From Omphalotus guepiniiformis (Eukaryota > Basidiomycota > Agaricomycetes > Agaricales > Omphalotaceae): 64,000 nt of DNA. This document shows, piece by piece, positions 1-64,000 of the stretch. Numbering within the stretch: position 1 is the stretch's first letter; every line of letters begins with the position of its first letter. The position numbers and the translations under genes were made by a program. The DNA is taken from contig JAQOOI010000021.1 of NCBI GenBank assembly GCA_028554645.1, positions 2,170,001 to 2,234,000 of the forward strand, given 5' to 3'. Below the pieces are notes generated by a model. That model searched no databases and had not been told where the DNA came from. It was given only the letters and a program-made list of their open reading frames with translations.

Positions 1-1
1 T

Positions 2-3000
2 TATGAACCTTCAAGTTCTTCTTATAGATCAAAATGGTTTTGTGTTTTAAAGAAAGATGGAAAAAGTTTGAGATTGGTGCATAGTCTGGAACCATTGAAT
101 AAAGTTACTATACAACATTCAGGAATTCCACCAGCTACTGCAGATGTTGCTAGAAACTTTGCAGGAAGAGCATGTCTAGGAACACTGGACATCTTTGTTG
201 GGTATGATGAAAGGTTGATAGATGATGATTCTAGAGACTTAACCACCTTCCAAACACCATTTGGGCCACATAGACTAGTAAAACTGCCTATGGGTTGGAC
301 TAATTCAGTACCTATCTTTCATGATGATGTTACTTTCATTCTAAGAGATGAAATCCCACATGTGACTATACCTTATGTTGATGATGTACCTGTAAGGGGT
401 CCAGCAACAAGATATGAGTTACCAGATGGCAGATATGAAACTATTCCTCAAAACAATGGTATAAGGAGATTTGTATGGGAACATATGCAAAATATGAATA
501 GAGTGATACAAAGAATGAAGTATGTTGGTGGTACATTTTCTGGTACAAAGGCATTCATTTGTGTAAAAGAAGGCATGGTTGTTGGTCACCGTTGTTTATA
601 TGAGGGTCAAGCACCTTCTAATAAGATAGCAGAAGTGGTTACTACATGGCAAAGATTTGACTCTAAAACAGATGTCAGGGCTTTCTTGGGTACTGCTGGC
701 CAACTCAGACAATTTATAAAGGACTATGCTAAAATTGCTGCACCTTTGCAATATTTGACCAGAAATGTTCCATTTGAGATGAAGGCTGAACAATGGGATT
801 CTGTAGTAGCTCTTAAGGAAGCTATCAGAGTTGCACCTTGTTTGAGACCTATAGACTATATGTCAGAAAATGGGATTACACTTGCTGTAGATACCTCTTG
901 GATGGCAGTTGGATATTATATATACCAAACTGACCCAGAAGATCCTAAGAAGAAGTACTTTAACTACTTTGGTTCAATTACATTGAATGAAAGGGAAGCA
1001 AGGTTTTCTCAACCAAAGAGAGAGCTGTATGGTCTGAAATTAGCTTTAGAAGCTTCTTATTACTTGATTTATGGGTGTAGGAATTTGACTGTGGAAACAG
1101 ATGCTAGCTATATAAAGGGCATGTTGGATCATCCCAGTTCAGGTCCTAATGCAACTATAAACAGGTGGATAGAGGATATAAGGAAATATCAGTTTACATT
1201 GGTACATGTTAAGGGAACTTTACATGGACCAGATGGTCTATCTAGAAGGGGTCCTGGAGGTATAACAACTGAAAGACCACCTGTAAATGAGGAAGACTAT
1301 GTAGATGAAGATAATGGAGAACCATTACAGTTTAGAATGCAAAATGAAGAAGATGATATACCACTAGACTTTGAGTCTTTCAGAGATAAAATAGACAATA
1401 GAGGTGGTTATCTTTTTGAAATGGCAAACTCTGAAAATGATTTTGAAGATGATTTGCAAGAATGCATAGAAGAAGAAAGAATTGCAGAATGTTATAGGAT
1501 TAGAGTTTTAGAAGCTCATGGAATGGTGAAGGGTGCTTTTGCTCAAACTTTAGTAATTCCACCAGGAGATCCAGAGTGGAGTAATTCTCATCCTTATAGT
1601 GAGGTACATAGAAGGGATGAAGGAAAGAAGATGGACAATCTTCTACCTTTAATAAAGGATTGGCATCTAGACAAGAACTCAGCTGTTATTAAAAGTTTGA
1701 ATAAAACTGAAAAGAGATCTTTTCTAAGACAAGCTGTTAAGTTCTTTGTTGATAAAGATGGTAAAATGTATAGAAGGAATGAAGAACTAGATGGTCAACA
1801 CAAGTTGGTTGTATCTAAGGCAAAGAGAATGTACATGATGCATGCTGCACATGACAACTTGGGTCATAAAGGGATGTTTGCAACTAAAGCTGTCATAGAC
1901 AAGAGATTTTGGTGGCCAGATATGGAGAAAGATATTAATTGGTTTGTCCAATCATGTCAGGCTTGTCAGAATAGAAAGTTGGAACTTCTGAAAATACCAC
2001 CCACTCTTACTTATACACCTTCTTTGTTTCAAAAGGTTCATGTAGATGTGTTTAAAGTGTCACCACCTAGTAATGGCTGTTCAAATGTTGTTCATGGTAG
2101 ATGTGCATTGTCTTCTTGGTCAGAAGGTAGAGCATTGAAATCAGAGACAGCAAGGTTAATGGGTGAATGGTTCTTTGAAGACATTATCTGTAGATGGGGT
2201 TGCCCTGATGAGGTTATCACTGATAATGCCCCAGCTATGAGAGCAATGTTGAGATGGTTGGAAGAGAAATATGGTATAAAAGGTATTACTATATCTCCAT
2301 ACAATTCTCAAGCCAATGGGAAGATAGAAAGAGCTCATTTTGATATCAGAACTGCTTTGGCAAAAGCAACTGGTGGAGATTTGAAGAGATGGTACTGGTT
2401 TCTGAAACATGTCTTTTGGGCAGATAGAGTGACTGTTAGAAGAGGTCTTGGATGTTCTCCATACTTCATAGTTACTGGGGCAGAGCCAATACTACCTTTG
2501 GATATTGTGGAATCAACTTGGTTGGTTAAACCTCCAGACAGAATTCTGACTCATGAAGAATTACTTGGATTCAGAGCACAAGCTCTAGCTAAGCATAGAA
2601 CTCATGTGAATGAAATGAGAGAAAGAGTAGATGAAAATAAAAGAAAAGCTTTAATAAAGTTTGAACAAGAATATGGAAATACTATAAAGGACTATGACTT
2701 TAAACCAGGAACTCTGGTTCAAGTCAGGAATACTCAGATTGAAAAGAGTTTAGACAGAAAGATGTATCCAAGATATAAGGGTCCCATGATTGTAATCAGA
2801 AGGACAAAGGGTGGATCATATGTTATTGCGGAAATGGATGGGTCAGTGCTCAAAGAAAAAGTTGCAGCATTTAGAGTCCTACCACATGCAGCCAGATACG
2901 AACCTATACAATTGCCAGACAATATTCATGAACTAATAGACTTGGATAGTAAGCAATTGGAAGCTATGATTGAGGATGAAGATAAAGACTTGGTCAAAAA

Positions 3001-3157
3001 TACAGATTATATTTTTGATGCCATACCCAATCTTAGGCTTGAAGGGGACGATTCTGATGAAGACGACAGTGATTCAGATCTTGGGGACAACTTAGAAGAC
3101 AATGAGGAACCAGATTGGGACGAAAGAGTCAAAACCAGGTCAAAAAGACAGACGTGA
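2..3157 (+). CDS. pol: Ty3/Gypsy Pol (RT-RNase H-integrase), element A, 5' end outside window
   Basis: Reverse transcriptase, RNase H and integrase that copy the element RNA and insert the cDNA. The frame is open from base 2, so the N-terminus (and gag/protease) lies left of the window; 1051 residues are visible. The RT catalytic motif YVDDV is near base 374. The RNase H region (TLAVDTSWMAVGYY) starts near 870. The integrase zinc finger (HDNLGHKG, then CQACQ) lies at about 1850-1970. The DDE residues are in HVDVFK, ITDNAP and NGKIERAHF. The C-terminus is acidic, with no chromodomain. No stop or frameshift is seen. It is clearly homologous along its length to element B pol (38914-42987), from which the domain order was checked. 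Base composition is odd: only three CG dinucleotides in the first 3040 bases, whereas the downstream antisense genes are CG-rich. It ends 157 bases from the convergent antisense gene 2. Confidence 0.95.
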   Translation, partial: YEPSSSSYRSKWFCVLKKDGKSLRLVHSLEPLNKVTIQHSGIPPATADVARNFAGRACLGTLDIFVGYDERLIDDDSRDLTTFQTPFGPHRLVKLPMGWTNSVPIFHDDVTFILRDEIPHVTIPYVDDVPVRGPATRYELPDGRYETIPQNNGIRRFVWEHMQNMNRVIQRMKYVGGTFSGTKAFICVKEGMVVGHRCLYEGQAPSNKIAEVVTTWQRFDSKTDVRAFLGTAGQLRQFIKDYAKIAAPLQYLTRNVPFEMKAEQWDSVVALKEAIRVAPCLRPIDYMSENGITLAVDTSWMAVGYYIYQTDPEDPKKKYFNYFGSITLNEREARFSQPKRELYGLKLALEASYYLIYGCRNLTVETDASYIKGMLDHPSSGPNATINRWIEDIRKYQFTLVHVKGTLHGPDGLSRRGPGGITTERPPVNEEDYVDEDNGEPLQFRMQNEEDDIPLDFESFRDKIDNRGGYLFEMANSENDFEDDLQECIEEERIAECYRIRVLEAHGMVKGAFAQTLVIPPGDPEWSNSHPYSEVHRRDEGKKMDNLLPLIKDWHLDKNSAVIKSLNKTEKRSFLRQAVKFFVDKDGKMYRRNEELDGQHKLVVSKAKRMYMMHAAHDNLGHKGMFATKAVIDKRFWWPDMEKDINWFVQSCQACQNRKLELLKIPPTLTYTPSLFQKVHVDVFKVSPPSNGCSNVVHGRCALSSWSEGRALKSETARLMGEWFFEDIICRWGCPDEVITDNAPAMRAMLRWLEEKYGIKGITISPYNSQANGKIERAHFDIRTALAKATGGDLKRWYWFLKHVFWADRVTVRRGLGCSPYFIVTGAEPILPLDIVESTWLVKPPDRILTHEELLGFRAQALAKHRTHVNEMRERVDENKRKALIKFEQEYGNTIKDYDFKPGTLVQVRNTQIEKSLDRKMYPRYKGPMIVIRRTKGGSYVIAEMDGSVLKEKVAAFRVLPHAARYEPIQLPDNIHELIDLDSKQLEAMIEDEDKDLVKNTDYIFDAIPNLRLEGDDSDEDDSDSDLGDNLEDNEEPDWDERVKTRSKRQT

Positions 3158-3313
3158 ACTCGAAGTTGCAACTAGTATCCTTCATTACAAAGTCATCTAG
3201 TCACTACACGACTCTGAGTATGAACATAAGGTATAGTAAGGACAGTGTTTAGGTAGATATAATATATGCCGGACATTTAAAAAGAACGTTGTAAATAAAG
3301 TGGTACCAAGGAA

Positions 3314-4631
3314 CTACTCGTCAGTGGTCATGTCGGTGGTAGAGGTAGAGTCTACTGAGTCCATGGAGTCATCTCCATCCACATCGGAACTACCTTTAAT
3401 GGACTTCTTCTTAATAACTAAGGAAAGATTGTCTGCTAGCTTCTGCATGTCACGATAACGAGCACCGTTGGTTTGAACGATGTGTGCGAGGGTAGAACAC
3501 TCCGTACGAAGGCAATTGTGTATAGCCTTAAGAGATTCGAGCGTGAGCTGGTCGTAATCGTAGTATGGAACGAACGCGAGTGTCTTAAGAACACTGGTGT
3601 GAGCCATATCACGTAGGGCCTTCTCAACTATAAAGAATAATGTCAGAATGTATGTGGAATACTATTAAGTGTGTACTTACAGTCAGTTTCTTCACTAAGG
3701 TTTGAAACAGCTGTTTCCAACTTAAGTCGTTTTTGGCCGGATGTCGCAAAGCCCTTCAAAATGTAGTGGTTAGCCTTCCTGTACGCGCCAGAGGATTGAT
3801 CCAATCCAGGAACTGCTGAGTATGGCATGCTTACAACGGCGTGTTGATTCGCGATAAGTTCTGCTTTACGGAACTAGTAACGATTTAATATAGGTCCGGT
3901 TGAAAATAATGAGTGACTTACAGTAAGATTCTTGATGGCACTAGCTTCTTTAGCACTGCTAGAGTCCTTGGTACCGTCAGTCATCTGTAAGAACAATGTG
4001 TCCAAAATGTTAGTACAAAGTATTAATTACCGGGTGGAAATTACTTACAAGTGCTTCAGCGACAGTTTTGTCGAGAGGAGGGGTAATAATGACTTCAACA
4101 TTGTCGTCGTCGTCACAAACAGCCTTTGACTTGGGAGTTTCCTTCCCCTGGAATAAAGTTAGATAATGAATATAAGTCCGGTAGATAATCGTACCTTGCG
4201 TTTCCGATTGTTACCTTCTTCCTTAGCCTTAGCAACTGCTTCAGCAGCAGCAGCGGCATTCTTGAGACGTTCTTGAACCATACGGTCAAGGTGTTTCTGA
4301 AGTCCGGCTACAGAACGAAGAGGCGACATTTGAGGACGAGCCGCCATAACCGCCTGCAGGGCAGTGACGTTGTCTTCAAACTTCTTGAAGAGTTCGTCGT
4401 CGGCAGCTGTAGTAGCCATATCGAGGGGTTTAACCTTAAACTCGAATTATTATTAAACGCCGGACGATTATTAAAAATGAAATAACGTACCAAGAAGTCA
4501 CAAAGTGTCTTAGCGAATTGGAACATCTCTCCATCAGGAACGTTACGAGCACGGGCACGATCAAAGGTGCCGCGACGAAGTTCCAGCAAAGCAAGCCAGT
4601 CTTCTTTGATGAAAGAGGGAGTAGGGGCCAT
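3314..4631 (-). CDS. Antisense accessory gene 2 of element A (six exons, unknown function)
   Basis: Unrecognised family, found here also in element B (37398-38722). My splice model has exons 4631-4491, 4434-4195, 4147-4049, 3984-3922, 3873-3681 and 3627-3314, with GT..AG introns of 47-64 nt, giving 349 residues. The start MAPTPSFIKEDW is the first ATG. Visible features: an alanine/lysine-rich helical stretch ending RKRK at the end of exon 2 (possible nuclear signal), an acidic DDDD run in exon 3, a helical C-terminal half, and a Ser/Thr/Asp-rich tail. The B homologue has the same exon number and phases, 354 residues, and also an RKRK exon end. That conservation argues for a real, selected protein. 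It is convergent with pol and lies inside the retroelement, so it cannot be a host gene caught at the edge. Function is not inferable from motifs. Confidence 0.8.
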
Positions 4632-4799
4632 TGAGAAAGTAAGAGCTTGTGATAACGAGTTATAGAACGAATGAATGTTGGTTCGATGCAATTTACGATC
4701 CTTACATTTGTTCTTTTATAGCTGAAAAATGTATTGTACCTGGCGGAAAATTTTTGAGGTCGAAAAATCGTCTTCAAATTCTCTTAGGGGTATAATGTT

Positions 4800-4834
4800 C
4801 AGCGGGGGCGCTGAAATTTTTGGTTTGGGGGAGA
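4800..4834 (-). promoter_or_regulatory. Inverted-repeat box plus internal polypurine-like tract, upstream of antisense gene 2 (A)
   Basis: CAGCG-GGGG-CGCTG at 4800-4813 is followed by TTTGGTTTGGGGGAGA at 4819-4834. The tract differs by one base from the polypurine tract at the 3' LTR (7781-7796), and a box of the same design also precedes that one. On the antisense strand the module lies about 170-200 bases upstream of gene 2. It is either a promoter module or a second plus-strand priming tract. The rest of 4632-5324 shows no coding sequence, but several CCGG words. Confidence 0.6.
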
Positions 4835-5324
4835 GGGTGACAAGTTCCGGAAAACTTATCAATATATTTATCATCTGGTGTATATTCATCCTTCAAATTA
4901 AAAGAAACATAAAGAATAAAAAGAATAATAAAGCTAAAAGAATGTAATAACAAAGTTGTGGGCATTTCTTAAAATGGAATTTAAGCGCTGAGTAACAATC
5001 CTTCGATTTTGAATTTCAGCCGGACTTTAGAAAGTCAGCTGTGATTTCGATTTCTTAGAGTCTTAAGGTGTAAAATCCTTCATAATTAAGAAGAGGCACA
5101 CAATAAAAATGATAAATTTTGTACACTAAGTGTCTACAAGCAATGGGTAGAGCTTAAACTTAGGTACAGGCAGCGATAAGGTAATGACAAGGTGTAAAAT
5201 AAATGTTCGATGCGACGCAGCACGACCTACAAAGAAACGAGACCGTCGAGATAAGCGTAAAGAAAGTAATTCAAAAGAAGACGCTGGGGCACGAAATAAT
5301 GAATGAAGGAAGAAAGTCCAGTGC

Positions 5325-7231
5325 CTAAGCTTCTGGACTTACCTCCTCAGATTCCCCAACGCCTGCACTTTGATTAGCGTTTTCTTTGGCCTTATCAAGG
5401 TACGCTTGATCCACTGCGATCGGTTCTCCTTGGTCGTTGACGTCGACGGCGCTGCGAAGACGGAAGTCGTCAACCTTCCAACCGAGCGCGGCAGCCAATA
5501 GCTCCATCTGAGTCTTGTTCGCAAGGAAGTCGGCGTCAGGTTCGAGAGAACGAAGGACGCTACGAGCATCGATGCAAGCATCGCGAAGACGCTGCTGCTC
5601 GGTGTGGATTAACGAACTAAGCCGTTTGGCAGACTCGCGTGCTTGATTCGACTGTCGAACCAGACTATCGAACTCGGTATGAAGCTGTAGAAGATTGGAA
5701 ACGTGCGAGTTGATAACTAGAAAGTTATTAGAAAGATATAATGAAAGGAAAAGGATGAGGACTTACCTGCAGGGTGTTGACGCCCTTCTTGGTATGCTAG
5801 GTCCCGAACCTTCGCCATGCTGTCAAGGGAATACTGGAACGAACATGGGCGTTTCCACTTCTCGCAGACGCTGCACTTATTATCCTCTCCGCGCCAGACG
5901 CACGGTTGACTCAAATTGCCAGTTAAACAGCCAGCGCAGATCGGGTTGAGACTGTAACCCTGGAGAGACCGATTGACAGAGACGAGGTCCTTGAATTTAT
6001 GCCGCAAGCCGGTGGGATCGACGAATTGGAAAGGGATAGTGGCAGCGGCAGAGGCGAAACGTGAATCTCGTGTGAGCGATTTTCGGCTTCCAGTAGGCTG
6101 TTTTAAAAGGTTAATAAAAGGAAGAAAGATGAAAGAAACGATACTTACTGCGTTAGTAGCGTAAGTAATCTCGAACGGATTGGCGGTAACAGTGTCGACA
6201 ACTTCATCGTCTTCACCGGCACTTGCTTCCGTAGCCTAGACAAAGATGAAATAAATAAAAGGAAAATAAGAGCAGTAAAAAGAATACGGACCTCGGGTTT
6301 AATCTTCTTGGGTCTACCACGACCGCGAGCAGGAGCAACCGACTCGGGTTTCCTAGTTGCAGAACGCGTGACGATCTTGGAAGTAGAAGGAGAAGGGTCG
6401 CGTTTCGCCTTCTTTTTAGGAGGGGAAGCGAGCTCGTCTAGCTGCTCGGAATCGTCGGAGTCGGTGGAAGAGGGCGAGTATTCATCCTCGACCGGCGGAT
6501 TTTCAGTAAGAACCTTCACAGGAGGCGCAACTGAAGATGTTTCGGTATCGAGAGGAGCGGAAAACTCAGGCAAGGAATCGAATTGGAAGGAGGCTTCGTT
6601 CTTGAAGTCGTAAGAGTCCACGTCCGGTAATTGTCGAGAAAGAGGAAAAGGCTATAAAGAGAATTAGTAAAGAAAAGGGAAATATAATGAGGGAGCTACC
6701 GAAAGTTTCAGCTGGCGAAGTCGTTTCGTAGTCGCTTTTGGGATAACGAGAGGTTCGAAGTCTTTGTACTCCTTACACTCCTTGTCGCGAAGTAACCAAG
6801 CAAGACGAGAAATAGACCACCAGAAGCAACGGGCGTAATAAGGCAGATCCGTCTCGTTAGCCCAGTCGTCGAAGAAATGAGACTAGAAGGTAGAGATAAA
6901 AATATTAATATAAGGAACAAAGAAAATAAAGAAAATGTCTTACCCAGTCGAGGTATGCGTATGTTAGAGCCTCCAGGACACGGGCACTGGGATAATCGTT
7001 CTCGTAGTCCGGAGATTCGAAGTTGGCGATATAAATTTCGGAAAGTTGGGACTGAATTTTTGTTAACGACTTTTGTAACATATGGTGTCGAACAAGGGGA
7101 AGAGAGACTGGCTCGAAAGAAGGGACAGGATTCTTTGATTTAGCGACGCGTTTTTGAGAGCTTGTTACTTCGACGGTTGGGGCCGTCTTTTTGCTACCGC
7201 GTTTGTCGTCTGTTGGTAGTTTGGGCGCCAT
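5325..7231 (-). CDS. Antisense accessory gene 1 of element A: six-cysteine (Zn2Cys6-like) protein
   Basis: My splice model has exons 7231-6944, 6882-6700, 6651-6292, 6235-6149, 6097-5767 and 5716-5325, with introns of 48-61 nt, giving 546 residues. The start is MAPKLPTDDKR; an ATG-initiated upstream extension (from about 7456) is less likely because B lacks it. Exon 3 encodes an acidic Ser-rich stretch, then basic PPKKKAKR and an AT-hook-like RGRGRPKK. Exon 5 encodes C-x2-C-x8-C-x8-C-x2-C-x6-C (CAGC...CSVC...C). Exon 6 encodes a long helical, coiled-coil-like region and the motif AAALGWKVDDF. B gene 1 has the same six exons, cysteine cluster and GAGLGWDMSVLD at the matching place. Known: six cysteines in this layout bind two zinc ions in fungal Gal4-type DNA-binding proteins. 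Inference: a nuclear DNA-binding protein made from the antisense strand of the element. Confidence 0.82.
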
Positions 7232-7761
7232 TGGAGCAAACGAAGAAGGGAGAGAATGAAGCCAACACAGAAGAAGAATAGAACGATTAAAAGAAGTAGA
7301 ATGCAAGTCAGAAGAGAAAGAACGAAGTTCCGGCTCGCTCTGTAAATTTTGAGAGTCGGAGGGAGAGGAATCATAAGAAGAAAGAAAAAGCGAAGTTGAG
7401 CCCATATATAATGAAGTGACGGGCGTGAAAAGCAAAAAGATGTGAATAAAAGACATGACAACGTATAAGGTAATAATGACTCACCTATGATGGGAAACAG
7501 CTCGTGTTGAGGGCCGATATTCCAGAAAAACTTTAAAATGAGCGAGTTAGGAAAACACACTTCTGAGTTCGTGAGGCCAAAGCTGTTTGTATTCAGTTCC
7601 GGCAGTTCGGCAAAAAGTCACGTGATCGTGCCATAGCGGCTTTCGATCCGGTGTTTGAATAATGGAATATTGACCGGATGAATAATGTTGAAGGAAAATT
7701 TTATTGAACTCTTAACAACTGCTGTACTATAAAATAAAGTCAGTAGATTGGCTGAAGAATT
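7232..7761. other. Non-coding leader between antisense gene 1 and the 3' polypurine tract (A)
   Basis: About 530 bases with no convincing conserved reading frame. It is the counterpart of 34244-34717 in element B and probably holds the promoter and 5' leader of antisense gene 1. Confidence 0.5.
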
Positions 7762-7796
7762 GACCGGGGACGGTCAAGATTTTAGTTTGGGGGAGA
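7762..7796 (-). promoter_or_regulatory. Inverted-repeat box and 3' polypurine tract of element A
   Basis: GACCG-GGGA-CGGTC (7762-7775) lies just before TTTAGTTTGGGGGAGA (7781-7796), which abuts the LTR start. The polypurine tract primes plus-strand DNA synthesis in this superfamily. The box is an everted CCG-N4-CGG, a layout used by Zn2Cys6 factors, and the identical 14-mer (as reverse complement) occupies the same place in element B (34230-34243). On the antisense strand it is upstream of gene 1. Confidence 0.7.
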
Positions 7797-9173
7797 TGAT
7801 GCGCCGATTTTCGGCACCTGCATTAAATGCCAGGTGATTAGTCATTTTAGGCATTTGCAGTGAGGTATTAGAGGGTTGAAAGGTGCCCGCCTTGTCAATC
7901 AAAATGTGTTGTGATTTGAGTAATAAAGCATGTTCTATTACCTACGGTACAACATGTGTATCAAGGTTCTAGGCTAGTCAGTACAGTTGTGATGTAGAGA
8001 ATTGTTCAATAGTCATCCACTGTTGAATCAGACTCACCCAATCTCGTAATGAGAACTCTGACATCACAACGTCAATTGCATCATATAACTATTAGGGGAA
8101 CATCTTCCTCCGGTCAATAAAGAATAAAAACCCGGCGGAAACTAAAAATGGATGGGACGCGAAATAGAGTCGAAATAATGGATCTAGAATAGTTTTGGGG
8201 TATTTACTCCTTAATTAATCGCCAGGAACAAAAGTGGATCGAGGAAATTTGCTTCGATTAATTGTCCGGTGAAAATTGCTTGACAAGAAACCGGTTAGGA
8301 GGTGTAAAAACTCGATCAGTAAAATTTCTCGGAATACTACTGAATTGAAGGAGTTCCTTTAACGAAACAATGTGATACTTTGAGGGGTATAATTTCTATC
8401 AGGTGATTAATCCTATGGAACCCGGATGCCCGAGAAATGTCAAGGAAATCCGTAAAAATGAAATAAAGGGGCTGAATAGTGACTATAATAAAAATAATGG
8501 AATTAAAACGCATTTTTGAGGTTTTGCCTCATAAAATAGATCTATACAAGTAATAATGGACATACTTGACACAGATACTTACAACCTACATACACGGATA
8601 TAGGTATATATATAAAACAGGACAGTTTAGCTATAATTTCCGTTTTTATTAATTTTGGACTGGCAGTATGTATAAAAGGGCAGTAACCTGGAGAGAGAAA
8701 ATCCAGGAGAGTACCATAGAGTCACAGGGTCACTGGGGATCGTCTTTATAACGTGAATCGTGCCTGTGAAGGGAAATCCTACCAAAAACATAAAGTTGCC
8801 CTGGTCTGTTTATAGTCCGGTGTTTATTGCGATATTGTATAAAGATCATTGTTGGTTGAATTGAACTGGTTGTGTTATTGGAATTGGTTGTTTGATCTTG
8901 TGGTCAATTGGTTGTGATTGTGCAGTGAACACCTGTCTTGTTCAAAACCGTCTTGTGCTACTTTTTGCCTTAGTGCATTTTAAAAGCTCAGCTATAAAGT
9001 TCTTGTGATAAAGATATAAAGTTCTAATAAAGAAGCCATAAGTTTGGTCGTGCGGAACCTTCGACAACACCCCCTCAGACTCGCACCTTTCGAGTGACTT
9101 GGTTGTTTTGGTTGTTTTTGGGTTTTTGTTCATTAGCCCTTTAGCAGTTCATTTCCCCGATTCATTCTCATCA
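7797..9173 (+). repeat. 3' LTR of element A (1377 bp)
   Basis: Begins TGATGCGCCG directly after the polypurine tract and ends CTCATCA. A near-identical reverse-complement copy occupies 23905-25283, which fixes both ends. The 3' flank is GCGG (9174-9177); the 5' LTR is outside the window. Confidence 0.92.
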
Positions 9174-9400
9174 GCGGGTTTCGCCGAAGTCTGACATGGC
9201 CATCACATGCGGATGTAAATGTATTGACTGGCGATCAATTGAGAAAAGTTTTGCCTAATGGCAGTCTGTGAGACGTGATATTGTGATATTGAACAGTATG
9301 AAATGAGCTTCTATGACAAATCTGCTTGTAATAATTGTATCTAACTCAATTTGGCCAATCTGGTACGATCGAGGACGATCTTATTTTACTTTGGAGGAGA
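9174..9400 (+). other. 3' internal remnant of LTR element R
   Basis: Sequence between the A LTR and the R LTR, ending in a purine-rich TTGGAGGAGA that looks like the polypurine tract of an R element read on the + strand. A appears to have inserted into this element. No coding sequence seen. Confidence 0.5.
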
Positions 9401-11242
9401 TGTTGCGTCAAAAAGCCTTTCAGTACTGAAATCTATCAGATTGAAGTAAATATGGAATGTTCAAGCATTGGAAACTGAACATAAAGGACTAGAGTCACCC
9501 CAGACTGCTAGTTAAGACATGAAACATACTTGTACTCACAATGCCTAAGTGTAGTGATTGCTACAGTACTGAATCTGGTACTAAGCAACTGTGACCAATG
9601 GGTTATACAAGGAGATACTAGTTATGCCTCTCCAGATGTGTTGGAATTCCAATGTTCCATACCAGATTGAGTTGGTTAGACCCACCTTCTAATAACTAGA
9701 GACTCTACCAAGTGTTGTTGACTGTAATCCAAGGGGTTGATGGATTTTCACTTCAATTGAACAACTATCTAAGTCCTTTGGACTGATTAAAAGTTCCAGC
9801 TGGTCTTGCTAACTAAGTTGGCACTACAAGATTGAATGCTGAGAATATGGGCAATCTTGAAGATTGTATTACCAGAGAAATATTGTACATTGAGTACTAG
9901 GTGAACATAATGTCACTAAGATGAAATGCCAATCTGTGTAACAATGGAAGGAGATTCAAAGTTATATCTGCACAAATGAGTTAGATACTCAATACTCATG
10001 ATGGAAGGAGTTAGATACTGAAAATGAGTATCTCTCTGGATCTGAGTATCTCTCTGAAATTCAGTAACCCTCTGAACTTGATGAAAGACAAAGGCACTCT
10101 AACTGGAGGTCTTAGACAAAACTATGGGATAGAATACTGTCCTAGGAGAAGCTGAGAGCTTTCCTAAACAAGAAATATAACCTGGGTACAAATCTGACCA
10201 AAAAGAGATGTATAGGGGTAACACTTGAAATAAACAGCTACTGTACCTTACTGTGGCTGATAGAAACAATGAAGCATGGTCTAGATAAGCTCTAGAGCTT
10301 CTACACAACTCCTAATGCTGCCCTAGTAGAGGAGAATGTGCCAATTTTGGAGAAACTTATAGGGAACCAGATTTGCAATGCACTGAGGAGAATGTCAACT
10401 GTCATGATACTGGTTGCTATTTACATGTTCTGGATCTTTGTTTAGATACCCTGGGTACACCCTAACACACCTAGAACATGGACAAAGCAATATATTTCTG
10501 TTTTTATACCAATCTATACCCAAAGTTCCTACATTTTGACTATCTAACTAAAAATTTACCTAGAAAACCACCTAAAAAGAATCCAATCTCTGCTCATTTG
10601 ATACTTACTTACTTTTGACTCATTTACTGTTCAGATTACTCTTTTAATTTCGAGATATATGTTTGATTTTATGATTTAGTATATATAGCTTACAGAGTAT
10701 CTATTTAGATTTTCTTAAGCATGTACTGCCCAAAGCTACAAGCCAAAGCAGAAAACCCTTCTTAGACAAAATATAGCCTGGCTCTTTAGAGTTCAGTTTA
10801 AGAAATATCCAGTTGTGAAAACTTCTGTAAAGTCCCTTGTGGCAGATAAATTGAAAGAGATACTGAATCTTTGCTGAAACTGCTGTTCTGTCTGTGCTAA
10901 ATCTGCCTGCTGAAACTGTCTGTGCTGCATCTGGAACTGTTCCCTACATTGTCTGACCATTGGATCGAGTTTAACATTGAGATTGATTGTCCTGAATCCC
11001 TCCTGAACCCTGAAAACCACCCTTACCTTCTGTCTGAATCTTATGTTTTGAGATACTTTCTGCCATTTTTCATCCAGATTGAGATAAAGACATCTGTAAC
11101 CCTGCAGATTTGAAGTTCAATTGTTGTGTCTAACTGTGCGGAATCTCTGACAATGCCAGTCACACCTCACCCTACATTATTTTGATTTGAGTTGGATTGT
11201 GCTCATTTGAGTATCTCTCTCGTTTATTTCACAGCCACAACA
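9401..11242 (+). repeat. LTR of family R, copy 1 (about 1.84 kb)
   Basis: Starts TGTTGCGTCAAAAAGCC after a polypurine tract and ends CACAACA before GCGG. It aligns along its length with 17171-18975, with many substitutions (recognisable blocks such as GCAACTGTGACCAATGGG). Non-coding. It probably represents the 3' LTR of the element represented by 9174-9400, inserted in the LINE. Confidence 0.75.
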
Positions 11243-11246
11243 GCGG

Positions 11247-13325
11247 GATGGTTGGAGTAGACATTTTAGAGCCCAGGAGTTCAATCCTGACAGCCCGTGG
11301 AACCCGGGATGACGACGGAACCCTACCCACCACAAACACAGATGAGCGCATAACACAAAGAGATAGAGGAAAATCAAACCTCCATCCCAGCGTGTCAGGA
11401 AACCTGACTGGAGTTGACGACGTTCCACAAAGGGAAGTGTCACTTGAAACTCCAGAGCTCGACTATTCTCAAGATACAGAGAATGAGTCCCAAGAGCGAG
11501 ATGAAAGCCAGGAGGAAACAAACAGTAACCCTGAGCATAACAATGAGCAGAGAAACTCCAGCTCACAGATGTACAACTCACCAGAAGCTACACGGCCTTT
11601 CCGTCCAAATCGAAGGACGAGAAGGAGCCAGCTATATAAGAGTATGAAAAACACAAAAGCGGCCCTTAAAATAGCCTCATTAAACATGAATGGCTTTGGA
11701 GGGACCAGCGTATATCAACCTGGGAACCGTTGGGCAAAAATAAATCAACTAATGCGTGTAAACCAGATTGGTATTGCACTTTTGCAAGAATCCCATATAA
11801 CTGATGAGGAAAGAGCAGCTGATGTGGAAGCAGTGTTCCCCAAATGACTCCGTGTTGTAGCCTCCCCTCATCCTACTAACCCTACAGGAGCAGGGGGAGT
11901 AGTGATTGCCCTGAATAAACAATTGATAAACACAAAGCATATTGAAACAAAAGTCCTGAAACCAGGAAGAGCAATGCTAATCAGACTGAACTGGCACCGG
12001 GATAAGAAGTTGACAATCCTAAATGTATATGCCCCAAATACATCACCATTGGATGGTAAAGAAAATGCTCAGTTCTGGAAAGATATCAAAGGACAATTGA
12101 ACAATGCACCTTCGTGGAAACTACAGCTAGTTGCAGGAGATTGGAATGTGGTCGAAGATCCGTTAGACAGACTACCTATGGGAAACAATCCAGCGGATAC
12201 TGTGGAGGCTCTAGACAAACTAAAAATAAGCCTTGGTGTAGTGGATTGATGAAGAAACACATACTCAGACCTTAAAGAGTTTACATCCTCTAGGACAACC
12301 ACACAGTCATGACTGGATTGGATATATGTGACACCGACCATTCTACAACATGCACAACAGTGAGAATGGATCCGTCTGGGATTGCAGGAGTACACCATGA
12401 AAAACTTTGCTAAGGAACAAGGCTTAGAAGTGATAGCAAGACTACAAACCATGACATATCAAACAGATGACATCAACCCACAAAGAATTCTAGCGGACTT
12501 CATTAAAGAAGTCGCAATGGAAGCACAACAAACAGAACACTTCATGATTTGTCCAGCTCAACAAGAGGCAGCGAAAATCCACAAGCAAATGCAGTGAGTT
12601 GCATCAGACGGAACATTACTTGCAACCGAACAAATCTGCACCCTGCATGATTTGAAATCCAAACTAAGGGAGCAGGAAGCAATGAGCCAGAATCGTATCT
12701 GGAGGCAAGTTGCTGCAAGAGACCGTCTGGAAGGGGAGACTATATGTAAATACTGGACTTCAGTTAACAAGGAAAAGAAGCCACGAGATATCATCTACGC
12801 CCTCTGGCACACACAGATAGATTCATGCAAGAAAAACAAAGCACAGATGCACGACCCTTCGATGTAATCAAGCTCCTCCTGAGTGCATACAATGACATAA
12901 TTGAATTCGGAGTCAACTCTAAAACTAACTCTGTGAAAGGCTGGATGTGCCCAATCAATAAAAAGAGAGACCAAATCAGATTGCAAACTATAGACCAATA
13001 AGTCTGTTAAACACGGGCTATAAAATATTTACCAAAGCCCTAGCACTGAGATTGGCTGAAGTATGCCCCAACATAATGCACCAAAATCAGGCCGGATTTA
13101 TGCCTGGGAGAATCATAACCTACCAAACCAGATTGATATATATGATACTCGATTATGCGGAATATACTGAACACAACGGGCTGATTGTTGCACTAGATCA
13201 GGAAAAAGCATATGATAAAATCGCACATGACTACCTGCTACGAACACTGTGCCATTTTAATTTTCCTGAGGCCTTTGTCTCCACTATTAAAAGCCTGTAT
13301 GGGCATGCAACCACAAAAGTAATGA
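11247..13325 (+). pseudogene. LINE retrotransposon, part 1: endonuclease and start of RT (decayed)
   Basis: Encodes an acidic, polar N-terminal stretch followed by an apurinic-type endonuclease domain (KIASLNMNG, LLQESH, LNVYAPN, VAGDWNVVEDPLDR) and the first RT blocks (QAGFMPGR, IVALDQEKAYDKI). Several in-frame stops and frame changes occur (for example the stop near 11845 and the frame break near 12249), so it is dead. The family is the LINE clade widespread in Agaricomycetes. The 5' end is not seen: the R LTR interrupts the N-terminal region. It continues at 13757 after a 431-bp solo LTR. Confidence 0.85.
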
Positions 13326-13756
13326 TGTTAAGACTTGACGATCTTGTCTATAGTTCGAGATAATCAGTACTTAAGGTTCGAATCGAAAAGCACCTGGTTC
13401 GAGTCAAATAGTCTGTAGATTGCCACTTGGCAACACTTTGACAATGTAGAGAGATTGAGAGTAAAACAGTTGAGAGTTGAGAGAGAAATCAGAGGAAAAG
13501 ACGAGAGAAAAAGATAAGAGAGAAGAAACATTTATTCAGCTAATGTCTATATAATTACACAGGTGATGTTTTATATACTGTATCTATATCTAAATGGAGC
13601 TACTGATTTGTTACGTTGGCAAAAGAAGTGAGATCGTAGATGAGCATATGTTAGTATGCGATAAGGATGCCTTCGGTAGAACTGCCTGATCGTTGGATGC
13701 TTTATCGAGTGGTTGTCATAGGGAATATGAAAAGAAAAAGGAGTCGATTTGTAACA
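13326..13756. repeat. Solo LTR S1 (431 bp) inside the LINE
   Basis: TGTTAAGAC ... TTGTAACA with perfect TGTTA/TAACA ends, flanked by AATGA at 13321-13325 and 13757-13761. Removing it plus one duplication restores the LINE frame (KVM-TNGHLG). No matching internal region is present; a weakly similar stretch lies near 61530-61600. Confidence 0.85.
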
Positions 13757-13882
13757 AATGACAAATGGGCACCTTGGTAGCCCCTTCCAAGTAACAATGA
13801 GTGTATGCCAAGGAGATCCCATGTCCTGCCTGCTCTTCAACCTTGCAATTGAGCCTCTAACTGCAGCCATCAGAAACCCCGC
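13757..13882 (+). pseudogene. LINE part 2: RT core fragment
   Basis: Encodes TNGHLGSPFQV and then SVCQGDPMSCLLFNLAIEPL, the RT block before the catalytic aspartates (usually RGVRQGDP in this family). It is bounded by two solo LTRs, and the frame continues from part 1 and into part 3. Confidence 0.85.
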
Positions 13883-15432
13883 TAATAGCAGCAAAATCAG
13901 CACTCTAAGACATAGAAACTCGTCTAAACTCAAAGGTTGCCTTGTAAAAGCGAGTGTAGTCTGGCGTTGGCAAAGATTCCGCATGCAGAAAACTGACTAA
14001 AGTCAAGCTAGACTGTAGGAAAGACTAACTGAACTGAAAGATCACCGTCTAGACCCATCGATGAGTACTAGAAAACAACAAACAGACAGACAGACAGACA
14101 CACAGACAGACAGTTCAAACACAACAGATGTTCAGATATTTAGCACTCTATTAAAGCATTGCAATCCCTAATAGTGTGCCTCTACCAGCTCAAAGAACCA
14201 GGGCCTGACATTTACAATCAAGAGGCCTTCTGTGATTTAATGCTCTAGACGATACGTAAAGTTCTCCAATTTGGCGGGCAGTTGTAACCTGAGGTGCTCG
14301 ACCCTATACATGACAGTATATGTACTCTACTGCTTGTAAGTATTTCATAAATAGATAGAAAACTCAGTGGAGTAAGTAAAAGAGACAGAAGGATAAAATC
14401 GAGTATAAAATGGATATAACAATATGACTGAGTTGGATAGGTAGGCACGTCTAGAGAATTATGTGCAGTTCTTGGGTATCTATGTGTAAGTATTATATTT
14501 TAGTGATGTTTTTGGTACATCTAGACCCTTCTTATCATGTGCTCGAGCCATTCTAAACGAACTACTCCTATGCATTCTGTTATTATTCATCTTTGTAGCT
14601 GTTTTACAGTGTACTTATAGGGGTGCCGAGGGCATTTTCCAGTCATTTATCTCGTCAGGCTTCCATATATTCTCCTATCCCAACATCTAGACCCCATAGC
14701 ACCTCGTAGATATGCAAATATCCAGTGTTCGAAGGCCAATGCTGTCATTACTTTACTAACAAGTTGTTATACAGTCATTGAGACTGATCATTTTCATGGC
14801 TTTGACCATCTGGTATCTCGGAATGGCATTGTCAATCATATATTCCCAATCATAAAGCATTATCTCCAGTATATCATCAATCTGCAGGTTTTAGGAGGTC
14901 GGCTAAGTTCAAATAAACCATTTTGATGGCTTGGCGATACCTCTAGCTTTGTCCTTTCGATGTTATTCAAGCTCATGAGGCTATTATGCCCGTGTGTCTA
15001 TAGTTTCTTTTTTTTTTTTTTTTTTTTTTTTTGTGGTACTATAATTCCTCATGGCAACTGCTTACACTGCTAGCCCCAGTCGAAAGCAAGGGAGTGTGTA
15101 GTTTCTTTCTTCCTAAGTCCCGTGGATTACACAGATACTTGAATAGTGACTTCCAGACGAAGGGCTCTTTGCCAGGCAGGGTGGATCTGACCATACTGTA
15201 CAGTCTCGCAGCAGGTAGTTACTTTGTCGAATGTCTAGAGGCATATCAGCCATAAGGTCTTAATGCATACACATACATTGTAGTCCTTTCACTTCAAGCC
15301 TTTAACTATTCTTGTTCTATGTTTTAGCTAGCACCATGGGACATAGTCTAGCCCTTTATTCCCATCATATTCACAGTAGAAATCGTTTAATTTCAGGCAT
15401 TTCAGGTGTGTATGCGTTTTCTTAGTGCAACA
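13883..15432 (-). repeat. Solo LTR of the element-B family (1550 bp)
   Basis: Matches the LTRs of element B along its length and is flanked by CCGC on both sides (13879-13882, 15433-15436). Removing it restores the LINE frame (IRNP-ALKGYDNIPG). Differences from B are mostly CG in B to TG or CA here, so it is an older, deaminated copy. It contains a later short poly(T) insertion. Confidence 0.9.
15008..15098 (-). mobile_element. Short retroposed insertion with poly(A) on the - strand
   Basis: A run of about 25 T followed by a 66-bp body, flanked by TAGTTTCTT on both sides (15001-15009 and 15099-15107). The intact B LTR has one copy of that 9-mer and no insert. It is a 5'-truncated retroposition product; the source element is not identified. 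Confidence 0.65.
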
Positions 15433-17170
15433 CCGCACTAAAAGGTTACGACAATATACCGGGACTAACCAAAAAAATCATTGCGACCCTCTTCACGGAC
15501 GACACGACAGTTTTCCTAGCTGAAAACAATGACTTTGCAACACTTGAAACCATTCTAGAGGATTGGTGCATAGCGTCATGAGCTGCCTTCAACATCAGGA
15601 AAACCCAAGCACTACCAATTGGTCAGGAAGACTTATTATCTAGGAGTAATCGCGACTCGACGAACCTTCCCGACAAATACCCCAATCTCTGCAAATATAT
15701 GAATAGCGCAAGAAGGCGAGGCAATTCGCATACTGGGTGCATGGTATGGTAATGGAATACAAGATGAGGCAACATGGACCCCTTTAATTGAAAAAATTGA
15801 TAGTACCCTAAATCATTGGGATAAGAATAAACTGACAATGGACAGAAGAAAGAAAGCTGTACAGATGGTAGTTGGGGGAATGACCCAATACCTGACCACA
15901 GTACAAGGCATGCCTAAAGAAAGAGACTTAATAAAAGGGTTCACACCTTCCTCTGGGCTGAGAAAACCCAAAGCCCAGTAAATTTTGAGACACTCCTTAT
16001 GCTGAAGAATAGAGGTGGCCAGGGAGCCCTAGACATTAACACACAGAACCAGGCCATAGAAGCAATGTGGCTAAATCATACCTTAATCTCAACACAAATA
16101 GGGCCACATGGGCTAAAGTCGTGGATGCCATGATAGCTTCTCCAGAATCCAATTTAGCAAATCCAACAGAGCGGAATGTCAACAAGCGGATGAAACAAAA
16201 TACATTTCTACAATCCTGGAAAATAAAACTATTAGCACTGCCGGAAACACTACTAAAGCTGTTTCAAACTCAAGACAAACTAAAAGTTAGAATTGAAGGC
16301 ATCCAGTTCTCCAAAGAAATCTTGAGGGCACGTCCAATATGATTACATGACCAGGCCACACCACAGATCAGATGCCTAAATCACTCGAGCACTGCGAGGT
16401 GCCTCCTCATCTGCCATGGCCTCAGTCTAGAGGTCATAAAGGAACGAAACGGTGTATCTGCCATACTTGTGTGCAATTCATTATTGATGTGCAATGCCCA
16501 CACCCCCATTCCTGCATGATGAGAGCACAAGACCTGATAGATGCTCTTCTTCCTAAATGGGACCCCCAAAAATTGCCAGTAGCAACTGCTGCAACCCCTC
16601 ACTATGAGGAAGAATGGTCAATTTTAGATCTGAATCCATCTGTGACTGGAGGTCTTGAAAATCTATTCCGGATATTCACAGAGGGAGAACCGATGAATGA
16701 GCTACCACCAACGAACAAAGTACTGGAGGAAACCGCAGAGCTTAACACACTTACACTTGTTATTGCGGGTGCCAGTAATAATTGCCACCTAGCAAATGCA
16801 AATAGTGCGGGCGCAGTAGCCATACGGAACGCAATTGGAGACAAAGACATTTGCAGATGGTGAACTCCGCCTTCGTGGACCCACTCCAACCAAGCGGGAG
16901 AATTCCTAGCATTGACGAAAATACTCAATCTCATCCCACCAGACAACATCGTGAAACTAGTCATATTATCGCCGCAAACTGAAAAAGTATTGAAAGACAT
17001 TGGTAAACTTGAATGTTCCAGACTCTCTGGAATCCCAAATAAAGCAGTAGTCCAACACACTGTAGCGCAATTGCGGAATAGACCTGGAAAAATCCTGATT
17101 CCCACTGCATCCATATCTTTGCCGGACATCCTAACCCTGGGTGCAAAAGCTAAGTCTATAGCAAAGACGA
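15433..17170 (+). pseudogene. LINE part 3: RT catalytic box and RNase H-like region (decayed)
   Basis: Continues the RT with KKIIATLFTDDTTVFL, where FTDD is the catalytic box, then a thumb and linker region (GGQGALDINTQNQAIEAMWLN), then an RNase H-like domain (AGASNNCHLANANSAGAV ... NQAGEFLALTKIL). The first RNase H aspartate is lost (expected TDGAS, here IAGAS) and the DSK-type motif reads LSPQ, so this domain is inactive even apart from the stops. It continues at 18976. Confidence 0.8.
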
Positions 17171-18975
17171 TGTTGCGACTAAAAGCGGTCTAGGCTTGAA
17201 ATCATGCAGATTGAGAAAGATTTTGGTTGTTCAAACATTGGAGACTGAACAATGAGGACTCGAGTTTATCCAGACTGCTAGTTGAAACATGAGAACACAC
17301 TCAGTTACTCAAGCCTGAGTGTAGAGTTAGCTACAGTACATGATAGGGTACTTAGCAACTGTGACCAATGGGATCATGGAGAGAGATACTAGTTTTGCCT
17401 CTCACTTTGTATTGGAGTACCAATGTTCCATGCTAAGTTGAGTTGGTCAGACCCACCCCCTAAAGACTAGAGACTCTCATGAGTGTTGTTTGATTGTAAT
17501 CCAAGGGAATGATGGAAGTTACAATTCAATCTGAGAAACATCTAAGTCCACTGGACTATCTAACTCCAGCTGGTCTTGCTAACTCAGGTTGGCTGTACAG
17601 ACTGAATGCTGAGAGTGTAGACAATCTTGCATTGTTCTGACCAGAGAAATATGTTGTACATTTGGTACTATGCTGAGACTGGTGTTACAACTTGTGACCC
17701 ACCTTTGTCTGTTGGCTGAAGAGGAAAAATCCTCTAAGTCATTTCTGAAGAATGGAGTTAGATACTCAAGCCATCCTACCATGGAGCTAGATGTTGATTC
17801 TGGAGTATCCCTCTGAAATGTAGCATCTAACTGAGTGATACCCTGAGCCCAGACACCCAAATAGGGAAGAATAAACGATTATTGAGACATAATACTGCCC
17901 ATAGCTTGTTGCTAAAACCAGCTAAAAGGAGAAGTACCTCCTGGAGACAAATCAGATGCAAGATCTGGCCAAATAGACACATGTGCTACTGTACAGCCTG
18001 TGGATGATAGTAACGACGGAGTAGTGTCTAGATGACCTCTGAAATGAAGAAATAACCACTGAATATGCTAGGAACCTCACCAGCAGCCCCTAGATAAAAA
18101 ATTCAAAAGAGTTGCAAATTTCAAAATCATAAAAGATGTTGTCATATGGCACCATTCTGGACTGATATTGCGTACTGTACACCCTGCTTAGATACCCTGG
18201 ACTTGATTGCCAAGCCACTATATGGACAAAGCGATTTTTATAACAATTTTTATACTCAAGATACCTATACATGACAGTATCTAACTGAAAAATACCTACA
18301 AAAATACCTAAAAAGACACCAATCCCTGCTCAATTAGTCTTTCTGTTATCTATTCTATTTACTCTGCTCAGATTCCCTTACATTTTCGAGATTTACTATA
18401 TTTATTTTCTGGCCTGTATATAAGAACTACCTACTTGTAGATATTTTTCCTTAAGTTAGGACTGCCTAGGCTCACTACCAAAGCAGAACTTCTTCTAGAC
18501 AAAAATTGCCTGGCTCTTAGAAGTTCAGTTATAGAGAAATATACCAATTGTGCAAACTTCTGTAAAGTCTCTTGTGGCAAACCTTGAGAGAGATACTGAA
18601 ACTGTTGCTGTTCCTGCTGTTCTGTCTGTGTTGTTCTGCCTGCTGAAACTGTTGCTGCTGCTGTTCTGATTGATACTGTCACTATTTGGACCATTGGATT
18701 GAGTTGCCCACTCTGCTTATTGCCCTGAACCACCCCTTGAACCCCTGAGAAACTAGTTGCCCTCTGTCTTGAATCTGTGTTTTTTTGAGTTGCCCTGTTA
18801 CTTATACCCTGTTCAGAGCGGACTGCGGACACTTGCTAGCTCAGTATTGAGTTCAATTGTCGAGTTTAACTGTGCGGAACCTTTGCCAACGCCAGCCACA
18901 CCTCCACAAACCCCCCTAGAATTGAGTTAGAGGTTGTTTCTTGAGACTCCCTCTTGGTATAATTCTTGCACATTA
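17171..18975 (+). repeat. LTR of family R, copy 2, solo (1805 bp)
   Basis: TGTTGCGACTAAAAGC ... TGCACATTA flanked by ACGA at 17167-17170 and 18976-18979. Removal restores the LINE frame (KSIAKT-SLCEDTHLG). It aligns with 9401-11242. No coding content. Confidence 0.8.
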
Positions 18976-19136
18976 ACGAGCCTGTGTGAAGATACTCACC
19001 TAGGGCTGGAAAATCAAATCAAACCAACACTGAAGCTAACGGGCTCTGCGTTGTCGGGCATAACACAGGTGTCTGCCTATAAAGCAATCAGAGAACATAG
19101 TGCGAACAAGTATGTGGAGAGACGGTGCACCAATGC
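18976..19136 (+). pseudogene. LINE part 4
   Basis: Encodes LKLTGSALSGITQVSAYKAI and REHSANKYVERRCTNA, the helical segment preceding the C-terminal zinc-type domain in this LINE family. Bounded by the R LTR and a Copia LTR. Confidence 0.75.
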
Positions 19137-19526
19137 TGTTGAATGAAGTGCTAGAACACTTGTAGATACTATACAAATACTGTACATATCATTAGAAAGT
19201 CCTTCAAGTACATATAATACTATACTAATGACTTTAATATCTATTGTAGATAGTTATACCATGTATGTAGGGTCATTCTGGAGTGTTTAGAGCGCGCGCA
19301 AAAATGTGGACACTCATTTTCACGCCTCATGCGCGGCCTGACACAATAGGACCAAACAATATGTAAATCCTTACATGTCTGGAGAAATCTAAGACACTTG
19401 GAAAGCAATTCTTGTGCATTAAGCTACTATTACAACGCTTTAGTGATCTCAGTGAACTGTAATTGAACTCTATTCATTGTGTCTGATCAGTGTATCACTG
19501 GTAGTGCATTGTCTTAGATTCTAACA
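19137..19526 (+). repeat. Solo Copia LTR (390 bp)
   Basis: TGTTGAATGAAGTGC ... GATTCTAACA, same family as the LTRs of D and E, in E orientation. Flanked by AATGC (19132-19136, 19527-19531). Confidence 0.92.
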
Positions 19527-20448
19527 AATGCGAATATCACAAAAAAAATACAGAAAGCCATGGAACAACAAATACAGCTTCAGCCCAATAAAGCCGCTAT
19601 ATGGGCTGGGATACACCATAAAGACCTAACTCGGGAGACCTGGTACTTCATGTGGATGACCATACACGACACCTATATGGTTGGAGTGAATTAGCAGAGA
19701 GACAGATATACACCTGAACAGAGAGAGTGGGCAATATATAAAAAGGACACAACAGTGGGAACCATAGACCACATACTAACAGCATGCACCTGCACTGGCC
19801 AAGATCTGATCTGGAATCTAGCAGGTAAACTATGGAGGGCAAAAGGATATCAATGGTCAAGGCCTGACCTTGGAACAATCCTGGGGTGTACAATACCAAC
19901 ATTTAAAAAACTGAGAAAAAAACGCACGAACAAAGGTGATACCTGATTCTTCAGAATCTTGGTATCGGAATCGGCACAAATGATATGGCAAATTAGAAAT
20001 GAAAGGTTGATACGAAAAGATGGGAGTGAAGCCAACACGATAGAAATCTCAAAATTTGCAAAGAAAGCACTTTCCAAGGCACTCGCAACATAGACTGGCG
20101 TACTTGAAAATGAGAGTAACTTGGGCACAGACTGGACTTGCAATAAAGACAGGGTTTTAGTGGGTATGCTGCCAATGGGATGATAAAGGAGAGCTTAAGG
20201 TAAGTAGGAGGAGGGAAGGCTTGAAGAAGAAGGAGAAATGGTGTGACACAAGTCCCACACGTTGTGCGTAACAGCATTTCCCCGTGGTGTAGACATCTCT
20301 AGCATACTCCTGGAAAAGGAGACTCTTACAGATACTAGGCCAGGTTCCAATTCCTGACCAAAATCAAGCCGGTGGAGGGAGATGACTGTGTTGTTGGTCC
20401 AAAACCTTTTGTTACTACACCAAAAAAAAAAAAAAAAAAAAAAAAAAA
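19527..20448 (+). pseudogene. LINE part 5: C-terminus, 3' UTR and poly(A)
   Basis: Encodes AIWAGIHHKDLTRETWYFMW, then DHILTACTCTGQDLIWNLAG and FFRILVSESAQMIWQIRNER, the conserved C-terminal segment of Agaricomycete LINEs, with stops near 19690 and 19943. The frame fades near 20090. About 320 bases of 3' UTR follow, then 27 A (20422-20448), the true 3' end of the element. It is inserted in a Gypsy pol pseudogene. Confidence 0.85.
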
Positions 20449-20721
20449 CTCAATAAACAAAGTGTACAGTTAAATCGTTCTTAGGGACTGCAGGACAGCT
20501 CACAATGTTCATTAAAGACTATGCAAAGAAAGCTAGACTCCTCACAAGGTTGACTAGTTCACAAACACCCTTTAAGATAGGAAAAAAAGAGTTGGAAGCC
20601 GTCAAGCTACTAAAAGAAGGCATTAGAAATGTCCCTACACTGAAACCAATTGATTATTTGCTGTCTAGCGGCATTACTCTAGCAGTGAATACATCTTGGA
20701 TGGCTGTAGGATATTATCTGT
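20449..20721 (+). pseudogene. pol: B-like Gypsy pol relic, part 1
   Basis: Homologous to element B pol: KSFLGTAGQL, then MFIKDYAKKARLLTRLTSSQ and the start of RNase H (LAVNTSWMAVGYY). The RNase H aspartate is changed to Asn. Broken by the LINE on the left and a Copia LTR on the right. Confidence 0.9.
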
Positions 20722-21111
20722 TGTTATAATCTAAGACAATGCACTACCAGTGATACACTGATCAGACACAATGAATAGAGTTCAATTACAGTTCACTGAG
20801 ATCACTAAAGCGTTGTAATAGTAGCTTAATACACAAGAATTGCTTTCCAAGTGTCTTAGATTTCTCCAGACATGTAAGGATTTACATATTGTTTGGTCCT
20901 GTTGTGTCAGGCTGCGCATGAGGCGTGAAAATGAGTGTCCACATTTTCGCGCGCGCTCTAAACACTCCAGAATGACCCTACATACATGGTATAACTATCT
21001 ACAATAGGTATTAAAGTCATTAGTATAGTATTATATGTACTTGAAGAACTTTCTAATGATATGTACAGTATTTGTATAGTATCTACAAGTGTTCTAGCAC
21101 TTCATTCAACA
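20722..21111 (-). repeat. Solo Copia LTR (390 bp) in the pol relic
   Basis: TGTTATAATCTAAGAC ... CATTCAACA flanked by TCTGT (20717-20721, 21112-21116). Same family as D and E, D orientation. Confidence 0.92.
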
Positions 21112-23363
21112 TCTGTACCAGATTTTAATGATCCTAATGATCTCAAGAAGAAGTATTATAACTACTTCAGATCTATAACATTGAATAAACAAGAAGCAAG
21201 GTTTTCACAGCCTAAGAGAGAGTTATATGGGCTCAAGCTTGTGCTAGCCCATACTTACTATCAGACTTATGGTTGTAGAAATCTAACTGTAGAAACAGAT
21301 GCTAGCTACATAAAAGAGATGTTAGATAACCCAAGTAGCAGTCCAAATGTGACTATCAATCACTGAATTGAAGAAATAAGAAAGTATCACTTTGAATTGG
21401 TACATATCAAGGGATCTATATATGGGCCTGATAAACTTTCTAGACCACCACCTGGTAGTGAACCAGCAGAGAGATTACCTGCTGAAGAAGAGAATTATCT
21501 AGATGAAGATGATAGAGAACCTTTGTGATTTCATCAAGAAGATGAAAATGATCAAAGCCCTTATGATTTTGAAGACTTTAAGCATGAGATAGACTCTAGA
21601 GGTGGATACTTACAGGGTCTAGCAGTTGAAGACTTTGAAGATGATATTCAAGAATTGATTGAAGAAGAAAGAAGGTTCGCCTACTGGCAAGAACACATAC
21701 TGTTTGGACAAGATAAGGCTCTAGACCAGTTTGCACAAGTTTTAGTAGCTCCTGAATCAACAGAAGAATAAAAACATAATCATCCTTATGTGGAAGAGCA
21801 TAGAACTACCATAGAAATTGAACTACATCTATTATTACCAAAAATAAAAGAGTTCTTGATGCATTCTGAATCAGATATGCTTGATAAAATAGACCCTTGA
21901 GCTCAAAAGAAGTTTCTTTCTAAGGCGTTGAGATACTTTGTCAACAAGGACATATGTATCAAAGAAATGATGAAAATGGTGGACAACATCAGCTAATAGT
22001 TGAGTAAGAACGTCATATGTATATCCTGCATAGTGCTCATGATCATTTGAGACATAAAGGAATGTATGCTACAAAGGCTGTGATAGAAAAGAGGTTCTGG
22101 TGGCCAGAACTGGAGCGAGACATCAACTGGTTTGTGAAAAGATGTCAGGCATGTCAAGATCAAGCTCTAGTGCTATTGAAAATACCACCTACCCTACTCA
22201 CACCCCTTTTCTATTCCAGAAGGTACATGTGGATGTGCTCAAAGTATCTCCGGCTAGTAATGGCTGTAAGAATGTTGTATATGGTCGATGTGCTTTATCT
22301 TCTTGGTCAGAAGGACGAGCAATCAGAGATGAGACAGCTTGAGCCTTAGGAGAATGGTTCTTTGAAGATATAATCTGTAGATGGGTTTGCCCTCAGGTAG
22401 TGATAACTGATAATGCTAGAAGCATAATTGCAATATTGAAATGGCTAGAAGAGAAGTATGACATTAAAGAGATTCACATCTCAGCCTATCATTCTCAAGC
22501 TAATGGAAAATTGAAAGAGCACACTTCGATATCTGTCAAGCTTTAGTAAAAGCAACAGGAGGTGATCTAAAATGTTGCTACTGGTTCCTCAAACATGTGC
22601 TTTGGGCGGACAGAGTGACAACTAGAAGAGGATTTGGATGTTCTTCTTACTTCTTAGTAACTGAAGCTGAACCAATACTGCCTCTAGGCCTTATAGAATC
22701 GACCTGGTTAGTAGAGGTACCAGATAGAGTCCTTACTCACGGAGAATTGATCAGCTATAGGGCTAGTCTTGGCAAAGCATAGAACTCATGTTATGGACAT
22801 GATTTCCAGGGTTGACAAAGAGAAATGAAGAACTATAAAGAAATTTGATTATGAACATGTAATCAAAGATTATGATTTCAAACCTGGAATTCTAGTTCAA
22901 GTTTGAAACACTCAAATTGAGAAAAGCTTAGACAGAAAGATGTATTCCAGGTATAGAAGACCTATGATTGTCATTAGACGGACTCAGGGTGGTGCCTACA
23001 TTATTGCAGAGATGGATGATTCTGTACTTTAAAAAAAGATTGTTGCTTTTTGGCGACTGCCGCATTTCGCAAGATATGAACCCATAAAGCTACCTACAAA
23101 TGTGCTAGACCTCATAGACCTTACTGCTGAACAGCTAGAACATATGGTGAACAAAGATGATGGTACATACAACAAACAAAGTCAAGATTACATCTTTGAC
23201 TCTATTCCAAACTTAAGAATGCCTTGTAGATGAGGAATATGAAGATGATTCTGGTGAAGAAGATAATATTACACCTCCTTGAAGGGATCCAAGTGCAGAA
23301 CCTGAAGAAACCACTGGAGTGTGAACTAGAAGCAATAAACAATTTGTTCTATTGCATTGAAGG
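21112..23363 (+). pseudogene. pol: B-like Gypsy pol relic, part 2 (RNase H and integrase)
   Basis: Runs through RNase H (FSQPKRELYGLKL, VETDASYIKEM), the integrase zinc finger (HDHLRHKGMYATKAV, CQACQ), the DDE core and the C-terminal acidic tail, with many stops and frameshifts. It follows B pol closely but with C-to-T changes and almost no CG. Together with 23563-25491 it is the remains of a complete B-type element in the opposite orientation to B. Confidence 0.9.
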
Positions 23364-23562
23364 AGTACTTAAATGATATTCTGAAGGCTTGAAGTAATGA
23401 TAGTGATAAGTACTCAAAAGAGTTACATGTACAAAGGTATATGTGTTATATTATGGGTTGGGGATGTAAAGTAGGTTCAAGACTCTGAATACAGAGTCTA
23501 GCACCTACATTCACAATGAATCAGTTAGAAAGAAGTTGATTAAGAAGATCGACAAAGCTTAC

Positions 23563-23697
23563 TTAGACGCTGCTAGAGGTTGTAGCTGTGGTGTCAGCAG
23601 AGCTAGACCCAGCCTCTTCTATGGTAGCATCTTGAGGAGTCTCCGAAGACAAAGAACCAGCAGATTGCTTGTTCTCAATGGAGAGACAGCTGAATTG
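23563..23697 (-). pseudogene. Relic of antisense gene 2, C-terminal part
   Basis: Encodes SSETPQDATIEEAGSSSADT followed by TATTSSSV and a stop, nearly the same as the end of B gene 2. It is convergent with the pol relic, so the antisense module was already present in this older copy. Interrupted upstream by a small LTR at 23698. Confidence 0.85.
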
Positions 23698-23791
23698 TGT
23701 TGGATGAGCAATAGAAGACCTGGTGCTAACCCCACCATTGAGTGTTAACACCACCCATAGCGAGATGGACTAACCTCCATACTCTACCAAC

Positions 23792-23865
23792 GGCATGATA
23801 GCTCAGTTGGTTAGAGCACCAGTTATGTGTGCTGGGAGTCGCTGGTTCAATCCCAGCTCATGCCA
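23792..23865 (+). tRNA. tRNA-like gene, decoding uncertain (TGT by position)
   Basis: A full cloverleaf: acceptor GGCATGA/TCATGCC (7/7 pairs), D-arm GCTCAGTTGGTTAGAGC, anticodon stem CCAGT/GCTGG with loop TATGTGT, variable GAGTC, T-arm GCTGG-TTCAATC-CCAGC, discriminator A. Positions 34-36 read TGT (Thr), but position 33 is A rather than the near-universal T, so it may be a tRNA-derived Pol III promoter rather than a working tRNA. It lies inside a TG...CA repeat. Confidence 0.7.
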
Positions 23866-23904
23866 ATACATTTCCCCTACTTTGTTATGTGGTCACTTGA
23901 CCGT

Positions 23905-25283
23905 TGATGAGAATGAAACGGGGAAATGAACTGCTAAAGGGCTAATGAACAAAAACCCCAAAAACAACCAAAACAACCAAGTCACTCGAAAGGTGCGAGT
24001 CTGAGGGGGCGTTGTCGAAGGTTCCGCACGACCAAACTTATGGCTTCTTTATTAGAACTTTATATCTTTATCACAAGAACTTTATAGCTGAGCTTTTAAA
24101 ATGCACTAAGGCAAAAAGTAGCACAAGACGGTTTTGAACAAGACAGGTGTTCACTGCACAATCACAACCAATTGACCACAAGATCAAACAACCAATTCCA
24201 ATAACACAACCAGTTCAATTCAACCAACAATGATCTTTATAAAATATCGCAATAAACACTGGACTATAAACAGACCAGGGCAACTTTATGTTTTTGGTAG
24301 GATTTCCCTTCACAGGCACGATTCACGTTATAAAGACGATCCCCAGTGACCCTGTGACTCTATGGTACTCTCCTGGATTTTCTCTCTCCCAGTTACTGCC
24401 CTTTTATACATACTGCCAGTTCAAAATTAATAAAAACGGAAATTATAGCTGAACTGTCCTGTTTTATATATATACCTATATCCGTGTATGTAGGTTGTAA
24501 GTATCTGTGTCAAGTATGTCCATTATTACTTGTTATAGATCTATTTTATGAGGCAAACCTCAAAAATGCGTTTTAATTCCATTATTTTTATTATAGGCAA
24601 TATTCAGCCCCTTTATCTCATTTTTACGGATTTCCTTGACATTTCTCAGGCATCCGGGTTCCATAGGATTAATCACCTGATAGAAATTATACCCCTCAAA
24701 GTATCACATTGTTTCGTTAAAGGAACTCCTTCAATTCAGTAGTATTCCGAGAAATTTTACTGATCGAGTTTTTTACACCTCCTAACCGGTTTCTTGTCAA
24801 GCAATTTTCACCGGACAATTAATCGAAGCAAATTTCCTCGATCAACTTTTGTTCCTGGCGATTAATTAAGGAGTAAATACCCCAAAACTATTCTAGATCC
24901 ATTATTTTGACTCTATTTCGCGTTCCATCCATTTTTAGTTTCCGCCGGGTTTTTATTCTTTATTGACCGGAGGAAGATGTTCCCCTAATAATTATATGAT
25001 GCAATTGACGTTGTGATGTCAGAGTTCTCTTTACGAGATTGGGTGAGTCTGATTCAACAGTGGATGGCTTTTGAACAATTCTCTACATCACAACTGTACT
25101 GACTAGCCTAGAACCTTGATACACATGTTGTACCGTAGGTAATAGAACATGCTTTATTACTCAAATCACAACACATTTTGATTGACAAGGCGGGCACCTT
25201 TCAACCCTCTAATACCTCACTGCAAATGCCTAAAATGATTAATCACCTGGCTTTTAATGCAGGTGCCGAAAATCGGCGCATCA
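23905..25283 (-). repeat. Solo LTR of the element-A family (1379 bp)
   Basis: Reverse complement of 7797-9173 with few differences. Flanked by CCGT on both sides (23901-23904, 25284-25287), that is ACGG in element orientation. Confidence 0.93.
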
Positions 25284-25344
25284 CCGTAAGCAAGTTGCTG
25301 CCATTAATTTGGCCTTGTTTACATGGAGTTCTTGATTCCCAACA

Positions 25345-25491
25345 AATTGCTCTTGTTGAATATTGTCTATCTGTTTAACAATGAACTGGTACTGATTGGC
25401 ATGAAAATGTACAGCATGCTGAAGGGTAACTTGTTCAGTACAAAGAAAATTGAGAACTGAATGCACAGCTTCAAGACTAAGCTTAGGCTGT
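25345..25491 (-). pseudogene. Relic of antisense gene 2, upstream part
   Basis: Encodes SVLNFLCTEQVTLQHAVHFH and ANQYQFIVKQIDNIQQEQF, matching B gene 2 exon 6. Similarity stops abruptly near 25491, where unrelated repeat sequence begins. Confidence 0.85.
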
Positions 25492-25994
25492 GTTTGGCAG
25501 CCAGCCCACAGTTACATGCACCAGCCCAAATTACTCGATTTGGGGCCTACTTGTACTGCTGGCTCAGCCCAGAATCACATGTCACAAGGCTGTATTTAGT
25601 AGTTGCTTAGTCATACTTTCAGTAGCTCAGCAAATGCATCATTTCTGCTTTTTGCTCTCTGTTCTCCATTCCTTCCATGCCTGGGTGTCCTTCTGATCCT
25701 GAGGAGGCCAAAAAATGGCTCATAACTATTGTAGCAACCATCACACAGTATATCACCCTTGTTATGCAGTTGTATCTCAATTCACTGTACTGGAAGCAGG
25801 AGTAGTGATGTGCGGGTCAGGCTCAAGCCCTAGAGCCCAACCCAACCCAACCCTGGGCTTTCTTAGCCTGACCCGGCCCTACTCAAGGGCCTATGGGGCT
25901 CAGGGCTTGGGCTTATGTTGAAGAAAGCCCAAGCTTGAGGCTGGGCCCAGGGCTTACCACTCAGAAAGTTGAAGAAATTTAGAATATATAAGTA
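25492..25994. other. Non-coding, GC-rich hairpin region
   Basis: No gene. 25814-25934 holds two perfect 10-bp inverted repeats (GGGTCAGGCT/AGCCTGACCC and GCTTGGGCTT/AAGCCCAAGC) and a run of CCCAACCCAACCC. Possibly a small non-autonomous element; its ends are not identified. Confidence 0.4.
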
Positions 25995-28918
25995 TGTACT
26001 ATAGGGTATAGGCTACCCGGCCACCCCTAGGTACCCGGCCATTTCATACCTACACTCGTATACAGTCCCTCCTTTAACATAGAAATTCATGTGAACTATT
26101 ATGTAGTGCATGACGCTCATATGAACAAAAAATGATGCCCTTTAGAAGCTTTCGGAAGACATGAGCAATCAAATATTGTTGGGCAGTCCCATCAAATCAC
26201 GATTTCCTTAAGTGTTTGTGCACAAGATGGACCGATACCGCCACGCTTTCATATTCTACGACTTCCACAACACATGTACATCCTTTCTATATGTCTTGAA
26301 GACGTACTAGAAGCTAGTTTGACTCTGTTAATCTCACCACTTGTGTCATATGCTTGCATCTTTTGATATAACACGTACAATTATCAAGCCTAGAAGCTAT
26401 CAAAATCCTGACTCACAGCAACACGACGGAAGCCCCAATCGTGCTACAAATTGGAGAGGCTCTTTAGCAAGGTTTGTCTGTGCTCTTCCCATCTTTTCTA
26501 TATTTTTAGCTATTTTTTTTGCAGCTTCAACACTCATGCAAAAGTGCAATTGTTTAGGGTAGCTGGGGCCTAGCTGGGGCAGTATCATGGCAGCAACTCA
26601 TTGTCTTGGGCAGTAAGATGGGGAGACGTACGTCAACAGGTTTCTTCTATACTTATCTATATCTAATTTGGGGTATGTGCTATGATATCAGGTACTCTGT
26701 GCTGTTTCTATCCTGCCCCACCCTGCTGCTTTTCCGGATTTTTACACGTCACAGCTCTGCTTGTATGGAAGACTTTCCACTATGTATCTAATCTTACTAC
26801 ACTGTTCCATCTCGTCGCTCGGTTAATATCAAAGTTCAAGTCAGTGTAGTATTTACATACATTGGTCAATCAAATTCTTTCGAAAGCACACCTCTCATCT
26901 GAAAACACCTCCAACACCATGCCTAATACCAATCTCGCTGACGTCTTCAATCTTATGTCCCTTTCAAAGGAGGAAAGAATCCAGCATGCTCTGACCGCCA
27001 TTGCTCGCTATAGTGAACAAGGAGTCATATATTCCATACGACAAGCAGCAAAGGATTATAATGTGGCACGCTCAACTCTACAAGACCGTTACAATGGTGT
27101 TTCTACACGTACTGAGGCCCATGCTTACCAACAAAATTTGAGCAGTGCACAAGAGGAAATTCTCGTTGCATGGATTAAAGCTCAAGTCAGTTGTATCTCC
27201 GTCATTATCACCACCTTTTGCTTGAACTTCTGAACAATATAGGCACGACGTGGAATCCCTCTATCACATACAGCTGTGTCAGACCATGCCTCAGATATTG
27301 CGGGAAAGCCAATGGGTGTAAGCTGGATTCACAACTTCAAGCGACGTCACCCAGATCTTTGTGTCCGCTGGACCTCAAGCCTAGAGGAATGTCGTGCCCG
27401 TGCATTGACACCACAGACTGTTGGTATGCCATAAGTTCTCATTGGCTTTACGCAGCTGACTTTGTTGTCAATAGCTGGATTTTATGATCTGCTTGAAGAT
27501 GTGCTTCAAAAGACTAACAGTCCTCCCGAGAATATTTACAACCCAGATGAAAAGGGTATTCAACTTGGTGTTGGGAAGCGTACTCAAGTCTTAGTCGATC
27601 GTGATCAGAAAGTTGTTCAATCAACTGAACATGGAAACCGCGACCTGATCACAATAATTGAATGTGTCTGCGCTGATGTTACTACTCTTCCTCCATCCAT
27701 AATTTTTGAAGGTGCTCGTATCAATCCTGAATGGGGTAGAGTCAACCCTGCAAATGCAAGGTATGACATTGTTAATATCTTAAGAGTCTATTCTCATCTT
27801 GTACCGATACAGCATATCCGTCTCTCCCAATGGTTGGACAGACACTGAACTTGGCTACCTTTGGCTCATCAAAGATTTTGGGCCCACAAGTGCCGCTCGA
27901 AACAAGTCCGGTCAACCGGTCATTCTAATCCTCGATGGGCATAACTCACACTGTTCGTACAAGTTCGTGTCTTGGGCTGAGAAGAATGGTATCGAGATCC
28001 TGTGCCTTCCTGCACATACTACTCATGCTCTCCAACCGTGTGATGTCGGGGTTTTCAGTCCACTTGCAGCAAAGTGGAAGGTATAGTGTTGTTTGATATC
28101 TTTCTTTCATACTTTGACATGAATATTTCAGGCACTCGTGACAAAATTGAACAGAAATTTCATTCAGATTGACAAATATAACTTGCTAGAGCATTACGCA
28201 ACTGCTCGGGCTGAAGCGTTCAAGGAGACGACCATACTCGCAGCCTTTCGCAAGACTGGTATCCACCCTTTTGATCGCAATGCAATACCCTCGATGGCAT
28301 ATGAACCGGCCAAGAATTTCTCGACTGAATCCATGCCACCTGTACCTATCCAACTCCCTTCACTGCTCACACCTGTATCCGAGACCTCATCTGCAACAAG
28401 TCAAAGCACCACGTTCACTACAACTTCCGAGTCGACTTCCAAGTCAGTGGTGCCCAAGTATCACATTGTACTACCTCCGAAGGTAAGGAATGCATCGCGG
28501 GTTTATCTCGAAGGAGAAAATGAGAACCTCCGGAAGATTGCAGTGGCTGCAGGCCAGATGCTTGAAGCTAACCATGCACAATTGAAGCTTATGGAGACTG
28601 AACTTGTACGCTACCAGCGTAAGTAAAGCTTTCGCAAAGAAGAAGACGCGGACTGCATTGAATACTGGAGCAGCACGTCATCTGACAAGCAGGGAGACAC
28701 TAGACCTTCTTGCTCACAATGAACTTCAGAAGCATGTGGCGGCAATGATCAAGGAATTAAAGCCAACGTTCAAGACAATCAAGAAACGGCTAGCGGCAGC
28801 TGAAAAGGCAAAGAAAGTTGCAGAGAAGCGTGCCATAGTTGCAGCAAGAAAGGCAAAACAAAAAGCTGAGCGAGAGGTGGCAGCAGCTGCAAAGCGTCTT
28901 GAGAATAGAGGACAAAGG

Positions 28919-29055
28919 CGAGGACGAGGACGAGGACGAGGGCGAGGACGAGGACGAGGACGAGGGCGAGGACGAGGACGAGGACGAGGGCGAGGACGAG
29001 GACGAGGACGAGGGCGAGGACGAGGACGAGGACGAGGGCGAGGACGAGGACGAGG
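28919..29055 (+). repeat. RG-encoding minisatellite
   Basis: About seven 18-bp units of the type GGACGAGGACGAGGGCGA encoding alternating Arg-Gly in the transposase. The repeat leaves several frames open. Confidence 0.9.
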
Positions 29056-29181
29056 CATAACAGCGACAGGTCAAGGTTATTGGAATGCAGAAGCGGCCGA
29101 AACTTCATCAGGGGAATCCTTCGATAGTATATCATCATCATCAGACAATGGGGAGTACGAAGTTGAGCAGAGATATCAAAC

Positions 29182-29307
29182 AGGCGGGGAAGAAGATAGA
29201 CAGAATGAAATTTCACTGCCTGAGATCACAGAAATCATTCCAACAGGCGGGGAAGAAGATAGACAGAATGAAATTTCACTGCCTGAGATCACAGAAATCA
29301 TTCCACC
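29182..29307 (+). repeat. 63-bp direct tandem duplication in the transposase linker
   Basis: Two apparently identical copies encoding TGGEEDRQNEISLPEITEII plus P, in frame. A recent in-frame duplication. Confidence 0.85.
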
Positions 29308-30295
29308 ACTACCTACAAATCCTCCGCGACCGCGACATCGTCCTCGTCCCCACTCTCATCCCATTGTTCCAAATGTCACCACCACAGGCGAAACTCCCGG
29401 AACTCCATCCATAGTGTTTTCGACAACAGACGGCGCAACTCAAATTGTCTCCTCTGGCTCAGAAAGACCTGCATCTGTGTTGGATAATGGTGGTGCCTCA
29501 GAAGAAGAAACTGTGATTAAAAGTATCTGGGGGCATAAATGGGTTGGAAAGGGGTTGTTATTCGAGGTTCTATGGGAGGATGGTGACATTATCTGGGAGA
29601 AGAGAGCCAATCTCGAGGATTGTGCTGCCCTGGATGAATACTTGGGAGTCCATGGTATAACAGATCCTTCCAAGCTGTCGAAGTCCCGATTTTCTCGTCA
29701 AGTGTGATTTCGTAGTCACATATTGATCCAAAATGAATCCTGTATGTCTTCTATTGCTGTATGACCATAGATAGTATCAGAGAGAGTCAGTTAGAGTACA
29801 CATACATGAGGGAAACGGACTGCGACGACGCAGAAGGGCTTGACAACGGTCGTACGAGAAAAACTTCCCACGCTGGCCGGGTTCATTGTTTTTGCCGGAT
29901 TCGGACTTGCCTTCGAAAAAAATTCACTGCGAGCTCACTTTGCCTCAGAAAAATATGAGAACAAGCTAGAAATCTACTCAAGAAGATTCTTCATGTCCTG
30001 AAACCATTTTTTGGCTGAATAGGTGCGTATAGTCTATTTGCTTGAAAAATAAACCTTAGGTGGCCGGGTAGCCTATACCCTATAGTACATAGACAACAGG
30101 GTTATGTACTATTCACTAGTGTAGAGCAGGCTGTCTCTATAGAATCAATAACAGGGATCCCGACATTTTTTGACACGTACTGTGTACTGTTGGTTTAAAA
30201 CCCCACTTTACAGAGGGTGCTGTATAATTAATAATCAAGTAATTTACAAGTGACAGAATCTTATTTTTCTTCCATAACCAAAACTTCCTATATTC

Positions 30296-30577
30296 ATGGC
30301 CGGCAGCAAACATGATCGACCAGACCCAAACAATATTGTTCATACAAAACGAATTACAAAGCGACCTGCACGGCCTGATGAGCATGACCATGTAGAATCT
30401 GAAAAGCAACCGGCACTGACCAGACAGAATCAGAGTGAAGAGGATGATGGCTCTATCTCAAAGCCACCATCAAAGCGAAGCAAAAGAGTGGTTGAAACTC
30501 CTGATACTGAGTCAGATGATGATAAAATAGAAGAGGTCATGTACAATAGGATTTGTTATTCAATTACCACCCAATAA
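30296..30577 (+). CDS. Hypothetical short ORF, charged nuclear-type protein fragment
   Basis: ATG-initiated, 93 residues (MAGSKHDRPDPN...), rich in Lys, Arg, Asp and Ser, with PPSKRSKR as a possible nuclear signal and an acidic TESDDDKIEE. It might be the first exon of a longer gene lost to insertions. No family recognised. Confidence 0.3.
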   Translation: MAGSKHDRPDPNNIVHTKRITKRPARPDEHDHVESEKQPALTRQNQSEEDDGSISKPPSKRSKRVVETPDTESDDDKIEEVMYNRICYSITTQ

Positions 30578-31480
30578 GCAAAAGCAAGCAATCGGAAGCA
30601 AGGTAGGTGGGCTTGATTGTGTTATGATTTCGCAATAAAGCAATCAGAAAGCAAGGTGGGCTATAGCGTATTGCATATGGTATCAAGAGAAAAGTCAAAA
30701 ACACACTCAACTTAGCCAGTGCAACGTTCAATGCTCAAGAGAAATAATAAGTAGTATGACCCTCTGATTAAGCAAGAAAAGGAAAGCATACAAGGAATAC
30801 TCAGTCATTATGGGCAATGGCTTCAATCGGTCCTGGGTTTTCATGATCCTCTGTGTCTGTGCCACTCCCACTCCACCTCCTATATGGGTGGAAGCGGATG
30901 TCCCCCCTAGAGCACTGAATTGGGCTAAAACAGCACTCAGTCAGTCTCGAGTTTCTAAGTTTTAACAGTACTCATAGCATGGTGAAGAGATGAGAGAAAG
31001 GCTGAGGGTGAGAGAAAAAGCCGCAGAGTGAATGTGAGAATGCTTCAATTGAGGCTATGAGACAGACTACAATCTGCACTATTCTTGCTCTGGCTGCAAT
31101 TGAGGGCATTTGCGCTCTGTGGATATCTCTCATGCATTTATCAATAGTGACATTGATACAGAGATCTTCATGACACAGCCAGAAGGGTTCAAGGAGTGCA
31201 TGGTTGGATGCTCTGTTTGAGGAAGGATTGGATATTCTGGAAGCTGGAATCTGTTCATAGGTGGGTGCTGGGGGCTCTCCAGGATATGGTGGTACAGTCT
31301 GGGATATTGTACTCTGTATTCCTGTGGAACATTGTGTTTAATGAAGTGCTAGAACACTTGTAGATACTATACAAATACTGTACATATCATTAGAAAGTCC
31401 TTCAAGTACATAAAATACTATATCAATGACTTTAATACTTGGATACCAAGATGTTGAAAGTTCTGAGTGACTAACTCATC
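30578..31480. other. Repeat debris: Copia RT scrap and partial Copia LTR
   Basis: 31058-31197 (+) matches the Copia RT segment RQTTIRTILALAAIE ... SHAFINSDIDTEIF with frame breaks. 31335-31440 is the first about 105 bp of a Copia-type LTR in E orientation, truncated. Otherwise nothing recognised. Confidence 0.6.
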
Positions 31481-31603
31481 ATGCATGAGTGAGATGAGCT
31501 TGCGCAATGGTGTCAGCCATCTTATCAAAACATTCAACAATCCAGTTCTCCAAGGTAGTCATCCTTAGCGTACCCTCTAACAGCAGTCGTTGAGCCTGGA
31601 ACA
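31481..31603 (-). pseudogene. 3' part of an unknown reading frame split by Copia D
   Basis: Read with 60371-60472 after removing D and one GAACA duplication, this gives a continuous frame: HADPTPFFDVRYKDLQAFVQ, GVFQAQRLLLEG, TLRMTTLENWIVECFDKMAD, then TIAQAHLTHA and a stop. An upstream in-frame stop near 60473 suggests it is already decayed. Family not recognised; it may be another transposon gene. Confidence 0.4.
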
Positions 31604-31993
31604 TGTTAGAATCTAAGACAATGCACTACCAGTGATACACTGATCAGACACAATGAATAGAGTTCAATTACAGTTCACTGAGATCACTAAAGTGTTGTAA
31701 TAGTAGCTTAATGCACAAGAATTGCTTTCCAAGTGTCTTAGATTTCTCCAGACATGTAAGGATTTACATATTGTTTGGTCCTATTGTGTCAGGCCGCGCA
31801 TGAGGCGTGAAAATGAGTGTCCACATTTTTGCGCGCGCTCTAAACACTCCAGAATGACCCTACATACATGGTATAACTATCTACAATAGGTATTAAAGTC
31901 ATTACTATAGTATTATATGTACTTGAAGAACTTTCTAATGATATGTACAGTATTTGTATAGTATCTACAAGTGTTCTAGCACTTCATTCAACA
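31604..31993 (-). repeat. 3' LTR of Copia D (390 bp)
   Basis: TGTTAGAATCTAAG ... CATTCAACA on the + strand. Adjacent internal sequence (CAGGGGGCTGTG on the - strand) is purine-rich and fits a polypurine tract. Confidence 0.93.
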
Positions 31994-32118
31994 CAGCCCC
32001 CTGATAGAACACTTGTGTAATGGAGGTGCTCTATTGATGAAGTGTGTCATCACATATCCCTCAACCTCTACACTTTCCTCAACTTCTTCACAGCCCCCTG
32101 ATGATGCACTTCTTCAAC

Positions 32119-32712
32119 CTAGGGGTTCTGTATTATGTGCAATCCCATCATCTCCCTCAACTTCTCCACCTTGGGCTTACTGAGAGGCTTGGTGAGCAAA
32201 TCAGCTGCATTCTCATCAGTAGGCAGATATTCAGGAGCCATGACCTTGTATTCAACTTGGTCTCTCAGCCAGTAGTAATGCCGGTCAAGATGCTTCATCC
32301 TCCCATGATGCTCAGGATTCTTAGCAACCTTGATTGTGGATTGATTGTCCATTAGCAACCTGGCTGGCTGAGGTGTCTGGTATCCCAAATCTTGTAACAG
32401 GCTGTTCATGGCACAAATCTCCTTGCCAGCAGCAACACCTGCCACATATTCTGCCTCTGTAGAGGAGAGTGTTACAAAGGGCTGTAGCTTACTGCTCCAA
32501 CTAACCACACCTGATCCAAGTTTGACCATATACCCACTAGTGGACTTTGAGTTGTCCCTGTTACCACCAAAGTCTGCATCACAGTATGTAACAAATAGAT
32601 CTGGCTGGCAGGGATCAGGACCATATTCAAGCTTCATGTCCATTGTTCCCTTCAGATATCTGAATGCATGTTTTACTGCAACCCAGTGTGCCATGCCAGG
32701 ATTTGAATTGAA
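32119..32712 (-). pseudogene. pol: Copia D RNase H (C-terminal end of the polyprotein)
   Basis: Copia RNase H: FRYLKGTMDM, FVTYCDADFGG, FVTLSSTEAEYVAG, LLMDNQSTI, ADLLTKPLSKPKVEKLR, then the stop. The reading frame is intact to the B insertion at 32713-32716. It joins 56192 across B, restoring ASVLARFNSNPGMAHW. Confidence 0.95.
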
Positions 32713-32716
32713 CCGT

Positions 32717-34209
32717 TAATAGCAGCGTAATGAGCACTCTAAGACATAGGAACTCGTCTAAACTCAAAGGTTGCCTTGTAAAAGCGAGTGTAGTCTGGCG
32801 TTGGCAAAGATTCCGCACGCAGAAAACTGACTAAAGTCGAGCTAGACTGTTGGAAAGACTAACTGAACTGTAAGATCACCGTCTAGACCCTTCGACGAGT
32901 ACCAGAAACAGCAAACAGACAGACACAGACAGACAGACACAGACAGACAGACACAGACAGACAGACAGACAGACAGACAGTTCAAACACAACAGATGTTC
33001 AGATATTTAGCACTCTATTAAAGCACTGCAATTCCTAATAGTCCGCCTCTACCAGCTCGAAGAACCGGGGCCTGACGTTCACAATCAAGAGGCCTTCTGC
33101 GATTTAACGCTCTAGAAGATACGTAAAGTTCTCCAATTTGGCGGGCAGTCGTAACCTGGGGCGCTCGACCCTATACATGACAGTATATGTACTCTACTGC
33201 TTGTAAGTATTTCATAAATAGATAGAAAACTGAGTGGAGTAATTAAAAGGAACAGAGGGATAACATCGAGTATAAAATGGATATAAACAGAAACAATATG
33301 ACTGAGTTGGGTAAGTAGGCACGTCTAGAGGGTAATTATGTGCAGTTCTTGGGTATATATGTGTAAGTATTATGTTTTAGTGATGTTTTTGGTACATCTA
33401 GACCCTTCTTATCATGCGCTCGAGCCATTCTAAACGAACTACTCCTATGCATTTCGTTATTATTCATCTCCGTAACTGTTTTACAGTGTACTTATAGGGG
33501 CGCCGAGGGCAGTTTCTAGTCATTTATCCCGTCGGGCTTCCGTATTTTCTCCTATTTCGACATCTAGACCCCATAGCACCTCGTAGATATACCAATATCC
33601 AGCGCTCGAAGGTCAATTCTGTCATTACTTTACTAATAAGTTATTATACAGTCATCGAGACTGATCATTTTCATAGCTTTGACCATCTAGTATCTCGGAA
33701 CGGAATCGTCGATCATATATTTCCGATCATAAAGCGTTATCTCCAGTATATCATCAATCTGCAGGTTCTAGGAGGTCGGCTAAGTTCGAACAAACCATTT
33801 TGATGGCTCGGCGATACCTCTAGCTTTGTCCTTTCGACATTATCGAGGCTCATGAGGCTATTACGCCTGTGTGTGTGTAGTTTCTTCCTTCCTAAGTCCC
33901 GTGGATTACACAGATACTTGAATAGCGACTTCCAGACGAAGGGCTCTTTGCCAGGCAGGGTGGGTCTGACCATACTGTACAGTCTCGCAGCAGGTAGTTA
34001 CTTCGCCGAAGGTCTAGAGGCATATCAGCCATAAGGTCTTGATGCATACTCGTACATCGTAGTCCTTTCACTTCGAGCCTTTAACTATTCGTGTTCTATG
34101 TTTTAGCTAGCACTATGGGACATAGTCTAGCCCTTTATTCCCATCATATTCACAGTAGAAATCGTTTAATTTCAGGTATTTCAGGTGTGTATGCGTTTTC
34201 AGCGCAACA
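32717..34209 (-). repeat. 3' LTR of element B (1493 bp)
   Basis: + strand TAATAGCAGCG ... GCGCAACA (TGTTGCGC ... CTATTA in element sense). It contains an AGAC/ACAC microsatellite near 32919-32980 and several CTAGACC words. Confidence 0.93.
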
Positions 34210-34243
34210 TCTCCCCCAAACCAAATCTAGACCGTCCCCGGTC
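34210..34243 (+). promoter_or_regulatory. 3' polypurine tract and inverted-repeat box of element B
   Basis: On the + strand TCTCCCCCAAACCAAA (34210-34225) abuts the LTR and is followed by GACCG-TCCC-CGGTC (34230-34243). The same pair, in the same order, lies upstream of both antisense genes of B and of A. It primes plus-strand DNA in one sense and precedes antisense gene 1 by about 475 bases in the other. Confidence 0.7.
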
Positions 34244-34717
34244 TGGTGATCGGTCAGTCATATACCCAAAGATACATTCTAAAGCTTCGCAGACAGCCTG
34301 TTGATTATATAATACTTATTCACACACATCTCAGAGTTCGCCGAAGCAGTGGTACACTGTTCATTGCTTTTTGCCGGTCTATGCCGATCATCAAACTTCA
34401 AACTCCGACCAAAATACTCTCGGCCAGTTGTTTGCCTTCGGCAATTGCCGTAGGTTCTTTTCAGGCAAGTGACTTTCCGTCTCTTTTCCTCTTTCACATT
34501 TCTTATTCAGTTTCTTGCTTCTCTATTCTTTCTTTTCACGCATCTCTCAGCCTTTCACTGGTCCGTGCGCCGTGGGAACGTGGTCAGGTGAGTCGTTCCA
34601 TAAGTAAACGGACTTCAACTTTTTCACGCCCATTCTTCCTTTCTCTCTATTTTTCACTCAGAGTGGCTCTAGCCTTCTGTTTTTCTCTATACATACTTGT
34701 TCTTTTCTTTTCTTCTA

Positions 34718-36638
34718 ATGGCGCGAACTACCGGCAAAGCTTCCAAAGGGAAGGGCAAAGCAGCCTCTTCTTCTCAAATTTCGGCAGTGGCCAAGAAAAC
34801 TCGAGCCGGTCGAAAGACCGCGCAGATCAACCCTCACGAACAAGCCAATGAAGTCATCGCATGTATTGTCGACGTCTATCGTCGTTACTTTGATAAACCA
34901 CGAAAGAATCCCCCCAAGGTCTCAGAAATGACCAAGGCCGTGGAAAGTGCCACTCCCTTCATGGTATGTTGTATTTCTTATAGTTTTAATCTTTCATTCT
35001 TACATTTTCTCTTCTAGGATACTCTCTTTGAGCACGTCGACTTCGACATCGAGGATTTCTGTCCGCATGTGCGCCCGGTGTGGCTAGCTTTAGTGCGACT
35101 TTGCAACCCCCTCGAATCTCGACTCCCATCTCTTCACAAGACTGGTTGGTATATCTCGAAGGACGATCGACAGGAGAAACATAGTCTCGAGCCTGTAAGT
35201 CCTTATTCCACCGTAATCTTTTTAATCTTATTCAATATAATTTCCTAGTTTCACGACTTCGATACCATCCTCGGCGACGATTGTGGCGACAACGATACCG
35301 TTCTTAGCAACTCAGAGGATGAGGTCCTCGAGTCTGACGACGAGTCCGTCCAAGTCAAGCCTGAGGTTCGTTTTCTTCTTCCTATTCCCTTCAAATTTCT
35401 TTCTTATATCCTTTCATATTCTAGCCTGTTCTGACTTCGAAAAAGCGAGCGCTCGAGCTGCTAGAAGACGACGACGACATGGATCTCTTCTCTTTTAAGA
35501 AGCCTCGCGCGTCCACTCCTTCCAAAACACTCAAGACTGGTCCACCCGTTCGCGCAGTGAAGCCCAAACCGAAGCCCAAGCCTAAGGCAAAGGCCCCGAC
35601 TCCCAAAGAGCCATCTCCTGTTGCTAGCGAAAGGTCGCCGACCCCTGCTCCTGCTTCATCAGCGAGGGCTGGTCCTTCTCATCAGGTCTCCGAGGCCGGC
35701 CTCTTCACACATCCTGCTAGCGACACGGTCTTCAACCTTGCCGACTTGCTCCATGCAACTCGAACCATCGACGCAGTAAGTCTCTTTCTTATTTATTTTA
35801 TTACTCTTTCATTTATCTTTTATAGCTCACTGGCAGCTTGCCATGTACGCGATGTACCGCAGCTCACGCAGCAGAGAAGTGTGTCCCGCCCGAAATACAG
35901 AGCACCTCCTACAAATGCGCCGTCTGCTTCAAAAGCAGGCAACCTTGTTCATGGACCCTGACGCCGGCTCGTGCCCTCGAGATGCGAAATACGATCTACG
36001 GGTTGGCTCGTCAAGGTTCTCATAGTAAGTTTAATCATTTATTTCTTTTTATTTAACATCTTTTCTCATTTCCTCCTTATTCAGACCTCGGCGCAGAAGT
36101 TATTGGTCTCGTCGAGAAGATCTCTGTATACGACCAACTTCGCCGCAGCGTCTTGGACCTCGCCGACAACGCCAACAAGCTTCGCGAGTCCATCGAGCGG
36201 GACCAGGAGCACCTTCGTGGTTCAGTCACCGATCCTACCCTTCTTTTCAACATTCTTCATCGTAACGACCCTTCATTCAAGGACGAAATCGAAGATTTGA
36301 AGATGATAGGCGCGGGCTTGGGCTGGGACATGTCGGTTTTGGATCGAGACTCGAGCTTGGTGAAAACGGAGACTGGTTTTCAGATCCAACCGAGTTCGTC
36401 GCGCCTTCCCCTCGACTTCTCTAAATCCGACACTCGCAGCACCATCGAGCGCATGGTAACCTCGGCTCTTGTGCCTCTTCGCTCTTCGGCGAATGCTTCA
36501 TCTTCCCGGGTACCTGCGTCGGCTGGTTCTTCCTTTCCATCCTCCCTCCCTACCATTACGACACTCAACACCGCCCGTTCCCCGGTGGAGGAGGAAAGCG
36601 TTGGTCGGATCCTGGCAGAGGATAGTCCGGAGAGGTGA
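34718..36638 (+). CDS. Antisense accessory gene 1 of element B: six-cysteine (Zn2Cys6-like) protein
   Basis: My splice model has exons 34718-34963, 35018-35194, 35249-35365, 35425-35775, 35826-36024 and 36085-36638, with introns of 50-60 nt, giving 547 residues (A homologue 546). The start MARTTGKASKGKGK is basic. Next come a helical domain (DTLFEHVDFDIEDFCPHVRP), an acidic stretch, and a Lys/Pro-rich tract (VKPKPKPKPKAKAPTPKEP). Exon 5 encodes C-x2-C-x8-C-x11-C-x2-C-x6-C (PCTRC ... KCAVC ... C). Exon 6 is helical (VEKISVYDQLRRSVLDLADN), then GAGLGWDMSVLD, then a Ser-rich tail. Exon number and phases match A gene 1, which supports the model. It is opposite in strand to gag-pol. Inferred role: nuclear DNA-binding regulator. 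Confidence 0.85.
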
Positions 36639-37150
36639 CTCGGGATCTTCGTCGAGGCGTAGCCTACAGTCTTCGGACTTTAAATAATATTTTCATTACA
36701 TCGCAGCAGGGAGTCTCTTTATAGAGCTCCAAAATCATTATATCTAGCAAGGGTTCTCTTCATAGAGGCCCAAATATCTTTGTTTTTCATTTCTTGTACC
36801 ATGTACATAGAAATCTCGTGGCCTTAGTGCCAAATAAAAGCTTTCATGTTCTTTCTTTATGTGTGAATCCATTGTTAAGTTCAAATTTAATTTAATATCT
36901 TTAAGATTGCCTTCGTCGAGGCTGTAAGTATGGACTCGACTTAGAGAAATCCCAGCTCGAAGGTAATAAGTAGTAACTAGACCCCTTTATTTATAAGTCT
37001 CGTGCCCTTACTTATCACTTCTGTGCCTCAGGCACTTATTTGTTCGTTTCAACCAATCTTAGATGTTGATTTATTGAAATCTAAAACACTTAAGTTTCGT
37101 TTTTATGAAATCTTTAGAAATTTCAAAATTCTATGTCCTAGATGGACTCC
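36639..37150 (+). other. Spacer between antisense genes 1 and 2 (B)
   Basis: About 510 bases without a conserved frame. It presumably holds the 3' UTR and terminator of gene 1; A-rich AATAAA-like text (CCAAATAAAAGC near 36829-36840) may be a poly(A) signal. Confidence 0.45.
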
Positions 37151-37187
37151 TCTCCCCCAAACCAAAAGAAGTTCAGCGTCCCCGCTG
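37151..37187 (+). promoter_or_regulatory. Internal polypurine-like tract plus inverted-repeat box (B)
   Basis: TCTCCCCCAAACCAAA (37151-37166) is identical over 16 bases to the tract at the 3' LTR. It is followed by CAGCG-TCCC-CGCTG (37174-37187). It lies 211 bases upstream of antisense gene 2. Element A has the same module at 4800-4834. Confidence 0.68.
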
Positions 37188-37397
37188 CATATCTCGGCTA
37201 GTCCTTAGTTAAGTCCAGGGTGCCTTAATCAGTCGGGCATGTTACTTCGTCGAAGGGACCAGGAGTTCCGCTTTCAGTCAGAAAAGTATAAAGGAGGGTC
37301 GCCGAAGGTGGGTCCAAGTTATCAGTACACTTTAAGACCTTCAACCTGCATTCTCGACCTTACTTTCGTCTTCTTCTCGTTCATATTTCATCGTCAC

Positions 37398-38722
37398 ATG
37401 GCTCGAGGATCCAACAAGACCTGGCCCGAGAGGGATCAATGGTTAAAGGAGACTCAAGAGGCCATTACTGCCGCTCAAGCCGTTCAAGCCTTCCCCAAAG
37501 CCAGTCCCAAGCTTCTAGGACCAGTCGTGACGGCTCTAGCCGATCATATGGTTTGTTTATTATATTCTTCAGGCTTCGTCGAGCTCATATTTCTTCATAG
37601 TCAAAGCCTTTGAATGCCAAAGTGGTGGCCAAGGATGATATCGCCTTTGATACCTTCCAGAAAGGACTCAACACTGTGATAGCTATTACAGAGATTGATG
37701 GGGTAAATCGTCCCTACCATCTAAATGGGCTCGAGGAGTTCTTTGCCAAGCTCGAGGTGCTTCGACAGCCCACTCGCAAGCGCAAGGTAACTCTCCTCTT
37801 TCCTCATTAATCTTTACAAGCTTCATTCTATACTCTTCACAGAACGTTAAATCTCCTCTTATCATCGAAGACGATGATGATGATGATGAGATCGAGTTCG
37901 TCGGAGGTCGGATTGCTTCTACTCCAGTAAGTATCCATATTTCTTAGGTCGAGACTCCGACTTGACCTAAGTTTAGGACTATAAAGCCGGACTCGCAGCC
38001 GCATTGGGTCTTTCTGCATCCATGCATGCCCCTTCTCAAGAATTAAGCCTTCCACCTGGCCTCAAGTTCAACAAGAAGGTCAGGGTAAGTGCGGTGTCTT
38101 CTTATCCATCATATTATAACTTCGCCGAACGTTCAGGACGTCGCGAATCGTTCTTCTACTCTTTCATTGGCCCTCGGCGATGTACCTGGAATGGATGTAC
38201 GTTCTCGTTCCTACCTCAAGGCCATGTATTACTTATCAGTTGCTCAGGATAACATTGCAGCTGCCAATGGCAAGCGCATTCGCCTCGAGCAACCCATTTC
38301 CGATCTTCGTGAGGATATTGAGGGTAAGTAAGCATGGGTTCTCCCTGTCTCGACCCTACTGATCATATTGACCAGAGGATAAGACCCTACGAGAAGCCGC
38401 CATCGCTACAACTTTCCGTCATATCGCGCTCACTCCATATCTCGAACTGCCCAAGCTTAGCGTCGAAGCTTTACGCTCAGTTCTCAATTTCCTTCGTACC
38501 GAACAAGTCACTCTTCAGCATGCTGTACATTTCCATGCCAATCAATACCAGTTCGTTGTTAAACAGATGGACAACATTCAACGAGAGCAATTTAGTCGTC
38601 TCTCAGTCGAGGACAAGCAAACCGCTGATTCTTCATCTTCGGAGACCCCTCAAGATGCTACCATGGAGGAGGCTGGGTCTAGCTCAGCTGATACCACAGC
38701 TACCAACTCTAGCAGTGCCTAA
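37398..38722 (+). CDS. Antisense accessory gene 2 of element B (six exons, unknown function)
   Basis: My splice model has exons 37398-37550, 37601-37786, 37843-37926, 37977-38084, 38137-38323 and 38376-38722, with introns of 50-56 nt, giving 354 residues. Start MARGSNKTWPERDQW. Exon 2 ends with basic PTRKRK, exon 3 has an acidic EDDDDDDE run, exons 5-6 are helical (KAMYYLSVAQDNIAAANGKR; LSVEALRSVLNFLRTEQVTL), and the tail is Ser/Thr-rich (SSSSETPQDATMEEAG). It is homologous to A gene 2 and to the relic at 23563-25491. It ends 191 bases from the convergent pol. No known domain recognised; the helical, NLS-like and acidic pattern suggests a nuclear partner of gene 1, which is inference. Confidence 0.82.
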
Positions 38723-38913
38723 GTAAGTTTCGTCGATCTCCGTAATCTAGTTCTTTCTAACTGAATTGTTGTGAGAATAGGCGCTAGACCCTATATTCAG
38801 AGTCTCCAACCTACTTTACACTCCCAACTCATGATATAGTTCCTATACCCTCGTACATATAACTCTTTTGAGTTTCTTATTACTGTCATTACTTCGAGCC
38901 TTCAGAATATCGA

Positions 38914-41900
38914 TTAAGTACCACTTCGACGCAATAGAACAAACTGTTTATTGCTTCTAGTCCGCACTCCAGTGATCTCTTCAGGTTCTGCGCTTAAATC
39001 CCTCTCAGGAGAAGGATGATCATCTTCTTCATCAGAATCATCTTCATATTCCTCATCTCGAGGCATTCTTAAGTTCGGAATGGAGTCAAAAATGTAATCT
39101 CGACTTTGTTCGTCGTAAGTATCCTCATCTTCGTTCACCATACGTTCTAACTGTTCTGCAGTAAGGTCTATGAGGTCTAGCACGTTCGTAGGTAGGTCTA
39201 TAGGCTCATATCTTGCAAAATGCGGCAGTACGCGAAAGGCAGCAATCTTTTCTTTAAGTACCGAGCCATCCATTTCAGCAATATTGTAGGCACCACCCTT
39301 AGTCCGTCTGATGACAATCATAGGTCCTCTATACCTTGGATACATCTTCCTGTCCAAGCTCTTCTCAATTTGAGTGTTTCGAACTTGTACTAGAGTTCCA
39401 GGTTTGAAATCATAGTCTTTTATTACATGTTCATAATCTTGTTCAAACTTCTTCATAGTTCTTCTTTTCTCTTCGTCGACCCTGGAAATCATGCCCATAA
39501 CATGAGTTCTATGCTTTGCCAAGGCTCTAGCCCTGTAGCCGATCAATTCTTTGTAAGTAAGGACTCTATCTGATACTTCTACCAACCAAGTTGATTCTAT
39601 AAGGTCTAGAGGCAGTATTGGTTCTGCTCCAGTTACTAAGAAGTAAGGAGAACATCCAAATCCTCTTCTAGTTGTTACTCTGTCTGCCCAAAGCACATGT
39701 TTGAGAAACCAGTACCAACATTTAAGATCACCTCCCGTTGCTTTTACTAAAGCTTGACGGATATCAAAGTGTGCTCTTTCAATCTTTCCATTGGCTTGAG
39801 AATTATAGGCTGAGATACGAATCCCTTTAATCCCATACTTCTCTTCCAGCCATTTCAACATTGCAATCATGCTTCTAGCATTATCAGTTACCACTTCTTG
39901 AGGGCAACCCCATCTACATATTATATCTTCAAAGAACCATTCGCCTAAGGCTCGAGCTGTCTCATCTCTGATTGCTCGTCCCTCTGACCAAGAAGATAAA
40001 GCACATCGGCCATGTACAACGTTCTTACAGCCATTACTAGCCGGAGATACTTTGAATACATCCACATGTACCTTCTGGAACAGAGAAGGGGTGTGAGTAA
40101 GGGTAGGTGGTATTTTCAATAGCGCTAGAGCTCGATCTTGACATGCCTGACACGTTTTCACGAACCAGTTGACATCTCGCTCCAGTTCTGGCCACCAGAA
40201 CCTCTTTTCTATCACAGCCTTCGTAGCATACATTCCTTTGTGTCCCAAATGATCATGAGCACTATGCAGGATATACATACGGCGTCCTTTCTCAACTATT
40301 AGCTGATGTTGTCCACCAACTTCATCATTTCTTCGATACATACGTCCTTTCTTGTCGACGAAGTATCGAGACGCCTTCGAAAGAAATTTCTTTCGAGCTC
40401 GAGCATCCATCTCATCCAGCATATCCGATTCAGGATGCATTAAGAACTCTTTTATTCTTGGTAGCAGTCGATCTAGCTCAATCCCTATGGTAGTTCTATG
40501 TTCTTCCATATAAGGATGATCATGTTCCCATTCTTCTGTCGATTCAGGAGCTACTAGAACCTGTGCAAACTGGTCTAGAGTCTTTCCTTGTTCAAATAGT
40601 ATGTGTTCTCGCCAGTAGGCGAATCTTCGTTCTTCTTCAATTAATTCTTGAATATCATCTTCGAAGTCTTCTACTGACAAGGCTAGACCCTGTAAGTATC
40701 CACCTCTAGAGTCTATTTCATGCTTAAAGTCTTCAAAGTCATAAGGGCCCTGCTCATTCTCATCTTCCTGACGAAACCGCAATGGTTCCCCATCATCTTC
40801 ATCTAGATAATCTTCCTCTTCAGCAGGTAATCTCTCTGTTGGTTCACTACCCGGTGGTGGTCTAGATAGTCCATCAGGTCCATGTATAGACCCCTTGATA
40901 TGTACCAATTCAAAGTGATACTTTCTTATTTCTTCAATCCAACGATTAATAGTTGCATTTGGGCCACTACTTGGGTTATCTAACATCCCTTTTATGTAGC
41001 TAGCATCCGTTTCTACAGTTAGATCCCTACAACCATAAGTTTGGTAGTAAGTATGGGCTAGCGCGAGCTTGAGCCCATATAACTCTCTCTTAGGCTGTGA
41101 GAACCTTGCTTCTCGTTCATTTAATGTTATAGATCCAAAGTAGTTATAAAACTTCTTCTTAGGATCTTTAGGATCTCTTTGGTATAAATAATATCCTACA
41201 GCCATCCATGATGTATCCACTGCTAGAGTAATGCCGCTAGACAACGAATAATCAATTGGTTTCAATGCAGGAGCATTTCTAATGCCTTCTTTTAATAGCT
41301 CGACGGCTTCTAACTCTTTTTCTCCTATCTCAAAGGGAACTTGTGAACTAGTCAACCTCGTGAGGGGTCTAGCCTTCTTTGCATAGTCTTTAATGAACAT
41401 CCTGAGTTGTCCTGCAGTCCCCAAGAATGATTTAACGTGTGTACGCTTCGTCCATTGAGTTGCATCCCATGACAAAATGGTCTTAGCCATCTTTTCTTCA
41501 GGTAATTCACCCTCATACGAGACTCTATGTCCCACAACATTTCCTTCTGCGCAGCAAATGAATGCTTTAGGTCCTGAGAAGGTTCCTCCAGCATGTTTCA
41601 TTCGTTGAACAATTCTATTCATATTTTGCATGTGTTCCCATACAAATCTTCTAATTCCACTGTTCTCAGGAATTGTTTCGTATCCTCCACCTTCGAGCTC
41701 ATATCTAGTAGACGGTCCTTTCACTGGAACATCATCTATATAGGGTCTCGTTATGTGTGGAATTTCTTCTTTCAATATATAAGTGATGTCATCATGATAG
41801 ATTGGTACTGAGTTAGTCCAACCCATTGGTAGTTTTACAAGTCGGTGAGGGCCAAAAGGAGTTTGAAACGTCGTCAAATCCCTCGATCCCTCATCTACGA

Positions 41901-42987
41901 GCCTTTCATCATAGCCTACAAATACATCTAGCAGTCCAATACAAGATCTGCCTGCAAAGCTTCTAGCTATATCAGCCGTAGCAGGAGGTATGCCTGAGTG
42001 TTGAATTGTGACCTTATTTAACGGTTCTAGACTGTGTACTAGCCGTAAACTTTTGCCATCTTTCTTCAAAACACAGAACCATCTGGATCTATAAGAGGAG
42101 CTCGAGGGTTCGTAGACCCCAGAATCAATCTTATCTTTAATTATTTTGCATACATCTCCATAGATCCCGGGCGGAATAGGTATATTCCTCTCGACCCATG
42201 GAGTATGTGGTATAACAGGAAATTTAACAGGTGGAAAGAACTCTGTCTTGAAAGTTCCCCCTTCTGAAGCTTCCCATGCAAAACCTTTCTCTTGTACCTT
42301 CATTAAGTGATGTACTAGCTTCATTTCTTCAGGCCATAAGAAGTCTTCATCATGATTCTTCTCAATAATAGCTTTTCTTTCTTCATTATAACGTTCTCCA
42401 GGTGTGAAGTCTGGTGGATTTGGTGACAAAGTCGGCATCCCTTCTAGCGGGTCACCAGTTATGTGCCTTTCTATCCTGAACTCTTCTGGAAGCGTAGTTT
42501 TTACTGGTTTCACTTTTATTGCCACAGGTTTGTACTTACTGCCGAATACTGCAAACGGTTTTCGAAATCTAGCCTTACTTCCACGAGGTAGGATCCTACA
42601 GTGTAAGTTTGGCATTCGCCGAACCATTTTCTCAGTTCGAGCAGCCGTATTGAATACAGTAGCTGCCTCGAGACCCTCATACGCAGGTCTCGAAGGTACT
42701 TTCTCATCCTGTACTCTAGCTTCACGCCAAGTACAATATACCTTGCAATTATCTTCGGTTATTTCCTTCTTCATGTAGCTTTTAAGCATAAGGGCAGCCT
42801 TGGGATCACTCTCTTCAATGCTAGCTCGAGATGCATATACATATGCCTCAGCCTTCTCATTATTAGAGAATGTCTCCTCATCAGGCAGTCTATACCCAGT
42901 TATTTCATATCTACCATCTTTTCCTAGGCCAATACTTACAGCAACCTCTCCCTGATGGCCTGTCAGATCTTCGAGGATTGAAAATTT
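38914..42987 (-). CDS. pol: Ty3/Gypsy Pol (RT-RNase H-integrase), element B
   Basis: Open on the - strand from the frameshift site at 42987 to the stop at 38914; the first ATG (42789) is inside the frame and probably not used. The N-terminal part shows GHQGEVAVSIGLGKDG and ITGYRLPDEET. RT motif PYIDDVPVKGP, RNase H TLAVDTSWMAVGYY, integrase zinc finger HDHLGHKG ... CQACQ, DDE residues in HVDVFK, VVTDNARS and NGKIERAHFD, and an acidic C-terminus without chromodomain. Intact and close to element A pol. Expressed by -1 frameshift from pro (see 42981-42987). It faces antisense gene 2 tail-to-tail. Confidence 0.95.
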   Translation of the reverse strand, partial: KFSILEDLTGHQGEVAVSIGLGKDGRYEITGYRLPDEETFSNNEKAEAYVYASRASIEESDPKAALMLKSYMKKEITEDNCKVYCTWREARVQDEKVPSRPAYEGLEAATVFNTAARTEKMVRRMPNLHCRILPRGSKARFRKPFAVFGSKYKPVAIKVKPVKTTLPEEFRIERHITGDPLEGMPTLSPNPPDFTPGERYNEERKAIIEKNHDEDFLWPEEMKLVHHLMKVQEKGFAWEASEGGTFKTEFFPPVKFPVIPHTPWVERNIPIPPGIYGDVCKIIKDKIDSGVYEPSSSSYRSRWFCVLKKDGKSLRLVHSLEPLNKVTIQHSGIPPATADIARSFAGRSCIGLLDVFVGYDERLVDEGSRDLTTFQTPFGPHRLVKLPMGWTNSVPIYHDDITYILKEEIPHITRPYIDDVPVKGPSTRYELEGGGYETIPENSGIRRFVWEHMQNMNRIVQRMKHAGGTFSGPKAFICCAEGNVVGHRVSYEGELPEEKMAKTILSWDATQWTKRTHVKSFLGTAGQLRMFIKDYAKKARPLTRLTSSQVPFEIGEKELEAVELLKEGIRNAPALKPIDYSLSSGITLAVDTSWMAVGYYLYQRDPKDPKKKFYNYFGSITLNEREARFSQPKRELYGLKLALAHTYYQTYGCRDLTVETDASYIKGMLDNPSSGPNATINRWIEEIRKYHFELVHIKGSIHGPDGLSRPPPGSEPTERLPAEEEDYLDEDDGEPLRFRQEDENEQGPYDFEDFKHEIDSRGGYLQGLALSVEDFEDDIQELIEEERRFAYWREHILFEQGKTLDQFAQVLVAPESTEEWEHDHPYMEEHRTTIGIELDRLLPRIKEFLMHPESDMLDEMDARARKKFLSKASRYFVDKKGRMYRRNDEVGGQHQLIVEKGRRMYILHSAHDHLGHKGMYATKAVIEKRFWWPELERDVNWFVKTCQACQDRALALLKIPPTLTHTPSLFQKVHVDVFKVSPASNGCKNVVHGRCALSSWSEGRAIRDETARALGEWFFEDIICRWGCPQEVVTDNARSMIAMLKWLEEKYGIKGIRISAYNSQANGKIERAHFDIRQALVKATGGDLKCWYWFLKHVLWADRVTTRRGFGCSPYFLVTGAEPILPLDLIESTWLVEVSDRVLTYKELIGYRARALAKHRTHVMGMISRVDEEKRRTMKKFEQDYEHVIKDYDFKPGTLVQVRNTQIEKSLDRKMYPRYRGPMIVIRRTKGGAYNIAEMDGSVLKEKIAAFRVLPHFARYEPIDLPTNVLDLIDLTAEQLERMVNEDEDTYDEQSRDYIFDSIPNLRMPRDEEYEDDSDEEDDHPSPERDLSAEPEEITGVRTRSNKQFVLLRRSGT

Positions 42988-44267
42988 CCATCTTGTGGAC
43001 TTCTTTCCTCTTCTGCAGCTTTTTGGGTAGCTGGTGTAAGTTTTTCTTCTCCTTCAGGCTTCGGTCCAATACCTCTGCCTCGTTCATATGTTCCCATTGT
43101 GCAGGTCATGCCAGAATTAGGGTCTCGAATCGTTAATTCTTGACTTCCATCCTTATTTGTCTTAATATTACTTTCTGTTAAAACATCGAAGGGTCTTCCC
43201 AACAGAACTTTATATGGAGCTTTATCCATCACATGAATCTGCATATAAACGACTATTTCACCAAAGGTAAACGGTACGTTCCTAGCTAGACCCCTGGTTG
43301 GGCTTAGCTGTCCACTAGCACTTTGCATATGGATAACAGTCTTTGGATCCCAGGCTAGACCTAGTCCCATTGCTATATCCGTGTCCATTGATACTATTTG
43401 AGACCCACTGTCAAGTATACACTCGACTGGCCCTTGTTTATTAATATCAGGAAAGATAACTCGCAGACTATCACTTGGTCTGGCTACAATGATAATCTTT
43501 CCTCGTTCAGATGGCGGAACATCTTCGAGATATTGTTCTACAACATCTACATGGACTAAAGATCCTGTTTGCAAGCCGCTCGAGCCTTCGAGGACCTGTA
43601 CAAAGCAGTCTCCCCATGCTAGATCATCAATATCCACTACTTGAGTGTCATATGGCAAAGAGATAGAATCCTCAGGTAGATCAGTGTCTTCTGGGTTTTC
43701 CTCGTCTCTAATCTCTTGTACAAATGCCTTTAGAGGCCTCTTATATACTCGACTATTCTTAGTCTTTCTATTCAATATTTTCTGCAAAGTAGGGGAAATA
43801 GCAATTACTTCTTCCATACTTATAGGTATTTCACTCTTTAATATCTTCGTTGCAACTTCTTCAGCAACTCCAGGCCTGTACACGCCACTTTGTAGTTTGT
43901 ATTCAGGTCCCTTAGGCAAATCAAATGTTACTTTCTTCTTCGCCGAGCCTCGAGACTCTTCTATATCCACACTAGGTGTTCTAGCGGTCACTGGGGACGT
44001 TTCTAGACCCTCCTTTGGTGGTTGGATTCGTCTCTCAATAGGCTTTATGTTATCAAATGGTCTTTTATTTAAGTTTTTCGTTTCCGGGACGTTATGCGCG
44101 GGCGCCTCTTTGCCTAATTCGGGCTCAGGGGTTTCCAACGACTCATCCGTCATGTTTATGGGTTTATACAAGTGTCGATTAAAGTTCTTAGGACGCTCTA
44201 GCACCACTTCGAGGCGTCTAGACGTCTTTCCAGCATTATCTTCCTCCGGAGCTTTGCTGGGAACAGG
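42963..44267 (-). CDS. pro: Protease ORF of element B, main part (split by element C)
   Basis: Aspartic protease in its own frame between gag and pol. The ATG is at 52693, 8 bases after the gag stop; the first 48 bases (52693-52646) lie on the far side of element C, and the rest is here, 450 residues in total once C and one GCTAG copy are removed. The catalytic motif is ILDSGSQIVSM (near 43400-43430), with a long acidic, Pro-rich N-terminal region (PIERRIQPPKEG, KKKVTFDLPKGPEY). The frame runs to 42963 and overlaps pol, with a slippery site 15 bases before the stop. A separate protease ORF between gag and pol is unusual among Ty3/Gypsy elements. C disrupts it, so B cannot now make protease from one RNA. 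Confidence 0.88.
   Translation of the reverse strand, partial: PVPSKAPEEDNAGKTSRRLEVVLERPKNFNRHLYKPINMTDESLETPEPELGKEAPAHNVPETKNLNKRPFDNIKPIERRIQPPKEGLETSPVTARTPSVDIEESRGSAKKKVTFDLPKGPEYKLQSGVYRPGVAEEVATKILKSEIPISMEEVIAISPTLQKILNRKTKNSRVYKRPLKAFVQEIRDEENPEDTDLPEDSISLPYDTQVVDIDDLAWGDCFVQVLEGSSGLQTGSLVHVDVVEQYLEDVPPSERGKIIIVARPSDSLRVIFPDINKQGPVECILDSGSQIVSMDTDIAMGLGLAWDPKTVIHMQSASGQLSPTRGLARNVPFTFGEIVVYMQIHVMDKAPYKVLLGRPFDVLTESNIKTNKDGSQELTIRDPNSGMTCTMGTYERGRGIGPKPEGEEKLTPATQKAAEEERSPQDGNFQSSKI
42981..42987 (-). promoter_or_regulatory. -1 ribosomal frameshift heptamer A-AAT-TTT (pro/pol)
   Basis: In the pro frame the bases read GGA-AAT-TTT-CAA; the heptamer A AAT TTT fits X XXY YYZ. The pol frame is -1 relative to pro and is open here. 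The pro stop (42965-42963) follows 15 bases later. Confidence 0.75.
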
Positions 44268-44272
44268 GCTAG

Positions 44273-44811
44273 TGTTAAGTCCGTGCGGACTAGAGACGGT
44301 AAGAGAGCGAGGACCTCCGAGGAGGTCCGAGAGAAGGAGTCGAAAGGAACAAGACAAGATAACCAGGAGCTCCGAATTGCTCCGGCAACAAGACTTCACC
44401 CGGTAGGCAGTATTATTTCGATACTGCCCCCCGTGCTGCACCCGGATTGGAAGTCCGAGGAGAGATGAGAGTTTAGACAAGAAATTCAAGATAGTAGTCC
44501 AGAGACTAATTTGATTTAAAACTAAAGTATGTACAGTACAAACGTGAAGTATTTATATGAGTATTCTACCGGAGATACTCGGAGTAAATAAACAATAGTG
44601 TGAGAAAGAGTGAAACAAAAGAACAATAAGGACATGGAACGTCGGAGACGTTCGGATGTCCGGAGTAAAAAAGAATAATAAGAGCGAATAGGAAACCATG
44701 AATTTGTAAAGTGAACCATATGGAAAGATTGAATAGATGTCAGGAAGAAGAAATCAAAGAAGTTCTAGAAACCGGAGGTCTGACCCGGAGTTCCGGCGCA
44801 TAGCTGTAACA
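44273..44811 (-). repeat. 3' LTR of element C (539 bp)
   Basis: TGTTAAGTCCG ... AGCTGTAACA. Differs from 52107-52645 by an A/G near the ACCATG/ACCGTG at 44695-44700. Confidence 0.97.
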
Positions 44812-44821
44812 GTATCTCCCT

Positions 44822-44890
44822 CTTAGGGTTCTTGCCCTCAAGAACCCTAAGTCCCAAGTCCCAAGTCCCAGGTCCGAAGTCTCAAGTCCG
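44822..44890 (+). promoter_or_regulatory. Perfect 13-bp inverted repeat and AAGTCCC tandem repeats upstream of the antisense gene (C)
   Basis: CTTAGGGTTCTTG (44822-44834), loop CCCT, then its reverse complement (44839-44851), followed by AAGTCCC repeated three times and AAGTC(T/C) variants to about 44888. It lies between the LTR and the antisense ATG (44952), the same place as the boxes in A and B. Confidence 0.6.
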
Positions 44891-44951
44891 ACCCTGCCCC
44901 TCGGAGTGAGATGTGTCCGAATTTTCAACATCGACCAAATCCTGCCAAACA

Positions 44952-46401
44952 ATGGATTGGTATAAAAGCCTAGCCTGCAAACCTCTAAGTTCCCCCCAAC
45001 CCCGCATAAAGCCTGCATTGCCTCGAAGGAAGACACCGGAGAATGCGGAGGAGTTTGATAGAATAAAATTGGCGATTGCCATGGGTAAGTTTTTTCTGTC
45101 CGCGGATGTCCGATACTCAATGTCCTTTTTAGTTGAACAGGAGGAGGATAGGGAGTGGGCCGAATATGACAAGGCAAAGAATGAGTGGACAGAGGAAGTC
45201 CGGAGGATTCAGGAGTGGCGTCAGGAGGCGCAAGAGAAGTGGAGGGCGGAGGAGCGAGAACGAAGGAGGAGAGAAGTTGAGGAGGCACAGAGAATTTTGG
45301 ATGAGGAGAAACGGAGGGCCGAGGAGGAGAGTGAGGCGGAGGAGGAGAGGAAAGCCAGGAGGGCTATTGAGAAGGCCGAGGAAGCAAGGAGAAGGAAGGA
45401 GAAGAGGGACGGAAAGAGGAAAGCGCAAGAGGAACCGGAGGCCGGTGGGTCTCCTAAGAGAAAGAGAAAAAATGTGGTATCAGCGGTACGTGAACAAACA
45501 TGAGTATTGGACTAGATTTATAACAAAATTTTAGTCTATTGTAATTTCAGATGGAGAAGAAGAAGAAGAGACCGGAGGTCCGAGCTCCCGACCCGCATGC
45601 CTGCAGTGTCGGGCACGACACTATCAATGTTCCGGGCGACCTCGGAACACAAAATCTACTTCCTGCGACGAATGCAGGAAGCAAAAATCAAGATGCTCGT
45701 TTTCGGAGCGAGTCGGCGCTCCGAGCACCACCACCACTTCCCTATCTCCGGCTTCCCTCGAGCTGCTCATGCAGCAAAATGAAGAAATACTATCCCGGTT
45801 AGCTAGGTTAGAGAAGAAGGTCGAGGGACGAGCAGGAGAGCCTCGGGACTCCGCGGAGCTCTCCGACTTGGACTTGGTGAACCGGCGGATCGATGACGTT
45901 GACGCCGCCGTCTACTCAACTAGAGAAGAGGTCTCTAGTTGGGGTGTATTCTTGGCGGAACGGACCCGCGACTGGGCCCTTGCCTTGGGAATGGCAATGG
46001 GTGCCACGACTCCTGTTCAGGGGTCCTATATCATGAACCAGGCGATAATCAACGCCTCGATCCGGCTCGCCGAAATGGGCCGGGAATTACACTTTGCTTG
46101 GGAGCGCGACCAAGCAGAGCGATCGGATGCCCGTCCGGAGGTGCGAGAGCCGACGTTGCCTAGTGTCATGAACAGTAGGATGGTGCAAGGAGTACTGGGC
46201 GGAGAGGCCGCTCAGTTGACTGAGTTTTTTGAGCAGGTGGACGAGATCTGTACGGGGCTCCGAGAAGTACCGGCAGAGAGGATCAGAGAAGAAGAGGAAA
46301 CGAATACTCGCTATACCGCGGAGGAGCGAAAGATGTTCGCTGAAAGACGAAAAGAAATTGAAAGACGACGGGAAGAGCGAGGAGGTCCGAGTAGGACATG
46401 A
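44952..46401 (+). CDS. Antisense accessory gene of element C: coiled-coil Zn2Cys6-like protein
   Basis: My splice model has exons 44952-45084, 45133-45485 and 45535-46401, with 48- and 49-nt introns, giving 450 residues. Start MDWYKSLACK (first ATG in frame). Exon 2 encodes a long Glu/Arg-rich helical coiled coil ending in a basic SPKRKRKN. Exon 3 opens with DGEEEEETGG, then C-x2-C-x6-C-x11-C-x2-C-x6-C (ACLQCRARHYQC ... SCDECRKQKSRC), the exact spacing of fungal Zn2Cys6 DNA-binding domains, then a leucine-rich helix (SLELLMQQNEEILSRLARLE) typical of dimerisation next to such domains. Splicing is needed to place the cluster in frame. It is convergent with pol (206 bases between stops). Not obviously homologous to the A/B proteins outside the cluster. 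Confidence 0.85.
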
Positions 46402-46607
46402 ATAGAGAAGGAGTTGTAGATAGAAAAGAAAAAAGAACTTGTATATAATATGTCCTTTGTTTTGTTTTTCTTGATAGCTTTTGTTTTGTTTTGTATAAAG
46501 AAATGTCTGTTTTTTATAACGAGATAAGCGTGATAGAAAGAGAGAGAGCAAAAGGGATAGAGAGAAAGAAAGAAACACCAAGACCGTCAACGTCCGAGGA
46601 CGTCCGA

Positions 46608-49600
46608 TCAGATTGTCAACTTCGACAGAGGTCCAGGTTTGTCCGGATATCGGACATGGAACTCCTGGATGTAGTCTTCAGCTGTGAGTTCATCAGCTAA
46701 GACCCATGAAAATTCTTCATCCGTCCCTTCATAACCAAGCCATTGCACATAGTACAATAGCGGACACTTTCGGCGTCTCCGGTCCAGCTTGGAATCCAGT
46801 ATCTGAGCAATCTCGTATTCAACTTCACCGTTGACCTCAACCGGCGGAGGCGGAGGTTGTGAACGGTTAGGAATGGTGTTGGGAGGTGCTGGTTCGAGTT
46901 GAGAGACATGGAATACTGGATGTACGGACCGGAGGTAGTCCGGAAGCTGTAGTGTATAAGCAAGGTTACTAGGTCGAGCTAGTATTTTGAATGGACCTAA
47001 ATATTTCTCGGAAAATTTAGCTGTAGGACGAGTAGAACGAATGTGCTTAGCGTTAAGATATACTTCTGAGCCAATGGGCAATTCCGGAGCCGAGGACCTC
47101 CGCCGGTCAGCTTGTTCCTTGTAACGAGTCTGAGCGAGAGTAATCTCATCGCGTAGAAAAGCATGGAGCTCATCAAGGTTGACCACAAACTGTCGAGCCC
47201 GGTCGGATGCGAGGTTGTATTCCGGATGTATTGAAAGGTTTGGGTGATAACCTTTGTTGGCAAAGAAGGGTGAAATACCAGTGGAGCTGTTCAGAGCGTT
47301 ATTGTAGGCAAACTCTGCAATGGCCAAGAGTTCATCCCAGTCATCCTGTTGGTAAGAGCAATAAATTCGGATGTACTGTTCCAGAGTTTGGTTAGCTCGT
47401 TCAGTTTGTCCATCAGCCTCCGGATGATAACCGGAGGTGAAATGGAGCTCCATCTGCAATGCTTTACCTAAAGCCCTAAAAAACTGCGAGACAAATTCAG
47501 AGCCCCGGTCGGAGGTGACGTGCCGAGGAACACCGTGTTTGGAAAATACGTGAAGGACGAAAAGTTGGGCTAGCTGTTCAGAGGTTATGGTGTCAAAAGT
47601 AGGAATAAAAATGGCTTGCTTAGATGCCCTGTCTACCACGACTAGAATGGCTGTAAAGCCATGAGAGTCCGGAAGTTGTTCAATGAAGTCCATGGATATG
47701 GAATCCCAAGGACGTTCCGGAACTGGGAGAGGTTGAAGAAGACCATAAGGACGGTGTCTACGGCTCTTGTTGCGACCGCAAACAGTGCAGGATTGCACGT
47801 AGGACCGGACGAACTCCCGGATCCGAGGCCAGGTATACTGTCTTCGGATGACCTCGAGTGTCCGGTTCTGCCCAAAGTGTCCCGAGAGTGGATGGTCATG
47901 GAAATATCGAAGTACCTGAAGCCGTAAGTCACCCGAATCTGGAACATAAATGCGACCGTCGAGCCGGAGTTGTCCGGAGTTGTCTAAAGTCCAACGTTTG
48001 TTAGCATCATCATTGGCAAGTGACATACCTGCCTTGGACTCCGAGTCCGAAGCTAGAGATTCTCGGATCGACTGGTGTAGTTTGTCGAGGTCCATAATGA
48101 TACTAGCGCGAAGGACTGGACCTTCTAGGAAGGTTGCTCGAAGTGAAGTCGATAGTTGTTCTTGGGTGAAAATCGGTTTCAGATTCTGTGGATTGACCGT
48201 AGCGTAAGTGCTATCTCCCTCTTTTGGGTAGACGTTCCAACGTCGAGTCAGAGCATCAGGTTTTGCTCCGAGGCGTCCCGGTCGGAACCGGATTACCATA
48301 TTAAAGTGAGACAAGTATTCACTCCATCTAACCTGTCGGCGTGTCAAGACCTTGGTAGTACTGAAGTACTCCAAGTTCTTATGATCTGTGACCACGTCGA
48401 CCGGCGTTGCGGAGCCTTCCAAGTAATGCCGCCAGTGTTGGAAAGATTCAAAGATGGCGAGGAGCTCCTTGTCGTGGGTGTCGTAGTTGAGCTCGGCGGC
48501 ATGAAGGGTCCGAGAAAGAAATGCGACTGGATGGATTTCTCCATCGTCCATACGAAGTGAAAGAATTGCCGCTATGGCGTAGTCCGAGGCGTCCGTTTCC
48601 AGGATTATCTGTCGGTCAGGTTCCCAGTGAGTTAGAACAGGAGCGGAAAGAAAAGCAGATTTAAGTGAATCAAAAGAATGTTGACACTCCTCGGACCATT
48701 TCCAAGGAATACCTTTGCGAGTAAGACGAGTTAGTGGAACCACGATACCAGAATAGTTGAAGATGAAACGGCGATAGAAATTACAGAAACCAAGGAAGGA
48801 CTGAATGTCTTTGATGCGTCCGGGTCGAGGAAGGGGCCAATCGACGATGGCCTTAACCTTCTCCTCGGACATCCGAAGACCGTCCGGTGACAGAATGTAA
48901 CCGAGGTATTCAACAGTTTCGGAGTCGAAGACACATTTGTTGGGATTGCAGAATAAGCCGTGCTTCCGGAGGCGTCGGAGAACCTCGCGGACATGTTTTC
49001 GATGGTCTGCTCGGTTGTCCGAATAGATTAGAACGTCGTCAAGGTAGACAATAACGTAGACGTCTAGTAAGTCAGCAAATATTTCATTTACAAACCGTTG
49101 AAAAGCCGCCGGAGCATTGGTTAGTCCCTCGGGAATGACCTTCCATTCGTAAGAGCCGTATCTGGTGCGGAAAGCAGTTTTCCATTCGTCTCCCTCGGCG
49201 ATCCGGACCAAGTGGTAAGCATGTCGAAGATCAAGCTTGGTATAGATTTTCGCCTTTTTAGGAGCGTCGAGGAGGTCGGAAATTAATGGTAAAGGATACC
49301 GGTCCTTGCGGGTAATCTTGTTCAAGCCACGAAAATCTACACAGAGACGGAGTGAGCCATTCTTTTTAGGAACAAACAATACCGGCGCTCCGTGTTTAGA
49401 TGAAGAGGTCGTAATGAATCCGTTGGCGAGATGCTTGTCCAAGAAAGCCCTAAGGGCCTCTAGTTCCTTCGCGGACAGTGGGTAAACACGTCCGAGAGGA
49501 GGTTCAGCACCGTCCTCTAAGTTGATTTTAAGGTCGTAAGGGCGGTACGGTGGTAAGACTTCTGAAAGACCTTCATCAAAAACGTCAGCAAAATCGTGAT

Positions 49601-50420
49601 ACTCTTCCGGAATTCCGGAGAGATCAACAGGTGGATGGATAGATGCTGCGTTACCAGTAACGGAGGTAACCGGACGTCCGTAGATCACAATGGGATCTTG
49701 TCCAGCTTCCTTGCAAGCCCGTATGAATGCTGCAGCACCAATAAAAGCAATATCCGGATCCGACGGGTCTGAAATTCTTGCTCCCATTTGCGTGACGGTT
49801 GGATATGAGTAGATGGGTTCAAAGGGAAAGTTCGCCTTCCGAGGACGAGGACGAGAGGTAGGTGTCGGAGATGCGTCGATGGACGCGACCTCAACCGGAG
49901 TTGAAGATGCAGCCTGCGGAATGGGAGATGGAACTGTTTGGTCAGTGTTTCGGAATGAAATAACTCCTGTGACCCAGTCAACCAACGGGTTGTAGCGGGT
50001 GAGAAAGTTGTATCCTAAAACAGCTTTACAAGACGAATCCAAAGAAGTGACAAAAAAGTCAAGAGACAAGGTCTCCCCGGAAGGAAATTGAACTGGTAAA
50101 GTAACTAGCTCTTCAATTAATGAAGAAGCGGTTGAACCATCAAGAAGGCGTAGTCGCACCGGAGGAACCGGAGTTACCGGAAGAAAATAATCATGAACAA
50201 ATTTTGAATCGAGGAAACTATGAGAAGAACCAGAATCAAGTAATGTAGAAAATTTCAAAAATGAAGTAGACTCATTTTCGGGCTCCCTAACGAGGCCCTT
50301 GAGGCCCGAGGAGCTCCGATTGATACAAAGTGGTAATACAAGCGAATCAGAGTGGTGTAAAAGAGCGGACGCGTTGAGAGTAACCTCGGAGATGACACGA
50401 TCGTGGCCAACGCAACCCAA
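46608..50420 (-). CDS. pol: Chromovirus Pol (protease-RT-RNase H-integrase-chromodomain), element C
   Basis: Aspartic protease LLDSGSSHSFLD, RT IVYLDDVLIYS, RNase H LETDASDYAIAA, integrase zinc finger HDHPLSGHFGQNRT ... CTVCGRNK, DDE residues in SMDFIEQLP, VTSDRGSEF and HPEADGQTERANQ, and a C-terminal chromodomain (VEYEIAQILDSKLDRR ... YYVQWLGYEGTDEEFSW). It lies in the -1 frame relative to gag; the frame is open from about 50455, across the gag stop, and the first listed codon at 50420 is not ATG, so a Gag-Pol fusion by frameshifting is likely. Intact. Confidence 0.96.
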   Translation of the reverse strand: MGCVGHDRVISEVTLNASALLHHSDSLVLPLCINRSSSGLKGLVREPENESTSFLKFSTLLDSGSSHSFLDSKFVHDYFLPVTPVPPVRLRLLDGSTASSLIEELVTLPVQFPSGETLSLDFFVTSLDSSCKAVLGYNFLTRYNPLVDWVTGVISFRNTDQTVPSPIPQAASSTPVEVASIDASPTPTSRPRPRKANFPFEPIYSYPTVTQMGARISDPSDPDIAFIGAAAFIRACKEAGQDPIVIYGRPVTSVTGNAASIHPPVDLSGIPEEYHDFADVFDEGLSEVLPPYRPYDLKINLEDGAEPPLGRVYPLSAKELEALRAFLDKHLANGFITTSSSKHGAPVLFVPKKNGSLRLCVDFRGLNKITRKDRYPLPLISDLLDAPKKAKIYTKLDLRHAYHLVRIAEGDEWKTAFRTRYGSYEWKVIPEGLTNAPAAFQRFVNEIFADLLDVYVIVYLDDVLIYSDNRADHRKHVREVLRRLRKHGLFCNPNKCVFDSETVEYLGYILSPDGLRMSEEKVKAIVDWPLPRPGRIKDIQSFLGFCNFYRRFIFNYSGIVVPLTRLTRKGIPWKWSEECQHSFDSLKSAFLSAPVLTHWEPDRQIILETDASDYAIAAILSLRMDDGEIHPVAFLSRTLHAAELNYDTHDKELLAIFESFQHWRHYLEGSATPVDVVTDHKNLEYFSTTKVLTRRQVRWSEYLSHFNMVIRFRPGRLGAKPDALTRRWNVYPKEGDSTYATVNPQNLKPIFTQEQLSTSLRATFLEGPVLRASIIMDLDKLHQSIRESLASDSESKAGMSLANDDANKRWTLDNSGQLRLDGRIYVPDSGDLRLQVLRYFHDHPLSGHFGQNRTLEVIRRQYTWPRIREFVRSYVQSCTVCGRNKSRRHRPYGLLQPLPVPERPWDSISMDFIEQLPDSHGFTAILVVVDRASKQAIFIPTFDTITSEQLAQLFVLHVFSKHGVPRHVTSDRGSEFVSQFFRALGKALQMELHFTSGYHPEADGQTERANQTLEQYIRIYCSYQQDDWDELLAIAEFAYNNALNSSTGISPFFANKGYHPNLSIHPEYNLASDRARQFVVNLDELHAFLRDEITLAQTRYKEQADRRRSSAPELPIGSEVYLNAKHIRSTRPTAKFSEKYLGPFKILARPSNLAYTLQLPDYLRSVHPVFHVSQLEPAPPNTIPNRSQPPPPPVEVNGEVEYEIAQILDSKLDRRRRKCPLLYYVQWLGYEGTDEEFSWVLADELTAEDYIQEFHVRYPDKPGPLSKLTI

Positions 50421-50449
50421 ATTTCGTGTCGAGGCATCTGGGCTGCGGA

Positions 50450-52072
50450 CTATTTTTCCGACTCCTTTGGAGTCGGTTTGGAGTCCTCCGAAGTTACCTC
50501 CGAAGCTCGTCCACGAGCCTCGTTCAACTTCTTCCGCTTATCACAATTATCCATAGTATGATTACCTCCACAGAAGAAACATAACTTCAACTTCCGGCGC
50601 CTGTCCTTCTCCGCCTGCGTCAACTTCCCATCCTTTCCTAGCCTATCTGCGTATGGCTTTGGCGTGGTCGAAGAGGAATTTGTCTTGCCGGAGTTAGAAC
50701 CGGAGCCAGAACCAGAACCAGAACCAGAGTTTCCGGAGTTCGAGCGGTTGTTAGAAGAAGAGGAGGGCTTGTTGAAACTGCCACTCTTCTTCTTCTGCGA
50801 ACCGGATTGTGAAGTAGAGGATCCACTTCCGGAGTTACCGGAGCCTCCACCGGACATTCGCTGTTCTCGCTGCTTTTCAGCAGAGCGAGCCCAGTGGCGA
50901 GCGTCGATTTTTGTGGCTTCCTTCCGGGTCCCCTGATAAGTTTTCGGATACTCGATCCGCATGAGTTCGTCCTTAATACGAGAAGGCAAACCTTGATAAT
51001 AGGCCCAACGTAGAGCAGCTTGATCCCAAAGAACCATTGCTGCGTAGGCTCCGAATTTCACATTGTAGTTACGGATCCGATCCGTATCCCTCATTTTGAG
51101 CCCACTGAGGCGTTGCTCAGCCTCTGCTTCCATATCATACTCTCCGAAATTTTCCATCAGCTCCTGCATGAAGGCCTGATAATTGACCATCCATGCCGGA
51201 GGATCGTCCGGATCCGGGTTCAGAAGCTCTGGCTGGAAATATTCCAGAGCTGATCCAGACAAATAAGAGAGCGCAAAAGTGATCTTACGATCGTCAGAAG
51301 AGAAATATTGAGGCCGATCTGAGTGGTGAAGGGCCAAGGAAATGATGAAGTTTCGGAGCTTCCGCGGGTCCGAGCCGTCAAAAACGTCTGGCTCCTTCAA
51401 GCGCGATTTGCTCTCCGGAGCTGCGGATGCCTGTGTATTAAATGCCCTAGCCATGTTAGTAAAACCAGCCATGCTAGTGGTAAGAAACTCCTGCATCATC
51501 CGCCTAAAATCTTCATCACCGGTGCCACCGGTACCCCCGGAAGGTTCCCCAGGACCTCCAGGACCACCCGGTCCACCGCCACCATTTCCACCTGGTCCTC
51601 CAGGCCCGCCAGGTCCACCTGGACCTCCATGGCCTGGTCCACCACCACCATTACCTTCATCGCCTTCTCCAGGATCCCCACCATTACCTTCTATTCCTTC
51701 TGGCTGATCTCCAGCCTCTCCTTCCGTCGCCGCTGCGATAATGTCATCGTCTTCGTCATTCTGCTCTTCAGGAGCAGTATCTGAAACGTCTTCATGTATC
51801 GGTAATACTCCCGGCATTGTGGAAGTTCGACGAGTCGGAGTTACCGGAGGATTTCGGAAACCAGGCAGGTGTCCTGGTGAGAATAGGGTCGATAGGACCG
51901 GAGGTTGTTGAGAAAGGCGTGAGCCTCGGCTTGGTGAGACGAATTCACTTGCGCAAACTGAGTATAGACCGGATCTCCGCCGCTCACGAAGAGCATTGGG
52001 ATCACGACCTTGGTAAAATGGTGCATGAGACTGTGAAGCCTCAAGTAAGGGGTTCATAGGATGTTGTGACAT
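50450..52072 (-). CDS. gag: Chromovirus Gag, element C
   Basis: 540 residues from ATG 52072 (MSQHPMNPLLEASQSH). Pro/Arg-rich N-terminus, acidic stretch, a collagen-like Gly-Pro tract (about 51540-51690), the retrotransposon Gag domain (ALEYFQPELL, FMQELMENFGEYDMEAEAEQ), a Ser/Gly/Asn-rich linker, and a zinc knuckle CFFCGGNHTMDNC. The stop at 50450 overlaps the pol frame; the text before it reads TCG-GAA-AAA-TAG, a possible but non-canonical -1 slip site. Confidence 0.95.
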   Translation of the reverse strand: MSQHPMNPLLEASQSHAPFYQGRDPNALRERRRSGLYSVCASEFVSPSRGSRLSQQPPVLSTLFSPGHLPGFRNPPVTPTRRTSTMPGVLPIHEDVSDTAPEEQNDEDDDIIAAATEGEAGDQPEGIEGNGGDPGEGDEGNGGGGPGHGGPGGPGGPGGPGGNGGGGPGGPGGPGEPSGGTGGTGDEDFRRMMQEFLTTSMAGFTNMARAFNTQASAAPESKSRLKEPDVFDGSDPRKLRNFIISLALHHSDRPQYFSSDDRKITFALSYLSGSALEYFQPELLNPDPDDPPAWMVNYQAFMQELMENFGEYDMEAEAEQRLSGLKMRDTDRIRNYNVKFGAYAAMVLWDQAALRWAYYQGLPSRIKDELMRIEYPKTYQGTRKEATKIDARHWARSAEKQREQRMSGGGSGNSGSGSSTSQSGSQKKKSGSFNKPSSSSNNRSNSGNSGSGSGSGSGSNSGKTNSSSTTPKPYADRLGKDGKLTQAEKDRRRKLKLCFFCGGNHTMDNCDKRKKLNEARGRASEVTSEDSKPTPKESEK

Positions 52073-52094
52073 GATTAATGGCAGCACAGAGAAG

Positions 52095-52104
52095 AGTTTT
52101 AAAT
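52095..52104 (-). promoter_or_regulatory. Candidate self-priming site of element C
   Basis: ATTTAAAACT, 2 bases after the 5' LTR, is the exact complement of AGTTTTAAAT in the LTR (52357-52348), which begins 34 bases after a TATAAATA (52391-52384), where transcription should start. No tRNA-like TGG primer site is seen here. Confidence 0.6.
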
Positions 52105-52106
52105 AC

Positions 52107-52645
52107 TGTTAAGTCCGTGCGGACTAGAGACGGTAAGAGAGCGAGGACCTCCGAGGAGGTCCGAGAGAAGGAGTCGAAAGGAACAAGACAAGATAACCAG
52201 GAGCTCCGAATTGCTCCGGCAACAAGACTTCACCCGGTAGGCAGTATTATTTCGATACTGCCCCCCGTGCTGCACCCGGATTGGAAGTCCGAGGAGAGAT
52301 GAGAGTTTAGACAAGAAATTCAAGATAGTAGTCCAGAGACTAATTTGATTTAAAACTAAAGTATGTACAGTACAAACGTGAAGTATTTATATGAGTATTC
52401 TACCGGAGATACTCGGAGTAAATAAACAATAGTGTGAGAAAGAGTGAAACAAAAGAACAATAAGGACATGGAACGTCGGAGACGTTCGGATGTCCGGAGT
52501 AAAAAAGAATAATAAGAGCGAATAGGAAACCGTGAATTTGTAAAGTGAACCATATGGAAAGATTGAATAGATGTCAGGAAGAAGAAATCAAAGAAGTTCT
52601 AGAAACCGGAGGTCTGACCCGGAGTTCCGGCGCATAGCTGTAACA
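52107..52645 (-). repeat. 5' LTR of element C (539 bp)
   Basis: Same as 44273-44811 with one difference. Contains TATAAATA at 52391-52384 (- strand) as a promoter candidate. Confidence 0.97.
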
Positions 52646-52693
52646 GCTAGGTAACTTCTTTGCACCAACTAGCACCTGTTTAAGCTCCTTCAT
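52646..52693 (-). CDS. pro: Protease ORF of element B, N-terminal 16 codons
   Basis: ATG at 52693 followed by KELKQVLVGAKKLPS, running into element C at the GCTAG duplication and continuing at 44267. It lies 8 bases after the gag stop. Confidence 0.75.
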
Positions 52694-52701
52694 CGAAAGT
52701 A

Positions 52702-54279
52702 TTAGTTTTTCGAACCTCCAGGAGTGTTTATAGACACTTGTCCATCAGACAAGGCCTTATACTCAACTCCCATCCTTTCTAGCTGTTCAAGTACTTGTAC
52801 AGCCAATGTATCAACTTCATTATTTTCCATTCCCAGGGGGCTAGCTTCGTGCAGCTGCACCTGGTATGCATTTGGCATAGATTCTACTTCATATAAGAAC
52901 TGATCTGGGTGGACTTCTACATCCCATCCCTTCTCTTTTGCAATTTTCTCAATCTTTTCTTTTCTAGTCTCTTTATCTCCTTCATTTATCCAAGGAAGTG
53001 GCGAACCATCCTTTAGTTCCCATCTATTCCTCGCATTTCGCTTCATCCATCCCTTACTTACAAAGTGATGTTGAGCTGGACAGTCTTGTGAACCATGTCC
53101 TCTGCCTCCACACATGAAACAAGCTAGATCACGGGCAGGCATAACTCTACTCGTGTCCAGAAGTCCTCTGTTAGGCATAGAAGACATACCAACATTCGTC
53201 GAAGACGCTAGACCCATATTTCCAGTGTTTCTACTTGACATTTGTACCATCCTTATCAAGGACTTCATCATCTCTTGATTCTGGTTCGTCATAGTGTCTA
53301 GCTTCTGGTGAATGGTCTTAATTTTCGTCTCGTTATCATCTACTGTGTACGAAATCTTTCGTTCCCACTCATTCTGTGCTTCTTCCTGCTTTATAGCAGT
53401 TAACCTGTCAGTCATAGATGGTCGGCTCGAGAGGGGTCTAGCTCCAGTGTTTATGACACCTGGTAGGCTCCAACTCGCTCCTACATCATATAATTCCTCA
53501 GGAGGAATAGCACATACAGCTTTTGCAGCTTTTACAACTTGCTCTAGAGTCCAAGGATCATCTCTTCGACGAACCCCTTCTCCAGTACCATTAGTTGATA
53601 ATTTTCGAATAACTCTCTTTCTAAACTGTTCTTCTAGAGCAGCTAGATATCCTTGTACTGCCTCGAAGTTCGAGATGACAGCATGTCCACTCATTAACTT
53701 CTTTGCTTCAATCTGATACGCCCTCGAGAAGGCCAAAAGCTTCTCTAGTTGACCAGATGGCACTAGCATGTACTTTTCAATTACACTCATGAGCCTCTGC
53801 TTCGAGCCATATCCGTCCTTATCACTAGAATCCGGATAGCAGTCAAGCAAGGCAACTCTAAATGTTTCCCAATCATCTCCTGAAGCTGCATCAAGCGTAG
53901 CTAGCTCCTTTCTCGTCTCATAAGTCATGTATTTCAAGGCTAGATGGATCTTCGCCATCTCAGATCTGATATTTAAAGTCCTAAAGATTTCCTCTAAGTC
54001 CTCGAGCCATCCTGCAAGTTTCTCAGGACGATCTCTATCAAATATGGGTGCCTTCTTTGAGACTTTCGGTAACTGCTCGTTTTGTACTTCGGCGAGCACC
54101 TCAGCAGGTAGCTCTCGTAAGTATGCATCTACTACTTCAGTTTGTTGAGGTCGGCGCGGCCGATTTCCTCCAGGATTTCGATTCGCCGCAGCCTCATCAT
54201 TATTTGGTTGTCTCTGCTGCTGTGGGTTTCGCCCTTGACCAGCAGGTCCAGCAGTAGCATTATTTCCTTCATCAGGCAT
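52702..54279 (-). CDS. gag: Ty3/Gypsy Gag, element B
   Basis: 525 residues from the first in-frame ATG (54279, MPDEGNNATAGPAG); the frame is open further upstream but without an ATG. Gln/Asn/Pro-rich N-terminus, capsid-like helical domain (KLAGWLEDLEEIFRTLNIRS, LALKYMTYETRKELATLDAA), and one zinc knuckle CFMCGGRGHGSQDC (C-x2-C-x4-H-x4-C). Intact, followed closely by the protease ORF. Confidence 0.93.
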   Translation of the reverse strand: MPDEGNNATAGPAGQGRNPQQQRQPNNDEAAANRNPGGNRPRRPQQTEVVDAYLRELPAEVLAEVQNEQLPKVSKKAPIFDRDRPEKLAGWLEDLEEIFRTLNIRSEMAKIHLALKYMTYETRKELATLDAASGDDWETFRVALLDCYPDSSDKDGYGSKQRLMSVIEKYMLVPSGQLEKLLAFSRAYQIEAKKLMSGHAVISNFEAVQGYLAALEEQFRKRVIRKLSTNGTGEGVRRRDDPWTLEQVVKAAKAVCAIPPEELYDVGASWSLPGVINTGARPLSSRPSMTDRLTAIKQEEAQNEWERKISYTVDDNETKIKTIHQKLDTMTNQNQEMMKSLIRMVQMSSRNTGNMGLASSTNVGMSSMPNRGLLDTSRVMPARDLACFMCGGRGHGSQDCPAQHHFVSKGWMKRNARNRWELKDGSPLPWINEGDKETRKEKIEKIAKEKGWDVEVHPDQFLYEVESMPNAYQVQLHEASPLGMENNEVDTLAVQVLEQLERMGVEYKALSDGQVSINTPGGSKN

Positions 54280-54671
54280 GTTTGTAAAATCAGAGAATTC
54301 AGGACTTGGTAGTCTTATATCTCCTATAACTTCGTTTGTTCCTCTATACCTCTCTCTAGACAGAGGCAAGTTGTTTCGAACAGGGATTCTACTACGACGA
54401 GGGGGTCTAGACTCGAATATTAATTCTTCTTGTCCAGCCTCACGGGAATTTCGTGTAGTTCTAGGTTTTCCACGACGGCTAGAGTCACTAATCTTTGCAA
54501 GAGACTCGGATTCGAAGTAGAATACCTTGAAGTGTTATGCAAATGTACAATTTCCACTTCGAGAGGCAAATCAAATCGTCAATTCAATTCGCCGAGGTCA
54601 AAAGACAGCGATATTTAGACACAGAGGTCTTTCAAGAGTAAAACTCGATATAATTGTTTTCTGAAACTACC

Positions 54672-54688
54672 CCTCGCGGTGGGCTCCA
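54672..54688 (-). promoter_or_regulatory. Primer binding site of element B
   Basis: On the - strand TGGAGCCCACCGCGAGG starts 2 bases after the 5' LTR. The TGG start fits pairing with a tRNA CCA end; the tRNA was not identified. Confidence 0.65.
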
Positions 54689-54690
54689 GA

Positions 54691-54926
54691 TAATAGCAGC
54701 GTAATGAGCACTCTAAGACGTAGGAACTCGTCTAAACTCAAAGGTTGCCTTGTAAAAGCGAGTGTAGTCTGGCGTTGGCAAAGATTCCGCACGCAGAAAA
54801 CTGACTAAAGTCGAGCTAGACTGTTGGAAAGACTAACTGAACTGTAAGATCACCGTCTAGACCCTTCGACGAGTACCAGAAACAGCAAACAGACAGACAC
54901 AGACAGACAGACACAGACAGACAGAC

Positions 54927-54957
<31 letters not shown>

Positions 54958-56187
54958 GTTCAAACACAACAGATGTTCAGATATTTAGCACTCTATTAAA
55001 GCACTGCAATTCCTAATAGTCCGCCTCTACCAGCTCGAAGAACCGGGGCCTGACGTTCACAATCAAGAGGCCTTCTGCGATTTAACGCTCTAGAAGATAC
55101 GTAAAGTTCTCCAATTTGGCGGGCAGTCGTAACCTGGGGCGCTCGACCCTATACATGACAGTATATGTACTCTACTGCTTGTAAGTATTTCATAAATAGA
55201 TAGAAAACTGAGTGGAGTAATTAAAAGGAACAGAGGGATAACATCGAGTATAAAATGGATATAAACAGAAACAATATGACTGAGTTGGGTAAGTAGGCAC
55301 GTCTAGAGGGTAATTATGTGCAGTTCTTGGGTATATATGTGTAAGTATTATGTTTTAGTGATGTTTTTGGTACATCTAGACCCTTCTTATCATGCGCTCG
55401 AGCCATTCTAAACGAACTACTACTATGCATTTCGTTATTATTCATCTTCGTAACTGTTTTACAGTGTACTTATAGGGGCGCCGAGGGCAGTTTCTAGTCA
55501 TTTATCCCGTCGGGCTTCCGTATTTTCTCCTATTTCGACATCTAGACCCCATAGCACCTCGTAGATATACCAATATCCAGCGCTCGAAGGTCAATTCTGT
55601 CATTACTTTACTAATAAGTTATTATACAGTCATCGAGACTGATCATTTTCATAGCTTTGACCATCTAGTATCTCGGAACGGAATCGTCGATCATATATTT
55701 CCGATCATAAAGCGTTATCTCCAGTATATCATCAATCTGCAGGTTCTAGGAGGTCGGCTAAGTTCGAACAAACCATTTTGATGGCTCGGCGATACCTCTA
55801 GCTTTGTCCTTTCGACATTATCGAGGCTCATGAGGCTATTACGCCTGTGTGTGTGTAGTTTCTTCCTTCCTAAGTCCCGTGGATTACACAGATACTTGAA
55901 TAGCGACTTCCAGACGAAGGGCTCTTTGCCAGGCAGGGTGGGTCTGACCATACTGTACAGTCTCGCAGCAGGTAGTTACTTCGCCGAAGGTCTAGAGGCA
56001 TATCAGCCATAAGGTCTTGATGCATACTCGTACATCGTAGTCCTTTCACTTCGAGCCTTTAACTATTCGTGTTCTATGTTTTAGCTAGCACTATGGGACA
56101 TAGTCTAGCCCTTTATTCCCATCATATTCACAGTAGAAATCGTTTAATTTCAGGTATTTCAGGTGTGTATGCGTTTTCAGCGCAACA
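54691..56187 (-). repeat. 5' LTR of element B (1497 bp)
   Basis: Near-identical to 32717-34209 (differences seen: one in AGACGTAGG, one in ACTACTACT, one in CATCTTCG, and one extra ACAG unit). Confidence 0.95.
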
Positions 56188-56191
56188 CCGT

Positions 56192-56997
56192 GCCAATACA
56201 CTAGCTGTGTATGCAATATCAGGACGGCTGGTGGTAGCAAGATACAACAAGGAGCCAACAGCACTAATATATGGAATCCTGGCCATCTCTTCCTTTCCTT
56301 CAGCAGTCTTTGGACACTGTGCAGTTGACAGAGCAGCTCCTGGATCCATGGGTGTACCAACAGGTCTACAATCAGACATGCCAAACTCATTAAGTTTGTT
56401 GACAATATATTGTTTCTGACCCATATACAATTTTCTCTCCTTTCTATTTCTTGTGATTTCTATTCCCAGCAGATATGATGTAGGACCCAGGTCACGGAGT
56501 TTGAAGTGCTTTGCTAGCTCTGCCACAAAGTGGTCCAAAGATGCCTCTGACTTGGAAGCAAGAGTGATGTCATCCACAAAGACAGGTACAAAAACCTTAA
56601 TGTCATCTTTCTGATAGACATATAGGTTTGGATCAGATTGGGTGCGACTAAAGCCCATTGATTGTAACACTCCTGCAAGCTTCTCACCCCAAAGTCTGGG
56701 TGACTGCTTTAAACCATACAGGGACTTGTTCAGCCTGCAGACAAATCTAGGACCACGCTCCTTGAACCCTTCTGGCTGTGTTATGAAGATCTCTGTATCA
56801 ATGTCACTATTGATGAATGCATGAGAGATATCCACAGAGCGCAAATGCAAGTCCTCAATGGCAGCCAGAGCAAGAATAGTGCGGATTGTAGTCTGTCTCA
56901 TAGTAGATGAGAATGTCTCTAGATAGTCAAAACCAGGTCTTTGGCTGAATCCTTTGGCAACAAGTCTAGCCTCAATTGAACCTTTCAATGGATCCAT
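56192..56997 (-). pseudogene. pol: Copia D reverse transcriptase
   Basis: RT core of the Copia polyprotein: VDISHAFINSDIDTEIFITQ, LYGLKQSPRLWGEKL, catalytic FVPVFVDDITLAS, GTPMDPGAALSTAQ, SRPDIAYTASVLAR. Its 5' side shows a frame break near 56975 (expected ...FKARLVAKGF; here four extra bases). On the 3' side it is cut by element B, with the frame continuing at 32712. Confidence 0.93.
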
Positions 56998-57274
56998 CAG
57001 CCTTGTGCTTTATCTTGAATACCCATTTAGATCCAATTGCTCTCTTATCTGGTGGAAGTTCCACAACATCCCAAGTGCCATTGGTGAGGTGTGCATTCAT
57101 CTCCTCCATCATGGCCTCCTGCCATTGTCTGGCATTAGGTCCATCCATAGCCTGCTTGAATGTCAAAGGCTCTGGACCATTGTCAGTCATGATGTGGGCT
57201 TCCTCCATATTATCATCATCATCTGGCACATCTGCATCCTTGTTTCGCTTGGGAGCAGGGAGGTTCACTTTCCA
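56972..57274 (-). pseudogene. pol: Copia D integrase-RT linker and RT N-terminus
   Basis: NLPAPKRNKDADVPDDDDNM ... NARQWQEAMMEEMNAHLTNG, TWDVVELPPDKRAIGSKWVF, the standard start of Copia RT. In the same frame as the integrase part, separated from it only by a TGA at 57275-57277; ends in the frameshift near 56975. Confidence 0.9.
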
Positions 57275-58948
57275 TCATTCACCAGGAGCCTGTCTCTTCC
57301 CAATTGGTCTATTATCTACAAGGACATCCTCAGGTGGTTCAATCTGTTCCTCCTCTGCAGAACTATCATTGTCATCAGCAGGTTCATTATTCTGCTCAGG
57401 GCCAGTATTGTCTTGTTCTGTAGAGGACTCATGGTCAGGTTCAGGTAATGCAGGGTCATCTGACTCAGAGTCAGAGTCAGAGTGAGGATTATCATCAAGA
57501 GGAACATAGGAAGTATTGGGTGGTGTACTAGTTGAAGGTTTGGAAGGTGAAGGTTTGGAAGGTGGTTGTGAAGATCCAACTTTATAAGTGTATCTCTCAT
57601 CAAAGTCAGCTCTCTCACTGATCACAACCTTCTTAGTGACAGGATTCCAGAACCTCCATCCCTTCACACCATCTGGATACCCAATGAAGATACACCTTTC
57701 CATATGGGATCCCAAGTGTTTCCTCTTATCCTTCTGAACATGCACATATGCAACACAACCCCAGACCCTCAGATGATCCACCTTTGGTTTCCTCTTGTAC
57801 CATCCCTCATAGGGAGTGCAGTTTGGTACAGCAGATGTAGGGCAACGATTCCACACATGAACAAGTGCAGCCAGGCACTCTACCCAAAATGACTTTGGTA
57901 AACCAGACTCTTCTAGCATTGCAACAATCCTTTCCTCCATCACTCTATTTGCTCTTTCAGCAACACCATTCTGTTGAGGCCTATTTCTGACAGTGTATTG
58001 ACGCGCTATTCCACAGCTGTCCAGAAATGCAATGAACTCCTTTGATATGTACTCTCCACCTTTATCACATCTAAAGATTTTGATTTTCTCTCCAGTGGTG
58101 TTCTCAGCCCAAGCTTTGTACTTCTTGAATGCATCAAATGCATCACTCTTCTTCTTCAGAGGAAGTGCTGCACGGAAGCGCCACTTGTCATCAATGAATG
58201 TGATCCAGTATCTGTATCCACTAGGAGAATGTACACCAACATCATGGAGATCAGAATGAATGAGGCCCAACACAGTATCAGCTCTGGTGTGTGAGGAATG
58301 GAATGGATGTGCATGCATCTTGCCAGCCAGACAAGGTTCACAAACAGGATCTGGCTTTGCATTAGAGTCTAGTTTCAAGCCCTCTGCCAAATTATCCCTC
58401 AACATGCGCAATATATCATCGTGCCCATGATGACAGAAGCGCCTGTGCCACAGCTTCAGATCCAGAGGTAGAGTTGTTGTCAAACAGAGGCTTTCAGACT
58501 TATCTATAGTATGTCCATTCAAGTATCCCACATTATTTGCAGTAACACGCGCAGTAAAAAGAATAGGACCATTTCTATCAAATTCCATTCTATCAGACCA
58601 AATATGTACATGAAAGCCTTTATGTTTTGTTAAGTACAGAACAGAAAGCAGATTATTTTTAAGTGAAGGTACATGCAGTACTCTACTAAATTCAACATCC
58701 CTAGATACTTTTCCATCAATGATTGGTCTAAACACAACATTTCCTACACCTTCAGAATATATAATTCTATCATCAGCCAATTTAATAGGTACTCTATAGG
58801 GGGTATAATTCCTAATCCAATGGTGTGGTGTCATATGAGAAGTGGCCCCCGTGTCTGTATTCCAATCAAGTATATCAGAAGATGAAGTATCATTAGAAGA
58901 GAATGTACTTGCACTGCCAGCACTTTCAACAACATCTTCCTCTTTCAC
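57275..58948 (-). pseudogene. pol: Copia D protease-integrase
   Basis: Protease motif DWNTDTGATSHM, integrase zinc finger HRRFCHHGHDD ... CEPCLAGKMH, DDE residues in LIHSDLHDVG, FRCDKGGEYIS and QQNGVAERANR, then the C-terminal GKR-type region and an acidic, Pro-rich linker ending at TGA 57275. Joined to gag by a one-base loss near 58965 relative to copy E. Copy E has one additional codon in the protease region (PHRHW versus PHHW). Confidence 0.93.
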
Positions 58949-59721
58949 TTCAGCCTTATTGGCCTGATATCTCCATTCCCACTCTTTCCTTCATTCCTTG
59001 CTTTCAAGGTGGGACATTCAGCCTTCCAATGCCCTTCCTTCTTGCAATAATGACAGAACCCCTTCTTCCAATTAGGCTTGATATAGCCTTGTGCTTTGGC
59101 AGCAGCATTGGCCTTGTTAACCTGCTCTGCCTGTCTTTTCAGATTTTGTTCTTCAGCAATGAAGTACTGAAGAATCTTGTCCTTGTCCAATGTGTCCAAT
59201 AGCAGCAAGTTTGCAGTGAGGTTAGATTCTGGGGGCAATGCACGGACTAAGGCCAAAGCCTGCAGCTCTGCATCAAGTTTCTCCAAGGTATATTCCTTGT
59301 CTCTGAGATTCCTAATGGTGAAGACTGCATTTTCAATCCTTGTCCCCAGATCAACTAAACTCTCATCCTCCTCCTTTGTGATGCTGAACAGAGCATCATA
59401 GGCATTGAAGCGTGCACCTGGTGTCCTAGACACATGCACTCTTTCTAGAGCTGACCACATGCCAACAGGATCACCACCAGCAAGATAGGACTTGACATGA
59501 ACCTTCTGATCTTGTTCCAGAGAAAGGTAGATGTCACCAGCAGCTTTACTGGCTTTAATCTCCCAATTGGCCAGAGGTGAGCCTTCAGTAGGCTTTGACT
59601 CTGCACCAGAGACCAATCTCCAATAGCCCATACGCATCAACCAAGCCATCATATCTCCACTCCATTCAGGATAGTTGGAGTTATTGAGAGGTTTAAATTT
59701 TGGTGTGTCTGAAGAAGACAT
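58945..59721 (-). CDS. gag: Copia D Gag
   Basis: Starts MSSSDTPKFKPLNNSNYPEW, a UBN2/Copia-type Gag, with one zinc knuckle CHYCKKEGHWKAEC. Same protein as in copy E up to residue about 252, where a base missing from a G run (AATGGAGAT versus AATGGGAGAT in E) shifts the frame to an early stop. Confidence 0.93.
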   Translation of the reverse strand: MSSSDTPKFKPLNNSNYPEWSGDMMAWLMRMGYWRLVSGAESKPTEGSPLANWEIKASKAAGDIYLSLEQDQKVHVKSYLAGGDPVGMWSALERVHVSRTPGARFNAYDALFSITKEEDESLVDLGTRIENAVFTIRNLRDKEYTLEKLDAELQALALVRALPPESNLTANLLLLDTLDKDKILQYFIAEEQNLKRQAEQVNKANAAAKAQGYIKPNWKKGFCHYCKKEGHWKAECPTLKARNEGKSGNGDIRPIRLK

Positions 59722-59963
59722 AATTGTGAAGGAAGAATGAATGTGTTTGTGTGAATGTGTTCCAATAACCCAAGTGATTGTATCCAGTCAATTAATGAAC
59801 TGGTAACAATGAATGACAGTAAATGCCACAAATCCAATAGAGCCAACAATATTTTGTACAGTCAATGGATTGACTTGTAAGGGGTTTCAATAATTGACAA
59901 TAAATGTCACAGAGCCAACAATAGCAATTGAGCAAGATCAATCAGTTCTGTTCAAGTTTTAAA

Positions 59964-59980
59964 GGCCGGGGCCCATAACC
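59964..59980 (-). promoter_or_regulatory. Copia D primer binding site (half-tRNA type)
   Basis: GGTTATGGGCCC directly after the 5' LTR on the - strand is complementary, with one mismatch, to the anticodon arm region GGGCTCATAACC of initiator tRNA-Met, as in Drosophila copia. Copy E has the same at 62719. Confidence 0.7.
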
Positions 59981-60370
59981 TGTTAGAATCTAAGACAATG
60001 CACTACCAGTGATACACTGATCAGACACAATGAATAGAGTTCAATTACAGTTCACTGAGATCACTAAAGCGTTGTAATAGTAGCTTAATGCACAAGAATT
60101 GCTTTCCAAGTGTCTTAGATTTCTCCAGACATGTAAGGATTTACATATTGTTTGGTCCTATTGTGTCAGGCCGCGCATGAGGCGTGAAAATGAGTGTCCA
60201 CATTTTTGCGCGCGCTCTAAACACTCCAGAATGACCCTACATACATGGTATAACTATCTACAATAGGTATTAAAGTCATTAGTATAGTATTATATGTACT
60301 TGAAGGACTTTCTAATGATATGTACAGTATTTGTATAGTATCTACAAGTGTTCTAGCACTTCATTCAACA
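59981..60370 (-). repeat. 5' LTR of Copia D (390 bp)
   Basis: Matches 31604-31993 with three differences seen. Flanked outside by GAACA. Confidence 0.95.
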
Positions 60371-60472
60371 GAACACACCCTGTACAAAGGCCTGCAAGTC
60401 CTTGTAACGCACATCAAAGAAAGGAGTTGGATCAGCATGAAGCTCACAGTACACCATGTCTGCCAATACACG
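60371..60472 (-). pseudogene. 5' part of the unknown reading frame split by Copia D
   Basis: Encodes VLADMVYCELHADPTPFFD and VRYKDLQAFVQGVF on the - strand, then enters Copia D. Continues at 31603. See that entry. Confidence 0.4.
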
Positions 60473-61099
60473 TTAAAAGAAGCTTTCTTTCCTCAAACTC
60501 ATGCCAAAGACGGGCAATAATTCCATAAGGACAGATCAATGAGAAGGTCCTTCCTTATCTGAGATTGGGCAAGAGAAGGACATAATCTCCCAGAATTCAT
60601 ATGTACAAGTATTCTAGCACTTTATTCAACATGGGGGAAGTGTGTTACCACCTGGAGAAAGACAGGTGTGGAACTGCAGATTTGGTAAAGGCATGGCACG
60701 GCATTGGACACACAGTACAGCTTCTTTCTCTCACTTCACCAAGTGCCAATGACATGTCACCCTGTTTATTTCATCTTAGCTGGTGTTAAGAGCTGACCAT
60801 CCTGCTCCTTGAACCTAGGGGTGACTCCAGAAGGTAGTAGTACATGGCTCAGGAAGGGGTGGTTGGGACTGCCAATAATGAACAGTAGGGCAAGGGCATA
60901 AGTGGAGTCATTGAGATGGGGCTCTGTCTAACAGAGAGTATGCTGAGCAACTGTGCTCAGAAGAAGGCCTCCAGCTTGGTGGAAAGAGACATGTTGTCCA
61001 CCAAGCAGAGACAAGATAACCAGTGAGGCTATTGAGATGAAACTGAGATGGAGAAATTGAGATGGAGAAACAGAACACAGACAGAAGGAAACAGAACCC
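60473..61099. other. Spacer with no recognised gene
   Basis: Decayed sequence. 60598-60632 resembles the last bases of a Copia LTR (TTCTAGCACTTTATTCAACA). No frame of note. Confidence 0.5.
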
Positions 61100-61468
61100 T
61101 GTTAGAATCTAAGACAATGCACCACAATGAATAGAGTTCAATTACAGTTCACTGAGATCACTAAAGTGTTGTAATAGTAGCTTAATGCACAAGAATTGCT
61201 TTCCAAGTGTCTTAGATTTCTCTAGACATGTAAGGATTTACATATTGTTTGGTCCTGTTGTGTCAGGCCGTGCATGAGGCGTGGAAAATGAGTGTCCACA
61301 TGTTCACGCGCACTCTAAACACTCCAGAATGACCTTATATATATGGTATAACTATCTACAATAGGTATTAAAGTCATTGTTATGGTATTCTATGTACTTG
61401 AGGGACTTTCTAATGATATGTACAGTATTTGTATAGTATCTACAAGTGTTCTAGCACTTCATTCAACA
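61100..61468 (-). repeat. Solo Copia LTR, internally deleted (369 bp)
   Basis: TGTTAGAATCTAAG ... CATTCAACA, flanked by AACCC (61095-61099, 61469-61473). Lacks about 20 bases near its start relative to the 390-bp form. Confidence 0.9.
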
Positions 61469-61917
61469 AACCCCTCATCAATGTTAGTGCTGGAGGTGGT
61501 GATTCACTGACAAAGATAGAGAGCAGAAACATGTCATTCAGCTAATGTCAAGACATTTACAAGAGTTCTGTCTATATATTGTGCTTACACCTAATGGAGT
61601 TATTGCTAGATATGTCTAAGACTCAGATACAAATCAGATGTGCTACTACTGGTCAGATACTACTGTGGCTGTATGTGATGATGTTTGAATGAGTTGATGT
61701 GTGATATGTGAGAATGAAACATTATAGGGTGCCAGAGCTCCTTGGTTGTGTGCAACATCATTCTCCAGAAAGGTTGTATTGGTGAACAGGCTGAAAACTT
61801 AGTGAGGCAATTAAAGCATTCACAAATGAGCACTTTGACTTTAAAGGCTACATAACAATCACTTGCTTCCTCTTGAGGGCTAAGCATATAGCTCTCCTCA
61901 TCAAATGGACCTCCAAC
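61469..61917. other. Non-coding repeat debris
   Basis: The stretch around 61530-61600 (CATTCAGCTAATGTC ... CTAATGGAG) resembles part of solo LTR S1 (13326-13756). Nothing else recognised. Confidence 0.4.
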
Positions 61918-62068
61918 TGTTGGAATCTAAGACAATGTACTACCAGTGATACACTGATCAGACACACTGAATAGAGTTCAATTACAGTCCACTTAGCTTA
62001 ATGCACAAGAATTGCTTTCCAAGTGTCTTAGATTTCTCAAGACATGAAAGGATTTACATATTGTTTGG
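61918..62068 (-). repeat. Truncated Copia LTR
   Basis: TGTTGGAATCTAAGACAATG to TACATATTGTTTGG, with an internal deletion, then similarity stops. About 150 bp. Confidence 0.8.
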
Positions 62069-62328
62069 GCTGTCTTGATGTCAAACATAAGTTTGAGACA
62101 AACTGTTATACCGTGGATTCTAGACAGTGACTTTGTCTGGAGTTTTTGAAGAAGCACCACTTTGTCGATCAAGGATGTAAATAGTACTGTGGTTGCTCCC
62201 ACTCATGACAGCCTTGCATGATTCTGCAAAGGCTACCTGCTTTGGGCAAGCAACCTTGGTCTGGGAAACTTCAAAGTCTCTAACCTGTCATTCATCCTGT
62301 ACAGGGAACACAGATGCTATGCTCAACT
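62069..62328. other. Flank of Copia E, nothing recognised
   Basis: About 260 bases, no frame or repeat recognised; ends CAACT before the E LTR. Confidence 0.5.
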
Positions 62329-62718
62329 TGTTGAATGAAGTGCTAGAACACTTGTAGATACTATACAAATACTGTACATATCATTAGAAAGTCCTTCAAG
62401 TACATATAATACTATACTAATGACTTTAATACCTACTGTAGATAGTTATACCATGTATGTAGGGTCATTCTGGAGTGTTTAGAGCGCGCGCGAAAATGTG
62501 GACCCTCATTTTCACGCCTCATGCGCGGCCTGACACAACAGGACCAAACAATATGTAAATCCTTACATGTCTGGAGAAATCTAAGACACTTGGAAAGCAA
62601 TTCTTGTGCATTAAGCTACTATTACAACGCTTTAGTGATCTCAGTAAACTGTAATTGAACTCTATTCATTGTGTCTGATCAGTGTATCACTGGTAGTGCA
62701 TTGTCTTAGATTCTAACA
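62329..62718 (+). repeat. 5' LTR of Copia E (390 bp)
   Basis: TGTTGAATGAAGTGC ... GATTCTAACA, followed by the GGTTATGGGCCC primer site (62719-62730). Opposite orientation to D. Confidence 0.94.
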
Positions 62719-62977
62719 GGTTATGGGCCCCGGCCTTTAAAACTTGAACAGAACTGATTGATCTTGCTCAATTGCTATTGTTGGCTCTGTGACATTTATT
62801 GTCAATTATTGAAACCCCTTACAAGTCAATCTATTGACTGTACAAAATATTGTTGGCTCTATTGGATTTGTGGCATTTACTGTCATTCATTGTTACCAGT
62901 TCATTAATTGACTGGACACAATCACTTGGGTTATTGGAACACATTCACACAAACACATTCATTCTTCCTTCACAATT

Positions 62978-64000
62978 ATGTCTTCTTCAGACACACCAAA
63001 ATTTAAACCTCTCAATAACTCCAACTATCCTGAATGGAGTGGAGATATGATGGCTTGGTTGATGCGTATGGGCTATTGGAGATTGGTCTCTGGTGCAGAG
63101 TCAAAGCCTACTGAAGGCTCACCTCTGGCCAATTGGGAGATTAAAGCCAGTAAAGCTGCTGGTGACATCTACCTTTCTCTGGAACAAGATCAGAAGGTTC
63201 ATGTCAAGTCCTATCTTGCTGGTGGTGATCCTGTTGGCATGTGGTCAGCTCTAGAAAGAGTGCATGTGTCCAGGACACCAGGTGCACGCTTCAATGCCTA
63301 TGATGCTCTGTTCAGCATCACAAAGGAGGAGGATGAGAGTTTAGTTGATCTGGGGACAAGGATTGAAAATGCAGTCTTCACCATTAGGAATCTCAGAGAC
63401 AAGGAATATACCTTGGAGAAACTTGATGCAGAGCTGCAGGCTTTGGCCTTGGTCCGTGCATTGCCCCCAGAATCTAACCTCACTGCAAACTTGCTGCTAT
63501 TGGACACATTGGACAAGGACAAGATTCTTCAGTACTTCATTGCTGAAGAACAAAATCTGAAAAGACAGGCAGAGCAGGTTAACAAGGCCAATGCTGCTGC
63601 CAAAGCACAAGGCTATATCAAGCCTAATTGGAAGAAGGGGTTCTGTCATTACTGCAAGAAGGAAGGGCATTGGAAGGCTGAATGTCCCACCTTGAAAGCA
63701 AGGAATGAAGGAAAGAGTGGGAATGGGAGATATCAGGCCAATAAGGCTGAAGTGAAAGAGGAAGATGTTGTTGAAAGTGCTGGCAGTGCAAGTACATTCT
63801 CTTCTAATGATACTTCATCTTCTGACATACTTGATTGGAATACAGACACGGGGGCCACTTCTCATATGACACCACATCGCCATTGGATTAGGAATTATAC
63901 CCCCTATAGAGTACCTATTAAATTGGCTGATGATAGAATTATATATTCTGAAGGTGTAGGAAATGTTGTGTTTAGACCAATCATTGATGGAAAAGTATCT
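62978..64000 (+). CDS. gag: Copia E Gag-protease polyprotein, 3' end outside window
   Basis: Open from ATG 62978 (MSSSDTPKFK) to the window end, 341 codons. Gag with zinc knuckle CHYCKKEGHWKAEC, continuing in frame into the protease motif DWNTDTGATSHM and beyond (IIYSEGVGNVVFRPI). Unlike copy D, gag and pol are in one frame, as usual for Copia, so E may be intact; the rest is not visible. Confidence 0.93.
   Translation, partial: MSSSDTPKFKPLNNSNYPEWSGDMMAWLMRMGYWRLVSGAESKPTEGSPLANWEIKASKAAGDIYLSLEQDQKVHVKSYLAGGDPVGMWSALERVHVSRTPGARFNAYDALFSITKEEDESLVDLGTRIENAVFTIRNLRDKEYTLEKLDAELQALALVRALPPESNLTANLLLLDTLDKDKILQYFIAEEQNLKRQAEQVNKANAAAKAQGYIKPNWKKGFCHYCKKEGHWKAECPTLKARNEGKSGNGRYQANKAEVKEEDVVESAGSASTFSSNDTSSSDILDWNTDTGATSHMTPHRHWIRNYTPYRVPIKLADDRIIYSEGVGNVVFRPIIDGKVS

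Follow-up and report, generated by a model that had tools for sequence, protein, structure and literature searches.

Two genes predicted to be spliced, encoded between pol and the 3' LTR on the strand opposite to pol, are constrained components of a group of Ty3/Gypsy retrotransposons of Omphalotus guepiniiformis. Their place and orientation are conserved across four related families (A and B, plus the related E and F, all of which carry both genes), and the second of them, gene 2, differs deeply in type between elements whose backbones are closely similar.

Elements A and B lie in the window, the whole stretch of 64,000 nt that was analysed. Element A enters at the window edge with the C-terminal part of pol (RNase H and integrase; 2-3157, + strand, 1051 residues and open to the edge), followed by gene 1 (3314-4631, -), an internal module (4799-4840, +) made of a hairpin (4799-4814) and a polypurine tract (4824-4834), gene 2 (5325-7231, -), a 3' hairpin (7761-7776) with its polypurine tract (7786-7796; module 7761-7796, +) and the 3' LTR (7797-9173, +). 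Its gag (a 604-residue ORF) and its 5' LTR, to which the 3' LTR is 99.5% identical, are upstream of the window edge, in L009. Element B runs in the other direction, with pol as a 1379-residue frame (38914-43053, -), gene 1 (37398-38722, +), an internal polypurine tract with hairpin (37151-37188, -), gene 2 (34718-36638, +), a 3' polypurine tract with hairpin (34210-34244, -) and a 3' LTR (32717-34209, -) 99.5% identical to the 5' LTR at 54691-56187. Paired LTRs, a polypurine tract and RNase H and integrase zinc-binding domains, all features of Ty3/Gypsy LTR retrotransposons, are present; RVT_1 and rve gave no profile match at E<=0.001 in the partial A pol or in B pol. A profile search found no chromodomain after the integrase in A or B pol, and did find one in the nested element at 46611-50537. 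The pol protein search returned 1976 matches, the best named one being from Lentinula edodes (66%); neither viral_contigs nor genome_contigs yielded a relative of pol.

The original prediction of two antisense genes between pol and the 3' LTR, with six exons each, equal phases and proteins of 349/354 (gene 1) and 546/547 (gene 2) residues in A and B, is borne out by our gene models. In A, gene 1 comprises exons 4491-4631, 4195-4434, 4049-4147, 3922-3984, 3681-3873 and 3314-3627, and gene 2 exons 6944-7231, 6700-6882, 6292-6651, 6149-6235, 5767-6097 and 5325-5716. All four genes have intron phases 0,0,0,0,1, GT-AG introns of 47-64 nt and reading frames without internal stop. The models of an initial ab initio run differed in part, and the final ones combine stronger splice scoring with the predicted ends, the exons of A gene 2 being placed by hand. 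The A gene 1 product has 349 residues with the intron-1 acceptor TTTAAG and 351 with an alternative acceptor, and intron 4 of A gene 2 (51 nt, without stop) could be read through. Between A and B, protein identity is only 30% for gene 1 and 24% for gene 2, and dS is saturated, so the introns that the two elements have in common must be old. Exon number and phases are also identical in A, A2, B and B2, the 2 designating copies with another gene-2 type, and families E and F have seven gene-1 exons in common. Genes 1 and 2 were considered as duplicates of each other on account of their equal phases and of the hairpin-polypurine tract after each, a candidate rejected on a profile comparison probability of 0.3%.

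Scored over the whole genome, 106 of 111 pol matches (384 candidates) have gene 1 in antisense within 2.5 kb, and none of the 127 gene-1 loci adjoins a pol on the same strand. Element context was found for 106/127 gene-1 and 106/124 gene-2 loci, and homologues are thus not mainly free-standing. That both genes belong to the element is supported by their number of copies and orientation, by the introns in common and by the low dN/dS. That they are trapped host genes carried as passengers is a reading already disfavoured, and one to which we attach hardly any credence: 18 of the 124 gene-2 loci lack an adjoining gene-1 match, two of which (C35:194840 and C31:124392) have none anywhere on their contigs, yet nearly every scored pol match has gene 1 and the genes are common to four families. 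A third, relic element (23563-25491) had also been put forward; it does hold a piece of gene 1, some 50 codons long (25341-25490, -; 82% identity to B), the relic's pol remnant being at 21130-23697 (+), but the remainder is mostly an A-type solo LTR (23901-25283, -), and the relic adds little to the case for membership.

Both genes evolve as protein-coding sequences. Indeed, dN/dS is well below 1, ranging from 0.086 to 0.238 in the eight pairs with dS of 0.05-0.2; gene 1 of E versus F gives 0.13, and three gene-2 comparisons in which dS is saturated (A vs L020, A vs L023 and B vs L029) give 0.08-0.14. Third codon positions are the most variable in 15/15 pairs. Some gene-2 windows reach a w of 0.6 (A vs L020, residues 1-62), dS being undefined in many windows.

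The types of gene 2 found on the A and B backbones share 67% and 59% amino acid identity, with saturated dS, while gene 1 of backbones bearing different types is 92-98% (A) and 98-99.8% (B) identical. Along A2 copies, windows of gene 2 fall to 45-82% and those of pol, gene 1 and the 3' flank are mostly above 90%; B2 shows 45-73% across most of gene 2. A and A2 copies have similar LTRs despite their differing gene 2, so that gene-2 types do not track LTR sites. Divergence starts at the internal hairpin-polypurine-tract module, from position 4840 of A on, in four of the five A2 copies (L020, L021, L026 and L023), L028 showing no clear left edge, and the left edge of B2 is about 150-210 nt away from the internal tract. 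A gene-1 tree of 16 copies forces at least three changes of gene-2 type. In the 3'-flank tree the types cluster (1-2 of 500 shuffles are as low), with two changes, one of them forced; such clustering would follow if gene 2 and the 3' side move together, and this tree taken alone would also be compatible with a single origin of the swap. The gene-2 types and the duplicated hairpin-polypurine tract are observations additional to the original prediction. In lentiviruses, the central polypurine tract is a second, internal plus-strand primer site; the internal tract described here resembles it as a putative second internal primer site, and differs in that a hairpin precedes each tract and in its location near the 3' end.

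Pfam profiles gave no family at its cut-off, and in particular no Transposase 28 domain (PF04195), in gene 1 of A, B and E or gene 2 of A, A2, B and B2. Exon 5 of gene 2 encodes a Cys cluster in which two CxxC pairs are kept in 8/8 sequences. The Zn2Cys6 family has a characteristic six-cysteine spacing; the first loop of the gene-2 cluster is longer. Comparison of a Cys-cluster profile with the Zn2Cys6 domains of this genome gave an hhalign probability of 63% (reversed control 9%) over 29 columns, with only the second half aligned. PF00172 matched neither gene product and, among the genome-wide matches listed, none is at a gene-2 locus; gene 2 is not put forward as a true Zn2Cys6 factor. The Cys region is nearly identical in A and A2, the only types with the sequence RGRGRPKK, which we take to be AT-hook-like, and basic, lysine-rich stretches occur in both gene products. 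The structure model of exon 5 is poor (mean pLDDT 43.5), and PDB sequence searches found no match to gene 1 and, with gene 2, only weak coiled-coil matches (best E 0.51). Protein searches returned no homologue of gene 2 among 7997 and of gene 1 among 7995 scored candidates, weak negatives because unspliced gene calls would miss six-exon proteins and lengths were limited.

On balance, we favour a lineage of large Gypsy elements without chromodomain, which would encode gag, pol and two accessory proteins from spliced genes of the opposite strand, and whose gene 2 would be exchanged during reverse transcription. The antisense orientation may be what lets both genes retain introns, since these lie backwards in the sense genomic RNA and would stay unspliced before reverse transcription. 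Both proteins would be nuclear and would regulate their own family in trans. The product of gene 2 would be a zinc-cluster-like DNA-binding regulator, probably a dimer, with the task of activating or de-silencing the element, and the product of gene 1 would be its partner. HBZ of HTLV-1, a retroviral bZIP protein, is likewise a nuclear regulatory product of a spliced antisense gene, a partial analogy. The exchange would take place between co-packaged genomes, and initiation of the plus strand at the internal tract would favour one exchange edge, gene 2 then moving with the 3' side. Host silencing, or interference between elements, might favour novelty and in this way maintain the different types. 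More tentatively, gene 2 could be a specificity or immunity module whose deeply diverged types stay in balance, recombination at reverse transcription passing them among otherwise similar elements with the internal hairpin-polypurine tract as left border, in the way that temperate phages trade immunity regions.

Other roles can be envisaged. Gene 2, with gene 1, might repress elements of its own type and ignore others, as phage repressors do, and deeply diverged types repeatedly exchanged on shared backbones would suit such copy-number control; operators should then change with type, yet LTRs and flanks are similar and the Cys region, the candidate DNA-binding part, hardly differs between A and A2, and we hold this reading to be unlikely. 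We give still less weight to a direct role in the life cycle, such as bringing the preintegration complex into the nucleus or selecting integration sites. The basic stretches of both proteins fit it, and such functions have been proposed for plant antisense ORFs (PMC7264820), but it alone does not account for swapped types of gene 2 only. Finally, the antisense RNA, rather than a protein, could pair with sense RNA and limit transposition, the convergent gene order yielding overlapping transcripts if termination is leaky; the pattern across codon positions, the low dN/dS and the conservation of splice sites show that the proteins are constrained and make this very improbable.

Plant Gypsy elements and Boty already provide cases of antisense accessory ORFs, and the known parallels, earlier called loose, are closer than stated: the relevant passages of the review PMC7264820 list such ORFs, located after pol and before the 3' LTR, for Grande, RIRE2, Retand, PvRetro13 and the ascomycete Boty. 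Compared by description, maize Grande (gene23), rice RIRE2 and bean PvRetro13 likewise have an antisense ORF in most copies, the Grande gene having its own promoter and a nuclear product, and a spliced pair is not among the features described there (PMC7264820). Boty is likened on the same basis, as a fungal element with an antisense ORF in this position, and differs by its ascomycete host (PMC7264820). The Retand lineage (TRP28 antisense ORFs) is likewise characterized by a coding region in antisense between pol and the 3' LTR, a feature found in A and B, and its product is predicted to bind DNA, as far as the sections covered of PMC11963269 go; the word "intron" is absent from the text of that paper. 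Unlike Retand, the present family lacks a TRP28 match and has two multi-exon genes and swapped gene-2 types. A literature search found no spliced antisense pair with a swapped gene.

The functions of retroelement antisense accessory genes have been unknown since their first description. The present set offers many recent copies, constrained multi-exon genes and a natural experiment in which one gene has been exchanged and the backbone is closely similar; should the types have different targets or partners, anti-silencing, self-regulation and integration become directly testable. It also illustrates how a retrotransposon may retain introns, namely by placing its split genes on the opposite strand, where splicing of its own RNA would not remove them.

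A working model for such regulation may be VANC of the Arabidopsis VANDAL elements, where element-encoded, diverging proteins act on noncoding motifs in their own elements, VANDALs being DNA transposons (PMC5735166 and PMC10398659, as far as their sections on VANC go). Family-specific noncoding words, picked post hoc, are a lead only as putative targets of the gene products. The A word CCGGA is moderately enriched (15 versus 2.7 in shuffles), the B words are intermixed with a tandem ACAGACAG repeat, and a word test allowing one mismatch was unconvincing, its top words being at or slightly above shuffle maxima. A TATA box is present 89-111 nt upstream of the gene-1 start codon in 4/4 families, a raw count without chance rate. 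The E word GTTAGATAC is strongly enriched (9 versus a shuffle mean of 0.02, and 4 versus 0.045 in the related F), and within gene-1 introns this motif contains CTAAC, a possible branch point.

The window covers C20:2170001-2234000 of the genome surveyed (G000; 42.5 Mb, 80 contigs). Element A runs from a 5' LTR at C20:2164463, within locus L009, to a 3' LTR at 7797-9173 of the window, both LTRs sharing 99.5% identity over 1377 nt. Its pol ends at 3157 and is followed by gene 1 (4631-3314) and gene 2 (7231-5325), both on the minus strand. Element B is the mirror image of this layout, with gene 2 at 34718-36638, gene 1 at 37398-38722 and LTRs at 32717-34209 and 54691-56187 (99.5% identity). As held by the original prediction, the two antisense genes have six exons with matching phases, since all four genes of A and B display the phases 0,0,0,0,1. 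No RVT_1 match was obtained at E<=0.001 in the reverse transcriptase region of A and B pol, so that this lineage may have a divergent reverse transcriptase.

The two antisense genes are, with near certainty, a genuine pair that forms part of the element. A query with the C-terminal part of pol gave 111 scored matches among 384 candidates, 106 of which have gene 1 antisense within 2.5 kb on their 3' side. Gene-1 loci were last-exon matches hand-picked among the matches listed (at least 31 for A, at least 35 for B and at least 61 for the related families E and F), additional exons of these loci and the relic fragment of the window being excluded; among the matches listed, 106 of these 127 loci have an opposite-strand pol at that spacing and 0/127 a same-strand pol within 2.5 kb, which upholds the view that the genes belong to the element. 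Homologues of gene 2 likewise lie mostly in an element context and are not mainly free-standing. A same-strand gene 1 lies within 4.5 kb of 106 of the 124 gene-2 loci picked from genome matches, that is 25/32 for A/A2, 33/37 for B/B2 (A2 and B2 being copies with the A or B backbone and a deeply diverged gene-2 type) and 48/55 for E/F, leaving 18/124 without it. Two gene-2 last-exon matches of 80% with open frames, at C35:194840 and C31:124392 of G000, lie on contigs devoid of gene-1 match and are either relics or separate genes.

Among modelled A-backbone copies, an intact six-exon structure without stop was found in 12 of 17 for gene 1 and in 7 of 14 for gene 2, and three of the four B-backbone copies have an intact structure for gene 1, as for gene 2 (3/4). 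In family E (L032), tblastn exon matches to both genes are collinear; the gene-1 model is stop-free, with 7 exons and 342 aa, and the provisional gene-2 model contains one in-frame stop, absent from most other copies among the matches listed. Gene 1 of family F (L041) encodes 340 aa in the same 7 exons as E, and its gene-2 matches are also collinear.

The dN/dS (NG86) of both genes lies well below 1 in the pairs with a defined value. For gene 1, values are 0.15, 0.15, 0.14 and 0.11 for A against L020, L022, L023 and L015, 0.13 for E versus F, 0.09 for B versus L031 and 0.32 for B versus L029, the last on a dS of just 0.004. For gene 2, they are 0.24 (L020 versus L026), 0.18 (L020 versus L023) and 0.17 (L029 versus L031), then, at a saturated dS above 2, 0.11 (A versus L020), 0.08 (A versus L023) and 0.14 (B versus L029), A versus L026 being undefined. 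The comparison of A with B, saturated for both genes, gives 0.34 for gene 2 and 0.26 for gene 1. The third codon position has the most differences in 15/15 pairs, 1.9 to 6.5 times the first. By 60-codon windows, dN/dS is mostly low or undefined, with maxima of 0.62 for residues 1-62 of gene 2 (A versus L020) and of 0.63 for residues 206-265 of gene 1 (A versus B).

A, B, E and F share a module in which a short hairpin (GGGA or similar loop) is followed by a spacer rich in A/T and then by TTTGGGGGAGA, or a sequence very like it. Each element has it twice, once ahead of the 3' LTR and once in the interval that separates the two antisense genes (internal polypurine tract). The exact word is absent in L031 and occurs once in L028. 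In a covariation test on eight segments cut in register by hand, 91.7% of cells are paired and 10 are changed on both sides, and 0/500 shuffles reach the hairpin pairing, the both-side-changed cells or the covariation score. The values for pairs changed on both sides and for further pair types were equalled in 266/500 and 117/500 shuffles.

The most surprising result, absent from the original prediction, is that gene 2 has been exchanged among elements whose backbones are very much alike. A-backbone copies, whose pol ends are 95-98% and gene 1 92-98% identical, carry either an A-type or an A2-type gene 2, types with the same six exons and 67% of protein identity. On the B backbone, gene 1 of L029, L030 and L031 is 97.8-99.8% identical to that of B, and gene 2 63-64% in DNA (59% in protein for L029). 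In 100-nt windows, identity across gene 2 falls to 45-82% in A2 and mostly to 45-73% in B2, and is back at 90-100% outside gene 2, L028 being lower throughout. The divergence edge on the start-codon side in A lies at the ATG, the next 180 nt being 75-100% identical. In L020, L021, L026 and L023 the other A2 edge falls at window position 4840, directly past the internal polypurine tract; L028 has no clear edge beside this tract, and the B2 edge is 150-210 nt away from it. The gene-1 tree (16 copies) needs 4 changes of gene-2 type, 3 of them forced by well-supported branches, without significant clustering of the type label (73-80/500 shuffles as low). A tree of 15 copies built on the 3' flank and the first part of the LTR requires 2 changes, 1 forced, with a clustered label (1-2/500). 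Gene 2 has therefore been exchanged relative to gene 1, with a closer tie to the 3' side. Among the matches listed, family E last exons are 77-99% identical to the query for gene 2 and mostly 98-99% for gene 1, perhaps a milder form of this type divergence.

Regulation in trans, together with its mechanism, is the best reading of the gene pair, and a moderately probable one. Pfam gave no family at cut-off for either product. The gene 1 product combines a conserved C-terminal part with stretches that are basic or acidic; that of gene 2 has a conserved N-terminal part, acidic and basic low-complexity stretches, and six conserved cysteines followed by a helical stretch, the cysteine part resembling the second half of the Zn2Cys6 domains of this genome (probability 63%, reversed control 9%). 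PF00172 matches of equal or near-equal scores occur on several contigs of G000 (C4:35985, C13:5002, C15:181233 and C1:2717) and are probably copies of one repeated gene. A TATA box precedes the gene 1 start codon by 89 to 111 nt in A, B, E and F; that of gene 2 is at -179 in A and A2 and at -29 in B2, and no such box was seen for gene 2 of B.

Family-specific words were, except in F, spotted first and tested for enrichment after. GTTAGATAC occurs 9 times in E noncoding DNA, 5 of them in gene-1 introns, and 4 times in F, with none in E exons, in the 408 nt of E pol examined, or in A or B. CCGGA is enriched in A noncoding DNA, CCGG being counted 4 times in gene-1 introns, 6 in the LTR, 8 in spacers, 7 in exons and 0 in both the 3157 nt of A pol and the gene-2 introns. 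Such words would fit a family-specific regulator without demonstrating one. A quasi-palindromic repeat, GAGTATCTAACTC, with a possible branch point CTAAC, is present in the LTR, spacers and gene-1 introns of L032 and L041.

The literature covered on antisense genes in fungal LTR elements, subscription journals being mostly outside it, yielded no comparable basidiomycete case, and the terms 'antisense' and 'additional ORF' were not found in passages of a Laccaria bicolor element paper (PMC3411680). Papers on antisense ORFs and self-targeting regulators served for comparison (PMC7264820, PMC11963269, PMC5735166, PMC10398659).

The 5-base flanks of the A LTR pair (L009 4458-4462 and window 9174-9178) differ despite the 99.5% LTR identity, possibly through recombination between elements. 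A chromodomain Gypsy element (44270-52646, LTRs 99.6% identical) is nested in, and interrupts, the gag region of element B. An A-type solo LTR at 23901-25283, 98% identical to 7797-9177 on the opposite strand, sits inside the gene-1 fragment of the relic, and LTR-like repeats of another family (about 390 bp, several copies, 90-99% identical) lie in 19137-21111, 31604-31993 and 59977-62718.
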